The notes beneath the pieces were generated by a model. It was not told the origin of the DNA. It was given only the letters and a program-made list of their open reading frames with translations, and ran no database searches. The position numbers and the translations under genes were made by a program. DNA of 64,000 nt from an uncultured Gammaproteobacteria bacterium (lineage in GTDB: Bacteria; Pseudomonadota; Gammaproteobacteria; DRLM01). Of the stretch, positions 1-64,000 are shown piece by piece. Numbering within the stretch: the stretch's first letter is position 1; each line of letters begins with the position of its first letter. The stretch spans positions 1 to 64,000 of the forward strand of contig CAMYKQ010000040.1 in NCBI GenBank assembly GCA_947259075.1, read 5' to 3'.

Positions 1-357
1 ATAGGTCGCGTTCAAGCGCTCCGGCAGAACATAGTCGAGCTGCCTGTCTCCGCGGCGGCGTCCGCGCCCGAGCCTGCCGCCAAGCCCGCGCCCGCCGTGC
101 CCAAATCCGCCGCCGCGAAACCGGCGCTGACGAAACCCGCCGCGTCGCCTGCCGCGCTGGCAAAAGCCGCGGTGGCGAAATCCGCGTCCTCATCCGCCGC
201 GACGGCACAAACCGCGCAAAGCGACAGCCCCCCCGACATGGAGTCCCGCATCGCGGAATTGGAGCAACGGGTCGCCTTGCTGGAGGAGGGGCTCAAGCGC
301 GAACGCGCCCGTCTGCGCCGCGCCATTTTACTCAGCGACGATTTCGGAGGCGCCTAA
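1..357 (+). CDS. 3' end of a CDS truncated by the window start; possibly the C-terminus of the XrtA-locus secretion ATPase (ExeA-like)
   Basis: Open frame from base 1 to TAA at 355-357, Ala/Lys/Pro-rich linker then coiled-coil ESRIAELEQRVALLEEGLKRERARLRR; position directly upstream of wecB in an XrtA cluster. Identity inferred from synteny only. Confidence 0.35.
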   Translation: MGRVQALRQNIVELPVSAAASAPEPAAKPAPAVPKSAAAKPALTKPAASPAALAKAAVAKSASSSAATAQTAQSDSPPDMESRIAELEQRVALLEEGLKRERARLRRAILLSDDFGGA

Positions 358-1523
358 TGAGCGTTCAGCCGCCCAGCGTGCTGTGCGTGGTCGGGGCGCG
401 CCCCAATTTCATGAAGATCGCGCCGGTGATCGCCGCCCTGCGCGCCGCGCCTTTTAATTTGCGCGTGCGCCTGCTGCACACGGGTCAACATTACGACGTG
501 GCCATGAACGAGCGGTTTTTCGAGCAGCTCGGCATCCCCAATCCCGATATCAATCTTGAAGTCGGCTCCTTGAGTCACGCCGCGCAAACGGCGGAGATCA
601 TGCGCCGCTTCGAGCCGGTGCTGGATCAAGAACAACCCGCTGCCTTGGTCGTGGTCGGTGACGTCAATTCCACCATTGCTTGCGCGTTGGTGGCGGCCAA
701 GAAGGGCGTGCGCGTGGCGCACGTCGAGGCGGGTTTGCGCAGCTATGATCGCGGCATGCCCGAAGAGGTCAATCGCGTGCTCACCGATCAACTCTCCGAC
801 TGGTTGTTCACCACCGAACGCGAGGCCCGCGATAATTTAGTGCGCGAAGGCATCGCCGAGGACAAGATACATTTCGTCGGTAATGTGATGATCGATACCT
901 TGCTCGGTCATCGCGATCGCGCCGTGCCCGCCGCGCGGACTTTGGCGGCGGCGGCCGACCCCGCCTTGTTTCTCGACGCGCCCCACGGCTTTGGCGTGCT
1001 GACCCTGCACCGTCCGTCCAACGTCGACGATCCCGCCGTGCTCAAACGTCTGCTGCTCAGCGCGCAAAAAATCAGCGCCGAACTGCCGCTGGTGTTTCCC
1101 GCGCACCCGCGCACGCTTGGCCGTATTCAAGCGGCGGGTTTGCACGACATACTCGAATCGCCACGCATCCTCTGTCTGCCGCCGCTGGGTTATTTGGAAA
1201 TGCTGGGGCTGATGTCGGCGGCGCGGCTGGTCTTGACCGACTCCGGCGGCATGCAGGAAGAGACCACGGCCTTGGGCGTGCCCTGCATCACCTTGCGCGA
1301 GAATACCGAGCGGCCCATCACCGTGACGCAGGGCACCAACACCGTTGTCGGCACCGACAGCGCCCTCATCGAAAAGACGGTGGCGGCGGTGTTGAGCGGC
1401 GGCGGCAAGGCGGGGCGGGTGCCGGAATTGTGGGACGGCCAGGCGGCGCGGCGCATCGCGGCGATACTGCACGCCAGTTTGACCCAAGACGCGAATTTGT
1501 CGCGCACGGCGGCGCGTTCATAA
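357..1523 (+). CDS. wecB: UDP-N-acetylglucosamine 2-epimerase (non-hydrolysing)
   Basis: VVGARPNFMKIAPVI, HTGQHYD, HVEAGLRS, LTDSGGMQEE, LRENTERPIT motifs. Confidence 0.93.
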   Translation: MSVQPPSVLCVVGARPNFMKIAPVIAALRAAPFNLRVRLLHTGQHYDVAMNERFFEQLGIPNPDINLEVGSLSHAAQTAEIMRRFEPVLDQEQPAALVVVGDVNSTIACALVAAKKGVRVAHVEAGLRSYDRGMPEEVNRVLTDQLSDWLFTTEREARDNLVREGIAEDKIHFVGNVMIDTLLGHRDRAVPAARTLAAAADPALFLDAPHGFGVLTLHRPSNVDDPAVLKRLLLSAQKISAELPLVFPAHPRTLGRIQAAGLHDILESPRILCLPPLGYLEMLGLMSAARLVLTDSGGMQEETTALGVPCITLRENTERPITVTQGTNTVVGTDSALIEKTVAAVLSGGGKAGRVPELWDGQAARRIAAILHASLTQDANLSRTAARS

Positions 1524-1618
1524 ATATTTCGCCGCGCACCAGTTAGGATGTGACACGGGCGGGCCGCTATAAAAAGAGCGGCGCCGTTCTTCCCGGCAAT
1601 GACTCGAACCCTGCGGTA

Positions 1619-2485
1619 ATGACAAGCATGATAAGTAACGCAATGACAGTGGACGTGGAGGACTATCTGCACGTCTCCGCCTTCGAAAAACACATCCGGC
1701 GCGAGGACTGGGACCGTCTGCCGTGCCGGGTCGAGGCTAATACCAACCGCATCTTGGATATCTTCGCCGAACGGCAAGTGAAATCCACCTTTTTCATGCT
1801 GGGCTGGGTCGCCGAACGCTATCCCGCGCTGGTGCGCCGCCTGGTCGCCGAGGGCCACGAGCTGGCGAGCCACGGTTATTCCCACGTGCGCGTCACCGAA
1901 CAAACGCCGGACGAATTTCGCGAGGACGTCATCCGCAATAAAAAAATGCTGGAAGACCTCGGCGGCGTCGCCGTGGCCGGTTACCGCGCCGCGAGTTATT
2001 CCATCGGCGCGAAGAATCTGTGGGCGCTGGATGTGTTGCAGGAAACCGGGCACCGCTACAGCTCCAGCATCTATCCCATCCGCCACGATTTGTACGGCAT
2101 GCCCAGCGCGCCGCGTTTTCCGTTCTTCCCCAACGGCGAGGGCGGTTTGCTGGAAGTGCCGGTGACTACCGTCAAACTCTTCAATCAAAAACTGCCCTGC
2201 GGCGGCGGCGGTTACTTTCGCTTGTTGCCCTATCCGCTGTCGCGTTGGGCCATGCGCCGGGTGAACGCGCAGGACCACAAACCTTGCGTGTTCTATTTTC
2301 ACCCCTGGGAGATCGATCCGGATCAGCCGCGGCAAGAGGGCATCGGCCTCAAGACCCGCGTGCGCCATTATCTCAACCTCTCGCGCACCGAAGGGCGGCT
2401 GCGCCGTCTATTGAATGATTTTCACTGGGACCGGATGGACCGGGTGTTTTTGAGCGCTACGGCTTCCGCGACACGGGCTGATTAA
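1619..2485 (+). CDS. XrtA-associated polysaccharide deacetylase
   Basis: MTVDVEDYLHVSAFE, STFFMLGWVAERYP, GHELASHGYSH (NodB homology); ATG at 1619 preferred over the upstream GTG at 1550. Confidence 0.9.
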   Translation: MTSMISNAMTVDVEDYLHVSAFEKHIRREDWDRLPCRVEANTNRILDIFAERQVKSTFFMLGWVAERYPALVRRLVAEGHELASHGYSHVRVTEQTPDEFREDVIRNKKMLEDLGGVAVAGYRAASYSIGAKNLWALDVLQETGHRYSSSIYPIRHDLYGMPSAPRFPFFPNGEGGLLEVPVTTVKLFNQKLPCGGGGYFRLLPYPLSRWAMRRVNAQDHKPCVFYFHPWEIDPDQPRQEGIGLKTRVRHYLNLSRTEGRLRRLLNDFHWDRMDRVFLSATASATRAD

Positions 2486-2489
2486 TATC

Positions 2490-3551
2490 GTGTTTGACTC
2501 AACGCCACTCGCCGCCTCATCCATCGTGGATATCAAACAGCTCAGCGCCGCGGATGCGCCGCGCTGGGACGCCTTCGTCGACGCCGCGCCGCAAGCCACG
2601 TTTTTTCATCGCGCGGGCTGGGCCGAGGTGATGCAGCGCGCCTTCGGTCATCGCGTGTATTTTTTGTACGCCGAGCGTGATGGTGTCATCGAAGGTGTTT
2701 TGCCCTTGGTGCAGATTCGCAGTTTGTTGTTCGGCCACTCTTTGAGTTCCATGCCCTTTTGCGTCTGCGGCGGCGTGGTCGCGCTCAACGAAGAGGCGGC
2801 GGCGGCCTTGGAGGCACGGGCCATCGCGCTGGCGCGCGAGCTGCAAGTCGATCATCTCGAATTCCGCAACCGCGCGCCGCGCCATCCCGAGTGGCCGCGC
2901 AAAGATGCGCTCTACGTCAATTTCAGCAAAGCACTCGACGCTGATCCCGAAAAGAATATGCTGGCCATTCCGCGCAAACAGCGGGCGATGGTGCGCAAGG
3001 GCATCGAGGCCGGTTTAGCTGGCGAGATCGATCAAGACGTCTCGCGTTTTTACCGCGCCTATTCCGAGAGCGTGCGTAATCTCGGTACGCCGGTGTTCGC
3101 GAAAAACTATTTTGAAATACTGCGCGAGGTCTTCGGCGCCGAGTGCGAAGTGCTCACCATCACCAAGGACGGCCGTTTGATCGCCAGCGTGCTGAGTTTT
3201 TATTTCCGCGACCAAGTCCTGCCCTATTACGGCGGCGGCGTCGCCGCGGCGCGCGAGGTGAAGGGTAACGACTTCATGTATTGGGACTTGATGCGCCGTG
3301 CCACCGAGCGCGGGCTGCGGGTCTTCGATTACGGCCGCAGCAAGGTCGGCACCGGCTCGTACAGCTTCAAGAAAAATTGGGGCTTCGAGCCCGAGCCCTT
3401 GCACTATGAATATGTGCTGGTGAAGGCCGCTGCCGTGCCCGACCTCAATCCCCTCAATCCCAAGTACCGCCTCTTCATCAATCTGTGGAAGCGCCTGCCC
3501 TTGGGCGTCAGCGAAATGCTGGGGCCGCACTTGGTGAAATATCTGGGTTGA
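2490..3551 (+). CDS. FemAB-like GNAT-fold protein, XrtA/PEP-CTERM-associated
   Basis: FFHRAGWAEVMQRAFGH, FDYGRSKVGTGSYSFKKNWGFEPEPL motifs; locus position; GTG start. Confidence 0.85.
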   Translation: MFDSTPLAASSIVDIKQLSAADAPRWDAFVDAAPQATFFHRAGWAEVMQRAFGHRVYFLYAERDGVIEGVLPLVQIRSLLFGHSLSSMPFCVCGGVVALNEEAAAALEARAIALARELQVDHLEFRNRAPRHPEWPRKDALYVNFSKALDADPEKNMLAIPRKQRAMVRKGIEAGLAGEIDQDVSRFYRAYSESVRNLGTPVFAKNYFEILREVFGAECEVLTITKDGRLIASVLSFYFRDQVLPYYGGGVAAAREVKGNDFMYWDLMRRATERGLRVFDYGRSKVGTGSYSFKKNWGFEPEPLHYEYVLVKAAAVPDLNPLNPKYRLFINLWKRLPLGVSEMLGPHLVKYLG

Positions 3552-3555
3552 TGCG

Positions 3556-4821
3556 ATGGATGATCTGCTGTTTCTCGCGCACCGCATCCCCTATCCCCCC
3601 AACAAGGGGGACAAGCTGCGTTCGTTCAATCTGCTCAAACAACTGAGCCGCTATTACCGCGTGCACCTCGGCGCCTTCATCGACGACGAGGATGACTGGC
3701 GTCACGTCGAGGCGGTGCGCGCGCTCTGCGGCGAGACTTACTTCGCCAAACTCACGCCGCGCACGGCGCGGCTGCGCAGCCTGCCCGCCTTGTTGTCGCG
3801 CCGGCCCTTGAGCCTGCCGTATTACCGCGATGCGGGCATGCGCCGCTGGGTGGGACAAGTCTTGCGCCACAAGCCGCTGAAGCGGGTCTTGGTTTTCTCC
3901 GGGGCGATGGCGCAGTATGTCGATAGTCGCCGCGGCGCCGCGCTGCGGCGGGTGATGGATTTCGTCGATGTCGATTCGGACAAGTGGCTGCAATACGCCG
4001 CCACGCAAACCTGGCCGATGAACTGGATCTACCGTCGCGAGGCGCGCTGCTTGCTGCCCTATGAACGCCGCATCGCCTCGCGTTTCGATGCCAGCGTCTT
4101 CGTCTCGGAAAGCGAGGCGGCGCTGTTCCGCTCGCTGGCGCCAGAATCCGCGGCGCGGGTGTGGGGCATACACAACGGCGTCGATACCGCCTACTTCGAT
4201 CCCGCGCTGGAGAGCCCGGCGCCCTATCCGTTGCATGACAAGCCCATCGTCTTCACCGGCGCCATGGATTATTGGGCTAATGTCGATGCGGTGACGTGGT
4301 TCGCGAAAGAAGTCTTGCCCGCGGTGCGCGCGCGCGACGAGGATGCGCGGTTTTATATCGTCGGCGCGCGGCCCAGCGAGGCGGTGCTGGCGTTGAAACG
4401 TCTGCCGGGCGTGGCGGTGGTGGGCGCGGTGGAGGACATCCGCCCCTATATCGCCCATGCGGCCCTGGCGGTCGCGCCGTTGCGTATCGCCCGCGGCGTG
4501 CAGAATAAAGTGCTGGAGGCCATGGCCATGGCCAAGACCGTGGTCGCCAGTCCGCAGGCCCTCGATGGTATCGTATGCGAGCTAGGGCGCGAGGTGTTGC
4601 TGGCGCAGGATGCGCCCGGCTTTGCCGCTGCAGTCGTGGCCTTGCTGCAAAGCGGCGCTGATGCGCAATTGCAAAACGCCGCGCGCGCGCGGGTCTTGGC
4701 CGATTACAGCTGGGAGACCAATCTGCGCAAATTTGAACGTTTATTGGAAGGCGCGCCGCCGGATGAGGCGGCGCAAGATGATACGGCGCGGCGGGCGGCG
4801 TCCGCGGCGCACGCGGGTTAA
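3556..4821 (+). CDS. glycosyltransferase, XrtA/PEP-CTERM-associated (TIGR03087-like)
   Basis: LFLAHRIPYPPNKGDKLRSFNLLK N-terminus; GT4-like C-terminal half. Confidence 0.88.
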   Translation: MDDLLFLAHRIPYPPNKGDKLRSFNLLKQLSRYYRVHLGAFIDDEDDWRHVEAVRALCGETYFAKLTPRTARLRSLPALLSRRPLSLPYYRDAGMRRWVGQVLRHKPLKRVLVFSGAMAQYVDSRRGAALRRVMDFVDVDSDKWLQYAATQTWPMNWIYRREARCLLPYERRIASRFDASVFVSESEAALFRSLAPESAARVWGIHNGVDTAYFDPALESPAPYPLHDKPIVFTGAMDYWANVDAVTWFAKEVLPAVRARDEDARFYIVGARPSEAVLALKRLPGVAVVGAVEDIRPYIAHAALAVAPLRIARGVQNKVLEAMAMAKTVVASPQALDGIVCELGREVLLAQDAPGFAAAVVALLQSGADAQLQNAARARVLADYSWETNLRKFERLLEGAPPDEAAQDDTARRAASAAHAG

Positions 4822-4839
4822 TTTTTTAAAAGAGATCAT

Positions 4840-6405
4840 ATGAGCGCAGACCTTCAGCCCCAGGTGGAGATCCCGGTAGCCTTGCAGCATGAGGGCGCGC
4901 CCGCTTGGCGCATGCCGCTGGTCTTGGCGGTGATGCTGCTGCTGACGCTGTTGGGGCTGTATTGGCAAACCGTGGAGTCGATGGTGTCGATCTGGAGCCG
5001 CTCCGAGACCTTTACCCATGGTTTTTTGATCGCGCCCATCAGTCTCTTTTTGATTTGGCAGCGGCGCAAGGTCTTGGCGAAACTCACGCCCGCGCCCGAT
5101 TACCGCGGTTTAGCGGTATTGCTGTTGCTGGGCTTGCTGTGGCTGCCCGCGCATTACGCCAGCGTGCTGGTGATCGAGCAATGGGCGCTGGTGGCCATGA
5201 TTCCCGCGCTGGTGTGGACACTGCTGGGCTGGCCGGTGGTCTGGGCCATGCTGTTCCCCTTGGCGTTTTTGTTTTTCGCGGTGCCGGTGGGTGAGGAGCT
5301 GATTCCGCCCTTGATGGATTTCACCGCGGATTTCACCGTGGCCGCGCTGCAATTGACGGGTATTCCGGTGTATCGCGAGGGCACGTTCTTTGAAATCCCC
5401 AGCGGGCATTGGTCGGTGGTGGAAGGCTGCAGCGGCGTGCGTTATCTCATCGCCTCGGTCACCCTCGGCTGTCTTTACGCCTACCTGACCTATCGCAGCC
5501 CGCTGCGGCGCACGGTGTTCGTGCTCTTGTCCATCGTCGTGCCCATCATCGCCAACGGTTTGCGCGCCTATATGATCGTGATGATCGCCCACCTCAGCGA
5601 TATGCGTCTGGCCTTGGGCGTCGATCATTTCATTTACGGCTGGGTGTTCTTTGGTTTGGTGATGCTGTTGTTGTTCTGGCTGGGCTCGTTTTGGCGCGAA
5701 GACCATGTGGAGGGCGAGTCCGCCGCCGCTTTGTCATCGTCCGCGCCGTTGCGTCCCGCCCGATCGCCCTGGCCCGCCGCTGGCGCAGCGTTGCTGCTGC
5801 TCATGCTGTGGCCGGCGCTGGCCTATGTGAATATGGTTGCGCGTGAAGGCGCGGTGAACGTCGCGCTGGCCGTGCCCGCGGCCGCTGATGCGTGGCGGAC
5901 CGCCGAGAGTAAGACGGAATGGCGGCCGCATTACCTCACCGCCGATGCCGAGCTGCAGCAGAGCTACGTTCAAGATGAGCGCTGGGCCGGCGTCTATCTC
6001 GGCTATTACCGCCATCAGCGCCAAGGCGCGGAGCTGATCAATTCCACCAACGTGCTAATCAAGCAGAAGGACCCGGTGTGGCGGCAAGTAGCCGACACGC
6101 CGCGCCGGATCACGGTGCAGGGCAAACCCATCGACGTGCGCCAAGCCAAGCTGCGTTCCACCGGACAGGATTTGCTGGTGTGGTATTGGTACTGGATGGA
6201 CGGGGTCTACACCACCAATCACTACATGGCCAAACTCTGGGAGGCCAAGGCCAAACTCTTCGGCGAGACCGGCGATGCGGCGGTGGTGATGATCGTCACT
6301 GATATGTCCGCCGGACAAGAAGACGCCGAGGCCGTGCTGGCGCGTTTCGTCGATGATATGGAGCCGGCGATACGCGGCAGCTTGGAGAATGCCGCCGATG
6401 AATAA
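4840..6405 (+). CDS. xrtA: Exosortase A fused to an EpsI-type domain
   Basis: Multi-TM protein with catalytic-type VEGCSGVRY (Cys), NGLRAY (Arg), VDHFIYGW (His); C-terminal EpsI-like region (GVYLGYYRHQRQGAELINSTN). Confidence 0.95.
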   Translation: MSADLQPQVEIPVALQHEGAPAWRMPLVLAVMLLLTLLGLYWQTVESMVSIWSRSETFTHGFLIAPISLFLIWQRRKVLAKLTPAPDYRGLAVLLLLGLLWLPAHYASVLVIEQWALVAMIPALVWTLLGWPVVWAMLFPLAFLFFAVPVGEELIPPLMDFTADFTVAALQLTGIPVYREGTFFEIPSGHWSVVEGCSGVRYLIASVTLGCLYAYLTYRSPLRRTVFVLLSIVVPIIANGLRAYMIVMIAHLSDMRLALGVDHFIYGWVFFGLVMLLLFWLGSFWREDHVEGESAAALSSSAPLRPARSPWPAAGAALLLLMLWPALAYVNMVAREGAVNVALAVPAAADAWRTAESKTEWRPHYLTADAELQQSYVQDERWAGVYLGYYRHQRQGAELINSTNVLIKQKDPVWRQVADTPRRITVQGKPIDVRQAKLRSTGQDLLVWYWYWMDGVYTTNHYMAKLWEAKAKLFGETGDAAVVMIVTDMSAGQEDAEAVLARFVDDMEPAIRGSLENAADE

Positions 6406-7633
6406 TGAGGCGGTGGCCGCATTGACCGCGGGTGAGCGCCAGCCCGTGGCCGCGCCAGCGCGCGTGGCTGGCGCGGCGGAACCGGCGGCGCGCCGGTCCG
6501 ATGCGCGGCCGCTGATCGCCCATGTGATTTACCGCCTCGACGTCGGTGGTCTGGAAAATGGCTTGGTGAATCTGATCAATCGCACGCCGCAATACCGCCA
6601 CGCGATTATCTGCATGACCGGCTACACTGAGTTTCACCGCCGCATCGAGCACGACGCGGTGACGCTGCACGCACTGGCTAAACGCGAGGGCCATGACCTC
6701 GGTGTATTTCTGCGGCTGTGGCGCTTATTGCGTGCCTTGAAGCCGCGTATCGTACACACTCGCAATATGTCGGCCTTGGAGGCGCAGTTGCCCGCGCTCT
6801 TGGCCGGGGTGCGCGCGCGGGTGCACGGTGAACACGGCCGCGATGTGCATGATCTCGACGGCAGCAACCGCAAATACCGCTGGCTGCGCCGCGCCTTCCG
6901 TCCGCTGGTGCAGCATTACATCCCGCTGTCGCGCGATTTGGAAAACTATCTGCGGGACGAGATCGCGGTGCCGCCGCGCAAGATCACGCAAATTTATAAT
7001 GGCGTGGACGCCACGCGTTTTCATCCGGCCCAGGGCGGCCGCGAGCCCGTGCCGCTGCTGGACTTCGCGCCGCCGCAAACAGTGGTGATCGGTACCGTGG
7101 GCCGTTTGCAGACGGTGAAGGACCAGCTTAATTTGGTGCGTGCCTTTCTATTGTTGTTGCAAGATCAGCCGCAACTGGCGCCGCGCCTGCGGCTGGTGAT
7201 CGTCGGCGACGGCCCTTTACGGCGCGAGGCGCAAACCCTGCTGGAGACAGCGGGGGCCGCCTCGGCGGCGTGGCTGACCGGCGCGCGGGATGATATTCCA
7301 GAATTGATGCGCGCCATGGATGTGTTCGTCTTGCCCTCCTTGGCGGAGGGTATCTCCAACACCATCCTCGAAGCTATGGCCACGGGGCTGCCGGTCGTTG
7401 CCACCGCTGTCGGCGGTAACGGCGAATTGGTGCGAGAGGGCGAGACTGGATTTTTAGTCCCCGCCGCGCAGCCTCAGGCCTTGGCCGCCGCCATCGCGCG
7501 CTATGTGAATGATGCCGAGTTACGCCGCCGCCACGGTCACGGCGGCCGCGAACGGGTGGAGCGCGAATTCAGCATGGAGGCCATGGTGGCGCGTTACGTG
7601 GCGATTTACGAAGCGCGATTGCGGCGCGCTTGA
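6398..7633 (+). CDS. glycosyltransferase, XrtA/PEP-CTERM-associated (TIGR03088-like)
   Basis: HVIYRLDVGGLENGLVNLIN; EGISNTILEAMATGLPVVAT; ATG at 6398 overlaps the xrtA stop. Confidence 0.9.
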   Translation: MNNEAVAALTAGERQPVAAPARVAGAAEPAARRSDARPLIAHVIYRLDVGGLENGLVNLINRTPQYRHAIICMTGYTEFHRRIEHDAVTLHALAKREGHDLGVFLRLWRLLRALKPRIVHTRNMSALEAQLPALLAGVRARVHGEHGRDVHDLDGSNRKYRWLRRAFRPLVQHYIPLSRDLENYLRDEIAVPPRKITQIYNGVDATRFHPAQGGREPVPLLDFAPPQTVVIGTVGRLQTVKDQLNLVRAFLLLLQDQPQLAPRLRLVIVGDGPLRREAQTLLETAGAASAAWLTGARDDIPELMRAMDVFVLPSLAEGISNTILEAMATGLPVVATAVGGNGELVREGETGFLVPAAQPQALAAAIARYVNDAELRRRHGHGGRERVEREFSMEAMVARYVAIYEARLRRA

Positions 7634-7660
7634 GCACGGACAATAGGGAACGAATAAATC

Positions 7661-9589
7661 ATGTGCGGTATTGTTGGCATCTTTAATACGCGCGGCGCCA
7701 GCCCGGTGGACCGGGCCTTGTTGCACAAGATGAACGAAAGCCAGTTTCATCGCGGTCCCGACGAAGGCGGTTTGCATCATGAGCCGGGCGTGGGCTTCGG
7801 TCACCGGCGTTTGTCCATCATCGATCTCTCCAGCGGCCAGCAGCCGCTGTTCAACGAAGATCACTCGGTGGTGGTGGTGTTCAACGGTGAGATCTACAAT
7901 TTTCAAGATTTGATGGCGGAGTTGAGCGCGGCGGGTCATGTGTTCCGCACCCATTGCGACACTGAAGTGATCGTCCATGCCTGGGAAGAATGGGGTGAGG
8001 CTTGCGTCGAGCGCATGCGCGGCATGTTCGCCTTCGCCGTGTGGGACCGAAATCGCCAAACCCTGTTTCTCGCCCGCGACCGCTTGGGCGTCAAACCTTT
8101 TTACTACGCGCTCTTGCCCGACGGCCAATTCATCTTCAGCTCGGAGCTGAAGGCGTTGATGGTCCATCCCGGGTTGAAACGCACGATGGACCCGCGCGCG
8201 GTGGAGGATTATTTCGCCTACGGTTACGTGCCCGAACCCAAGACGATTTATGCCGCCGCGCATAAACTGCCACCGGCCCACACCCTGACGCTGCGTTGGG
8301 GCGCGGCCTTTCCCGCGCCGCGGGCGTATTGGGATATCCCCTTCAAAGCGCTGCCCGCGATGGACGAACGGGAAACGCAGGAAGAATTGATCGCGCGCTT
8401 GCGTGAGGCGGTAAAAATCCGACTGATCTCCGAGGTGCCCTTGGGTGCGTTTCTCTCCGGTGGGGTCGATTCCAGCGCGGTGGTGGCGATGATGTCGCAG
8501 GTCAGCGAAGGCGCGGTGAATACCTGCTCGATTTCCTTCGGCGATCCGGCCTTCAACGAGGCGAAATTCGCCGCGATGGTGGCGGAGCGTTACAAGACCC
8601 ATCACTACGTCGACCAAGTAGAGTCCGATGATTTCGATCTCATCGACACCTTGGCCGGCGTCTACGACGAACCTTACGCCGACAGCTCCGCGCTGCCGAC
8701 GTATCGCGTCTGCCAGCTGGCGCGTAAACATGTGACCGTGGTGTTGTCGGGCGATGGCGGCGATGAAAACCTGGCGGGTTACCGGCGTTATCGCTGGCAT
8801 TTGTATGAATCGCGCATGCGTGGTCTCTTGCCCCTGGGCTTGCGGCGGCCGGCCTTCGGTTTGTTGGGCAGGCTGTACCCGAAGGCCGATTGGGCGCCGA
8901 AGGTCTTGCGCGCCAAGACCACCTTCGAGGCCTTGGCGCGCGATGACGTGGAAGGCTATTTTCACGGCGTCTCGGTGATGAGCGATGCCATGCGCGGGCG
9001 TTTGTTCAGCGATGAATTTCGCCGTTCATTGCAAGGCTATCGCGCCATCGAGGTGATGCGCGGCCACGCCGAGAATGCGCCGGAGCACCCCTTGTCGCGG
9101 GTGCAATACCTCGATATGAAAACCTATCTGGTGGGCGACATCCTCACCAAGGTCGACCGCGCCAGCATGGCCCATGCGCTCGAAGTGCGCGAACCGCTGC
9201 TGGATCACAAACTCATGGAGTGGTGGTCGGGCTTGGCGCCCGATATGAAGCTGCGCGGCACCGAGGGCAAATATATTTTCAAGAAGGCGCTGGAGCCTTA
9301 TCTGCCGCACGATGTGTTGTATCGGCCCAAGATGGGTTTCTCCGTACCGCTGGCGGCGTGGTTCCGCGGCCCGCTGCGCCAGCGTGTGCGCGACGCGGTG
9401 CTGGGCGATACGCTGGCGCAGACCGGCATTTTTGACCAAGCCTATCTACACGAGATGGTGGATCAACATCAGTCCGGCCGCCGTGATTACAGCGCGTCCT
9501 TGTGGACGGTGGTGATGTTCGAGGCGTTTTTACGGCGTCAGGGCCCAAGCGACGCAACGGTCCGTACTGTTCAAGGCGCGGTCTTTTGA
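7661..9589 (+). CDS. asnB: asparagine-synthase-like amidotransferase, XrtA-associated
   Basis: MCGIVGIF N-terminus with Cys2; FLSGGVDSSAVVA PP-loop; LSGDGGDE. Confidence 0.92.
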   Translation: MCGIVGIFNTRGASPVDRALLHKMNESQFHRGPDEGGLHHEPGVGFGHRRLSIIDLSSGQQPLFNEDHSVVVVFNGEIYNFQDLMAELSAAGHVFRTHCDTEVIVHAWEEWGEACVERMRGMFAFAVWDRNRQTLFLARDRLGVKPFYYALLPDGQFIFSSELKALMVHPGLKRTMDPRAVEDYFAYGYVPEPKTIYAAAHKLPPAHTLTLRWGAAFPAPRAYWDIPFKALPAMDERETQEELIARLREAVKIRLISEVPLGAFLSGGVDSSAVVAMMSQVSEGAVNTCSISFGDPAFNEAKFAAMVAERYKTHHYVDQVESDDFDLIDTLAGVYDEPYADSSALPTYRVCQLARKHVTVVLSGDGGDENLAGYRRYRWHLYESRMRGLLPLGLRRPAFGLLGRLYPKADWAPKVLRAKTTFEALARDDVEGYFHGVSVMSDAMRGRLFSDEFRRSLQGYRAIEVMRGHAENAPEHPLSRVQYLDMKTYLVGDILTKVDRASMAHALEVREPLLDHKLMEWWSGLAPDMKLRGTEGKYIFKKALEPYLPHDVLYRPKMGFSVPLAAWFRGPLRQRVRDAVLGDTLAQTGIFDQAYLHEMVDQHQSGRRDYSASLWTVVMFEAFLRRQGPSDATVRTVQGAVF

Positions 9590-10488
9590 AGCTCGGCGAT
9601 GGCGGTGCGGCCAAGCTGGGCGTAGGTGCCATCGTGAAAGCGATGAGTGCCGATGAAATGCAAAAACGCCGATTGCGTATAATCCAGTTTGGGATTAAAG
9701 AAGGCGTAACGCGGCTGCGGCAGTACCAAACCGTTCGGGCTATTGGCGACGGCGAAATTGGAGCTGACTTGTTCGCTGCCCCACTCCTGCCATTTATCCG
9801 CGCCCAACAGTGTACTCATGGTTTGCGAAAAGGCTTCTACTTGTGCGCGGCTGCAAGCGCCGCGGCCGAAACCAGCGAAGCCCGAGTTGCCACGCACGTA
9901 GCGCTGGCCTTCTTTGTTAGGCGCGCGGGCGAGGGCGCGCTCGGCGAAGACTTGCACATGTTGAGCATCGGGCAGGTGGCGCTGAATGAATTCGCTGGCC
10001 TCATCGAAACTGACGATTTCACGTCCAGTGGGGGTGCCCAGAGTGAAGCTGCGATTCTCGGCGATGCATTGGCGGATATCGGCGATATCGGTGAGGGTCA
10101 TGGTGTCAGCGTCGAGCTGAATGACGTAGGCATCCCGAGACAGGTCGAGTATGTGCAGCAGACGTTCCCATGTGCCGCCACGCGGGCAGGGTCCTGTATT
10201 AATTGCGCTGATCGGACGTATTTCCACACCGGGTATTTGCTGCTGGAGCAGGGCTTGGTCGACGTTGTCGAGCGAGCCGTCGTTCAATACCACGACCCGG
10301 CCTGGGGTAAGATAGCGCGCGAAAGTTTTCAGGGCGAGCAAGTACATTAAGATATCGGTGTGCCGCAGTTGGCTGACCAACGTGAGCGCTTGCGCCGTAT
10401 CACAATGCACGGGAGGGCAGACCGCGATATCGCGAACGGCATGGTTGAACTGGGCTACGCGCAGGCGCCGCCGGATGGCCTCAAGCAT
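9571..10488 (-). CDS. putative GT-A-fold glycosyltransferase
   Basis: VVLNDGSLD and VIQLDADTMTLTDI (DxD-like) motifs; longer and more protein-like than the overlapping + ORF 9502-10350. Confidence 0.6.
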   Translation of the reverse strand: MLEAIRRRLRVAQFNHAVRDIAVCPPVHCDTAQALTLVSQLRHTDILMYLLALKTFARYLTPGRVVVLNDGSLDNVDQALLQQQIPGVEIRPISAINTGPCPRGGTWERLLHILDLSRDAYVIQLDADTMTLTDIADIRQCIAENRSFTLGTPTGREIVSFDEASEFIQRHLPDAQHVQVFAERALARAPNKEGQRYVRGNSGFAGFGRGACSRAQVEAFSQTMSTLLGADKWQEWGSEQVSSNFAVANSPNGLVLPQPRYAFFNPKLDYTQSAFLHFIGTHRFHDGTYAQLGRTAIAELQKTAP

Positions 10489-10595
10489 GGAGTACCTCGT
10501 TTGTGTCGTCAGCTACGAATTGGCGCTCATTATAACCGCACACCAGGAGTGATTGCTTGTGTGGCGTAAAAATTACCGAGGAGGATAATTAGATC

Positions 10596-11333
10596 ATGTT
10601 ATTCGCTATTGGCCGGAGTTTGCTGCGACGTTATGTTGAAGCCCGGTTTGAAAGATGTCCCATTATTCTCGGCGGGTGTCCACGGTCAGGCACCACCTTG
10701 CTGTTGTCGGTGTTGGGTAGCCATTCGCGTATCTACAGTATTGGGCAAGAGACGGCAACGCTGTACCCGCGCATCCGTCCCCTGTGGTTATTGAAATGGC
10801 TGTTGCTAGAGGATAAGTTTCACCTTCGCCGCATCCCCGCCGGTAAAAGACGTTTTTGTGAAAAAACCCCGGGAAATTTGCGCCATACCGAACGGATTAT
10901 CGATTTATTCGCAGGCCGCTTGAAGGTCATCAACATGTTTCGTGACGGCCGTGACGTTATTACCTCCAGACACCCGCTCGACCCGCAGAAGTATTGGGTC
11001 AGCATTGAAACTTGGGTCAATGATGTGCGGTACGGTTTGCATGTCGCCACCGATGAGCATGTGCATACTATTAAGTACGAGGATCTTGTGGCCACGCCCG
11101 AGTCTGTATTGCGGGGTATTTGTGAGTTTATAGGCGAAGAATTCGAAAGCGCCATGCTTGAGCACCACAAACATACCAATGTGGCTGAGAATCTGGCCTG
11201 GTTCACTGGGGCGCAGCAAATACACAAAGCCTCGGTCAGAAAGTGGGAGAAGCCTGAGCACCAGGCCCGCCTCGCGGAGTTTATGGCCCATCCAGAAGCG
11301 GTAGCCCTGTCCCGGCAGCTTGGGTATCTTTAA
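10596..11333 (+). CDS. sulfotransferase family protein
   Basis: PIILGGCPRSGTTLLLSVLGSHSRI (PAPS 5'-phosphosulfate loop), MFRDGRDVITS. Confidence 0.85.
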   Translation: MLFAIGRSLLRRYVEARFERCPIILGGCPRSGTTLLLSVLGSHSRIYSIGQETATLYPRIRPLWLLKWLLLEDKFHLRRIPAGKRRFCEKTPGNLRHTERIIDLFAGRLKVINMFRDGRDVITSRHPLDPQKYWVSIETWVNDVRYGLHVATDEHVHTIKYEDLVATPESVLRGICEFIGEEFESAMLEHHKHTNVAENLAWFTGAQQIHKASVRKWEKPEHQARLAEFMAHPEAVALSRQLGYL

Positions 11334-11346
11334 AAGGGCTTAATAA

Positions 11347-12585
11347 ATGAGAGTTTTACACATTTTCGACCACTCCATCCCCCTGCACAGCGGCTACACC
11401 TTCCGCAGCCGCGCGATCCTGCGCGAGCAGCGCGCCCTGGGCTGGGAGACGGAGCATGTCACCGGCGCCAAGCACGCCCAGGAGCTGGCGCGCCAGGACA
11501 AGGCCGCGCCTTCCGAAGAAGTCGTCGACGGCCTGCATTTTTTCCGCGCGCCATTGCCGCAAGGCGTCATGGCCGGTTTACCGGTGCTGGATCAACTGGC
11601 GGTGGTGAATGGTTTGGCCGCGCGCCTGGCGGAGATTATTCCGGTGGCGCAGCCCGATGTCTTGCATGCCCACTCGCCGGCCTTGAACGGTTTGGCCGCG
11701 TTACGCGCCGCCAAGCGATTCAAACTGCCGCTGGTCTACGAGGTGCGGGCATTTTGGGAAGACGCGGCGGTGGATCATGGTACGTGCCGCGAGGGTGATA
11801 TGCGTTACCGCGCCACCCGCGCCTTGGAGACGCATGTGTTGAAACGCGCCGATGCGCTCACCTGCATTTGCGAGGGCTTGCGCGGAGATATCGCGGCGCG
11901 CGGTATCCCCGCCGACAAAATCACGGTGATTCCCAACGCGGTGGACATCGAACAGTTTCAAGTGGGAGGCGAACCCGACGCGGCGCTGGCGCAAGAGTTA
12001 GGTTTGAACGGTAAATTGGTGCTGGGTTTCATCGGCTCGTTTTACGCCTATGAAGGTCTGTCGCTGTTGCTCGAAGCCTTGCCGCGGCTGTTGCCGCGGC
12101 TGCCGGAGACGCGGGTGCTCTTGGTCGGTGGAGGTAAAGAAGAGCCGGCCTTGCGGCAACAGGCGCAGGATTTGGGCGTGGCCGACAAGGTGGTGTTCAC
12201 CGGGCGCGTGCCGCACGCCGAGGTGCAACGTTATTACGATTTGGTGGACATGCTGGTCTATCCGCGTTTGGCGATGCGGCTCACTAATTTGGTCACACCC
12301 TTGAAACCGCTGGAGGCCATGGCGCAAGGGCGGCTGGTGGTGGCGTCGGACGTCGGCGGCCATCGCGAGTTGATCCGCGACGGCGAAACCGGTTGTTTGT
12401 TTCGCGCGGGCGATGCGCAACACCTCGCCGACACGGTGACGCGATTGCTGGCGGCGCGTCACTTGTGGCCGGCGTTGCGCGCCGCGGCGCGGCACTTCGT
12501 CGAACAAGAACGCAATTGGCGCGTAAGTGTCGCGCGCTATCAATCCGTGTATCAGGCCCTCACCGCGGCGGGGCGTGAGGCATGA
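11347..12585 (+). CDS. glycosyltransferase family 4, exosortase A-associated (TIGR04063-like)
   Basis: MRVLHIFDHSIPLHSGYTFRSRAILREQ; VTPLKPLEAMAQGRLVVASDVGGHRELI. Confidence 0.88.
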   Translation: MRVLHIFDHSIPLHSGYTFRSRAILREQRALGWETEHVTGAKHAQELARQDKAAPSEEVVDGLHFFRAPLPQGVMAGLPVLDQLAVVNGLAARLAEIIPVAQPDVLHAHSPALNGLAALRAAKRFKLPLVYEVRAFWEDAAVDHGTCREGDMRYRATRALETHVLKRADALTCICEGLRGDIAARGIPADKITVIPNAVDIEQFQVGGEPDAALAQELGLNGKLVLGFIGSFYAYEGLSLLLEALPRLLPRLPETRVLLVGGGKEEPALRQQAQDLGVADKVVFTGRVPHAEVQRYYDLVDMLVYPRLAMRLTNLVTPLKPLEAMAQGRLVVASDVGGHRELIRDGETGCLFRAGDAQHLADTVTRLLAARHLWPALRAAARHFVEQERNWRVSVARYQSVYQALTAAGREA

Positions 12586-13814
12586 GTGAGCGGCGCCCGC
12601 GCTTGCTGGTGTACTCCAGTTTGTTTCCCCATCCCGGCCAGCCGAATGCGGGCGTGTTCATTCGCGAGCGCATGTTCCGCGTCGGCCGCGAGTTGCCGCT
12701 GGTGGTGGTGGCGCCGCAGCCGTGGTTTCCCTTGCAGGGTTTGCTGCGGCTTTTCCGGCCGCATTTCCGCCCGCCCGCGCCGCGGCATGAAGTGCAGCAG
12801 GGTGTCGATGTGTATCACCCGCGTTTTTTTTCCGTGCCGGGTATTTTGAAATCCTTCGATGGTTTTTTTATGGCCTTGGGCAGTTTTACTTTGCTGCGGC
12901 GTTTACGCCGTGAAACCGGCTTCGATATCATCGACGCTCACTTCGCCTACCCCGACGGGTACGCAGCCTGCCTGTTGAGCAAGTGGTTAAATGTCTCCTT
13001 CACCATCACCTTGCGCGGCACCGAAACGCGGCACGCTAAAATCCCCGCATTCCGTCAACGCATGTTGCTGGCGATGCGGCGCGCGGCACGGGTGTTCGCG
13101 GTGGCCGAGGCGCTGAAACGCGTCGCCGTCGATTTGGGCGTGGCGGAATCGCAGGTGCGCGTGGTGGGTAATGGCGTGGACACTCAGATCTTTTATCCCG
13201 AAGCGAAGGCGGCGGCGCGTGCCGCGCTGGGTCTGCCCGCGGACGCGCGGGTATTGATTACGGTGGGTGGATTGGTGGAGCGTAAAGGGTTTCATCGCGT
13301 CATCGAATTGCTGCCGCGGCTGCGGCAAACCTTTCCCAAATTGCATTATGTCATCGTCGGCGGCGCCAGCGCGGAGGGGGATATGGGCGCGCAGCTCAAA
13401 CGCCAAACCGCTGAATTGGGGCTGACGGATTGCGTGCATTTTTTGGGGCCGCTGCCCGCGGCGCGTTTGCGAGGGCCGCTGAGCGCGGCGGACGTGTTCG
13501 TGTTGCCCACGCGCAATGAAGGCTGGGCCAATGTGATCTTGGAGGCGATGGCCTGCGGCCTGCCGGTGGTGACCACCGACGTGGGCGGCAATCGCGAAGT
13601 GGTGTGCCGCCCGGAATTGGGCGCGGTGCTGCCCTTCGGCGAGCGCGAGGCACTGTATACCGCCTTGAGCGACGCGCTCAAGCGGGATTGGCCGTGGGAC
13701 GCCATAATAGAATACGCCCGCGCCAATGGCTGGGAATTGCGCGTCGCCGATTTGGTTGGCGAGTTCAGCGCCATTCACCGCGCGCTTGGGCGGGAGAGCG
13801 CCGCGTATGGCTGA
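12582..13814 (+). CDS. glycosyltransferase family 4
   Basis: SSLFPHPGQPNAGVFIRERM; NEGWANVILEAMACGLPVVTTDVGGNREVV. Confidence 0.88.
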   Translation: MSERRPRLLVYSSLFPHPGQPNAGVFIRERMFRVGRELPLVVVAPQPWFPLQGLLRLFRPHFRPPAPRHEVQQGVDVYHPRFFSVPGILKSFDGFFMALGSFTLLRRLRRETGFDIIDAHFAYPDGYAACLLSKWLNVSFTITLRGTETRHAKIPAFRQRMLLAMRRAARVFAVAEALKRVAVDLGVAESQVRVVGNGVDTQIFYPEAKAAARAALGLPADARVLITVGGLVERKGFHRVIELLPRLRQTFPKLHYVIVGGASAEGDMGAQLKRQTAELGLTDCVHFLGPLPAARLRGPLSAADVFVLPTRNEGWANVILEAMACGLPVVTTDVGGNREVVCRPELGAVLPFGEREALYTALSDALKRDWPWDAIIEYARANGWELRVADLVGEFSAIHRALGRESAAYG

Positions 13815-15168
13815 TTTTTACACCCGCTGTATTTCAAGTCTGTTGTTCCCCTTGCAGGAGCGCCTCAAGGGGCACGACACGGTGCGCGTGCACAATGAAT
13901 TGGAACAGAGTCAGTGGTGGCCGGCTGAGCGCATTGCGCAATTTCAGTTGCAGCGTTTGCAGCGTTTACTCGGCCTCGCAGCGCGGCATGTGCCTTATTA
14001 TCGGGACTTGTTCCAGCGCTTGGATTTTCGCCCCGAAGAGTTGAGCTCGGCCGCGGATTTGGCGCGCCTGCCTTTGTTGAATAAAGCGGAGATCCGCGCC
14101 CATGGCGAGGCGATGAAATCCACTCAGGCGCGCGGTTTGGCGCGCTTCAATACCGGCGGTTCCAGCGGTGAGCCGCTGATTTTTTGGATAGGCAAGGAGC
14201 GGGTGAGTCACGACGTGGCCGCCAAATGGCGCGCGACGCGCTGGTGGGGCGTGGATATCGGCGATCCGGAGATCGTGGTGTGGGGCTCGCCGGTGGAGCT
14301 GGGCGCGCAGGACCGTCTGCGCGGCCTGCGCGATAAATTGATGCGCACGCACTTGCTGCCGGCTTTCGAGATGTCGCCGGCGCGCTTGGATGAGTTCGTC
14401 GCGCGGATCCGCGCGCTGAGGCCGCGCATGTTGTTTGGTTATCCCTCCTCTTTGGCCTTGATCGCCCGGCACGCGCGCGAGCGCGGCGTGGCGCTGGATG
14501 ATCTTGGAATCAAGGTGGCCTTCGTCACCGCCGAGCGTTTGTACGAGGCCCAGCGCGCGGACATCGCGCAGGTGTTCGGCTGCCCGGTGGCCAATGGCTA
14601 TGGCGGGCGCGACGCCGGTTTCATCGCCCATCAGTGCCCGGCGGGCGGCATGCACCTCACCGCCGAGGACATCATCGTCGAGATCGTCGATGAGCAAGGG
14701 CAGGCCGTGGCGGCGGGACAGGCGGGCGAGGTGGTGGTGACGCATCTGGCGACGGCGGATTTTCCCTTCATCCGCTATCGCACCGGCGATGTGGCGAGTT
14801 TGGATGACGCTGTCTGTGCATGCGGGCGCGGCCTGCCTTTGCTGAAAGAGATACACGGGCGTACCACCGATTTCATCATCGCCGCCGATGGCACGGTGAT
14901 GCACGGTCTGGCCTTGATTTACGTGGTGCGCGATGTGCCCGGGGTGGCGAATTTCAAGATCATTCAAGAAGACCGATTGCGTACTCGTGTGCAATTGGTG
15001 ACGGGCGCGGGCTTCGCCGATGAGTCCCTGGCCGCGATTCGCGCGGGGATGACGCAACGTTTAGGCGAGGGTGTTGAAATCGTGGTGGAACGGGTGGCGG
15101 ACATTCCGCGCGAGCGTTCCGGTAAACACCGTTACGTGGTGAGTCGCGTGGCTCCCAGTGCACAGTAG
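13807..15168 (+). CDS. phenylacetate-CoA ligase-like adenylate-forming enzyme (CapK/PaaK family)
   Basis: RFNTGGSSGEPLIFW, NGYGGRDAGFIAHQCP, RYRTGDVASL, RTTDFI; ATG at 13807 overlaps the previous stop. Confidence 0.85.
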   Translation: MADFYTRCISSLLFPLQERLKGHDTVRVHNELEQSQWWPAERIAQFQLQRLQRLLGLAARHVPYYRDLFQRLDFRPEELSSAADLARLPLLNKAEIRAHGEAMKSTQARGLARFNTGGSSGEPLIFWIGKERVSHDVAAKWRATRWWGVDIGDPEIVVWGSPVELGAQDRLRGLRDKLMRTHLLPAFEMSPARLDEFVARIRALRPRMLFGYPSSLALIARHARERGVALDDLGIKVAFVTAERLYEAQRADIAQVFGCPVANGYGGRDAGFIAHQCPAGGMHLTAEDIIVEIVDEQGQAVAAGQAGEVVVTHLATADFPFIRYRTGDVASLDDAVCACGRGLPLLKEIHGRTTDFIIAADGTVMHGLALIYVVRDVPGVANFKIIQEDRLRTRVQLVTGAGFADESLAAIRAGMTQRLGEGVEIVVERVADIPRERSGKHRYVVSRVAPSAQ

Positions 15169-15180
15169 GAAGCGGCAGGC

Positions 15181-16485
15181 ATGAGAGACCTAATTGTCTT
15201 GATAGTCGTGATGGGTGCAGTGCCGATGATGCTCGCGCGCCCTCACATAGGCATTTATATGTGGTCGTGGATAGGTTATATGAATCCACACCGCTTGGCC
15301 TGGGGGTTCGCCTCCACATTTCCCTTTGCCTTCGTGATCGCCATCGTGACCTTGGTTGGATATCTGTTTTCCAAAGAACCCAAACGCCTGCCTTGGACTC
15401 GCGAGTCTACCCTCTTGGCGATTTTCGTTGTTTGGATGTTTGTCACCACCTTGGTTGCTTTGAACCCAGACGCGGCTTGGCAGCAGTGGGATAAGATTTG
15501 GAAAATCCAGTTGATGACACTGTTTACCATTCTACTGATGTTGAAAAAGGAACGGATTCAAGGATTGATTTGGGTTATGGCCGGTTCACTGGCGTTTTAT
15601 GGAGTGAAGGGCGGTATCTTCACTGTTCTTACTGGCGGAAATTACCGCGTATGGGGGCCGCCTGGTACCTTCATTGGCGGTAATAATGAAATTGCCTTGG
15701 CGCTGATTATGGCCATTCCTCTTTTACGTTATTTGCAAATAACGGTGGAGAAACGTTGGCAGAAAATGGGCCTCGGAGTGATTATGGTCTTGTGCCTGAT
15801 ATCGGTTGTGGGCACCTATTCGCGAGGGGCCTTGCTTGCCTTGGCCGCCATGGGTTTGTTTTTGGTCTGGAAAAGCCGCAAGCGCATGCCCTTGTTAATA
15901 GGTCTGTTGATTATCGTGCCCGTAGTGGTGCTGATGATGCCTAGCAAGTGGATGGAGCGCATGCAAAGCATCGATGGTTTTCAAGAAGACGCGTCGGCGC
16001 AGGGACGACTAAATTCCTGGGCCTTTGCTTTCAATCTTGCTAAGGATCGTCCTTTAACAGGCGGTGGTTTCGAGACCTTCACACCACGCTGGTTTGCGGT
16101 GTACGCGCCCAACCCTCAAGATGTGCATGATGCGCACAGTATTTATTTTGAAGTGTTGGGTGAGCAAGGCTTCGTGGGCCTGAGTTTTTTCCTGCTGCTG
16201 GGCTGGATGACTTGGCGCAGTGGCGCGTGGATCGTTAAGCACGCCAGGGAGGCCCCTGATACTCAGTGGATGGCCGATCTCGCGCGTATGCTGCAAGTTA
16301 GCATCGTAGGTTATGCGGTCGGCGGTGCATTCTTAGGCTTGGCTTACTTTGACTTCTACTATCACCTGATTGCGGTGGTGGTGTTACTTAAAGTGATGTT
16401 GCAAGACCACCTTAAAGAAAAAGAGGCGGCGCCTGATCGCGCGCCGACGGTGGTCAGCCGAGCAGCTGGGCGCGCGTTAACTTAG
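15181..16485 (+). CDS. O-antigen ligase-like / putative O-glycosylation ligase, exosortase A-associated (TIGR03097-like)
   Basis: Multi-TM; MLARPHIGIYMWSWIGYMNPHRLAWGFA; FIGGNNEIALALIMAIPLLRYL. Confidence 0.9.
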   Translation: MRDLIVLIVVMGAVPMMLARPHIGIYMWSWIGYMNPHRLAWGFASTFPFAFVIAIVTLVGYLFSKEPKRLPWTRESTLLAIFVVWMFVTTLVALNPDAAWQQWDKIWKIQLMTLFTILLMLKKERIQGLIWVMAGSLAFYGVKGGIFTVLTGGNYRVWGPPGTFIGGNNEIALALIMAIPLLRYLQITVEKRWQKMGLGVIMVLCLISVVGTYSRGALLALAAMGLFLVWKSRKRMPLLIGLLIIVPVVVLMMPSKWMERMQSIDGFQEDASAQGRLNSWAFAFNLAKDRPLTGGGFETFTPRWFAVYAPNPQDVHDAHSIYFEVLGEQGFVGLSFFLLLGWMTWRSGAWIVKHAREAPDTQWMADLARMLQVSIVGYAVGGAFLGLAYFDFYYHLIAVVVLLKVMLQDHLKEKEAAPDRAPTVVSRAAGRALT

Positions 16486-18302
16486 CGGCGATGTTGTTGC
16501 AGCCATTGCTCCAGCATCATCAACACCCAGATCATGGCGCCGTAATAGGTGCTGTGTTGGTCGCGATGTAGTGAGATCAATTGATCCAGATACTCGGGTC
16601 TCAGATAACCACGCTGTTTTAGACTACCCAGGCTGTCATAGGCCAGCTCGCGCAAGGGGGCGTGTTCGTGCATCCACAGGCCGAAAGGCAGGCCGAATCC
16701 GTGTTTGGATTTTTTTAGGATATCCTGTGGCAAGAAATCGTTCAGGGCGTCCTTGAAGAAATAACGCAGCTGATAGCCTTTAAGTTTGAGTGAGGCGGGC
16801 ACCCGTCCGGCGAATTCCACCAGCGCTTCATCCAGCAGGGGGTAACGCACGCCCATGCCGGCCAGCTCGCTGGTGCGGCCCACTTTGCGCAAATCATTAT
16901 CGGCGAGCGTGACTTTCAGATCGACGTGCATCATACGGTTGACCGGGTCACGCGAAGCGGTGCGCGCGTAAATTTCGCGCAGATCCTGCACGGGTTCCTC
17001 AGCGTTCACTTGCTCGAGAAAATCGTCGCTGAAAATTTGGTGGATGTCGTGCTGGTGCAAAAAATTATAGGTCTCCAAACGATCGGGCAAGGGGATGCGC
17101 GCCTGCTCGATGTAGCTGCGCAATTTACGCAAGGGCGCGATGGCGCCCGCGCCGGGTAGCTTGAAGGCGAGCGGTTCGATGAGCGCGTGCCGCAGCGCGC
17201 CGGGCAGCGCGCCGTATAATTCGAAGATCTTTTGTTTGGCGTAACGGGCGTTACCGGCGAAGATTTCATCGCCACCGTCGCCCGCCAGCAAGGTGTGAAT
17301 GCCGTCGTCCGCGGCGAGGCGCGCGCAATAATAGGCGGGGACCGCCGAGGCGTTGCCGAAGGGTTCGTCGTAGCCGGCGGCAATCAGCGGCACGGCGCGG
17401 ACGACATCCTCGGGGGTGACGTAGTATTCGTGATAACGCGTGCCGAAATGCCGCGCGGCGATCTTGGCATATGAGGTTTCGTCGAAACCCTCGGCGTTGA
17501 AGCCGATGGAGTAGGTGTCCACCGGGGCGCCGCGCACCTGCGCGAGCATGCCCGCTACGGTGGAGCTGTCGGTGCCGCCGCTGAGGAAGGCGCCCGTCGC
17601 GGGGTCTTGCGCGCAGTTTTCCACGGCTTGGCGCAAGAGGGTGCGGAATTCACGCGCCAGTTCGGCGGGGGACGCGGAGTGGTCTTCGGCGTAGGGCGCC
17701 CGCCAATAGAATTGGCGGGTGACTTGCCCTTTATCGAAGATCAGGCATTCGCCGGGCAGCAGCCGCCGCACCGAACGGTAGATGCTGCGCGGTGCCGCTA
17801 CCACGTGAAAGTAGAGGTAGTTGAAAATGGACTGGCTGTCCAAGCCGGTGTCGAGGCCGGGATAGGCCAGTACGCTGGCGGCATTGGAACCGAAGACCAG
17901 GGTGTCTCCGGACTGGGCGTAATACATGGCGTGATGACCCATACGGTCGGTGGCGAGCAGGCCGCGGCCGTTTTGATCGATGAGCGCGAAGGCGCAGGGT
18001 CCCTTCAGTGTTTGTAGCCATGTGCCGTCATGAGTCCCGTTGGCGGGATAGTGCGCGGCGAGGGCTTGGCCCGGGTTGGATCCCCCGCCGGATGAGGCAT
18101 TCAGCCAGCCTAGCCAGGCGATATTCAATTCATGGCTGGTATGCACGCCGCTGGGTGTTGTACCGCTGGCGCAGCTCAGGCCGTGTGCGCCATTTTGTCT
18201 GGCTTCAGCGGCCACGCCTCCCAGCGCCGTCTGCATTATTCTCAGATTGGTGCCGGCGTCCGTGCCGGGCTGGGCGTTAAACCATCCGCAGATGCCGCTC
18301 AT
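16482..18302 (-). CDS. asparagine synthase-like protein (second copy; N-terminus MSGICGWF, no Cys2)
   Basis: FLSGGTDSSTVAGML PP-loop, LLAGDGGDEIFAG; N-terminus read from the reverse complement of 18282-18302. Confidence 0.88.
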   Translation of the reverse strand: MSGICGWFNAQPGTDAGTNLRIMQTALGGVAAEARQNGAHGLSCASGTTPSGVHTSHELNIAWLGWLNASSGGGSNPGQALAAHYPANGTHDGTWLQTLKGPCAFALIDQNGRGLLATDRMGHHAMYYAQSGDTLVFGSNAASVLAYPGLDTGLDSQSIFNYLYFHVVAAPRSIYRSVRRLLPGECLIFDKGQVTRQFYWRAPYAEDHSASPAELAREFRTLLRQAVENCAQDPATGAFLSGGTDSSTVAGMLAQVRGAPVDTYSIGFNAEGFDETSYAKIAARHFGTRYHEYYVTPEDVVRAVPLIAAGYDEPFGNASAVPAYYCARLAADDGIHTLLAGDGGDEIFAGNARYAKQKIFELYGALPGALRHALIEPLAFKLPGAGAIAPLRKLRSYIEQARIPLPDRLETYNFLHQHDIHQIFSDDFLEQVNAEEPVQDLREIYARTASRDPVNRMMHVDLKVTLADNDLRKVGRTSELAGMGVRYPLLDEALVEFAGRVPASLKLKGYQLRYFFKDALNDFLPQDILKKSKHGFGLPFGLWMHEHAPLRELAYDSLGSLKQRGYLRPEYLDQLISLHRDQHSTYYGAMIWVLMMLEQWLQQHRR

Positions 18303-18577
18303 GAATTTACCTTGTTGCTGCTTTACGCCTACAGTATATCTATTATTCTCGTATTCTCGCGGGCCGATGATACCGGTTCAAGCGGCTTGGGCCAATGGCT
18401 GAGGGGGTCAGAGAGCCGCCAGTGGGGCTTTAACGGGTGATAATTCGTCTTGGCGTAGTTACAATGGCCCGCGAGACACTTTGCCTGAGTTCAGGGAAAG
18501 TTGAGAAGAATGAGTTCCAAGGGCCGTGGCGGTTGGTGATGTGGTTCGCTCCCTCTTAGTTTTTTTGGTTAATACAC

Positions 18578-19183
18578 ATGTTACAAAAGCTGTTTCACAA
18601 AACTTTCATCGCAGCCGTACTCTATGCGGGGTGGCTAGGCCAAGTGGCCCATGGTGTTGCCCAGTTCAATCCGCCCGAGAGTGAGTTGCAACTTTTGCCG
18701 CCCTACTGCGCGACGGTGGCGGGGCCAGCGGGCCAGCGTCAGATGGACGCGGCAGCACAAAAGTGGTTGCAGATATTGGGGCCTGAGTATTACCACATCC
18801 ACCATCATTGTGACGCACTCTGGCATTGGAATTTGGCGCAGCGCACTTTCGGGCAAGCGGAGACACGCTTTACTTATTTAAAGCGTTCGCTTGGCGGTTT
18901 CGAGTATGTAGAAAGTCGTGCGCGTCCTGACTTTGTCCTCAATGCTGAGATTGCCTATTTCAAGGGCCGTGTCTTGTTGGAGATGGGCGAGGTGCAGGCA
19001 GCCCTCGCTTCGTTCGGGCGTTCCATTAAATTTCAGCCGGGTTACTCGCCGCCGTATGCCGCCCTAGCCGATTATTATCTGGGGGCGGGAGAAAAAGGGG
19101 AAGCCCGTAAGATTTTGGATGAAGGTTTGCAACATGCGCCAGATGCCGAGCCTTTGAAGCGGCGCCTCAGCCGCGTGCAATAG
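18578..19183 (+). CDS. TPR-containing exported protein
   Basis: Hydrophobic signal-like N-terminus; TPR pattern (AYFKGRVLLEMGEVQAALASFGRSIKFQPGYSPPYAALADYYLGAG). Confidence 0.7.
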   Translation: MLQKLFHKTFIAAVLYAGWLGQVAHGVAQFNPPESELQLLPPYCATVAGPAGQRQMDAAAQKWLQILGPEYYHIHHHCDALWHWNLAQRTFGQAETRFTYLKRSLGGFEYVESRARPDFVLNAEIAYFKGRVLLEMGEVQAALASFGRSIKFQPGYSPPYAALADYYLGAGEKGEARKILDEGLQHAPDAEPLKRRLSRVQ

Positions 19184-19252
19184 CCGCTGTGTAATACCGC
19201 CCATGATCTTAATGACCGCAAAACGCATGATAAGTAATCACATCAAACACCG

Positions 19253-20332
19253 GTGGCTATGAATTTTCTCAAAGTGTGGGCGCTGCGCGTTTTACAACGG
19301 GTCTTGCGGGCGCAGCCCGTGCGTGAGTTATTGTGGCAGGAAACCAAGGATGTCTTTTCTCAACCCCGGTCACGCGCGCTGGAGTTGCCGCGTTACGTAC
19401 CGCTCCCGCCGCGTTTTGCGCGTGGTGAGGTGGTGGAGGAAATGGTACCCGCTGAAAAGGCGCCGATTTTTGTTACCGCGCGTTTCCGTTCCGGTTCGAC
19501 CTTCCTTTGGCAATTGTTCCGAAATACACCGGGTCTGACCGCCTATTACGAGCCGCTCAATGAAAACCGCTGGTTTGTCGCGGCGGGGCGTCATGTGGTG
19601 GACGCCACGCATAAAGGTGTGGCGGATTATCGCCGCGAGTATGCGGGTATGGACGATTTGGATGGCATTTTCAAGACTGAGTGGACGTATCGTCAGCTGT
19701 ATATGGATCAGCGCAGCCATGATGAATCGCTGCATCGTTACATTGCTGAATTGATACGCCGCAGTCCGGGCCGGCCGGTGCTGCAGTTCAATCGGGTCGA
19801 TTTTCGCTTGCCATGGTTACGGGCGCAGTTTCCGGCGGCGCGTATCGTGCATCTTTATCGTGATCCCCGTGAACAGTGGATGTCTGTCGTGATGAAGATG
19901 GACGCACCTATCCCGCCGAAAATGGGATTACCGCTCAGTGCGTTTAATGACCCGTTTTATACTCTGGAGTGGGCGCGCGATCTGCGTCATGTCTTTCCTT
20001 TTCTGGAGCCCGCTGAGGCGAGTCATCCCTACGAGTTGCATTATTACCTCTGGCGTTTATCGTATTTGTTCGGCAAGCAATGGGCGGATTGTTCTCTGAG
20101 TTACGAAGACTTGATCGGTGACGTCGAAGGTCAGCTCGGTGCACTGTACCGCGTGCTTGGTGTGGAAGACGCTCACGTCCCTGAGCTGGCAGCGCTCAAT
20201 AAAGGCGTGATTGAACAACGCTGGCAGAGTTATGCCTCCGCGGAATGGTTTTTCAGCATCGAACGGCATTGTGAGCGTGTGCTGACAGCGTTTTTTTCTG
20301 ATCTGGCACCAGACACGGGAAAGACAAACTAG
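19253..20332 (+). CDS. sulfotransferase-like protein
   Basis: PIFVTARFRSGSTFLWQLFRNTPGL PAPS-loop-like; IVHLYRDPREQWMSV. Confidence 0.75.
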   Translation: MAMNFLKVWALRVLQRVLRAQPVRELLWQETKDVFSQPRSRALELPRYVPLPPRFARGEVVEEMVPAEKAPIFVTARFRSGSTFLWQLFRNTPGLTAYYEPLNENRWFVAAGRHVVDATHKGVADYRREYAGMDDLDGIFKTEWTYRQLYMDQRSHDESLHRYIAELIRRSPGRPVLQFNRVDFRLPWLRAQFPAARIVHLYRDPREQWMSVVMKMDAPIPPKMGLPLSAFNDPFYTLEWARDLRHVFPFLEPAEASHPYELHYYLWRLSYLFGKQWADCSLSYEDLIGDVEGQLGALYRVLGVEDAHVPELAALNKGVIEQRWQSYASAEWFFSIERHCERVLTAFFSDLAPDTGKTN

Positions 20333-21514
20333 ATGACCGATGAGGGGCGGAATAAGGCAGCGGATTGCCTCGTCATCAGTGAGTTGTTTCTGCCTACTAA
20401 AGGAGGAACCGCCGTGTGGTTCGCAGAGGTTTATCGGCGTTTAGGCGGTCAAAATATTCATATCGTTACCGCCGACGTGGCCGACGCGCAAGCATTCGAT
20501 AAACAGCATCCCAACACAGTGCATCGTGTTTCTCTACGCCGTTATCGCTGGTTGAAACCGGAGTCGCTCGCACTATACGTGCGTCTGTTTTGGCGTGGGT
20601 TGGTGGTGGGTCTGCGGGCTAAGCCCGCATCGATACACGCCGGCCGGGTATTGCCAGAAGGCTTGGTTGCTTGGGCGCTGGCGCGCCTATTACGCCGTCC
20701 GCTGATTATTTACGCGCATGGAGAAGAGATCACCACTTGGCGTACGCCTGGGAAGCGGCGCGCGATGATATTCGCTTATAAACACGCAGATCGAGTGATC
20801 GCGAATAGTGATTTTACTCGCGAGTTGCTGATTGGTTTAGGTGTCGTGCCCTCGCGAATAGCCTTAATCAGTCCGGGTGTTGATATCAGTGTGTTTCATC
20901 CGGGAGAGGATGGCGCCGAGCTGCGTCAACGGCTTGGACTTGGCGCCGAGGAACGCTTGATTTTGTCGGTGGGGCGCCTCAGCCGGCGCAAAGGCTTTGA
21001 TCAAGTCATACGTGCATTGCCTGATTTGCTGGCGCGCGGACTTGATGTCCATTACGCGCTTATAGGTATCGGCGAGGACGATGCGTATTTGCGTGGCCTT
21101 GCCGATGAAATGGGTGTGCGCGAGCGCCTACATATGTTGGCACATCAATCGAGTGAAGATTTGCCGCGTTGGTACCGGGCGGCTGATGTCTTCGCCATGC
21201 CCAACCGTGAAATAGGTGGCGACACCGAAGGATTTGGCATGGTGTTTCTTGAGGCGGCGGCCAGTAGCAAGCCCTCGGTCGCGGGTATGGCGGGTGGGAC
21301 TGGCGCGGCTGTGATTGATGGTCAGACGGGATTGCGCGTGGACGGCAATGCCGTTGATGCGGTGAACGCGGCCTTGTGGCGCTTATTGAGTGATCCTGTT
21401 TATGCGGAAAAGCTGGGCGCGCAAGGCGCGCAGCGGGCTCGTGAGCAATATGCCTGGGAAGCCGTGGCGGTAGCCACGCTGAACTTGATGCAAGAAGTGT
21501 CCTGCAATAAATAA
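20333..21514 (+). CDS. glycosyltransferase family 4
   Basis: LPTKGGTAVWFAEVYRRLGG; SVGRLSRRKGFDQVI; EGFGMVFLEAAASSKPSVAG. Confidence 0.9.
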   Translation: MTDEGRNKAADCLVISELFLPTKGGTAVWFAEVYRRLGGQNIHIVTADVADAQAFDKQHPNTVHRVSLRRYRWLKPESLALYVRLFWRGLVVGLRAKPASIHAGRVLPEGLVAWALARLLRRPLIIYAHGEEITTWRTPGKRRAMIFAYKHADRVIANSDFTRELLIGLGVVPSRIALISPGVDISVFHPGEDGAELRQRLGLGAEERLILSVGRLSRRKGFDQVIRALPDLLARGLDVHYALIGIGEDDAYLRGLADEMGVRERLHMLAHQSSEDLPRWYRAADVFAMPNREIGGDTEGFGMVFLEAAASSKPSVAGMAGGTGAAVIDGQTGLRVDGNAVDAVNAALWRLLSDPVYAEKLGAQGAQRAREQYAWEAVAVATLNLMQEVSCNK

Positions 21515-21643
21515 TCCCGATCAGATGATGCAGAGTAGCTTGATCTGGGGAAATATCTATTCGTTTGGCCTGGTGTTTGGGCGATGAGTTTTTTCATGCC
21601 CGAATAGATTGGCTTCCATGCCATGCGCGTTAGTGAGTCAGGG

Positions 21644-22669
21644 TTATGGGATGAGAGTAAGTCCGTGTACCGACTCATTGGGATTGTCGGATAGTTTCAT
21701 GTGCCGCGTGACGCGGGCGCTGTTGATATCCACCTCGACGACGGCGCAGGGTTGTATGCCTACCAAAACGCGGCGCTCATCGAGTTTCACCAAGCCACGC
21801 ACCCAGGTGCCGGGCACGGGAATAAGTTGGCGTTGCCCCGTTTCAATGTTGCTGATTACCAAGCCGCCATCTTCGGAAGCGAGCATCGTGCGTGTGTTAT
21901 CGAACAATTGGCCATTGTGGTTGGGCCGCAGCGCGGGGTATTGGCTGAGAATCTTAGCTGTACCGGGACGGCCGCGATCAAGCGCAACGACATGAGAGCG
22001 CGAGCCGTGCAAGAGGTTGTACATGCGCCGCCGTGTGGCGTTGAGGGCGTGAGCGCGGTAACCCGGCGCGGGGAACAAACGGCGGCCAAGGCGATGCGCG
22101 GGCCCTTGCGGGTGGACCTGTCCTAAATTGACGATCACGCTGTTGCCTGGGCCGATTTGCACGCAATTTAAATGCGTGTGGTCCAGACCCTGCGGTAAAT
22201 GACGCCGGTAGTCATGGCTTAAATCCAAGGGCTCGCAGTGGATGCCGAGGCGGCGCATCAGTTCGGGGCTATCGCTGATGTGCCAGTGGTCGAGTTTTTC
22301 GCCGCTGTAACTGAGTTTGAGCACCATGTCGTAGCGGGAACAGGAGAGCCAAATGCCCTCATCATCCATGTCGATCTCATGAATGTCAGTGGCCAAGGGA
22401 TGCGATATTTTGTCCTGCAGCCGCCAGTCGGCGTCGTAAACGTAGACGGTGTCGTAATTGGCCATGTAGTAACGACCTTGGTGTACCTTGACGCCGCGTC
22501 CGCCGCGCAAGCCGCCGCGAGGGTTGGTGTTGGAAGAGGGATGCTGCGGGTCGGGCACCGGCGATGTCTGCGCGACGCTTTGTGCGTCCCAGTCGATTTC
22601 GAGCAGGTGGCCGCTGGCTTGCTCGCCGATGATGCTGTGCCGTATGACGGTGGTGGTGATGATCTTCAT
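21644..22669 (-). CDS. beta-propeller-like protein of unknown function
   Basis: Repeating YDTVYVYDADWRL / EIDMDDEGIWLSC / RTMLASEDGGLVISNIETG / LVKLDERRVLVG blade-like segments; starts just after the sulfatase-fold gene. Confidence 0.6.
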   Translation of the reverse strand: MKIITTTVIRHSIIGEQASGHLLEIDWDAQSVAQTSPVPDPQHPSSNTNPRGGLRGGRGVKVHQGRYYMANYDTVYVYDADWRLQDKISHPLATDIHEIDMDDEGIWLSCSRYDMVLKLSYSGEKLDHWHISDSPELMRRLGIHCEPLDLSHDYRRHLPQGLDHTHLNCVQIGPGNSVIVNLGQVHPQGPAHRLGRRLFPAPGYRAHALNATRRRMYNLLHGSRSHVVALDRGRPGTAKILSQYPALRPNHNGQLFDNTRTMLASEDGGLVISNIETGQRQLIPVPGTWVRGLVKLDERRVLVGIQPCAVVEVDINSARVTRHMKLSDNPNESVHGLTLIP

Positions 22670-22673
22670 ATTT

Positions 22674-24938
22674 TCACTGCGAGTGGCTTTGTCGTTGTGG
22701 CGCGTTGTCAATGCTTGTACGTTGCGGCGACTTGCTCACGAGATAGCTGCCATTCCACGTGAATTGGGCGTCGGCTGAAATCCAGTCAATGAGTCTTTGG
22801 CGCAATTGTGCCGCCACCTCGGGATAGCGGTCAATCACGTTCACTTCGCAATCGGGGTCGGCGATGATGTCGAACAGCCAATAGACGGCGCCGTCTTGCA
22901 TGGGCAGATACACCAATTTCCAGCGGTCGGTGCGCAGCATGCGGTCCTTGGCCTGAATCACCCGTTGTTCAAACTCCGGTTTGAGTGCCAAGGTGCCGCT
23001 CTGTTTGTCGGGGATCTCCAGCATCTCCAGTAAGGAGGGATAACGCAGATGGTTGTTGGCCAGACCGGGGATATTACCCAGCCACACGCCGGTTTCATGA
23101 AACGCAGCTAAATCGAGATCGGTTTTCGGGTCGTCGAGATAGGGGATGAGTGACACCCCCTCCATAGCGGCGGGCACGGGTTGATTCAGCAAACCTAACA
23201 GCGTAGGCGCGAGATCCACGCTGCGCACGACGTGTTTCACCATCGTGCCGCCGGGGCGGCGCGGGTCGATAATCAGCAGAGGGATACGGGCGCTGGGGTC
23301 ACGGCCGATGACGCTATTCCCTTGTCCCCAGCTTTGGCGTTCGAACAAATCGGTGCCGTGATCGCTGTAGATGACGATGAGGGTATTGCGTTCCAGTCCC
23401 TGCGCGCGCAGGTGACCGACGATGTCCGCAACGGCGTCGTCGAACTGGCGCACGGCGCCGTCGTAAAGGTTGATGATTTGGTCCACGTCGAAGGCGCTGG
23501 CGTCCTCTTCCTGGCGTTTGATGATGGAGGAGGGGTCTTTCAGCCCGTCGATGGCGAATTTGGTGGACCCCCGGTAAGCGTGATCCGAGAACAAAGTGTA
23601 GTAGGGATACTCAGAGCCGAAGGGGGCATGGGTGGTGGCGATGAAGACGTTGAGCAGAAAGGGCTGTTTCTGCGCCGCAAGTTGGTTCAGCGCCTGTTCC
23701 GCTTCACGGGTCATGTGGCTCGTGAGCGGCACGCCAGCCAAATAGTACAGCTCGGGCAGAAAGCGGCGGCCGAACTGGTTGTGGGTGAACAGCGATAAAA
23801 ACAGCCGGATATCCTTGGGGCCTTGGCGCATCAGGTATTTCAAGTTCCACTGGTCGGGCGCGGTGTGTGTTTCCTGAAAGCCTAAGGAGAGTTTGCTCAG
23901 ATCGCTGGCGGCCCAGTCACCGATGCTCACCGTGTGATAACCGCTGCGCGCTAATATGCTTGGCAGGCCCGCGACGGGGAGCTGGGCCGCCTGATCGGAG
24001 ATGTAGTTATCGCGTACGCCGTGGGTGTGCGGCCAAGTGCCGGTGAGCAGTGAGGTGATGCTGGGTGCAGTGCGCGCCAGTGGAACATAGGCGTTGGTGA
24101 AGAAGGTGCCCCGCGCGGCCAGTTGATCGATGAAGGGCGTCAAGTTACGAGTGTAGCCGTTGAGGCCAATGCGGTCGGCGCGGAGTGTGTCGGAGCCTAT
24201 CAAGAGGATATTCGGCCGCGAGGTGTCTGAGGCGGGCGCCGCGGCTATGGGCGTAACCTCGGGTGCCCATGTTGCCCACAGACCGAGCGCGAGTACGCCA
24301 CTCCATGCGCCGATCAGCCCCGCCGACCAGCGATACTTGCCTTGCCGCGCTAGGCGCCAAGCAGCCGTGGCGGTGATGATTACCACCAAGACAGCGAGCA
24401 GACTATCGGCAATCAGCAAGCGCCGCGGGCTCAGTTGTTCCCACAAAGGATGGAAGCGCGCCATGTCGTAAAGCGACGAGGCGACGATGCTGCTGGGGAT
24501 ATAGAGCAACTGATGGATGAATTGTACGGCGCTGAGCCCGGCCAGCCCTGCTCCGGCGGCGCAGGCGATGGCCCAGCGCCTTAGCCGCCAGTCGAAAATC
24601 GCGCAGAGACTGGCGTAGAGTAGGGCACCCAGTCCGCCGAGCAGGAAGGCGATCAACAGAGTCCAGCCCGCCAGGCGCGCCAAGGTGAAGGCGGCATAGC
24701 CGGTATAGTGGGCCAGAATTTCATCGCGGATGGTCGGGCCCGTGGTCGTGAAATCGAATGCTGATTTGACAAGCAAGACTAGGGTGAATACGACTGAGAC
24801 AGCAAACACTAAACCCAACGCGGTGCGCAGGGAGGGTGAGGGTTGGGCGGGGTGCATGCCTAGCATGGCAGGTTGTGAAAGGGGGCTATTTGGTGCGTGC
24901 ATTGTTCTGGCGCGGACGGCGCCACCTCGTATTTCCAA
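22674..24938 (-). CDS. membrane-anchored sulfatase/phosphotransferase-superfamily protein
   Basis: N-terminal TM helices; NILLIGSDTLRADRIG; TAPSITSLLTGTWPHTHGVR; VIYSDHGTDLFERQSWGQGN. Confidence 0.85.
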   Translation of the reverse strand: MEIRGGAVRARTMHAPNSPLSQPAMLGMHPAQPSPSLRTALGLVFAVSVVFTLVLLVKSAFDFTTTGPTIRDEILAHYTGYAAFTLARLAGWTLLIAFLLGGLGALLYASLCAIFDWRLRRWAIACAAGAGLAGLSAVQFIHQLLYIPSSIVASSLYDMARFHPLWEQLSPRRLLIADSLLAVLVVIITATAAWRLARQGKYRWSAGLIGAWSGVLALGLWATWAPEVTPIAAAPASDTSRPNILLIGSDTLRADRIGLNGYTRNLTPFIDQLAARGTFFTNAYVPLARTAPSITSLLTGTWPHTHGVRDNYISDQAAQLPVAGLPSILARSGYHTVSIGDWAASDLSKLSLGFQETHTAPDQWNLKYLMRQGPKDIRLFLSLFTHNQFGRRFLPELYYLAGVPLTSHMTREAEQALNQLAAQKQPFLLNVFIATTHAPFGSEYPYYTLFSDHAYRGSTKFAIDGLKDPSSIIKRQEEDASAFDVDQIINLYDGAVRQFDDAVADIVGHLRAQGLERNTLIVIYSDHGTDLFERQSWGQGNSVIGRDPSARIPLLIIDPRRPGGTMVKHVVRSVDLAPTLLGLLNQPVPAAMEGVSLIPYLDDPKTDLDLAAFHETGVWLGNIPGLANNHLRYPSLLEMLEIPDKQSGTLALKPEFEQRVIQAKDRMLRTDRWKLVYLPMQDGAVYWLFDIIADPDCEVNVIDRYPEVAAQLRQRLIDWISADAQFTWNGSYLVSKSPQRTSIDNAPQRQSHSQ

Positions 24939-25033
24939 TGGGGTAGGTTTGCAGCTTAATCATGCAGGTTCAGGAAGTTTTGCCAGCCTGGGCCGCGGGA
25001 ATTATATCAGACCATCTCACGTGCCTGGGTTTT

Positions 25034-26503
25034 TCAGCCCGCGCGCCGCCAGAAGGCTAGGGTTTGCTTCCAACGTTGCGCCTCACTCGCCAGCACCTTG
25101 ATGGGCAAAAACAGAAAACAGGCGGCATACACTGTTCCTCCGGCGAGGCACATGCCGAGTAAATACCAGGCGGGGTGCAGGTTGGCGTTCAAAGAATTAA
25201 AGCCGACATGGGCTGCCCATAACGTGCCGAACAGTATTGCGTTGAGCAAAAGGGCCGGCCGCAAGGCGGCGAGCAGCTGCGTGCCGCGTCCCGCCAGCGT
25301 AGTGTTCGCTAAGCGGAACAGGCGCCAGGTTTGATATGCCCTCAAGGTGATCACCGTCCCGGCGATGCCATTGAGACCCCAGCGGACAGTGATCAGACAG
25401 CCCGCGGTGAGCAATATCCCATAGACGATTTGGATGCGCATTTCGGCACCTAAGCGGTCCTGTGCCGCGATTACCGCGCGAGATGGCCAGGCGACGCAGT
25501 GGAAAATTCCGGCCAATACCAGGATTCGCAATGGTTCCGCCGCGCCCAACCAGTGGGCGCCGTAAACCACTTCGATAAAGGGCGCCGCGAGCCACCACAA
25601 ACCCACATAAAGTGGCAAGGTATAGACGCTCACTAGGGTAATGGTGCGGAAATAAAGATAACGCGAGCTGGGTAGATCATCCTGTTGAGTGGATAAGGCG
25701 CGAAATGCGGTTTGATACGCAGGCTGGCCGATGATATCGATAGGCGTAAAGTGTAGACTTACGGCCTTGTTGTACAGGCCAAGGGTGGCAGGGCCGAGTA
25801 GCCGGCTGATAATAATGTTGTCGATCTGGCGGTTGACGTAGACCACTAGATTATTTACCGACATGCGCATGCCGTAGCCGCCGAGCTTTTGTATAACCGC
25901 CCGATTGAGATGGAGTTTGAGGGGTTGGCGAGCGAGAATCATCAGCAGGGGGATGGTGATGAGCTTGCTTATCAACGGACTGAGGATCAGGCTCCAAACG
26001 CCATAGTCCTGCCATGCGAGGCTCACCGCGATAATCCCGCTTAGCGCCATACTGAAAAACAGCATGCCGGCCTGGGCTTTGAAGCGCATTTCACGCTGTA
26101 ATGACGCGTGGAGCGTGCTGTAAAACGGGCGCCAGAGGAAGTCGATGGCCGCGACCCGCATCAGTTCTACATAGCCGGGATTGTCGAAGGCCAAGGCAAA
26201 CCATGGCGCGAATAGGTAAAAACCCGTGAAAATGAGGATGCCAATGATGAGTTGGACGGTGAACATCACATCATAATCACGCAGTCCAAGTTCTTTGCTC
26301 TGCACAAGGGCCATGGCGACCCCGCCGCCAGCGACCATGCCCACTACTCCGGTAAAGATTTGCACCGTGGTGACAAGGCCGAAATCCTCGGGTATCAGCA
26401 GGCGAGCCAGCGCGATGCCGAATATAAACTGGCTGACTTGAATGCCGACGTTTTTAGTGATCAGCCACTGAGTGCCGTTGCGCACTGAATTACCCAAGGT
26501 CAC
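25034..26503 (-). CDS. polysaccharide flippase (Wzx/MATE-like)
   Basis: Multi-TM; WLITKNVGIQVSQFIFGIALARLLIPEDFGLVTTVQIF N-terminal signature. Confidence 0.85.
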   Translation of the reverse strand: MTLGNSVRNGTQWLITKNVGIQVSQFIFGIALARLLIPEDFGLVTTVQIFTGVVGMVAGGGVAMALVQSKELGLRDYDVMFTVQLIIGILIFTGFYLFAPWFALAFDNPGYVELMRVAAIDFLWRPFYSTLHASLQREMRFKAQAGMLFFSMALSGIIAVSLAWQDYGVWSLILSPLISKLITIPLLMILARQPLKLHLNRAVIQKLGGYGMRMSVNNLVVYVNRQIDNIIISRLLGPATLGLYNKAVSLHFTPIDIIGQPAYQTAFRALSTQQDDLPSSRYLYFRTITLVSVYTLPLYVGLWWLAAPFIEVVYGAHWLGAAEPLRILVLAGIFHCVAWPSRAVIAAQDRLGAEMRIQIVYGILLTAGCLITVRWGLNGIAGTVITLRAYQTWRLFRLANTTLAGRGTQLLAALRPALLLNAILFGTLWAAHVGFNSLNANLHPAWYLLGMCLAGGTVYAACFLFLPIKVLASEAQRWKQTLAFWRRAG

Positions 26504-26859
26504 GATTTAATTAGCCTCGTTTTTCTGGCCTTGGCCGCTGTAGGTTGTATGGGGTATAGTTCGTTTGTCGCGCCTGTCGCCGCGGTGAAACCATAGCATA
26601 ATATCGTACCGGTCAGGAGGGCCGCACGTTAGTTTCATCATACATATGGGATGTGTTCAGCCATTTGACTCTCCCACTTAACCCCTCCTTGAAGTGTTCG
26701 TCAGTAATATTTAGTTTGGACCTGAGACCTGGGTCACATCCGTTTTGCGATGGCCGTCCACGAGCCTGAGTGGAGTAGGCCGATAATTAACAATAGGCAC
26801 ACAGCATGTCTCGGCGTGGCTTCCTCAGCTAGCGCCGTGACAGACGATCAGGGATTCCA

Positions 26860-29800
26860 GTGAACTATCGGCAACTCCACGCAATGTTTGGCTCGTTTAT
26901 ATTTATCGCGTTGTCTCTCGTTCCGCCACTGGCCATGGCGGAGCGTCAGGCTCAATATGCCGCCCTGAATTACGATGTGGTCTATGTGCGTTGTCCCCGT
27001 GGCCGAGAACCGATGATTCGGCCCGATGGCGCGAGCGCGGCGATGTTGAATTGGGGTGGCGTCAATGATGTGTGGTTGTCCGCTGCCAACAATATTTATC
27101 AGCAACCTGGCTGTGATTTGGTGATGCATCACTCTGATCCGGCCTATGGAGGGGGTTTACGTCCAGGCCATCCCGGCCGGGAAGAGGTGCTGGTGAACTG
27201 TGATGAAGCTGATGCTAGTCAAGCCATCTGCACCATAGCCGATCCCAATGTCGCTTTCGACGGGCGGTCTATTATCTACACTAAATTCACCGATACCCGT
27301 CAGTGGGTGACTGATGAAGGTTTTTCTGGCGATGGTGGTATTGGGTCCAGCCGCCATAAGCAAAGTTTTATGCGCTTGTATCCCGATGGCGATGGGCCGG
27401 GTGGTGTATTTGGGCAACGCTTGCCCAGTCCCATCAAGGCTTTTAATGCCCCCGCGCTGATCTACCGTTATGATCTTCAAAGCCGCAGCGAAAGCTTGGT
27501 GTCTCCCCCGGCCACCCATTTCGCCGGCCGCGCGCATCCCGGCAAGGACAGTGAGTGGCGCAGCAATATCCCGGTGATGGATACCGGCCCCTTCTTTATG
27601 GCCGATGGCCGCATCGGTTTTACCAGCAATCGGGCCAGCGGGTTCTATCAATTTCAATTATTCGCCATGAGTCAGGACGGCAGCAATCTTGAGTTGCTGG
27701 GGCATCGGGCCATGGGCCAGCAACTGCATCCGGCCACGCTCAAGGATGGGCGCGTGATGTACACCAGTCAGGATGTCATGCTGCAAAAGGTGGACAATAA
27801 TAATTATTCCTTGTTTACCATCAACGCTGACGGTTCCGATCCCTTCATCCTGGCGGGCAAACAGGATCCCACCGCCTTTTCCTACCATTACGCCACCCAA
27901 CTATCCGACGGTGATGTGATAGTCACTCTGTATTACAACCACAACAACGGTGGTATGGGTTCCTTGCTGCGTTTTCCCATTGATCCGCCCGGTCCGGACT
28001 TCATGCATCTCGAAGGAGGACTCGATAATACCGTACCTTTTTTGAAAGAAGGTTGGCGCTCCGGCGTGGGGCTGATCCCCTTTGCCCGGGTGGGACAGTT
28101 CGTGCTGACGCCCCAAGCCCGCTGGGGCGATGCTCAGGCTTTGTCCTATGATTCAACCGCTGATTACTGGTTGCATCCCAGTGACGGCCGCACGGTGACC
28201 ATGACTGGGAAATTCTCCCACCCCGCGGCGGCGCCGGATAATGATTTACTGGTGACCTACACGATTGGCGGCTCATCCACGATGGAGCACCCGGCCTTGC
28301 GCGACCGCAACGCGGCTTTGCAAATGATAGGTAAGGATGCGGGCATTTGGCTCTTACCGTTGGATACCCGCAGCGAGCGACGGATTCAACACATCGCCGA
28401 CGATGGGCTGATCGTGGTGGACTTTCCCGAATATCACGAAATCATGGCGCGGCCGTTGGTGACATACAACCGTATCTACTCGATGGCCAAACCAGGCATC
28501 GACACGGCGGGGAAACCTACGCGCCAGGCGCAAGTGACTGACAATTCGGGTACCAAGGATCTCCGCCTGCCTGCGGGGGCGCCGTGGGGTCTTTCAGGAG
28601 CGGCATCCTTGTATGACCGGGAAACGCGTTCATTGAACGGCATCCCTTGGAATATGCAAGATGGCGGCGGCGTGATGGCCGGACGCACCTATCTCAATCT
28701 CGCCGCGAATGGCGCGGACTTGGCAATCTTCGATAACGCGGAGGTCTATGGCATCCGCGTGCTGCTGCCCTTGCCGCCCGTGCCCAATAATTATTCAGGT
28801 GGTGTTGAGCAATGGGCTGGGATTCAGAAACACCATATGCGTATATTGGGCGAGTTTCCCGTACGCAAAGCCGATGGCACGCCCTTGGACGGCCAGGGTA
28901 ATCCCGACACCAGTTTCATCGTGCGCTTGCCGGCGGATACGCCCTTCTTGTTTCAGAGCATCGACAAACGCGGCATGGCGCTCGACATTGAAACCGCGGC
29001 GCGGACGGTTGCTCGCGGTGAGCAGCAATTATGTACGGGTTGTCATGTGCATACCCGCGAGGGCATGGATCCCTTTCAATCACTGGCCAAGCGGGACACC
29101 AGCGTCTTTGGTGACTTCACTGGTCAGAGCGCACCCTTGTTCGCGGGTTTGGACTCCGCGGGTAAGCCGCAAGTGCGCTCGGCCACAGACATCTATCGCT
29201 CACTCGCGGGTGTGAACGCGCGGCGCAGTTTCGCGGTGGACTGGAAAAACGGGATCAGTGATGTGATCGAGCGCCGTTGCGCGAGCTGTCATGGCGAGGG
29301 CAAGCCGGCGCAAGTCCTGACCGGTCTGCGGCTGGACGGCGACGATCGCAGCTATGAGCTGATCACCTCGAATCAATATAGGCGCGAAGACGGCGCCGTC
29401 ATCAATTCTAATACCCGCCCGGGCGATGGTCTGACCGATGTGCTGGCTAAGACGCCGGGTAGCGATCGCATTACCCCTCGCAACAGCTGTTGCACACCGT
29501 CGCGCTGGTTGTCGCTCAATAGCGCGCGCTCCAGCATGCTGGTGTGGGCCTTGTACGGCGAACGCATGGACGGACGCGACCCGCTGACGGGATTGCCGCC
29601 CGCAGGCAGCGGCGTGCCAGTGGATGATTGGGGGCGCGAAAACCCGGAAATCTGGCCCTTGGTCGGTGAGCATGCCGCTTATGTCGCGGATATGAGTGAG
29701 GATGAAAAACGCTTGATCGCCCGCTGGATCGACTTGGGCGCGCCTAAGCTCAATATTCACGATGATCTCGCCCGTCCGGTGTTGACACTCACGCCGGTGC

Positions 29801-30636
29801 CGAGCGGCGGGGTGGTGAATACGGTGCTGGTGGGCGTGTGGGATGACTCCGCTTTGGATTACAGCCGTTTTGCCGTGCGCCACAACGGCAAGCTCATCAT
29901 GAGCGGCGCCGAACTCACCGGCGAACCGAACGTGATCAGCGTGAGCCTGCCCGTCGGCCTGACTGACACCAATGCCGGCGATCACCAATTTGAATTTGAG
30001 ATTTGGGACCGCCCCGACCGCGCCTTGAGTCTGGTCAAACCCGGTGTGGCGGCGGCCAATCGCAGCCGGATTGCTATTGATGGCCGTGGTTTGTTGCGCA
30101 TGGTCGGCATCTCCACCAACCGGGCGCCGCGTTTCACCAGTGCTACTCTGCGCGTGGCCATGGGCTCCAGCGGGACTGCCGTGCCCTATGTCGATGACCC
30201 CGACGTGGGAGACAGTCACCTCATTTCCTTCGTCGCGCAACCCGCGCACGGAGAGGCTTCGGTGGAGAATAATAAACTCGTCTACCGGCCCAATCCCGGC
30301 TATCTCGGCCGCGACAGCTTCACCTATCAAGTGGAAGACTTGAGCGGTCTGACGGTGAAAGGCACGGCGGCGGTGGAGGTCGTGGAAGCCACGGTGCTGG
30401 CGGTGGAGGCGGCCGCGGCGGGCGGCGGCTCCACTAGCAAAGCGAACGGTGGCACGGGTGGCGGCACCAATAGTGGCGGCACGGGAACGGTTGCGGCGGG
30501 TGGCGGCGCGGGGATGGCCGCCGCGGGTGGCGGCGGCGCGCTGGCCTATTATTGCTTGTGCCTGCTTTTATTGTCGGCCGCTATGCGGCGCGGGCGTGCC
30601 ACCGGGCTACGCCATTGCAGAGCGGGCCGCGTTTAG
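26860..30636 (+). CDS. HzsA-like (hydrazine synthase alpha-related) two-heme-motif exported protein with Ig-like domain and C-terminal TM tail
   Basis: Signal-like N-terminus; TolB-like propeller (RIGFTSNRASGFYQFQLFAMSQDGSN); CTGCH and CASCH motifs; RDSFTYQVEDLSGLTVKGTAAVEVVE; Gly-rich linker + ALAYYCLCLLLLSAA + RRGR. GTG at 26860 or ATG at 26884. Confidence 0.75.
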   Translation: MNYRQLHAMFGSFIFIALSLVPPLAMAERQAQYAALNYDVVYVRCPRGREPMIRPDGASAAMLNWGGVNDVWLSAANNIYQQPGCDLVMHHSDPAYGGGLRPGHPGREEVLVNCDEADASQAICTIADPNVAFDGRSIIYTKFTDTRQWVTDEGFSGDGGIGSSRHKQSFMRLYPDGDGPGGVFGQRLPSPIKAFNAPALIYRYDLQSRSESLVSPPATHFAGRAHPGKDSEWRSNIPVMDTGPFFMADGRIGFTSNRASGFYQFQLFAMSQDGSNLELLGHRAMGQQLHPATLKDGRVMYTSQDVMLQKVDNNNYSLFTINADGSDPFILAGKQDPTAFSYHYATQLSDGDVIVTLYYNHNNGGMGSLLRFPIDPPGPDFMHLEGGLDNTVPFLKEGWRSGVGLIPFARVGQFVLTPQARWGDAQALSYDSTADYWLHPSDGRTVTMTGKFSHPAAAPDNDLLVTYTIGGSSTMEHPALRDRNAALQMIGKDAGIWLLPLDTRSERRIQHIADDGLIVVDFPEYHEIMARPLVTYNRIYSMAKPGIDTAGKPTRQAQVTDNSGTKDLRLPAGAPWGLSGAASLYDRETRSLNGIPWNMQDGGGVMAGRTYLNLAANGADLAIFDNAEVYGIRVLLPLPPVPNNYSGGVEQWAGIQKHHMRILGEFPVRKADGTPLDGQGNPDTSFIVRLPADTPFLFQSIDKRGMALDIETAARTVARGEQQLCTGCHVHTREGMDPFQSLAKRDTSVFGDFTGQSAPLFAGLDSAGKPQVRSATDIYRSLAGVNARRSFAVDWKNGISDVIERRCASCHGEGKPAQVLTGLRLDGDDRSYELITSNQYRREDGAVINSNTRPGDGLTDVLAKTPGSDRITPRNSCCTPSRWLSLNSARSSMLVWALYGERMDGRDPLTGLPPAGSGVPVDDWGRENPEIWPLVGEHAAYVADMSEDEKRLIARWIDLGAPKLNIHDDLARPVLTLTPVPSGGVVNTVLVGVWDDSALDYSRFAVRHNGKLIMSGAELTGEPNVISVSLPVGLTDTNAGDHQFEFEIWDRPDRALSLVKPGVAAANRSRIAIDGRGLLRMVGISTNRAPRFTSATLRVAMGSSGTAVPYVDDPDVGDSHLISFVAQPAHGEASVENNKLVYRPNPGYLGRDSFTYQVEDLSGLTVKGTAAVEVVEATVLAVEAAAAGGGSTSKANGGTGGGTNSGGTGTVAAGGGAGMAAAGGGGALAYYCLCLLLLSAAMRRGRATGLRHCRAGRV

Positions 30637-33600
30637 GGTGCGGCGGCCGCCGCACTGATGTTTTTCAATTGATGCACGCGGCTGCCTTGTTCATCACGGA
30701 CTTCGACGCGCAGGCTGGTGCCGGCCGGGCTGAAAAACCAGCGGGTGACGCGCGCCGCTCCGCTGATCTCTATTCCGATCTCATCTGGCTTATTGCCTTC
30801 AAGGCGCGTGATTTCGTGCCTGGGTATTTGTCCCGCCAAGCTCGGCAACATCACCACTAAGAAATGATCTTCCAGCTGGTCCGCGGCGGGCGATAATTCA
30901 ATGCGCCATTGGCCCGGTTCGGCGTCCTTGCGCCGCGCCAGTTTGGCTTGCACGCCTTCATCGTAGTTATATCCGTCCACTTCAAAAGCGTGCCCCTCAC
31001 CGCCCACGAGCTTGAGCGTGTGTTGCGCGGGGAGTAGCACATGGCCTTCCAAGTTGCCGCCCGCGTGCCCCGCGCCGTCGCGGGCGGCGACGCGCAGTGT
31101 AAAGCCATCGGGCGTGAGCGCCGGTTTTTCCAGGCTGTGCAGCAACCAGCGTTTGCGAAATTGCGCTTGGGTGGCGCGCACCGTGTCGAAGACGATGATG
31201 ACGTCGTCGATGCGGTCATAGGCAAAGACGCGGCGGAAATTTTCGACGCGGCGCGTGCGCTGCGAGAAGCTGCCGCTGCCGGAATAGCGGTTGGTGTAAG
31301 CGGGCGTGATATCCGCGATGGCGACATTCAGACCGTCATCGATGAGCAAATTTTCGATGTGACCGGTGTGATAGAGCTCGCGCTTGGCCTGCCATTCGGC
31401 TACGTCCAGCGGCGCGGGGTCGGCGCCCCAGCCCGAGCCGATGCGGCGCTGGCCGCCGTCGTTGGCGATATGGCGCGCCTCGTTTTTACCGCGCGGCGGT
31501 ATCGGCACGGTGTCAGCGGGGTCGGTGACGGTAAGCGTGTTGTGGGCGATGGTTTGATAGGTGTAGTTCATGTGGTGGTCGGCGCCGTAATTGGGGCCGT
31601 ACAGGCCGCTATCGATGGCCAGAGCGCCGCCTTTATAAATCGTGAACGCCCCTTGATCGAGGTGCGAGTGCGACCAGTAATTATCCCCGGCCTTGAAGTC
31701 GACATAGGTCGCATCGGGACCCCAGTCACTGCGTGCGCTGAGCAGGCCGATGCCGTCGAAAAATTGCGCCAGCGGCAGACGGGTGAGCGCCGCCGGGTTG
31801 GACATCGTTCTGTCCACCAGCGGCCCCCAGGGCCATGAGCTGGGGACCGGGCCTTTCGGCGGCGGGCGCAGGCTGAAGCTGGGCGCGTGCTGGTATTCCG
31901 CCGCCAGCGCCCATTGATCGGGCACGGCGCGGTCGAAGAAGGCGGCGTCGCCCCAGCGGAAATAGGTGCCGTCGGGGCGGGTGCGGTAGACCAGAAAATC
32001 CAGAAAGCCGCGCAAGCCCGGTTCGCTGGCGAAGAGGTCTTCGCCCGTGGCCTTGCGCCACATCGCGGGCAATTGATAGACCGCGTCGCCGATGCCGATG
32101 CCGACGTATTCGCCGCCCTCGTGCCAGCCGCCGTTGCGCCCCATCACCTGCCGCCACACCGGCAGGATACGGTTTTTCCAATAATCTTGGGTGAAGGCCA
32201 TCACCGCCTCGCCGCGCGGGTCGTCGCCGTAGAGGGCGATGGCGCAGGCCATCAAGGCTTGAAAGGGGCTGTTGTAAAGATAGACGTTGTAGGGCGAGAG
32301 CCGCTGTTCGCGGATGAAACGGATTTCGTATTCGCAACCCTCGGCGAGCTTGCCGCGCAGTTGCGCGCGCTGGCTCTCGCTCCATTGATCGTAGAGCCAG
32401 TCATAGGCCATCGCCACGGGTTTGGTTTGGTCGTGGCCGCGGGCAATGTATTTTAGATTCATGAGTGTTTGATGTAAGGCCGCGAGGTTTTGGCTGCCGG
32501 GTTCGATGTAGGCCATTAAGATGGCGGGGTTGAGATGGCCATTGTCCGCGTGGCGTAGTTGTTGTTTGATGTACTGGGGATTGCGTTCGCGCAGTGTCTC
32601 GATGTCTTGGGTGCTGGGCGCGGGCAGGCGGGGATGCGCTTGACGAAAATATGGGAGATGGACCGCGGTCAGCTCTCCGGTTTTGGGCAGATGCGCCAAG
32701 GACCGGCCCTCGACGGGATTTTCGCGGGCGGGCATGAAGCCCCAAATCGTCAACAGGCTCACGGCAATCACGCTGAAGCTGAGAAGCGCGGCGCGGGGGC
32801 TTAAGCGCGGATGCGGCGGGGTTTCAGTCATTTTTTTGTTGTGGCCGCCGTGGACCTGCAGTAGCCACGGCAAGCTCCAGCCCAGCAGTGCGAGGATGAC
32901 ATCGGTGATGTCGGGATGCAGGCCCGGTATGCGGGTTTGTAGATATTGCAGTCCGAGTGTATATGTGAACACCGCGATACCGCCTGCCAGCATCACGCCG
33001 CGCCGCGGTTGGCGGAGGAGGCTGAGATACGCCAATGCGGCGAAGGGCCATAACGCGGCGATGAGATCGTTAAGCGCGCCTGGCTGGTGTTGATGATCGC
33101 GAAACGGCAGCCAGTTGAAGGCATGGAGCGTCACGTTGGGATAAGGGTCAGTTCGCAATTGCGCCAGGGTGTAGGCCAGCAATAGCAACAGGCTTGCGAG
33201 TAAGGCCCAAGTTTTTTTTGGTAAGGCGATCAGTAGCGGCAAAACTAAGAGTCCGCCGACGCTGCCGATCAAGGCCTCTAATGATAATTGGCGGCCAACG
33301 ACCGGGATTTGCAGAAATAACACGGCCAGTACGACGACGCCGAAATAGCGCACTAGGCGATAACCCGGTGTAAGAAGGGTGGCGGTTAGCAGCCCCAGTC
33401 CGGCTACCGTGCAGACCTGAGCCAGTGCTTGGGTAAGATTGAAGGTGCTGCTGAGTTGTTTCAATGTCTGCAACAACGGCCTTAGGCCTTCGGCGAGATT
33501 GCCCCGGTCGAGGGAGGGGATCAGCGGTAGCAATTGCGCCAGTAGCCACAGCGCAAGCACGAGCAAACCGATGTCGGCGAGTGGGCCTGAGACGAACCAA

Positions 33601-34082
33601 TGCTCACGCAGCCGCCGTACACCCCCGCCGTAAAATAGATGAAGCTTGAGATAATTCGCCGCTAGCGCGCCGATGAGGGTGCCGCTGCCGTTGAGCGCGG
33701 TGTCGAGCAAGGATGGTACCCGCTGGGGTATGTAGTTTTGTAAGTACTCCAGTCCCAGACTGAGCGCGACCCCGCACAGCGTCGTGAGGATGATGGCGGT
33801 GCCGGCGCTGACACGGCGCCGCCACCCCAACATCAGCAACAGCCCCAGGGGCAGGTACACCGCTAAGTTGACGATGATATCGCTGCGCGAGACCTGAGAC
33901 GGCCAGCTCAAAGGTATGAAGTGATCAAGGACGGTGCGGTGCCAGTCCCAGCTCGTTAGGGGAAAGAGGGTGCCGTAAACCAGCAGCAATAAATAAACAC
34001 TGCTTAATTTCCCAAAGACCCGGGCGTGGCGGTCAGCGGAGCGTTGCGATGGCTGTGAGTCTGCTGTCACGAAGTCGCTCAT
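30633..34082 (-). CDS. VanZ-like membrane domains fused to a heparinase II/III-like polysaccharide lyase domain
   Basis: N-terminal multi-TM with VanZ-like LVYGTLFPLTSWDW / DIIVNLAVYLPLG; C-terminal SHSHLDQGAFTIYKGGALAIDSG. ORF open to 34190; start at MSDFVTADS (34082) preferred. Confidence 0.82.
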   Translation of the reverse strand: MSDFVTADSQPSQRSADRHARVFGKLSSVYLLLLVYGTLFPLTSWDWHRTVLDHFIPLSWPSQVSRSDIIVNLAVYLPLGLLLMLGWRRRVSAGTAIILTTLCGVALSLGLEYLQNYIPQRVPSLLDTALNGSGTLIGALAANYLKLHLFYGGGVRRLREHWFVSGPLADIGLLVLALWLLAQLLPLIPSLDRGNLAEGLRPLLQTLKQLSSTFNLTQALAQVCTVAGLGLLTATLLTPGYRLVRYFGVVVLAVLFLQIPVVGRQLSLEALIGSVGGLLVLPLLIALPKKTWALLASLLLLLAYTLAQLRTDPYPNVTLHAFNWLPFRDHQHQPGALNDLIAALWPFAALAYLSLLRQPRRGVMLAGGIAVFTYTLGLQYLQTRIPGLHPDITDVILALLGWSLPWLLQVHGGHNKKMTETPPHPRLSPRAALLSFSVIAVSLLTIWGFMPARENPVEGRSLAHLPKTGELTAVHLPYFRQAHPRLPAPSTQDIETLRERNPQYIKQQLRHADNGHLNPAILMAYIEPGSQNLAALHQTLMNLKYIARGHDQTKPVAMAYDWLYDQWSESQRAQLRGKLAEGCEYEIRFIREQRLSPYNVYLYNSPFQALMACAIALYGDDPRGEAVMAFTQDYWKNRILPVWRQVMGRNGGWHEGGEYVGIGIGDAVYQLPAMWRKATGEDLFASEPGLRGFLDFLVYRTRPDGTYFRWGDAAFFDRAVPDQWALAAEYQHAPSFSLRPPPKGPVPSSWPWGPLVDRTMSNPAALTRLPLAQFFDGIGLLSARSDWGPDATYVDFKAGDNYWSHSHLDQGAFTIYKGGALAIDSGLYGPNYGADHHMNYTYQTIAHNTLTVTDPADTVPIPPRGKNEARHIANDGGQRRIGSGWGADPAPLDVAEWQAKRELYHTGHIENLLIDDGLNVAIADITPAYTNRYSGSGSFSQRTRRVENFRRVFAYDRIDDVIIVFDTVRATQAQFRKRWLLHSLEKPALTPDGFTLRVAARDGAGHAGGNLEGHVLLPAQHTLKLVGGEGHAFEVDGYNYDEGVQAKLARRKDAEPGQWRIELSPAADQLEDHFLVVMLPSLAGQIPRHEITRLEGNKPDEIGIEISGAARVTRWFFSPAGTSLRVEVRDEQGSRVHQLKNISAAAAAP

Positions 34083-34219
34083 AGGCTGGTTTTTCCGGAG
34101 AATGAGGCCGGTTGTTTCGCGTCCTTGACTCTCACGGCACGGGACTCTGGTGAATGATTGTGGTATTTGTGATGGAGCGTCATTATTCAAGACGGAATTG
34201 TATCAGAGGCATTTTAAGG

Positions 34220-35017
34220 ATGGTCGACAAACACATGATGCACGGGTTTGGCCTGCGAGTGCTGTGGTGGTGCGCGGTGCCGTTGCTCGCGGGAATGCTG
34301 TTCGAGAGCGCTCAGGCCGCTGAATTTCCCGATACCGTGTCCCGCATCAAGGCCAGTGTGGTGGGCGTTGGCAGCTTGGAGCGGACCCGCCGGCCGCCGG
34401 CGCAGTTACTCGGTACCGGTTTCGTGGTGGGCGATGGCCGCCACATTTTGAGTAATGCCCATGTGGTGTCGGCGAGCCTGGATAAAAGCAAAAAAGAAAG
34501 CATCGTGGTGTTCGTGGGGTCGGGCGTGGAGCCCGAGGTGCGCTTGGCCACCAAGGTGGCGGAAGACCTCGAACATGATTTGGTTTTACTGAAAATTTCC
34601 GAAGCGCCATTGCCGTCGGTGAGCTTGGGCGATTCGGATGTGGTGCGCGAGGGCGAGATATATGCCTTCACCGGTTTTCCCATCGGCGCGGTGCTGGGTT
34701 TATATCCCGCTACCCATCGCGGCATGGTGGCGGCCATCACGCCCATGGCGGCGCCGCTCAATGCCGCCAAACAACTTACGCCGGCGCTTATGCGCCGCTT
34801 GCAGTCCAATTACACCGTGTTTCAACTGGATGCCACGGCGTATCCGGGTAATTCCGGTAGTCCGCTTTACGATATGTCCACCGGCGAGGTGCTGGGGGTT
34901 ATCAATAAGGTCTTCGTGCAGGAAAGTAAGGAGACCGTCTTGGAAAAGCCCAGCGGAATATCCTATGCCATACCTATTAATTACGCGAAGGCGCTGATGC
35001 GTGAGGCGGGATTGTAA
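34220..35017 (+). CDS. trypsin-like serine protease (S1 family, no PDZ seen)
   Basis: GTGFVVGDGRHILSNAHVV, DLEHDLVLLKI, YPGNSGSPLYD. Confidence 0.82.
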   Translation: MVDKHMMHGFGLRVLWWCAVPLLAGMLFESAQAAEFPDTVSRIKASVVGVGSLERTRRPPAQLLGTGFVVGDGRHILSNAHVVSASLDKSKKESIVVFVGSGVEPEVRLATKVAEDLEHDLVLLKISEAPLPSVSLGDSDVVREGEIYAFTGFPIGAVLGLYPATHRGMVAAITPMAAPLNAAKQLTPALMRRLQSNYTVFQLDATAYPGNSGSPLYDMSTGEVLGVINKVFVQESKETVLEKPSGISYAIPINYAKALMREAGL

Positions 35018-35087
35018 TGGGGTGTGGCGGGAAATAAAAAGGCGGCTTGCGCCGCCGTCGAAGTTCTTCTTTTTTGAGATTATTTAT

Positions 35088-35218
35088 TATAATTATACCC
35101 AACTGCTTTGAAGCGTCGCCGCGCGGTGAAGCGCGTTCCCCCGACTGCCAACCACTGAGACCCAGTGTGCATTTCATGAAGCACGGATCAGGCCAGTTTT
35201 GGCCTATAACTTTTTTTT
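35088..35218 (+). ncRNA. candidate small RNA (TATAAT -10-like box to terminator hairpin)
   Basis: TATAAT at 35088-35093; hairpins at 35120-35135 and 35153-35167; aggcca-gttt-tggcct at 35190-35205 followed by a T8 run; no good ORF; -35 box weak. Confidence 0.35.
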
Positions 35219-35603
35219 CAATACCTTAGTGATTTCGAGGCGGGTGCGGCCTAGTTTGTTTGGCCAATTTGTAAAAAAAATCGACATGCGCTGCGCTATG
35301 GTAAGCGCGGTGGGATGGGGTCCTTGCCCTGATTGCGGTTGATGGCGCGGGATTTATGGTTACTGGGTGTTTGAGCGCGGAAGGCGTTTGGCCTAACTCA
35401 CTAAGCGAACGCGTCAAATTGAGCGATGAAGGCGAGGGCAATGCGGCGGCGATACGCGCGTGGCCGGGCCGGACGGGCCGGTAACCGGGGGTGCGGATTG
35501 ACGCATCGCGTAGAGCCTGTAATATACGATACTTCCTTACTTTCGCAGAATAATAACTGAGGCGGAGTGGGGTATAACCGATAGGCAGCGAGAGGGGTGG
35601 ACC

Positions 35604-36248
35604 ATGTGGAATAAGATGCAGATGTGGGGGGCGGTAGTGGCGATGGCGCTGGGCGCCTCGTTGGCTCAGGCAGCGGATTCCTTGCCGGGCGATCCCGCCG
35701 CGGGTGAGGCAAAGGCGGGTTTATGCGGTGGTTGCCACGGTTTTGACGGAAACAGCGAAGATGCCACGTTCCCGCGCTTGGCCGGACAGTATGCCAACTA
35801 CATCGCCAAGCAAATACAAGATTTCCAGCGCGGTTTGCGCACCAACAACGAAACCATGGCCGGGATGGCGGCGATGGTCGAGAGTGAGCAAGATGCCCGT
35901 GATATCGGTTCTTATTTCCAATCACAGAAAATGGCCAAATCGCCTTTGACGTCCGCCGACAAGAAGCTGGTGGAAAAGGGTGAAAAAATCTTTTATCAGG
36001 GTAACCCCAAAAGCAACGTCTATGCCTGTGTGAATTGCCATGGCGAGAGGGGTCGCGGCAAGGCACCAAATGTATCCGTGTTTCCGGTGATCGGCGGTCA
36101 GCACCGCGATTATTTAGTCAAGCAGCTCAATAATTTCCGGGCAGGCGAGCGCAGTAATGACCCGGCCGGCATGATGACTGATATCGCTAAAAATATGACT
36201 GAAGAGGAATTGCAGGCGGTGACGGCGTATTTGGCCAGCTTGCTGTAA
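35604..36248 (+). CDS. diheme cytochrome c (c4-like)
   Basis: Signal peptide; CGGCHGFDGNS and CVNCHGERGRG heme motifs. Confidence 0.88.
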   Translation: MWNKMQMWGAVVAMALGASLAQAADSLPGDPAAGEAKAGLCGGCHGFDGNSEDATFPRLAGQYANYIAKQIQDFQRGLRTNNETMAGMAAMVESEQDARDIGSYFQSQKMAKSPLTSADKKLVEKGEKIFYQGNPKSNVYACVNCHGERGRGKAPNVSVFPVIGGQHRDYLVKQLNNFRAGERSNDPAGMMTDIAKNMTEEELQAVTAYLASLL

Positions 36249-36279
36249 ATCCTAAACGGGCCGTAGATTTCGTGGAGAA

Positions 36280-36307
36280 GGGCGGACAGGGTGTCCGCCC
36301 TTTTTTA
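36280..36307. terminator. Rho-independent terminator between convergent genes
   Basis: gggcggaca-gggtgtccgccc hairpin followed by T6. Confidence 0.8.
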
Positions 36308-36320
36308 TTCTCGTCCGGGT

Positions 36321-37367
36321 TCAGCGGCGCGGAAAGGCCACCAAGTGTTGTGCGTCGATGCGGATGCCCGCCTCATGGCCTTCGGCGTAATCGAAGTGGC
36401 TGGGAAACAGTGAGAGCACCGTGGTGCCGGTGGGCAGGCGCATGGTGTAAAGAATCTCGGCACCCTTGAAAGTCTTGCTAAGGATATGGCCGCGCAAGGC
36501 GCTGTCCGGGTCGTGGATCACGTCATCGGGGCGCAATAGCACGTCCACCGCGGTGCCCGGCGGCCACAGATAGGCGCGGTCGCCGGGGATGATGCCGACC
36601 TCGGTTTCTATGCTGTCGGCGGTGCGTACCGTGCCCGGCAGAAACACGCCTTGGCCGACGAAGTTGGCGACGAAGCGGTCGAGCGGTTCGTGATAAATAT
36701 TGCTGGGCGTGTCCCACTGCACGATCTGCCCGGCGCGCATGATGCCCACCATATCGCCCAAGGCGAAGGCCTCTTGTTGATCGTGCGTGACCAGCAGCGC
36801 GGCGATGCCTTGGTCCTTGAGGATGGCGCGCACCTCGCTACCCAAGCGTTCGCGCAGGTCCACATCCAAATTGGAGAAAGGCTCGTCCATGAGGATCAGC
36901 TCCGGCCGCGCCGCCAAGGCGCGGGCCAGGGCCACGCGTTGTTGCTGACCGCCCGATAACTCGTGCGGATAGCGATCGCTATAGCCTTCCAGTCCCACTA
37001 CTTTGAGCAAACGCTCCGCGGTTTCATTGCGCGCGGCGCGCGACATATCCCGTAAGCCGAAACAAATATTGCGCGTCACATCCAAGTGGGGGAAGAGGGC
37101 GTAGTCTTGAAACACCATGCCCAAGCGGCGTTTTTCCGGGGCGAGGGTATAACCGGCGCGCGAGGCGGTGACGCCGCGCAAGAGAATCTCGCCTTGGCTC
37201 ACCGCTTCGAAGCCGGCGATGGCGCGCAGCACGGTGGTCTTGCCGCAGCCGCTGGGGCCGAGCAGGCAGGCGATACTGCCTTTGTTGATGTGCAGCGAGA
37301 GCGCGCGGACGACGGGGTTATCGTCGTAGCGGCATTCGATGTCTTTAATTTCCAGCAGTGCGTTCAC
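36321..37367 (-). CDS. ABC transporter ATP-binding protein (FbpC-like iron(III)/polyamine class)
   Basis: [51 protein letters not shown]-like C-terminus. Confidence 0.88.
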   Translation of the reverse strand: MNALLEIKDIECRYDDNPVVRALSLHINKGSIACLLGPSGCGKTTVLRAIAGFEAVSQGEILLRGVTASRAGYTLAPEKRRLGMVFQDYALFPHLDVTRNICFGLRDMSRAARNETAERLLKVVGLEGYSDRYPHELSGGQQQRVALARALAARPELILMDEPFSNLDVDLRERLGSEVRAILKDQGIAALLVTHDQQEAFALGDMVGIMRAGQIVQWDTPSNIYHEPLDRFVANFVGQGVFLPGTVRTADSIETEVGIIPGDRAYLWPPGTAVDVLLRPDDVIHDPDSALRGHILSKTFKGAEILYTMRLPTGTTVLSLFPSHFDYAEGHEAGIRIDAQHLVAFPRR

Positions 37368-37515
37368 GGCGATGATTCTGCTTCAATCCGAGGCCACACG
37401 ATAGTGGCAAAGCCTGGCGCTGTCCAATGCCCGGATGTGGTTTGATGCTGAGAGTGATGCGTGGGCCGGCGTTTGATATCGGGGCCGTGAACAAGGGGCG
37501 CGCGGCGGCCACGGC

Positions 37516-38421
37516 TCAGGCCTTGAGCAATAATTCCAGCAGCGCCTTTTGCGAATGCAGGCGGTTTTCCGCCTCGTCCCATACCACGCTACGCGGACCT
37601 TCGATGACCTCATTGCTCACCTCTTCGCCGCGATGCGCGGGCAGGCAGTGCATGAACAGCGCGTCGGCCTTGGCCGCGGCCATCACCGCCGCCGTCACTT
37701 GATAGGGGCCGAAGGCCACGCGGCGCATCTGCTCTTCTTCTTCTTGGCCCATGCTCGCCCAGACATCCGTGACCACTAAATCCGCGCCGCGCGCGGCGGC
37801 CAGCGGATCGTGGCTGAGGCTGACGCAGTCTCCCGCGGCGTGGACGATGTCCGGATCGGGGGCGTAGCCGTCGGGGCAGGCGATGCGCAGTTTGAAATCG
37901 AGCAATTGCGCGGCGTGAATATACGAATGGCACATATTATTGCCGTCGCCGAGCCACGCCACGGTTTTGCCGCGGATATCGCCGCGGTGTTCGAAATAGG
38001 TCTGCATATCCGCCAGTAATTGGCAGGGGTGTTCGCGGTCGGTGAGAGCATTGATCACCGGCACGCGCGCGTGCGCGGCGAAGAGTTCCAGCTTGCTGTG
38101 TTCATAGGTGCGGATGGTGATGATGTCCACCATGCGCGACAGCACCCGCGCGGTGTCCTCGATGGGTTCGCCGCGGCCGAGCTGGGTATCACGCGGCGAG
38201 AGAAAAATGGCGTTGCCGCCGCACTGATACATCGCGGCCTCGAAGGCGACGCGGGTGCGGGTGGAGGATTTCTCGAAGATCATGCCCAGCACTTTGTGGC
38301 TGAGCGTGTCGTGGCTCAGGCCGCGCGCGCGCTCCTCACGCAGCTGCGAGGCGCGGGCGATGAGGGCGCGGAATTCCGCGCCGGACAAATCCAATAAAGA
38401 AAGAAAATGACGGACGGCCAT
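37516..38421 (-). CDS. argF: ornithine carbamoyltransferase
   Basis: [41 protein letters not shown]. Confidence 0.95.
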
Positions 38422-38430
38422 GGCGACGCC

Positions 38431-39630
38431 TCAGGCCTGTTCGGCGCGGGCGAAGTCGGTCACCAGCTCCGCCACGGTCTCGGCGATCCGGTCCGCCTCC
38501 GCGTCGCTGAGTATCAGCGGCGGCAATAGCCGCACCACCCGCTCGGCGGTGACATTGATGAGCAGGCCGCGTTCCAGCGCCTTGCCCACCAGCTCGCCGC
38601 AAGGGCGGTCGAGTTCGATGCCTATCATCAGGCCGCGGCCGCGGATGCCGCTGGTGAGTTTGCATTCGGCGCCGTCGCACTGCGTGAGGCGCGCGCGCAG
38701 GGCCGTGACCATGCGTTCGCCGAGTTCGGCCGCGCGGGCGATGAGCTGATTTTTCTCCAGCGTAGCGATCACCGCCAGCGCCGCGCTGCAGGCCAGCGGA
38801 TTGCCGCCGAAGGTGGAGGCGTGATTACCCGGTTTGAAGATGTCCGCCGCCGCGCCGCGCGCGAGGCAGGCGCCGATGGGCACGCCGTTGGCGAGGCCCT
38901 TGGCGAGGGTGATGACGTCGGGTGTCACGCTGCTGTGCTGAAAGCCGAACCAGCGGCCGGTACGGCCCATGCCGGTCTGCACCTCGTCGAGCATCATCAG
39001 CCAGCCTTGCTGGTCGCACAGTGCGCGCACGCCGGCGAGGTAATCGTCATCGGGGATGACCACGCCGCCTTCGCCTTGCACGGGTTCCAGCAACACCGCG
39101 ACCACGCCGCTGCTGTTTTTAGCGATATTGTGCAGCGCTTCGAGGTCGTTGTAGGCGACGCGGAGAAAGCCGCGCACCAGCGGTTCGAAACCGGCTTGCA
39201 CCTTGCGGCTGCCGGTGGCGCTCAAGGTGGCGAGGGTGCGGCCGTGAAAGCTGCCTTCGGCCACCACCACCGTGGGCAGGCTGATGTCTTTATTATGGCC
39301 GTAGAGCCGCGCGAGTTTGATCGCGGCCTCGTTGGCCTCGGCGCCGGAGTTGCAGAAAAAGGCTTTGTCCATGCCGGCGAGGCGGGTGAGCTGTTCGCCC
39401 AATTGCTGCTGTTTGGCGATGCCGTACAAGTTGGAGGTGTGAACCAGGGTGCGCGCTTGCGCGCAAATGGCGTCGGCCACCGCCGGGTGGGCGTGGCCCA
39501 GGCCGCACACGGCGACGCCGCTGATCGCGTCCAGATACTGTTTGCCCGCGTTATCCCACAGCCACGCCCCTGCGCCGCGCTCGAAAGTGACCGGCAGGCG
39601 GGAGTAGGTTGACATCAATGCCTCGGTCAT
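38431..39630 (-). CDS. argD: acetylornithine aminotransferase
   Basis: GAGAWLWDNAGKQYLDAISGVAVCGLGHAHP, FFCNSGAEANEAAIKLAR, MLDEVQTGMGRTG, TLAKGLANGVPIGA. Confidence 0.94.
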   Translation of the reverse strand: MTEALMSTYSRLPVTFERGAGAWLWDNAGKQYLDAISGVAVCGLGHAHPAVADAICAQARTLVHTSNLYGIAKQQQLGEQLTRLAGMDKAFFCNSGAEANEAAIKLARLYGHNKDISLPTVVVAEGSFHGRTLATLSATGSRKVQAGFEPLVRGFLRVAYNDLEALHNIAKNSSGVVAVLLEPVQGEGGVVIPDDDYLAGVRALCDQQGWLMMLDEVQTGMGRTGRWFGFQHSSVTPDVITLAKGLANGVPIGACLARGAAADIFKPGNHASTFGGNPLACSAALAVIATLEKNQLIARAAELGERMVTALRARLTQCDGAECKLTSGIRGRGLMIGIELDRPCGELVGKALERGLLINVTAERVVRLLPPLILSDAEADRIAETVAELVTDFARAEQA

Positions 39631-39819
39631 CGTCTTGTCACCATCCACCATAAAGCAAAAAAGCAGCCCCATGGGAGGCCGCCGCTAGACCAAAGGCGCA
39701 ATGTTACAACCTCTTTTTATGCCTGGCAAATGTCCGTGTGCCACCCGGGCGGCGCGGGTCTTGCGGGCCACGGCCGCCGCCGGGCTTGCCGCTGGCGCTA
39801 AACCCCGGTTATATAAAAC

Positions 39820-39837
39820 GTGTCACATCCCTGTAAT
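39820..39837 (+). promoter_or_regulatory. Pho box upstream of phoB
   Basis: gtgtcacatccctgtaat: two TGTMA-type half sites 11 bp apart. Confidence 0.7.
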
Positions 39838-39883
39838 ATTTTTCCTGTAATTAAGAGCGGGTTTTTTTAAAGGGCTTGGAGCC

Positions 39884-40573
39884 ATGACGGTCACTATTTT
39901 GTGCGTTGAAGATGAGGCGGCGATCCAGCAGCTCATGGACTTGGCCTTGCGCCGGGCTGGATTCGACGTGGCGCTGGCCGCCGATGTGACGCAGGCCCGG
40001 GCCGCCATCGCCAGCCGCCGTCCGGATTTGATCCTTTTGGATTGGATGTTGCCGCAAGTGAGCGGTCTGGAATTCGCGCGGCAGTTGAAGCAGGACGGCG
40101 AGACCCGCGATGTGCCTATCATCATGGTCACCGCCTGCGGTGAAGAGTCCGACAAAATTCGTGGCCTCGACAGCGGCGCGGATGATTACGTGACCAAGCC
40201 CTTCTCGCCGCGAGAGCTGGTGGCGCGCATCAACGCGGTGTTGCGCCGCGCCGCGCCGCATGCGGCGGAGGAGGTGATGGAGGTGCAGGGTTTGCGCCTG
40301 GACGCCTCCAGTCATCGCATCACCGCCGGCGGCGATGAATTGAATATGGGCCCCACCGAATTCCGCTTGCTGCATTTTTTCATGAGTCACGCGGAACGGG
40401 TGTACAGCCGCGGCCAATTGCTGGATCGCGTGTGGGGCGGTGATGTCTACGTCGAAGAACGTACCGTGGACGTGCATATCCGCAGATTGAGGAAGGCCTT
40501 GTCCTTGCACGGGCACGACCGTTTCATCCAGACTGTGCGCGGAGCGGGCTATCGCTTTTCAACGCAGGGGTAG
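39884..40573 (+). CDS. phoB: phosphate regulon response regulator
   Basis: REC + winged-helix; [53 protein letters not shown]. Confidence 0.93.
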
Positions 40574-40576
40574 GGA

Positions 40577-41869
40577 GTGACGGATTCGTGGTGGCCGGAA
40601 ATCGGGCGCATGGCCGGTTTGATCGTCGCGGCATTATTGCTGGGATGGTTGAGCGGGCATGTGCTGTTTTTTCTGTGGCTGTTCACTACCGGCTATCTCA
40701 TCGCGCATTTGCTGCGGATACGGCGTTTGGAGCGGTGGCTGAGCAGCGGCGCCGGGCCGCCGCCGCACGGCGGCAGTGGCGTATGGGGCGAGGTGTTTTA
40801 TCAATTGCAGCGCATGCGGCAGCATCATTGGCGCCGCAAGCGTACCGTCACGCAATACCTGCAACGTTTCCGCGAATTGACCGCGGCCATGCCCGACGCC
40901 ACCGTGGTGTTGCGCACCGGCGGGGAGATCGAGTGGTTCAACGAGGCGGCGGGGCGTATGCTCGGCCTGCGTTCGCCGCATGACATCGGTCAGCGCATCG
41001 CGAATTTGGTGCGCCACCCCGTTTTCATCGAACACCTGCGGGCGCGGCATTTCACCGATCCCGTCGAGTTTCCTTCACCGGTGAACCTTGATTTGGTGTT
41101 ATCCGTAAGCGTCGTCCCCTACGGTCAGGAGCAATTGCTGCTGGTGGCGCGCGACGTCACCCGCCTGCATCGGCTGGAACGCACCCGCCGTGATTTCGTC
41201 GCCAATGTCTCCCATGAATTGCGCACGCCGTTGACGGTGCTGCGCGGCTTTGTCGAGATGCTGGAGGATGGCCGCGAAAATTTGACGGACGAGGAGCGCC
41301 GTTCGCTGAATTTGATGGATGAGCAGGCCAAACGGATGGAGCGCATCGTCAATGATCTGCTGCTGCTGTCACGTTTGGAAACCGATGAGCGTCCGCCGCG
41401 GCGCGGGCCGGTGGCGGTGCCCGCGTTGCTGGAGCTGCTCAATAGCGAGGCGCGGGCCATGAGCGGGACTAGGCACAATATCAAGTTTGAAGTGGATGCG
41501 GCCTTGAGTTTGCGTGGCGGCGAGGATGAGTTGCGCAGCGCCTTCACCAATTTGGTGAGCAACGCGGTGCGCTACACGCCGGAGGGCGGCAATATTCGCA
41601 TCCGGTGGTACGCCGATGCGCAGGGCGCGTATTTTCAAGTGCGCGATACCGGCATGGGCATCGCGGCGCATCATATCCCGCGTCTCACCGAGCGCTTCTA
41701 TCGAGTTGATGTCGCGCGTTCGCGGCAGACCGGCGGCACCGGACTGGGTCTGGCCATCGTCAAACATGTGCTGGAACGCCATGAGGCGCAGCTGCATGTA
41801 GAGAGTACGGTGGGGCGCGGCAGCGTGTTTACCTGTCATTTTCCCGTGAGCTTGGTGGTGCGTGCCTGA
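40577..41869 (+). CDS. phoR: phosphate regulon sensor histidine kinase
   Basis: PAS-like region; FVANVSHELRTPLTVLRGFVEML; GTGLGLAIVKHVLERH. Confidence 0.93.
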   Translation: MTDSWWPEIGRMAGLIVAALLLGWLSGHVLFFLWLFTTGYLIAHLLRIRRLERWLSSGAGPPPHGGSGVWGEVFYQLQRMRQHHWRRKRTVTQYLQRFRELTAAMPDATVVLRTGGEIEWFNEAAGRMLGLRSPHDIGQRIANLVRHPVFIEHLRARHFTDPVEFPSPVNLDLVLSVSVVPYGQEQLLLVARDVTRLHRLERTRRDFVANVSHELRTPLTVLRGFVEMLEDGRENLTDEERRSLNLMDEQAKRMERIVNDLLLLSRLETDERPPRRGPVAVPALLELLNSEARAMSGTRHNIKFEVDAALSLRGGEDELRSAFTNLVSNAVRYTPEGGNIRIRWYADAQGAYFQVRDTGMGIAAHHIPRLTERFYRVDVARSRQTGGTGLGLAIVKHVLERHEAQLHVESTVGRGSVFTCHFPVSLVVRA

Positions 41870-41873
41870 GGCC

Positions 41874-41891
41874 TTGTCATATGAATGTCAT
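41874..41891 (+). promoter_or_regulatory. Pho box upstream of pstS
   Basis: ttgtcatatgaatgtcat: two TGTCAT half sites 11 bp apart. Confidence 0.85.
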
Positions 41892-41995
41892 ACATCCCGC
41901 CTACACTGGGGGCCATGCCGGAGTTGGGTCCGGCGAATTGGGTCTATCCGGATGAGCCGGTGGACCATGAATCACGGCAGGTGAGGAGTGAAAAT

Positions 41996-42967
41996 ATGCG
42001 TTTACTTAAATTAGTGACAGTCATGGGTGTCGTGGCCGCGACAGCGGTTTCCTTCACCGCCTCGGCGGCGGGCGTGGATGCGGCCTTGCCGGAATATAAG
42101 CGCGCCAGCGGGGTGTCGGGTAACCTCTCCAGCGTCGGCTCCGATACCTTGGCCAATTTGATGACGCTGTGGTCGGAAGAATTCAAGCGCGAATATCCCA
42201 ATGTCAACTTGCAGATTCAAGCGGCGGGTTCTTCCACCGCGCCGCCGGCCTTGACCGAAGGCACATCCAATCTCGGTCCGATGAGCCGCGCGATGAAGAG
42301 CAACGAGATCGAGGCCTTCGAAAAGAAATACGGCTACAAGCCCACGGCGGTGCGTGTCGCCATCGATGCCTTGGCGGTCTACGTCAACAAAGATAACCCG
42401 ATCGAAGGTATGAGCCTGCAACAAGTCGACGCGGTGTTTTCCAGCACGCGCAAATGCGGCACTGCCGAGGATATCAACCGCTGGGGTCAGCTTGGCCTCA
42501 CCGGCGCGTGGAAGACCCGCGACATGCAGTTGTTCGGCCGTAATTCGGTGTCCGGCACCTACGGCTATTTCAAAGACCATGCCTTGTGCAAAGGTGACTT
42601 CAAGTCCGGCGTGAACGAGCAGCCGGGTTCGGCCTCGGTGGTGCAGTCGGTCACCGCCTCGGTCAACGCCATCGGTTACTCGGGCATAGGCTATAAAACC
42701 TCCGGGGTGAAGACGGTGGCCTTGTCCAAGAAAGACGGCGAACCCTTCATCGCAGCGAGCGACGAGAATGTCTTGTCCGGAAAATATCCCTTGGCGCGCT
42801 TCCTCTATGTCTACGTCAACAAGCACCCCAACAAACCGCTGCCGCCGCTGGAGCTGGAATTCATCAAAATGGTGTTGTCGAAGAGCGGTCAGGAGGTCGT
42901 GGTTAAGGACGGTTACATCTCCATGCCCGCCAAGATCGCCAATGAAGAGTTGGCCAAGTTGCAATAA
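41996..42967 (+). CDS. pstS: phosphate ABC transporter substrate-binding protein
   Basis: Signal peptide [60 protein letters not shown]. Track start 41885 would overlap the Pho box; ATG 41996 has a GAGG ribosome-binding site. Confidence 0.92.
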
Positions 42968-42994
42968 GCCCGCTTGATTTTCACTGTGACTATC

Positions 42995-43024
42995 AACGTC
43001 CCGCTTCGGCGGGACGTTTTTTTT
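42995..43024 (+). terminator. Rho-independent terminator after pstS
   Basis: aacgtcccgc-ttcg-gcgggacgtt followed by T-tract. Confidence 0.88.
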
Positions 43025-43069
43025 ATGGGTTTGTTGGCGTGGTGACGTAAACAGCAAGGCCGCGAAGAA

Positions 43070-43408
43070 TCAGGCGGCGGTTCCCAGCATGATGCGCACG
43101 GCGGAGCGGAAGTCTTCCAGCTGAAAATCCTTGAACATGAGGCCGTGGTGGTTGCGGTCGCGGTTGTTGCTGCCGTGATGCGCCACCATGGCCTCCATTT
43201 GGTAGCTGCGCTGTTTGCCGCCGGCATCGAGGGCCAGCGTGAGCTTGACCAGTGCATGCGGTGGCAGGGTGATGCAGCCGGTATCGATCAAGGCGCCGTC
43301 GAGACTGACATTCAGCACCTTGCCGCGGAGTAATCCCAGCGGACGGTGGAAAATGATGGCGTGTGCCTGTACCGGTGTGCGTGGACTCCAGCGGTGTTCG
43401 AGACGCAT
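43070..43408 (-). CDS. PilZ domain protein
   Basis: MRLEHRWSPRTPVQAHAIIFH..., NVSLDGALIDTG (cf. D/NxSxxG PilZ motif). Confidence 0.75.
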   Translation of the reverse strand: MRLEHRWSPRTPVQAHAIIFHRPLGLLRGKVLNVSLDGALIDTGCITLPPHALVKLTLALDAGGKQRSYQMEAMVAHHGSNNRDRNHHGLMFKDFQLEDFRSAVRIMLGTAA

Positions 43409-43557
43409 GGCATTCTCCTCCTGTGGTGTTCTGCCCATCCTGTGAGCGGGTCCAGTTCTTTGTCCGGCACATGCCGTGCCGCCGAGGGACAGCGTATTGG
43501 CCCGCCATGACACTAAGGCGGCATTTTCATTATTTTTTTATGACAGCGGGTGGGGTT

Positions 43558-43575
43558 TTGTCATATCTTTGTCAC
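43558..43575 (+). promoter_or_regulatory. Pho box upstream of pstC
   Basis: ttgtcatatctttgtcac: two TGTCAY half sites 11 bp apart. Confidence 0.85.
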
Positions 43576-43597
43576 ATTCCTTCCGTATCGTGGCGCG

Positions 43598-45874
43598 ATG
43601 ATTTCCGAGACCCCGCAAGCATCCATTTCTGCCGAGGCCGCTAAGCGCAGCCATCGCCGCTGGCGCTGGCGCATGGCCAAGGATGCCCTGGCCCGCCACG
43701 GGGTGGCGGCGGGCGGACTCGGTGTAATCGTCGCGATTCTGCTGATCTTTTTCTATTTGCTGTATGTCGTGGTTCCGCTGTTTAAATCCGCGGAGACTGA
43801 GGCGGTGGCCAGCTATGCGTTGCCGGCGCCCGCCGCGGGCGCCACCGCGTATTTGGCGATGGAGGAGCAGGCGGAGATCGGCGCGCGGTTTACCGCGCAA
43901 GGCCATGTGGTGTTTTTCCGGGTTCATGACGGCGCCGTGGTGCTGGACGAGTCGGTGACGCTGCCGGCCGGGGTGACGATTACCAGTGTCGGCACCGGCA
44001 TCCCCGCGCGCGGGGTCGTGGCCTACGGTTTGTCCAATGGCCAGGCGCTGGTGGTGAGGCAGGTTTACCGCGTGAGTTTCCCCGGTAATCAACGCACCAT
44101 CACCCCCGCCTTGGAATACCCCTTGGGCGAGGCGCCGGTGTTGATAGACGCGGCCGGGCGGGCCTTGAGCCGCATCGCGGTGCAGGGCGATGGTGATCAA
44201 ACCACCTTGCTGGCCTATACCGCCGATGGCGAGCTGGTGCTCAGTAACCTTCACCGCGAAGAATCTTTTCTTGGCGACAGCGATAGCGTGGAAACGGTTT
44301 CCGCCGTCTTGCCGCGGCCGCCCGGCGCCGTGGAGTATATTTTGCTGGACCCCGAGCAGCGTCATGCCTACTTCGCTAGTGCCGACGGTGAGCTGCATTT
44401 TTACGACATCGGCGACAAGTCCTCGCCGCGGCTGATACAGCGCTTGCGGGTGGTGCCGCAGGGCAATCGCATCACCGCCTTGCGTTTTCTCACCGGTGGC
44501 ACTTCGTTGCTGGTGGGTGAGAGCAGCGGCGTTATTTCACAATGGTTCCCGGTGCGCGACGCCCGCAATAATATGGTGTTGACGCGGATTCGCGACTTCA
44601 CCGATCAGCGTGGAGGCGTGACCGCCATCGCCGCCGAGTTTGCCCGCAAGGGTTTTCTCGCCGCCGACAGCCAAGGCAAGGTGGGCATTTATCACACCAC
44701 CGCCCAACGGACCTTAACGGTGGCTAAGGTCAGCCAAACACCCTTGGTCAATTTGGCCGTGGCGCCGCGCGCCGATGCCTTGCTGGCCGAGGGCGGCGAT
44801 GGGCAGATGCACTTCTGGCGGATTCACAATGAGCACCCGGAGGTCTCGTGGTCCGCCCTGTGGGGCAAGGTGTGGTACGAGGGTTATGGTGAGCCCAGCT
44901 ATACCTGGCAATCATCTTCGGCGAGTAATGACTTTGAATCCAAGTTCAGCTTGGTGCCTATATCCTTCGGCACCTTGAAGGCGGCGTTTTACGCCATGAT
45001 CCTGGCGGCGCCGCTGGCGATACTCGGCGCCATTTTCACCGCGCACTTCATGGCGCCGCGCATGCGCCGGGTGGTCAAGCCCAGCGTGGAGGTAATGGAG
45101 GCGCTGCCCACGGTCATTCTCGGCTTTCTCGCCGGCCTGTGGCTGGCGCCCTTCGTCGAAGACAGCCTGCCCGGCATTGTCACTTTGTTGCTGGTGGTGC
45201 CGCTGGGTATCGTTATCGTCGCTTATATTTGGGCGCAGTTGCCGGGGCGCGTGCGTCATTGGGTGCCGGAAGGCTGGGAGGCCGCCTTGCTGGTGCCGGT
45301 GGTCTTGCTGCTGAGCTGGGCTTCGCTGGCCCTCAGCCCGGTCTTTGAAACGGCGTTTTTCGGCGGCGATATCCGCCAGTGGCTCACCAATGAAATGGGC
45401 CTGGCCTTCGACCAGCGCAATTCCTTGGTCGTGGGTCTGGCCATGGGCTTCGCGGTCATCCCCACGATTTTCTCCATCGCCGAAGACGCGATCTTTGGTG
45501 TGCCCAAGCATTTGGCCAACGGCTCGCTGGCCCTGGGCGCCACGCCGTGGCAGACCCTGTGGCGGGTGGTGCTGCTTACCGCCAGCCCCGGCATCTTCTC
45601 GGCGCTGATGATCGGCTTCGGCCGCGCGGTGGGCGAGACCATGATCGTGCTCATGGCCACCGGCAATACGCCGGTGATGGACTGGAGTATCTTCCAGGGC
45701 ATGCGCACCTTGTCCGCCAATATCGCGGTGGAGATGCCCGAGTCCGAGGTTAACAGCACCCATTACCGCGTGTTGTTTTTGGCGGCGCTGGTGTTGTTCA
45801 TGTTCACCTTCTTCTTTAACACCATGGCCGAGCTGGTGCGCCAGCGCCTGCGGCGCAAGTACAGTTCTTTGTAA
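43598..45874 (+). CDS. pstC: phosphate ABC transporter permease (long PstC)
   Basis: Long N-terminal periplasmic region; ABC permease EAA-like region LANGSLALGATPWQTLWRVVLLTASPGI; ATG 43598 preferred over the track start 43550, which overlaps the Pho box. Confidence 0.9.
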   Translation: MISETPQASISAEAAKRSHRRWRWRMAKDALARHGVAAGGLGVIVAILLIFFYLLYVVVPLFKSAETEAVASYALPAPAAGATAYLAMEEQAEIGARFTAQGHVVFFRVHDGAVVLDESVTLPAGVTITSVGTGIPARGVVAYGLSNGQALVVRQVYRVSFPGNQRTITPALEYPLGEAPVLIDAAGRALSRIAVQGDGDQTTLLAYTADGELVLSNLHREESFLGDSDSVETVSAVLPRPPGAVEYILLDPEQRHAYFASADGELHFYDIGDKSSPRLIQRLRVVPQGNRITALRFLTGGTSLLVGESSGVISQWFPVRDARNNMVLTRIRDFTDQRGGVTAIAAEFARKGFLAADSQGKVGIYHTTAQRTLTVAKVSQTPLVNLAVAPRADALLAEGGDGQMHFWRIHNEHPEVSWSALWGKVWYEGYGEPSYTWQSSSASNDFESKFSLVPISFGTLKAAFYAMILAAPLAILGAIFTAHFMAPRMRRVVKPSVEVMEALPTVILGFLAGLWLAPFVEDSLPGIVTLLLVVPLGIVIVAYIWAQLPGRVRHWVPEGWEAALLVPVVLLLSWASLALSPVFETAFFGGDIRQWLTNEMGLAFDQRNSLVVGLAMGFAVIPTIFSIAEDAIFGVPKHLANGSLALGATPWQTLWRVVLLTASPGIFSALMIGFGRAVGETMIVLMATGNTPVMDWSIFQGMRTLSANIAVEMPESEVNSTHYRVLFLAALVLFMFTFFFNTMAELVRQRLRRKYSSL

Positions 45875-45888
45875 GGACGGACCGGGCG

Positions 45889-47562
45889 ATGGCATGGGCA
45901 AAACACGGTAAATTCAACACCTGGGTCGGCACGGGCGCGCCGTGGGTGTGGTTGAGTGCCGGCGCGGTGAGCATCAGTCTGGTGATGGTGTTCGGCTTGC
46001 TCGCGCTCATCGCCGTAAAAGGCATGAGCTATTTTTGGCCGCACGATGTCGTCGAGATGGACTATCGCGAGGCTGGCGCGGTCACGCAGCTGATCGGTGA
46101 GATACACGGCAGCGAAGAGGTGAGCGCGGAGCGCTTGCGTTCCGCGGGGATGACGCTGCCCAGTCACGAGCATATGGTGACCCGCTATCTCCTGAAGATG
46201 GGTAATCGCGATCTCGGCGGCGGTGATTTCCGCAGCATCATCGAACCCGAGGTGGCGGCGCGGCGTTATCCCGAGGCGCTGGTCGCCGTCGAGCGGCGTG
46301 AGTGGGGCAACCTCTACGGCTATCTGCGCGCGGTGAAGGAAAACGGAGTGGTGGTTGCCGAGGGCGAGGCCGCCTGGGATGAGTTGCAGCGCCGCCTGGA
46401 ACGCGTGCAAGATTTGGTGGCGCAGATCCGCCGCATTGAAAAAGGTGAGATCGGCGGGATCAACTATAAATTGGAACGCCTGCGTTTAGACGAACGCGGT
46501 TTGGAGCTGAAGGGGCGGCTCGACGCCGCGGCGCGCGCCGATTTGGAAAGCGAGCGGGCCATACAGCAGCAGCGTTACGAAGGCTTGCAGCAACAGTCGA
46601 GCGATCTCTACCAGCAACTTCGCCGCGATACTTATACGGTGGAAGTGGCGGACGGTCAGCAGCGTGATTTCCCCCTGGCCAAAGTGGTGCAGATCTACCG
46701 CCCCAACGCCATGTCCGTTTTGGATAAAACCCAGTACTACTTCGCCAAATTATGGGAGTTCGTCAGCGACGAACCACGCGAGGCCAACACCGAGGGCGGC
46801 ATCTTCCCCGCCATCTTCGGTACGGTGATGATGGTCATCATCATGTCGGTGTTCGTCACGCCCTTCGGCGTGGTGGCGGCGGTCTATTTGCGTGAATACG
46901 CGCGCCAAGGTCCGCTCACCCGTCTGATCCGCATCGCCGTCAACAATCTCGCCGGCGTGCCGTCGATCGTGTATGGCGTCTTCGGCCTCGGCTTTTTCGT
47001 TTATTTTCTCGGCGGCAACCTCGATCAATTGTTTTATCCCGAGGCCTTGCCTTCACCGACCTTCGGTACGCCGGGTATTTTGTGGGCGTCGTTGACGCTG
47101 GCCATTTTGACCCTGCCGGTGGTGATCGTTGCCACCGAGGAGGGCTTGGCGCGCGTGCCGCGTTCGGTGCGCGAGGGTTCGCTGGCCCTCGGCGCCACCA
47201 AGGCCGAAACCCTGTGGCGCGTGGTGCTGCCCATGGCCAGCCCCGCCTTGATGACCGGCCTGATTTTAGCCGTGGCGCGCGCCGCGGGTGAGGTGGCGCC
47301 CTTGATGCTGGTGGGCGTGGTAAAGCTGGCGCCTTCTTTGCCGTTGGACGGCGATGCGCCGTTCTTGCATCTGGACCGCAAGTTCATGCATCTTGGCTTT
47401 CATATTTTCGACGTAGGTTTTCAAAGCCCCAATGTCGAGGCGGCGCGGCCCTTGGTGTACGCCACGGCCTTTTTGCTGGTGGTGGTAATCTTGGTATTGA
47501 ATTTGGCGGCGGTGGCGATCCGCAATCGTTTGCGCGAGAAATATCGCACCCTTGAGAGTTAA
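45889..47562 (+). CDS. pstA: phosphate ABC transporter permease (long PstA)
   Basis: REGSLALGATKAETLWRVVLPMASPALMTGLILAVARAAGEVAPLMLVG; extended N-terminus. Confidence 0.92.
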   Translation: MAWAKHGKFNTWVGTGAPWVWLSAGAVSISLVMVFGLLALIAVKGMSYFWPHDVVEMDYREAGAVTQLIGEIHGSEEVSAERLRSAGMTLPSHEHMVTRYLLKMGNRDLGGGDFRSIIEPEVAARRYPEALVAVERREWGNLYGYLRAVKENGVVVAEGEAAWDELQRRLERVQDLVAQIRRIEKGEIGGINYKLERLRLDERGLELKGRLDAAARADLESERAIQQQRYEGLQQQSSDLYQQLRRDTYTVEVADGQQRDFPLAKVVQIYRPNAMSVLDKTQYYFAKLWEFVSDEPREANTEGGIFPAIFGTVMMVIIMSVFVTPFGVVAAVYLREYARQGPLTRLIRIAVNNLAGVPSIVYGVFGLGFFVYFLGGNLDQLFYPEALPSPTFGTPGILWASLTLAILTLPVVIVATEEGLARVPRSVREGSLALGATKAETLWRVVLPMASPALMTGLILAVARAAGEVAPLMLVGVVKLAPSLPLDGDAPFLHLDRKFMHLGFHIFDVGFQSPNVEAARPLVYATAFLLVVVILVLNLAAVAIRNRLREKYRTLES

Positions 47563-47588
47563 ATGAGATCAGCGTACGGTGAATGCCC

Positions 47589-48425
47589 ATGAACGATAAA
47601 GCGCCGCGCACCCATGCGGTTGATATGAATGCCCTCGGCCGCGGCCGCGCCCGTTTGCGGCTGGCCGATGAGCAGCTGGCCTTAGAGGTGAAAAATCTCG
47701 ACCTCTACTACGGTGAAAAGCAGGCGCTCAAGGGCGTGAACATGGTCATTCCGCGCAACCGGGTGACCGCCTTCATCGGTCCCAGCGGTTGCGGTAAATC
47801 CACCTTGTTGCGCTGTTTTAACCGCATGAACGATTTGGTGGAGATTTGCCGGGTGGAAGGCGAGATCTTGCTGGACGGCAACAACATCTACGCCAAGGGC
47901 GGCAATGTGGTGGAGCTGCGGCGGCGCGTGGGCATGGTATTTCAAAAGCCCAATCCCTTCCCCAAATCCATTTATGAAAACGTCGCCTACGGTTTGCGCC
48001 TGCAAGGTAAGCGTGACCGGCGCCTCATGGACGAGACGGTGGAGCGCGCCTTGCGCGGTTCCGCGCTGTGGGACGAGGTGAAAGACCGTTTACATGACAG
48101 CGCCCTCGGCCTGTCAGGCGGGCAACAGCAGCGCTTGGTCATCGCCCGCGCCATCGCGGTGGAGCCGGAAGTGCTGTTGCTGGACGAGCCGGCGTCAGCG
48201 CTGGATCCGATCTCCACGCTCAAACTCGAAGAGTTGATTTATGAGCTCAAGGATCGCTATACCATCGTGATCGTTACGCACAATATGCAACAGGCGGCGC
48301 GGGTCTCGGATTACACCGCCTTCATGTACATCGGCCAATTGGTCGAGTACGCGGATACCGATACTTTGTTCACCAATCCGCAGAAGAAGCAAACGGAAGA
48401 TTACATCACCGGACGGTATGGCTGA
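47589..48425 (+). CDS. pstB: phosphate ABC transporter ATP-binding protein
   Basis: [58 protein letters not shown]. Confidence 0.95.
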
Positions 48426-48482
48426 TGTGGCACCAAGCACCGCGCATGACTTTAAGCCGCGCGGCTACGATGAGGAACGCTA

Positions 48483-49208
48483 ATGGACAGAATTAATATT
48501 GGTCATCATATTTCGCAGCAGTTCAATGACGAGCTGGAAGACGTGCGCAATAAAGTCTTGGCCATGGGCGGCCTGGTCGAGCAGCAATTGAGCGACGCGG
48601 TGGCCGCCATTACCCAGGGCGACAGCGAACTCGGGCAGGCGGTTATCACCAATGATTACAAGGTCAATGCGCTGGAAGTGGCGATAGACGAAGAATGCAC
48701 CCAGATCCTGGCGCGGCGTCAGCCCGCGGCCAGCGATTTACGTTTGATCGTGGCGATCATTAAAACCATCACCGATCTGGAGCGCATCGGCGACGAGGCG
48801 GAGAAAGTCGGCCGTCTCACCGTGCATTTGGGCGAGCTGGAGCGCAGTAAATCCGAATATATCGAGATCAAGCATCTCGGCGATCTTGTGCGGCAGATGG
48901 TGCACGAGGCCTTGGATGCCTTCGCCCGCACCGATGCCGAGGCGGCGGTGAAGGTGGCGATGGAAGATATCAACATCGACCGCGAATACGAGGCGCTGAT
49001 GCGCCAGTTGATTACCTTTATGATGGAAGACCCGCGCTCGATCCGCCGCGCGCTGGATATGATGTGGGCGGCGCGGGCGCTGGAGCGCATCGGCGACCAC
49101 GCCAGCAATATTTGCGAGTATGTGGTGTATCTGGTGAAGGGCAAGGATGTGCGTCACACCAGCCTGGAACAGATGGAGCGCGAGGTGCGGGCCGATCCCG
49201 CTCCATAA
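48483..49208 (+). CDS. phoU: phosphate transport system regulator PhoU
   Basis: [27 protein letters not shown]; two PhoU repeats ([34 protein letters not shown]). Confidence 0.95.
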
Positions 49209-49234
49209 CGTCGTCGTGTGCTGAACTTGCAATG

Positions 49235-49266
49235 AAAAGGGGAAGGCATCGGCCTTCCCCTTTTTT
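49235..49266. terminator. bidirectional Rho-independent terminator between phoU and sodB
   Basis: aaaaggggaaggc-atc-ggccttccccttttt hairpin. Confidence 0.85.
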
Positions 49267-49287
49267 ATTTTTCGCTAGCTATGTTTA

Positions 49288-49866
49288 TCAGCCAGCGAAG
49301 TTCTTCGCGACAAAATCCCAGTTGACGATCTTCCAAAAGGTTTCCACGTACTTGGGCCGGGCGTTGCGGTAATCGATGTAATAGGCGTGCTCCCACACAT
49401 CGCAGGTCAGCAAGGGTTTTTTGCCGTCAGTGAGCGGGCAGGCGGCGTTCGAGGTGGAGACGATTTCCAATTCACCCTGGGCGTTTTTCACCAGCCAGGC
49501 CCAGCCGGAGCCGAAGGTGGTGATGGCGGTCTGGGAGAATTTCTGTTTGAACTCGTCGATGGAACCGAAGGATTTTTTCAGGGCGTCCGCCAGCGCGCCG
49601 CCCGGTTCGGCGCTCTTGGGGGCGAGGCAGTTCCAGTAGAAGCTGTGATTCCATATCTGCGCGGCGTTGTTGAAGATACCGCCGGAGGATTTTTTGATGA
49701 TGTCTTCCAGGCTCATATTCTCAAACTCGGTGCCGGGAATGAGCTTGTTGAGATTGTCGACGTAGGTTTTGTGGTGTTTGCCGTGGTGGTACTCAAGCGT
49801 CTCTTTGGAGATGTGCGGCTCGAGGGCGGTGATGGGGTAGGGCAGTTCAGGCAATTTGTGTTCCAT
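49288..49866 (-). CDS. sodB: superoxide dismutase (Fe)
   Basis: [54 protein letters not shown]. Confidence 0.95.
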
Positions 49867-50076
49867 TGAGAGGTCTCCTCTTTAAAGATTAATGCTTGTG
49901 CGGCGGCGCGGCTAAGAATGGCGGGGGATGTCATGCAGGGTATGAAGTTATGCAGTGGCGTGTGGATGCCGCGATTAATAACCCAGGGTAAAAGTAGGAA
50001 TAATTCTAAAGCAGGCGGCGATTCGGTGCAAGCTGACGGGTGTTTGCCGCCGCCGCGAGTTTGATACGATGCGCCG

Positions 50077-51618
50077 ATGAACGCCATCGAACTCAGTTTA
50101 TTTTCCAGCCGTATCGCCGCGGTCTGCGAGGAGATGGGCGCGGTGCTGCAGCGCGCCGCCTTGTCGCCCAATATCAAGGACCGGCTGGATTACTCCTGCG
50201 CGGTGTTTGATCCGCAAGGTTTGCTCTGCGCACAGGCGGCGCATATCCCGGTGCATCTCGGCAGCATGGCCTATGCGATGCAAGATATCGTCGGCCGTTT
50301 GCGGTGGCGCGCGGGTGATATGGTGATTTTGAATGACCCCTATTTGGGCGGCACGCATTTGCCCGATGTCACCGTGGTGGCGCCGGTATTCGTGGCCGGT
50401 GAGCTGGCGGGCTTCGTCGCCAATCGCGCCCATCACGCCGATATCGGCGCGAGCGCGCCGGGGTCCATGCCGCTGTCGCGTAGTTTGGCCGAAGAAGGAT
50501 TCATCATCCCGCCGACGTATTTAATCCGCGCCGGCCGTTTGGATAAGGCTTGGCTGGCGCGGGTCTTGGCGCGCACCGCCAATCCCAGCCAGGCGCGGGG
50601 GGACTTCGCGGCGCAGATCAGCGCTAATCAGCGTGGCGCGCGCCGTTTGGCCGCATGGGTGTCCGGCCTGGGGCTGGCGCGTTTTCGTGAGGGTTTGCAC
50701 GAGCTCAATGAGTACGCCGAGCGTTTGGCGCTGGACGCCTTACGCCGCATCCCCGATGGTGTGTATCGCTACAGCGATGTGATGGATGACGACGGCCTGG
50801 GTCAGAACGACATCGTCATCGCCGCCGAGTTACGGGTGCGGGATGGCCATGTCACGGTGGACTTCAGCGGCACGGCGCCGCAAGTAGCGGGCAATATCAA
50901 TTGCCCGCTTTCGGTGGCCGCGGCGGCGGTGTATTACGTATTCCGCTGCCTGTTACCGGCGCAGACCCCGGCGTGCGCCGGTAGTTTCCGGCCGGTGAGT
51001 TTGAGCGCGCCCGCAGGCTGCTTGCTCAACGCCCGCCGCCCCGCGGCGGTGGCGGCGGGCAATGTCGAGACCAGCACCCGCGTGGTGGACGTGGTGCTGG
51101 GCGCCTTGGCGCAGGCCATCCCCGGGCGCATCCCCGCCGCCAGCCACGGCAGCATGAATAACATCGCTTTGGGCGCGCGCGGCGCGGCGCGCAGTTGGGA
51201 TTATTACGAAACCTTGGGCGGCGGCATGGGCGCGGGGCCGGCCGGCGGCGGGCCGAGCGCGGTGCAGACGCATATGACCAATACCCGTAATACGCCCATC
51301 GAGAGTTTGGAGATGCACTATCCCCTCAGGGTGCGCCGCTACGAGATCCGCCGTGGCAGCGGCGGGCCGGGGCGTTTCCCCGGCGGGGACGGCTTGCTGC
51401 GCGAGTATGAATTTCTCGAAGACACCGTGGTCACCCTGCTGACTGAACGGCGGCGCCATGCGCCTTGGGGTTTGCAGGGCGGCGCGGCGGGCGAGCGTGG
51501 CCGGAATAGGTATCAAGGCGCTGATCTCCCGGGCAAAGTGAACTTTATTGCTCACGCTGGCGAGCGGCTGGAAATTCATACCCCGGGTGGTGGCGGCTGG
51601 GGAGCCGTGGCGCTTTAA
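50077..51618 (+). CDS. hydantoinase B/oxoprolinase family protein
   Basis: HIPVHLGSMAYAMQDIV, LNDPYLGGTHLPDVTVVAPVF, NRAHHADIG, PGGGGWG C-terminus. Confidence 0.9.
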   Translation: MNAIELSLFSSRIAAVCEEMGAVLQRAALSPNIKDRLDYSCAVFDPQGLLCAQAAHIPVHLGSMAYAMQDIVGRLRWRAGDMVILNDPYLGGTHLPDVTVVAPVFVAGELAGFVANRAHHADIGASAPGSMPLSRSLAEEGFIIPPTYLIRAGRLDKAWLARVLARTANPSQARGDFAAQISANQRGARRLAAWVSGLGLARFREGLHELNEYAERLALDALRRIPDGVYRYSDVMDDDGLGQNDIVIAAELRVRDGHVTVDFSGTAPQVAGNINCPLSVAAAAVYYVFRCLLPAQTPACAGSFRPVSLSAPAGCLLNARRPAAVAAGNVETSTRVVDVVLGALAQAIPGRIPAASHGSMNNIALGARGAARSWDYYETLGGGMGAGPAGGGPSAVQTHMTNTRNTPIESLEMHYPLRVRRYEIRRGSGGPGRFPGGDGLLREYEFLEDTVVTLLTERRRHAPWGLQGGAAGERGRNRYQGADLPGKVNFIAHAGERLEIHTPGGGGWGAVAL

Positions 51619-51748
51619 ACACGGCATTCGTGTAATTCCTTACTGCTTTACTCTTAAAATCCGGGGCGGGGAGGTTTACACTGGCGCGATGAGATGGTGC
51701 TGAATGGTACGATCAATTATCCAATATTTTTTCTGAGGTGGCCGAGCG

Positions 51749-52078
51749 ATGGACGTGATGGACTTTATTAAGCAACAAGTTGAAACCAATCCGGTGGTGA
51801 TCTTCATGAAGGGCACGCCTGAATTTCCGCAGTGCGGTTTTTCCAGCCGGGCCTCTCAAGCCCTGGCCGCCTGCGGTGAGGAGTTCGCCTATGTGAATAT
51901 TTTTGAGAACCCGGAAGTGCATCGTAATCTGCCGCGTTTTTCCAACTGGCCGACCTTCCCCCAAGTTTTCGTGGGCGGGCAGCTGGTGGGTGGCTGTGAT
52001 ATCACGCTGGAGATGTTCGAGCGCGGCGAACTGCAAACTTTGGTGAAAGAGGCCGTGGCCAAAAGCAAAAGCGCATGA
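51749..52078 (+). CDS. grxD: monothiol glutaredoxin Grx4 family
   Basis: VVIFMKGTPEFPQCGFSSRASQAL; NWPTFPQVFVGGQLVGGCDI. Confidence 0.94.
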   Translation: MDVMDFIKQQVETNPVVIFMKGTPEFPQCGFSSRASQALAACGEEFAYVNIFENPEVHRNLPRFSNWPTFPQVFVGGQLVGGCDITLEMFERGELQTLVKEAVAKSKSA

Positions 52079-52100
52079 TCGCGCGGGCTTTATGATGTTC

Positions 52101-52138
52101 ATGAAAACGGGGGCCTTGCGCCCCCGTTTTGTTTTCAT
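52101..52138 (+). terminator. Rho-independent terminator after grxD
   Basis: aaaacgggggcc-ttgc-gcccccgtttt hairpin, T-rich tail. Confidence 0.8.
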
Positions 52139-52226
52139 GGAGCGGCTTGCCCGCCGGTTTTAAGTTTGGTTTCAGCAAGACTGCTTAAGTTGGGCCATAC
52201 TCTAAAATAACGCCGGAGACGCTTTC

Positions 52227-53156
52227 ATGATCGCCAATAATGAAGTCAAGGTGTGGGATCCCTTCGCGCGGGTCTGCCACTGGGCGCTGGCCGCCGCTGT
52301 TGCAATCGCCTATTTCAACGAAGATGGAGCCTGGCTCAGGCTGCATATGTGGGCCGCTTATACCATCATCGCTCTGCTGGCGTTTCGCCTGATTTGGGGT
52401 TTCATTGGCCCTCGCCACGCGCGCTTCCCGGATTTCGTGACCTTCCCCAATGCGGTGTTGAGTTTCATCAAAGACGGCGCGCGTCTCAAAGCCAAACCTT
52501 ATTCGGGCCATAATCCCGCGGGAGCCTGGATGATCATCCTCTTGGTGGTGATGTTAAGTCTCATCAGCTTATCGGGTGTGATGCTCTATGGCGCCGGGCA
52601 GCACGCCGGTCCCGTGGCGGGGATGATGGCTGGTACTAGCGTGATGTGGGAGGATGCGCTTAAAGAGACGCATGGCATGCTCGCCAGTCTCACGCTCGGT
52701 TTGATCGTGTTCCACATGGCGGGGGTGATCGTGGAAAGCCTCATATACAAGGAGAATCTGGTGCGCGCGATGTTTACCGGACGTAAACGCCCGTTAAAAG
52801 TCAATGAGCCGGCGCTGTCAGCGGCGAGGTCTTCCCCTTCGCCGCGTGCGCGCGCGCCGGGATCGATTTTGGCGGCCGCTGCCGCCATCTTGCTGGTGTG
52901 GGTCATGCTGGGCGCGGAGACTGCGCTCGCGGATGATGACCTCATTAAAGGCAATGGCCTCAGCTCTGTCGCGCCCTTGGAACCGGTGCTGGCCGAGGCC
53001 AAGGCCCGGCAGGCCGGGCGGGTCATCGCCGTGGAGTTCGAACGCTATCAGGGAAAAGCGGCCTATGAGATAGAGATTCTCGACAGCCAGGGTCAGGTGT
53101 GGGAGCTGATGTTCGATGCCATGACCGGCGAGTTCCTGGGGAAGTTCGAAGAGTAG
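52227..53156 (+). CDS. cytochrome b561-type membrane protein fused to C-terminal PepSY domain
   Basis: VWDPFARVCHWALAAAVAIAYF, HMWAAYTIIALLAFRLIWGFIGPRHARF; C-terminal GRVIAVEFERYQGKAAYEIEILDSQGQVWELMFDAMTGEFLGK. Confidence 0.85.
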   Translation: MIANNEVKVWDPFARVCHWALAAAVAIAYFNEDGAWLRLHMWAAYTIIALLAFRLIWGFIGPRHARFPDFVTFPNAVLSFIKDGARLKAKPYSGHNPAGAWMIILLVVMLSLISLSGVMLYGAGQHAGPVAGMMAGTSVMWEDALKETHGMLASLTLGLIVFHMAGVIVESLIYKENLVRAMFTGRKRPLKVNEPALSAARSSPSPRARAPGSILAAAAAILLVWVMLGAETALADDDLIKGNGLSSVAPLEPVLAEAKARQAGRVIAVEFERYQGKAAYEIEILDSQGQVWELMFDAMTGEFLGKFEE

Positions 53157-53174
53157 GCGAAAAGGAGGTCGAAG

Positions 53175-53840
53175 GTGAGGATATTGCTCGTTGAAGACGA
53201 CCCTTTGCTGCGGGATCGCTTGAAGATGGATCTCGGTCAGGCCGGGTTCGCGGTGGATGCGGTCGACAATGGTGTCGATGCCGAGCATATGGGCACGGAA
53301 GAGCCTTATGACGCCGTGGTTTTGGATTTAGGTCTGCCGCGGCGTTCCGGACTTGAGGTGTTGCAGAACTGGCGCCGTCACAAAAACGGTGTGCCGGTGA
53401 TTATTCTCACCGCGCGCGATGCCTGGCATGAAAAGGTCGACGGATTCAAAGCAGGCGCCGACGATTACCTCGCGAAGCCATTTCATATCGAAGAATTATT
53501 GGCGCGCTTGAGCGCGGTGATCCGCCGTGGCCACGGTAAGACGGGCGGTGAACTGCAGACCGCGGGGCTGGTGCTGAACGAAGGCCGGCAATCGGTGACC
53601 GTGGCGGACGGTGGCGTGGTGGAGCTCACCGGCATCGAATTCCGTTTGTTGCGTTATTTCATGTTGCACCCCGGACAGATCCTCTCCAAGAGCCGCTTGA
53701 CGGAACATGTTTACGAGTTTGATGAAGACAAAGACAGCAATGTGATCGAGGTGTACATCAACCGGCTGCGGCACAAACTGGGCAAAGACGTGATCGCCAC
53801 CCGCCGTGGTCAAGGCTATGTGTTCGGGGCGGCGGAGTAA
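53175..53840 (+). CDS. OmpR/PhoP-family response regulator
   Basis: ILLVEDDPLLRDRLKMDLGQAGF; DAVVLDLGLPRRSGLEVL; VIEVYINRLRHKLGKDVIATRRGQGYVFG. Confidence 0.93.
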   Translation: MRILLVEDDPLLRDRLKMDLGQAGFAVDAVDNGVDAEHMGTEEPYDAVVLDLGLPRRSGLEVLQNWRRHKNGVPVIILTARDAWHEKVDGFKAGADDYLAKPFHIEELLARLSAVIRRGHGKTGGELQTAGLVLNEGRQSVTVADGGVVELTGIEFRLLRYFMLHPGQILSKSRLTEHVYEFDEDKDSNVIEVYINRLRHKLGKDVIATRRGQGYVFGAAE

Positions 53841-55183
53841 TGCGTTCATTGCAGGCGCGGCTGGGCGTCGCCGTGGTGGTAAGCGTGGTGCTGCTGTTCG
53901 CCGCGCAGTGGTTGATGGTGAACAAGACACTGCTCGATCTTACGGAAAACTACTTCACGTCCCGGCTTGAACATGACATGGATGGTTTACTTGCCGCCTT
54001 GGATTTCGATAAAGAGGGCCGGCCGTTCTTGTCCAAGACTCAGCCTGATCCCATTTTTCATAATCCCTTCTCCGGTCATTATTTCGAGATTCTGGTGGCA
54101 GGAGAGGTTATTCGTTCGCGTTCTCTGTGGAACGGTAAACTGGACATCGCCGCGGTTGCCATCGGCAGCAATCAAATGACGCGCATGCCGGGACCGCAGG
54201 GACAAGATTTAGTCTTGTTACGCGCCGGGTTTAAAAAGCGCGGACATGCGGTGACCATCGGCGTGGCGGAAGATTATTCACCCATCGCGCAACAATTCCG
54301 CGGATTTCAGTGGGGCTATCTGTCCATCAGCGTGGGCGCATTGCTTGGCTTGATTTTGCTGCAGGTGTGGTTGGTGCGGATGAGTTTGCGGCCCTTGGAT
54401 CAGCTGCGCGCCGATATGCGGCGTTTGGAGCAAGGCGGGATCCGCCAGCTCAACGCCCAGGTTCCCGCCGAGGTCGCGCCGCTGGTGACCGAGCTCAATC
54501 GCTTGATTACCGTGCTGGGCCAGCGCCTGGAACGTTCGCGTAACGCGCTGGGCAATCTCGCGCATGCCTTGAAGACGCCGTTGACTGGCTTTAATCAGCT
54601 CTTGAACAGCGCGGAATTGAATCGCTATCCGCAACTGCGTGCGCAAATGTACGCGCAGAGCGATACCATCGGCCGTCTGATCCAGCGCGAGCTGAAACGC
54701 GCGCGGCTCGCGGGTGGCGCCGCGCCCGGACAACGTTTTGATCCCGAGCGCGAGTTGCCGCCGTTGCTGGCGATGTTTGAAAAGATATACCAGGAAAAAT
54801 CCATCGAAGTGCGAGGCGTGATTCCCAGTGGTCCGCAGCGCGCGGCGGAACGGGAGGACATGCTGGAGTTGTTTGGCAATCTGCTGGATAACGCCTGTAA
54901 ATGGGCGGCGCGGCGTGTGTTGCTGACCATTGAGGACAAGCCGGGTTTGGTGTTCAGCGTGGAAGATGATGGGCCCGGCGCGCCGGCTGAGGCCATTGCG
55001 CGTTTGACGGGGCGCGGCATGCGGGCGGACGAGTCCGTGAGCGGCTATGGTCTGGGTTTGGCCATCGCCAAGGAGGTCGTTGAGCATTACGGCGGGCGGA
55101 TAGGTTTCGAACGTTCGCCGTTGCTGGGTGGATTCCGCGTGTGGGTGGCGATTCCCGCGCAGGGCACACCCACGGCGGAATAA
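53840..55183 (+). CDS. sensor histidine kinase (PhoQ-like)
   Basis: Two TM, HAMP-like, NLAHALKTPLTGF H-box, FGNLLDNACKWA, GYGLGLAIAKEVVEHYGG. Confidence 0.92.
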   Translation: MRSLQARLGVAVVVSVVLLFAAQWLMVNKTLLDLTENYFTSRLEHDMDGLLAALDFDKEGRPFLSKTQPDPIFHNPFSGHYFEILVAGEVIRSRSLWNGKLDIAAVAIGSNQMTRMPGPQGQDLVLLRAGFKKRGHAVTIGVAEDYSPIAQQFRGFQWGYLSISVGALLGLILLQVWLVRMSLRPLDQLRADMRRLEQGGIRQLNAQVPAEVAPLVTELNRLITVLGQRLERSRNALGNLAHALKTPLTGFNQLLNSAELNRYPQLRAQMYAQSDTIGRLIQRELKRARLAGGAAPGQRFDPERELPPLLAMFEKIYQEKSIEVRGVIPSGPQRAAEREDMLELFGNLLDNACKWAARRVLLTIEDKPGLVFSVEDDGPGAPAEAIARLTGRGMRADESVSGYGLGLAIAKEVVEHYGGRIGFERSPLLGGFRVWVAIPAQGTPTAE

Positions 55184-55190
55184 AATGAGT

Positions 55191-56141
55191 TCAGCAGATG
55201 ATGCGGTTTCTACCTTGCTGCTTGGCTTGATAGAGGCAGTGATCCGCCTTTTTGATTAAATCATCTGGAGTCATAGGTTCGTCGTTGTTGGAGTGGGAGG
55301 CGACGCCGATCGACGCGGTGATGGGGATATTGCCTTCTGAAGATATGATGGGATTCTGCGAGATGCTGCGCCGGATCCTCTCGAAAATAAGGGGGGTGAA
55401 CTTGGCGGGGTCGGGGTGATGGGTCAGGATGGCGAATTCTTCACCGCCGATGCGCGCGACCATATCGGTGGGCCGTACCGCCCAAAGCAGACGCTGGGCG
55501 AAACCGCACAATACCTCGTCACCCACCGGGTGGCCGAAACGGTCGTTGATCAGTTTGAAGTGGTCGATATCCACGATGGCGCAGGTAGTGACGCCGCCAC
55601 GTGCGGTGGTTTCGCTGAGCAAGGACTCCAAGTGGGCCTGCATGAAGCGGCGATTGCCCAGACCGGTGAGCGGGTCGGTGGTCGCCAGTTCTTGTAGGCG
55701 TTGATTGTCCCGGCGGAGTACGTTAACCGTGCGCAATACCGTGTTGTGCAGGGTGCCGATGCGCGCGGCGGATTGTATCCGGGCGAGGAGCTCGCGGTCG
55801 TTGATGGGCTTGCGCAGGTAATCATCGACGCCGCGGCTAAGGGCTTCCTCCAAGGGTTCAATGCCTTCCTTGGAGGTGAAGAGAATAATGGCGCTGTAGC
55901 GTTGCCGCGATTCGTCAAGCTGGCGGATGGATTCCGCCAGCTGCAATCCGTCCATATTCGGCATGATCCAATCCGATAACACCACATCCGCCGGTCTCTC
56001 GCCCAGCATCATCAACGCTTCTTGGCCGTTAGACGCATAGCGTACTTTGCTATAGCCGGCTTGGCTGAGGACGCTGCTTAGCTTCTTGCAGACGATATCC
56101 GTGTCATCGACGATGAGTATGTCTAGATCCTGTTTGGCCAT
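55191..56141 (-). CDS. REC-GGDEF diguanylate cyclase (active-site-intact)
   Basis: ADVVLSDWIMPNMDG; DPLTGLGNRRFMQAHL; RIGGEEFAIL. Confidence 0.92.
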   Translation of the reverse strand: MAKQDLDILIVDDTDIVCKKLSSVLSQAGYSKVRYASNGQEALMMLGERPADVVLSDWIMPNMDGLQLAESIRQLDESRQRYSAIILFTSKEGIEPLEEALSRGVDDYLRKPINDRELLARIQSAARIGTLHNTVLRTVNVLRRDNQRLQELATTDPLTGLGNRRFMQAHLESLLSETTARGGVTTCAIVDIDHFKLINDRFGHPVGDEVLCGFAQRLLWAVRPTDMVARIGGEEFAILTHHPDPAKFTPLIFERIRRSISQNPIISSEGNIPITASIGVASHSNNDEPMTPDDLIKKADHCLYQAKQQGRNRIIC

Positions 56142-56184
56142 TGCCAGTCCTCGTGATTACCTCTGAACCTCATCCATGCGCGAT

Positions 56185-57108
56185 TCACATTATCAAGGTA
56201 TTGCCGCCAGTTTCTTGCGCGTCGCGCATTTTTCTGCTGGCGCTGGCTAACATGTCAAAGGGCGTTAGTTCACTGCGCCCATCGTCGCAGCATACGCCTA
56301 CGGAAACGCTGATTTCGATTTCATCGAGGGTGGCTGGGAGCGGTGGATAACTGATCGTGCGCAACAAGCGTTCAAAAATCCACGGGCGGATGTGGGCGCT
56401 GTCGGCATAACGTAAGGCCACGCCGAATTCATTGTCACCGGTGCGGGCGAGAAAATCGATGGGCCTTAAAGTGGCACGTAAGCGGTTGGCGACTTCACGC
56501 AGCACTTCGTTTTTGAAATTCTGGCCGTGGCGCTCGGCAATCAGGTCGAGTTGATCGATGCTGAGTAGCGCGCAACAGCTCAGGCCGTCGCGGGACCGTG
56601 TTTCCAACAATAAAGCCTCCAGGTGCTTTATCAGATAACGCCAATTACCGAGGCCGGTGAGCGGATCCTGCAAGCTGGTTTCACTCGCGGACGGATGGTG
56701 CTTGTGCAGCCGCAACTGGGTTTCCAAACTGGCGATGCGGTGCGCGGTTTTCAGCCGGAGTGACAAGCTCGCGCCATCGAAGGGGGCGAGCAAATAATCG
56801 TCAACGCCAGGTACTAGCGCGGGTGGCGAGGCTTGTAATTGCTCCGCGGTGACGCATTGCACGATAGCGGTGTAGCGGTCTTGCGCGCTGTCTTGGTGGC
56901 GCAGATTGTTGATGATGGCGGGATCAAAGTTGCTGGGCTGGAGGCTGGCGAGAATGACTACGTCAGCCGCCTGCTCCGCGCAGAGCGCCGGTACTTTGCT
57001 GAAGCTTTGAGTCCGGCGCAGATCTTGAAACCGCGCGCTTTCAATCGCGGCTTCGCAATGGGGGGCGAGATCCCCGGCTATCACAATGGAGAGTTGATTC
57101 TCGGTCAT
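56185..57108 (-). CDS. degenerate REC-GGDEF paralog
   Basis: DPLTGLGNWRYLIKHLEALL; RTGDNEFGVAL instead of GGDEF; ADVVILAS in place of the phospho-acceptor Asp. Confidence 0.85.
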   Translation of the reverse strand: MTENQLSIVIAGDLAPHCEAAIESARFQDLRRTQSFSKVPALCAEQAADVVILASLQPSNFDPAIINNLRHQDSAQDRYTAIVQCVTAEQLQASPPALVPGVDDYLLAPFDGASLSLRLKTAHRIASLETQLRLHKHHPSASETSLQDPLTGLGNWRYLIKHLEALLLETRSRDGLSCCALLSIDQLDLIAERHGQNFKNEVLREVANRLRATLRPIDFLARTGDNEFGVALRYADSAHIRPWIFERLLRTISYPPLPATLDEIEISVSVGVCCDDGRSELTPFDMLASASRKMRDAQETGGNTLIM

Positions 57109-57161
57109 GTTTTAACCCACGGTAAACCCTTGAGCGGATGCGCTGAGTAAGGTATCGGCCG

Positions 57162-57818
57162 TTATGCCGGCGTCATGAGCGCGCCCGGTGCGTCACGCGA
57201 AAACCCTTCCCATAGATTCACGATGCGGCAAAACAATTCAGCGGTTCTTTCCGCGTCGTAGATCGCGGAGTGGGCCTCACGGTGGTCCCACGCTATGCCC
57301 GCGGCTTGTACCGCGCGGCCTAACACCGTTTGACCGAAGGCCAAACCGCCCAAGGTGGCGGTATCAAACGTACTGAAAGGGTGAAAGGGATTGCGTTTGA
57401 TGCCGCTGCGCGCGACGGCGGCGTTGATGAAGGCCAGATCGAATGAGGGATTGTGTCCCAGCAAGATGGCGCGGGTGCAGTGGTGGTGCCGCACCGCTTG
57501 GCGTATCGGCTGAAAAATACTTTGCAGCGCCTCGTGTTCCGTCAACGCCTCACGGAATGGGTGATAGGGGTCGATACCTGTGAAGGCAAGGGCCGCGGGA
57601 TCGAGCCGGGCGCCCGCGAAGGGCGCGACGTGGCAGGCGAAGGTCTCGTGGCGGTGTAAACGGCCGGCTTCGTCCATGCGCAAGGTGACGGCGGCGACTT
57701 CCAAGAGGGCGTCGGTTTGCGGGTTGAAGCCACCGGTTTCCACGTCCACGGCGACGGGGAGGAAACCGCGGAAACGAGATCCCAAGACGGGTGACGGGCG
57801 GGAATGCGACATGCCCAC
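57162..57818 (-). CDS. rnt: ribonuclease T
   Basis: FLPVAVDVETGGFNPQTDALLEVAAV; GHNPSFDLAFINAAVAR; HREAHSAIYDAERTAELF. Confidence 0.92.
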   Translation of the reverse strand: MGMSHSRPSPVLGSRFRGFLPVAVDVETGGFNPQTDALLEVAAVTLRMDEAGRLHRHETFACHVAPFAGARLDPAALAFTGIDPYHPFREALTEHEALQSIFQPIRQAVRHHHCTRAILLGHNPSFDLAFINAAVARSGIKRNPFHPFSTFDTATLGGLAFGQTVLGRAVQAAGIAWDHREAHSAIYDAERTAELFCRIVNLWEGFSRDAPGALMTPA

Positions 57819-57885
57819 AGCATACGAGATTCGGCGCTAATTGGCGATGGGTCCGTGGTCGCGAAGCGAGTAACACGAGGGTCGA

Positions 57886-58845
57886 GTGATGAATAGGCAA
57901 AGAATGAACGGTTCTGTAACACAGAGTATACGTTTGTGGGGTGCCCTGACCCTCGGTTTGTTGATGTGCGGATCGGCCTGGGCCGCGGTGGGCGGACTGA
58001 CGCGCAGTGAACAGGCACCGCTGGTCGCCGTGAGCGCGGCGCCGGTTGTGGAAAATACCTTATTGTGGCGGGTGGAGCGCAGCGGTTTACGTCCCAGTTA
58101 TGTCTTCGGCACCATACATTCCGAAGACCCGCGCGTCGCCGAGTTGCCGCCCTCGGTGATTCAAGCCTTCCGTCTTTCCGATGCCTTCGCCATGGAGATG
58201 ATCCCCGATCAAACCGCGCTGGCGCGAATGAGCGCGGCGATGTTCATCAGCGAGGGCCCCAACTTGCATGAGATGCTGGGTGATGAGTGGTTTCAACGTA
58301 CCGCGGAATTGGTGACGCAGTACGGCGTGCCGCCCACTATTCTCTCATCACTTAAACCTTGGGTGGTGTTCACCGCCCTGACCATGCCCAAGGCGGAAGA
58401 GGGAATGTTCCTGGATGTGATTTTATATGGTGCCGCGCTGCATGACGGAAAATACATCCACGGTTTGGAAACCGCCGATGAGCAGGTGGGTACGTTCGAG
58501 GGTATCGCGCTCAACGATCAAGTAACTATCCTGAAAGACGTGGTCGCTAATTACGAATCCATCAGCCGCCTCAATAGCGAGCTGGTCAAGAGTTACACCC
58601 GCGGTGATTTGAGCGCCATTGCCTCGCTGCAAGCGCAATATATGACCAACGGCGATCAGCGTCTCGAGCGCATGTACCAGCAGCGCACGGTCGATGATCG
58701 CAATCTGCGTATGGTGGAACGCATGTTGCCGCGCATCGAGGAAGAAAATACCTTCATCGCCATCGACGCCTGGCATCTTCCCGGGGAGAACGGGGTGCTG
58801 CACTTGCTGGAGCAACGCGGCTACCGGGTTTCACCGGTGCAATAA
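57886..58845 (+). CDS. TraB/GumN family protein
   Basis: LLWRVERSGLRPSYVFGTIHSEDPRV; DAWHLPGENGVLHLLEQRGYRV. Confidence 0.88.
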   Translation: MMNRQRMNGSVTQSIRLWGALTLGLLMCGSAWAAVGGLTRSEQAPLVAVSAAPVVENTLLWRVERSGLRPSYVFGTIHSEDPRVAELPPSVIQAFRLSDAFAMEMIPDQTALARMSAAMFISEGPNLHEMLGDEWFQRTAELVTQYGVPPTILSSLKPWVVFTALTMPKAEEGMFLDVILYGAALHDGKYIHGLETADEQVGTFEGIALNDQVTILKDVVANYESISRLNSELVKSYTRGDLSAIASLQAQYMTNGDQRLERMYQQRTVDDRNLRMVERMLPRIEEENTFIAIDAWHLPGENGVLHLLEQRGYRVSPVQ

Positions 58846-59002
58846 ATTCGCCGCAGCCGCGAACGCCTGCTCAGCCGGGAAAATACGGGAAAAGAGGGCG
58901 ATGGGCGCATAAAAGACCCGCTTTGCTTTTTCTGTGCCGTCAGCGCAATGGAAGCAAATATTTTTCGAGCCCGCAGCAGGCCGCGCGGTAAAATGCCTGG
59001 CC

Positions 59003-60043
59003 TTATTGCGTCTCTTGCAGCCGCCACGCTGTTTTGCCGCCCGCCCGCAGGGGAATCACCGTCTCCTCGCCGAAGGGATAGGCCGCGGGAATATCTTGCT
59101 CTTCTTTTATCAGCGTAATTCTCTCCCGGTTGCGCGGCAGGCCGTAGAAATCCGCGCCGTGGAAGCTGGCGAAGCCTTCCAGCTTATCGAGGGCGCCCGC
59201 TTGCTCGAAGGCCTCCGCGTACAATTCCAGCGCGGCGTGAGCGGTGTAGCTGCCCGCGCAGCCGCAGTTCGTTTCTTTGCTGGCGCGCGTGTGCGGGGCG
59301 CTGTCGGTGCCGAGAAAAAATTTCGGGTTGCCGCTGGTGGCGGCGCGCAGCAGCGCCGCGCGGTCTTCCTCGCGCTTGAGCACCGGCAGGCAGTAGTAAT
59401 GGGGGCGGATGCCGCCGGCGAGCAGGTCGTTGCGGTTGAGCAGCAAGTGATGCACGGTGATGGTGGCGGCGATGGTAGCGGGCGCGGCATGCACGAAGTT
59501 GACCGCGTCACGCGTGGTGATGTGCTCGAAGACGATTTTCAACGCGCTGAAGCGCGCGCTCAGCGGCAGGAGGCATTGTTCGATGAAGAGGCGTTCGCGG
59601 TCGAAGATGTCCACGTGTGCCGCGGTGACCTCGCCGTGTACCAGCAGGGGCAGCCCCAGTTCTTCCATCGCCGCCAAGGCCGGGTAACAGCGTTCGAGGG
59701 TGGTGACGCCGGCGTCCGAGTTAGTGGTGGCGCCCGCCGGATAAAGCTTGACGCCGTGGACGATGCCGCTCTGGCGCGCGCGGTGGATTTCTTCCGGCGG
59801 GGTGTTGTCGGTGAGATACAGCGTCATCAACGGTTCGAAGTCCACGCCGGCGGGCGCCGCCGCTAAAATGCGTTGCCGGTAATCGCGCGCCTGCGCGGTG
59901 GTGGTGACCGGCGGTTTTAAATTGGGCATGGCGATGACGCGGCGAAATTGCCGCGCGGCGTGGGCCACCGTGGTGTTCAGGAAGGCGCCGTCGCGCAAAT
60001 GAATGTGCCAATCGTCGGGGCGGGTGAGCTTGAGCCTTTGCAT
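59003..60043 (-). CDS. pyrC: dihydroorotase
   Basis: [36 protein letters not shown]. Confidence 0.96.
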
Positions 60044-60211
60044 GAGATGTCCTCTACGTCGCGGCGTTCATTATGCCATGGGTGTACGGCCCAGTCCGGC
60101 GTGCCGGAAAAAATTTATTGATATATCGAGCATGATGATCGCCGCCGTCCCGCCACGCCGCGCTTGGCAAGGCGGCGCGCCGCGTGTTTTGATAGCGCTA
60201 ATAATGCGGTG

Positions 60212-61177
60212 ATGAAGATGAACCCTTCCTTCAAACCCGCCTGGTGGTTGCCCGGCGGTCATATGCAAACCTTGTGGCCCGCGCTGTTGCGGCGGGCGGC
60301 GGCGCCCGTGGCGCGGCGTGAGCGGGTGACGCTGCCCGATGGCGATTTCATCGATGCCGATTGGGTGGGCGAGACCGGGCCCATCGTCATCGTGTTGCAC
60401 GGCTTGGGCGGCTCTAGCGATTCGCATTATGTCCGCGGCTTATTGCGCGCCATTGCGGCACGGGGCTGGCGCGGTGTCGTGATGCATTTTCGCGGTTGCA
60501 GCGGTGAGCCCAATCGCTTGCCGCGCGGTTATCACGCCGGTGACACGGGTGACCTCGAAAGTTTCGTGCGGGTGTTGCGCCTGCGAGAACCGCATACCCT
60601 CCTGGCGGCGGTGGGGTATTCATTGGGTGGCAATGTCCTCTTGAAATGGCTGGGCGAACAAGGCGCGGCGGCGCCGGTGCGCGCGGCGGTGGCGGTGTCG
60701 GTGCCCTTTGATCTCGCCGCCGCCACCGCGCGTTTGATGCAAGGTTTTTCGCGGGTGTACGAGCGCCGCCTGCTGCGCTGTTTGCAAGTGGCGCTGACGC
60801 AAAAACGCGCGATGATGGGTCTGCCATGGGACGCGGCGGCGATCGCCGCCATCAGCACGCTGCGCGAATTCGATGAACGCATCACCGCGCCCTTGCATGG
60901 GTTCAACGACGCCGATGATTACTACACGCGTGCCAGCTGCCGGCCTTATCTGCCGCGGATTCACGCGCCCACTTTGATCGTCCATGCCAGTGACGACCCC
61001 TTTATGCCCTCCAGCGTCGTGCCGCGGGCCGACGAGCTTGGCGCGCGCATTACCTTAGAGCATTTCGCCAGCGGCGGCCATGTTGGATTTGTCGGTGGTG
61101 CGCCCTGGTCGCCGCGCTATTGGCTGGAGCCGCGCATTTCCGAGTACCTCGCTGAGAAACTTGATGCGGCACTTTGA
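60212..61177 (+). CDS. alpha/beta hydrolase, YheT-like
   Basis: FKPAWWLPGGHMQTLWPALLRR; HGLGGSSDSHYVRGLL; GYSLGGNVLLKWLGE. Confidence 0.92.
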   Translation: MKMNPSFKPAWWLPGGHMQTLWPALLRRAAAPVARRERVTLPDGDFIDADWVGETGPIVIVLHGLGGSSDSHYVRGLLRAIAARGWRGVVMHFRGCSGEPNRLPRGYHAGDTGDLESFVRVLRLREPHTLLAAVGYSLGGNVLLKWLGEQGAAAPVRAAVAVSVPFDLAAATARLMQGFSRVYERRLLRCLQVALTQKRAMMGLPWDAAAIAAISTLREFDERITAPLHGFNDADDYYTRASCRPYLPRIHAPTLIVHASDDPFMPSSVVPRADELGARITLEHFASGGHVGFVGGAPWSPRYWLEPRISEYLAEKLDAAL

Positions 61178-61311
61178 CGGCGGCTCGCGCGCGCGGCTGT
61201 GACATAATGCGTTTGGGCGCGGTGTGATTGATTATCATCCCGTGCGCAAAGCGGGAAGTGGCATGACAAGCTTATCCATGAAATATCGTTCCCGTTTTTA
61301 CCCCATCTGGA

Positions 61312-62562
61312 TTGAAGAAAGTGGCAACTATGGCGAGACTACGCACATCGTGGGTGCTATTGACGCTGGCGGCCGTGGCGCTGGCCGCGTTTGTTTATTA
61401 TTACCGCGCGGCGCAGGTGCTGGTGGTGGACACGGTGGCGGCGCGCAAAGGCGATTTGGTGGTGACCGTCACACCCACCGAGACGGGCACCGTGGACAGC
61501 GACGCCACCGCGCAAGTGAAGGCCGAGGTGGCGGGGCGTATCAGCGAATTGCGCGTGGCTGAAAGCGCGCGGGTCGCGGCCGGCGATGTGTTATTGCGTT
61601 TGGATGCCGCCGAATTGGAGGCGCGGGTGGCGCTGGCGCGTTCCAGCCTCGAAGCGGCGCGCACGCGTTTGCAGTCGGCGCGCATCACCTTGCCCTTGGA
61701 GCGGGCGCGCAACGCGGCGGCGGTGGCCGAGGCGCAGGCCCGTTACGATGATGCCAAGCAACGTCACGACAAAAAACAGCGCTTGTTCGAGGCGCGCTTG
61801 ATTCCACTGGGTGAGATAGAGTCAGCGGCCTCAGAAGTGGCGGGCGCTGAAGCAGCGTTGCAGGCGGCGCGCGTCAATCAAGATCGAGTGATTTTGCAAG
61901 AAGGCCAAATCGAGATCGCCGCCGCCGATGTGAAACAGCAAGAGGCGGCGCTGCGGGTGGCGCAAGTCAATCTCGATCACGCCGTTATCCGCGCGCCCAT
62001 CGCTGGCACGGTGGTGGAATTGCCGGTGAAGCTTGGTGAGTTGATGCAACCCGGCAGCGTGGTGGCGCGCATCACCCGGCTCGATGCGCTGTATGTGAAG
62101 GCGCAAGTCGATGAGGTGGACCTCAGCCGTTTACGGCTGAAGCAGCCGGCGGAAATTCAATTCGACACCCAGCCCAACGTGAAATACGCCGCCACCTTGT
62201 TTGAGATCGCGCCCGCGGTATCGGTGGAAAAACTCAAGAGCCGCAATGTCACGACCAAGCTGCGTCTCGCCGAACCGCCACCATTTTTGCGGCCGGGCAT
62301 GTCGGCGGACGTGGAGATCATCGTCGATACCGTGAAGGACGTGTTGCTGGTGCCGGCGCAGACGGTGATGTCGAAAAATAAAGAACAGTTCGTGTACGTG
62401 CTGGCCAGTGGCGAAGTGGCTAAGCGCAGCATCGAGGTCGGGCGATCCAATTGGGACGATATGGAAGTGGTGCAAGGTTTGAGTCGCGGCGAAGAAGTGA
62501 TTAAGTCGCTGGATGAAGAAGCGCTCAAGCCCGGCGTGCAAGCGCGGCGCGCGGATCGTTAG
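61312..62562 (+). CDS. HlyD/MacA-type membrane fusion protein
   Basis: TETGTVDSDATAQVKAEVAGRISELRVAESARVAAGDVLLRLD; VIRAPIAGTVVELPVKLGELMQPG. Confidence 0.9.
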   Translation: MKKVATMARLRTSWVLLTLAAVALAAFVYYYRAAQVLVVDTVAARKGDLVVTVTPTETGTVDSDATAQVKAEVAGRISELRVAESARVAAGDVLLRLDAAELEARVALARSSLEAARTRLQSARITLPLERARNAAAVAEAQARYDDAKQRHDKKQRLFEARLIPLGEIESAASEVAGAEAALQAARVNQDRVILQEGQIEIAAADVKQQEAALRVAQVNLDHAVIRAPIAGTVVELPVKLGELMQPGSVVARITRLDALYVKAQVDEVDLSRLRLKQPAEIQFDTQPNVKYAATLFEIAPAVSVEKLKSRNVTTKLRLAEPPPFLRPGMSADVEIIVDTVKDVLLVPAQTVMSKNKEQFVYVLASGEVAKRSIEVGRSNWDDMEVVQGLSRGEEVIKSLDEEALKPGVQARRADR

Positions 62563-62573
62563 GGGCGTGAATC

Positions 62574-63275
62574 ATGGCGCAGTCGCCGCTCATTGAATTG
62601 GATGATGTGGGTAAGGTGTTCATCACCGGCGCATTGCGTCACGAGGTCTTGAAGCATATTTCACTCAAGATCGAAGAGGGCGAATACCTGGCCTTGATGG
62701 GGCCGTCGGGTTCGGGCAAGTCCACCCTGCTCAATATTCTCGGTTGTCTCGACGTGCCCAGCGGCGGTCATTACCGCCTGGAGGGGCGCGAGATCGCCAG
62801 CCGCGCCGATGCCGAGCTGGCGCGCGTCCGCAATCAATTTTTCGGTTTCGTGTTTCAGTCCTTCAATTTGCTGGGGCGTTACACCGTGGAGGAAAACGTC
62901 GCGCTGCCCATGGTGTATCGCGGTCTCGCGCGGCGCGAGCGCTTGCAGCGCGCCCGCGACTTGCTGGCCCGGGTGGGGCTGAAGGATTTCACCCGGCATT
63001 TGCCCTCGGAGTTGTCAGGCGGTATGCAGCAGCGCGTGGCCATCGCCCGCGCCTTGGTCAACTCGCCGAAGGTTTTGTTCGCCGACGAGCCCACCGGCAA
63101 CCTCGACAGCAAGACGGGACAAGAGATCATCAGTCTCTTCGGTGAATTGAGCGCCGAAGGCACGACCCTGGTAGTCGTGACGCACGATCCGCGGGTGGCG
63201 GAACACGCGCGGCGGGTCTTGACCCTGATCGACGGCGAGATCGTCGGCGATAAACGCAACGGGGAGGCGGCATGA
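62574..63275 (+). CDS. MacB/LolD-type ABC transporter ATP-binding protein
   Basis: LMGPSGSGKSTLLNILGCLDVPSGG, LSGGMQQRVAIARAL, LFADEPTGNLDSKTG. Confidence 0.94.
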   Translation: MAQSPLIELDDVGKVFITGALRHEVLKHISLKIEEGEYLALMGPSGSGKSTLLNILGCLDVPSGGHYRLEGREIASRADAELARVRNQFFGFVFQSFNLLGRYTVEENVALPMVYRGLARRERLQRARDLLARVGLKDFTRHLPSELSGGMQQRVAIARALVNSPKVLFADEPTGNLDSKTGQEIISLFGELSAEGTTLVVVTHDPRVAEHARRVLTLIDGEIVGDKRNGEAA

Positions 63276-64000
63276 ATCCCTTCGAGCATTTGCGCATCGC
63301 CATGGATGCGCTGGCCGCCAATAAACTGCGCTCCTTCCTCACCATGCTGGGCGTCATCATCGGCGTGGCCTCGGTGATCATGCTGGTGGCTATTGGTGAG
63401 GGCGCCAAGACCTATATTCGCGCCGAGTTGATGGGCATCGGCACTAATTTACTCATCATCGTGCCGGGCAAGACCGAGACCAGCGGCATGGGCCACATGC
63501 CCTCCGGGGTGCAAAAGCTCACCCTCACCGATATGCGCGCCCTGGAAAAACGCGCGAGCCTAATCCCCGTGATGACGCCCGTGGTGGTGAGTAACGCGCC
63601 GGTGAAATTGGGCAATCGTTTGCGCAACGTGCAAATCATCGGCACCGATCAGAACTTCGAGGCCGTGCGTAATCTGCACGTGGAGATCGGCTCCTTCATC
63701 AGCAAGGCCGATGTCGATGGCGGACGGCGGGTGGCGGTGATAGGCCGCACCGTGAAGAAAGAACTCTTCGGCGAGAGCAATCCCTTGGGCCGCACGGTGA
63801 AGATCGGTGAGACCAAGTTCCGCGTCATCGGCATCATGGAGAAAAAGGGCATGACCCTGGGACAGGATATCGACGATCACGTCTTCATCCCGGTGGAGAC
63901 GGCGCAAGAGATTTTCGATGAAGACGGACTTACCAATATCCTCGCCCAAGTGATCAACGAGAGCGCCATCGAGCGCGCTAAAGAACAAATCCGCGGCGTG
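63272..64000 (+). CDS. MacB-type ABC permease, truncated by window end
   Basis: MNPFEHLRIAMDALAANKLRSFLTMLGVIIGVASVIMLVAIGEGAK; open to base 64000. Confidence 0.9.
   Translation, partial: MNPFEHLRIAMDALAANKLRSFLTMLGVIIGVASVIMLVAIGEGAKTYIRAELMGIGTNLLIIVPGKTETSGMGHMPSGVQKLTLTDMRALEKRASLIPVMTPVVVSNAPVKLGNRLRNVQIIGTDQNFEAVRNLHVEIGSFISKADVDGGRRVAVIGRTVKKELFGESNPLGRTVKIGETKFRVIGIMEKKGMTLGQDIDDHVFIPVETAQEIFDEDGLTNILAQVINESAIERAKEQIRGV

Follow-up and report, generated by a model that had tools for sequence, protein, structure and literature searches.

The locus described here raises the question of which role a two-heme protein resembling the alpha subunit of hydrazine synthase (HZS-alpha, HzsA) might fulfil at the end of an exosortase-A exopolysaccharide (EPS) locus. 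Hydrazine synthase was long believed to be without relatives; HZS-alpha-like proteins outside the anammox bacteria are already reported, and no such relative has an experimentally confirmed function (PMC12758564). In the following, the window is the whole stretch of 64,000 nucleotides that was analyzed; an earlier note had been made from its letters.

Architecture of the Protein

The gene is one intact ORF of 1258 amino acids with a GTG start and the sequence AGGGA just 5' of it. A promoter and terminator scan yielded consensus matches alone, which were given no weight. A foreign origin judged by composition was rejected, the GC content of the gene being 0.595 versus 0.601 for the window, with no sign of recent transfer. 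The following parts were assigned.

26860..30636, plus strand: HZS-alpha-like diheme protein, 1258 aa (domain search, profile alignment, structure match)
26860..26940, plus strand: probable Sec signal peptide, residues 1-27, ending in PPLAMA and followed by ER (read from the sequence)
26971..28272, plus strand: TolB-like propeller, about residues 38-471 (model and conservation of H290 and H343)
28900..29046, plus strand: HZS_alpha (PF18582) match, residues 681-729 (Pfam)
29032..29046, plus strand: heme motif I, C725-TG-C728-H729 (invariant, 28 sequences)
29050..29052, plus strand: H731, two residues past the CxxCH His, at the position of HzsA Gly589 (invariant, 28 sequences)
29056..29058, plus strand: R733 at the position of HzsA Tyr591 (alignment)
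29278..29292, plus strand: heme motif II, C807-AS-C810-H811 (conservation across 28 sequences)
29671..29673, plus strand: H938, aligned with HzsA His772, the distal ligand of heme alpha-II (alignment)
30118..30375, plus strand: bacterial Ig domain Big_9, residues 1087-1172 (Pfam)
30526..30597, plus strand: GlyGly-CTERM-like tail GGGGALAYYCLCLLLLSAAMRRGR (by eye; below TIGR03501 detection for this protein)

The PF18582 match scores 34.1 bits, above the gathering cut-off of 26.6, and CTGCH (725-729) and CASCH (807-811) are the sole CxxCH motifs among all ORFs called in the window. The succession of a TolB/propeller-like region, two heme motifs and an Ig domain, as read in the earlier note, was borne out by Pfam, by the motifs and by an AlphaFold model.

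Relationship to Hydrazine Synthase

The model covers residues 29-1079 with a pLDDT of 77 and a pTM of 0.81. When it was compared with the PDB by Foldseek, the best matches were the HZS-alpha chains 5c2v_A/D (E 2e-22), followed by TolB. The TM-score of the 5c2v match is 0.56-0.57 by target length at a global rmsd of about 10-11 Å and, because this rmsd is high, the packing and arrangement of the domains relative to 5c2v are uncertain. For the heme region, a profile of 28 sequences found HZS-alpha 5c2v as the sole natural match in the PDB (E 1.7e-27), the remaining matches being designed propellers. Foldseek, profile and PF18582 agree with the HzsA-reminiscent layout that had been noticed before, and the window protein is, by its sequence, a two-heme member of the HZS-alpha-like family and fold.

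In HzsA, His587 of the CxxCH motif binds zinc, Tyr591 binds heme alpha-I, and heme alpha-II has bis-His ligation (PMC12607021, PMC12758564). Residue 556 of the 5c2v chain is Cys583 as counted in the alignment, giving an offset of 27, and chain His745 is His772. The stretch CHVHTR of the window protein aligns without gaps with CHYGSY of HzsA, which confirms the exchange of the Tyr four residues past the CxxCH His for Arg (Arg733) that the earlier note had pointed out; a Tyr is found at this position in none of the 28 aligned sequences. HzsA Cys303 aligns with a non-conserved position, its equivalent being absent. Both heme motifs, H731 of the CxxCHxH arrangement and H938 are conserved without exception in the 28 sequences, the most distant of which are about 20% identical. 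Since H811 and H938 align with the ligands of heme alpha-II, the bis-His pair appears to be kept, and the propeller residues H290 and H343, invariant in the 19 nearest sequences, are candidates for a heme-I pocket.

A genuine hydrazine synthase alpha subunit would share the fold, the two heme sites and the HZS_alpha domain. Hydrazine synthesis by the window protein is nevertheless very unlikely as judged from its residues, because Tyr591 is replaced and the Cys303 position is not conserved. Further arguments against such a subunit are the score of 36.1 bits against the NCBIfam HzsA equivalog NF052339, for which the cut-off is 800, and the lack of an HzsBC-like partner in the window, where neighbours were searched by Pfam and NCBIfam and no other heme ORF was called. 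A second HZS_alpha copy in the same genome was dismissed as a possible supplier of HzsBC, since Pfam shows nothing HzsBC-like among its neighbours. The doubts about hydrazine synthesis voiced earlier, and the failure to see a partner nearby, have held, and a true hydrazine synthase can practically be discounted.

Family and Distribution

HZS_alpha proteins are not rare in the class; they occur in 57 of 369 sampled genomes, mostly as members of another clade of about 900 amino acids. The second copy of the same genome, a protein of 881 amino acids (L033:6343-8988, on G000:C35, minus strand), belongs to that clade and adjoins DUF3570, thioredoxin-like and ApbE genes as well as a gene for a LamG protein that contains two CxxCH motifs. 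The window protein falls into a subfamily that branches apart from the approximately 900-aa clade with a support of 100/100. Its members were found at 21 further loci in gammaproteobacterial metagenome-assembled genomes (MAGs), at 54-66% identity (about 60%), and four weaker relatives are near 30% identity. Two genomes of the same genus and three of the same family were searched and contain no full-length copy, from which the distribution is seen to be patchy; plasmid-borne copies were not found by tblastn. The carriers are mostly MAGs, and their isolate names hint at hydrothermal vents, as far as a habitat can be read from names. ORFs were called greedily by the scripts, so that some boundaries of neighbouring genes are approximate; a frameshift appears to be present in L041, and contig ends truncate L035, L047, L049, L052 and L054.

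C-Terminal Tail and Sorting Route

The tail displays, by eye, a Gly-rich motif, a hydrophobic stretch and a basic end. Sorting of the window protein by the XrtA/PEP-CTERM system was rejected, as a PEP motif is absent and the PEP-CTERM models gave no match. The GlyGly-CTERM model TIGR03501 does not match the window tail either; it recognizes a secreted neighbour protein in L042 (17.6 versus a cut-off of 15.5), while a neighbour in L036 and the tails of the L042 and L048 homologues remain below the cut-off. According to the authors of the GlyGly-CTERM description, true tails may score below TIGR03501 and are recognized via homologues (PMC3237569). The genome itself encodes a rhombosortase (160 bits, cut-off 84) and the type II secretion system (T2SS) secretin GspD (593 bits, over the cut-off). 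Given the missing PEP motif, the GlyGly-CTERM-like tail and the rhombosortase in the genome, XrtA is probably not the sorting enzyme of this protein.

Rhombosortase is present in 14 of 17 carrier genomes, the exceptions having a different tail. Among carriers with a readable tail, it exceeds the cut-off in all nine genomes with Gly-rich tails versus none of the three with an IFxxGFE tail (L034, L043, L044; p 0.0045). The latter group represents at least two lineages, since L043 and L044 are sisters in the tree and L034 stands separately. A C-terminal tail of the IFxxGFE type is common to the HzsA-like and neighbouring secreted proteins of L034, L043, L044, L051 and L053 and is possibly an unrecognized sorting tag. 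For GlyGly-CTERM proteins of Vibrio cholerae, clipping and modification of the protein and its transfer to the surface via the T2SS have been described (PMC6219818).

Gene Neighbourhood

The window gene is located at the end of the exosortase-A EPS locus, with the following surroundings.

357..21514, plus strand: exosortase-A EPS locus (Pfam/NCBIfam on ORFs)
22674..24938, minus strand: sulfatase (Pfam/NCBIfam)
25034..26503, minus strand: polysaccharide flippase, divergent neighbour (Pfam/NCBIfam)
30633..34190, minus strand: VanZ + DUF4962 + heparinase II/III-like fusion, convergent neighbour (Pfam/NCBIfam; a related protein lies beside the L048 homologue)

The EPS locus comprises exosortase A (4840-6405), an XrtA deacetylase, FemAB, glycosyltransferases, amidotransferases, the O-ligase TIGR03097 and a sulfotransferase (19253-20332). 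Pfam and NCBIfam agree with the earlier reading of the neighbours as a flippase, a sulfatase-fold enzyme and a polysaccharide lyase fusion. Pointing away from the flippase and towards the lyase fusion, the window gene shares an operon with neither of them. A second amidotransferase (16482-18302, minus strand) is below the TIGR03108 cut-off, with similar ones beside the L047 and L054 homologues, and an ORF of 355 amino acids (21644-22711, minus strand) has no Pfam or NCBIfam match. The presence of a sulfotransferase, a sulfatase and a heparinase-type lyase within a single EPS locus suggests that its polymer may be sulfated and contain uronate.

Among the relatives, an alginate lyase (PF05426) adjoins nine loci (L036, L037, L038, L039, L042, L043, L044, L045 and L053). 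With only 26 PF05426 domains in the 20 genomes searched, chance alone would place one beside about 0.06 of 14 loci; this estimate is rough, as loci are related, some of them are short and nearby genes were counted by eye. A Calx-beta and esterase lipoprotein-like protein adjoins eight loci (L035, L038-L042, L049 and L052); as the loci are related, such adjacency counts are not independent. Several homologues, e.g., those of L034, L042, L043 and L053, are on the same strand as their neighbours with gaps below 100 bp. In L041, the esterase is the sole partner of this kind, the other neighbours being mostly housekeeping genes.

Links to EPS/XrtA genes are found at L046 (TIGR03097, 03098, 03099), at L048 (TIGR03100 and the heparinase-like relative of the window fusion) and at L047 and L054, where the homologues adjoin the amidotransferases below the TIGR03108 cut-off and the L054 contig also has an XrtA core; the distant L088 homologue adjoins exosortase A. 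Of the 17 carrier genomes, nine have XrtA over the cut-off, compared with 70 among the 365 non-carriers in the class (Fisher p 0.003, kinship ignored); those carriers that came from a sequence scan were sampled differently from the class background. Restricted to the evenly drawn class sample, the figures are three of four carriers versus 70 of 365 (p 0.03). As to the co-occurrence with XrtA loci, of which the earlier note had suggested a survey, XrtA was not found in the near-complete carrier G201 (L036), and alginate lyases and the Calx-beta esterase are commoner neighbours than exosortase-A genes. Since the same-genus genome G001 has a syntenic XrtA core without the HZS-alpha-like gene, the latter is dispensable for EPS. 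Of the earlier reading, a surface redox protein tied to polysaccharide loci has gained support, while the predicted surface route points to rhombosortase instead of XrtA and the exosortase link is partial.

Possible Function

The explanation that fits best, and is given a slight preference over all others taken together, is that of a diheme c-type cytochrome from the HZS-alpha-like superfamily, located at the cell surface and working on or within an acidic polysaccharide. Family, fold, heme ligands, the tail/rhombosortase pattern and the neighbourhood are taken from the sequence; from these we infer location, substrate and reaction. The protein would be exported by the Sec system, and the hemes would be attached in the periplasm. 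Rhombosortase would then clip the C-terminal tail and put a lipid-type anchor in place, with export occurring via the type II system. At the surface, the propeller would serve as a binding platform; heme I, with its CxxCHxH motif and without the Tyr, would be a reactive site or an electron relay, and heme II (H811/H938) would act as entry or exit port for electrons. Most likely, redox chemistry would take place on a uronate-rich or sulfated polymer that is made, de-esterified or cleaved by the products of neighbouring genes.

The two c-hemes, the invariant bis-His-type heme II and the predicted surface anchor would also suit an extracellular electron-transfer protein, a surface relay that exchanges electrons with minerals, sulfur compounds or other cells, with EPS providing the location only; the vent-like isolate names of the mainly MAG-type carriers point in the same direction, as far as names reveal habitat. 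This is unlikely, though worth keeping in mind, as the operon-like linkage is to lyases and esterase and not to porin-cytochrome or multiheme genes, and as the protein has just two hemes and its ORF is the only one in the window with a CxxCH motif. The adhesin-like propeller and Ig/cadherin-like domains, together with partners carrying many Ig domains, would be in line with a structural or adhesive matrix protein whose hemes are vestigial or merely stabilize the fold. The invariance of the heme motifs, H731 and H938 described above would be unexpected for vestigial sites, and this alternative is rated as somewhat more doubtful still. Reduction of a bacterial lytic polysaccharide monooxygenase (LPMO) by a c-type cytochrome is reported (PMC8981238), and the protein might accordingly donate electrons to an LPMO or another secreted copper enzyme. 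An LPMO partner of the AA10 family is largely refuted by the lack of AA10 genes in the own genome and in all close carriers searched, which renders the donor role highly improbable. The preferred reading, a surface cytochrome acting on acidic polysaccharide, could be carried further: the HZS-alpha scaffold might be a general heme platform, and the subfamily a new class of surface-anchored heme-c oxidoreductases acting on uronate-rich or sulfated polysaccharide beside lyases and esterase. This extension is speculative.

Comparison with Known Systems

With HzsA of Kuenenia stuttgartiensis (5c2v), the window protein shares the order of propeller, heme-I middle domain and heme-II C-terminal domain and the distal His. 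It differs by the lack of Tyr591 and Cys303 equivalents, the invariant CxxCHxH, an extra Ig domain and sorting tail, the polysaccharide setting and the lack of an HzsBC neighbour. The non-anammox HZS-alpha-like clades I-IV (Hagglund et al., PMC12758564) are likewise distant relatives of HZS-alpha, and clades I-III also lack Tyr591. All four clades are encoded next to a fused beta-gamma partner, and His772 is missing from clade I; by the clade descriptions, the window subfamily is set apart through the missing partner, the retained His772 equivalent and the polysaccharide neighbours. The approximately 900-aa gammaproteobacterial clade, represented by the second copy of the genome, has CxxCHxH, a second CxxCH and a conserved C-terminal His in common with the subfamily, whereas it forms the separate branch, an Ig domain was not found and the neighbours are of the DUF3570/thioredoxin-like/ApbE type.

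The tail architecture resembles that of VesB-type GlyGly-CTERM/rhombosortase substrates of V. cholerae (PMC3237569, PMC6219818), and rhombosortase and T2SS secretin are available in the window genome; unlike VesB, the protein is a heme protein and not a protease, and its tail is not seen by TIGR03501. Extracellular redox proteins of Teredinibacter turnerae (PMC10916295) are also large, with c-type cytochrome domains, carbohydrate chemistry and an unsettled role; they are described there as X183 cytochrome domains, and the likeness is one of description.

No paper joining HZS_alpha to polysaccharide loci was found within a partial coverage of the literature, and the polysaccharide and surface link of HZS-alpha-like proteins appears to be new. 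With more than one in seven sampled genomes of the class having an HZS_alpha match, such matches are not to be taken as anammox markers. The subfamily supplies a genomic setting of lyases, esterase and EPS loci, a predicted path to the surface and a handful of invariant residues, and by virtue of these the function of HZS-alpha-like proteins, and a role of the scaffold that may precede anammox, become directly testable.
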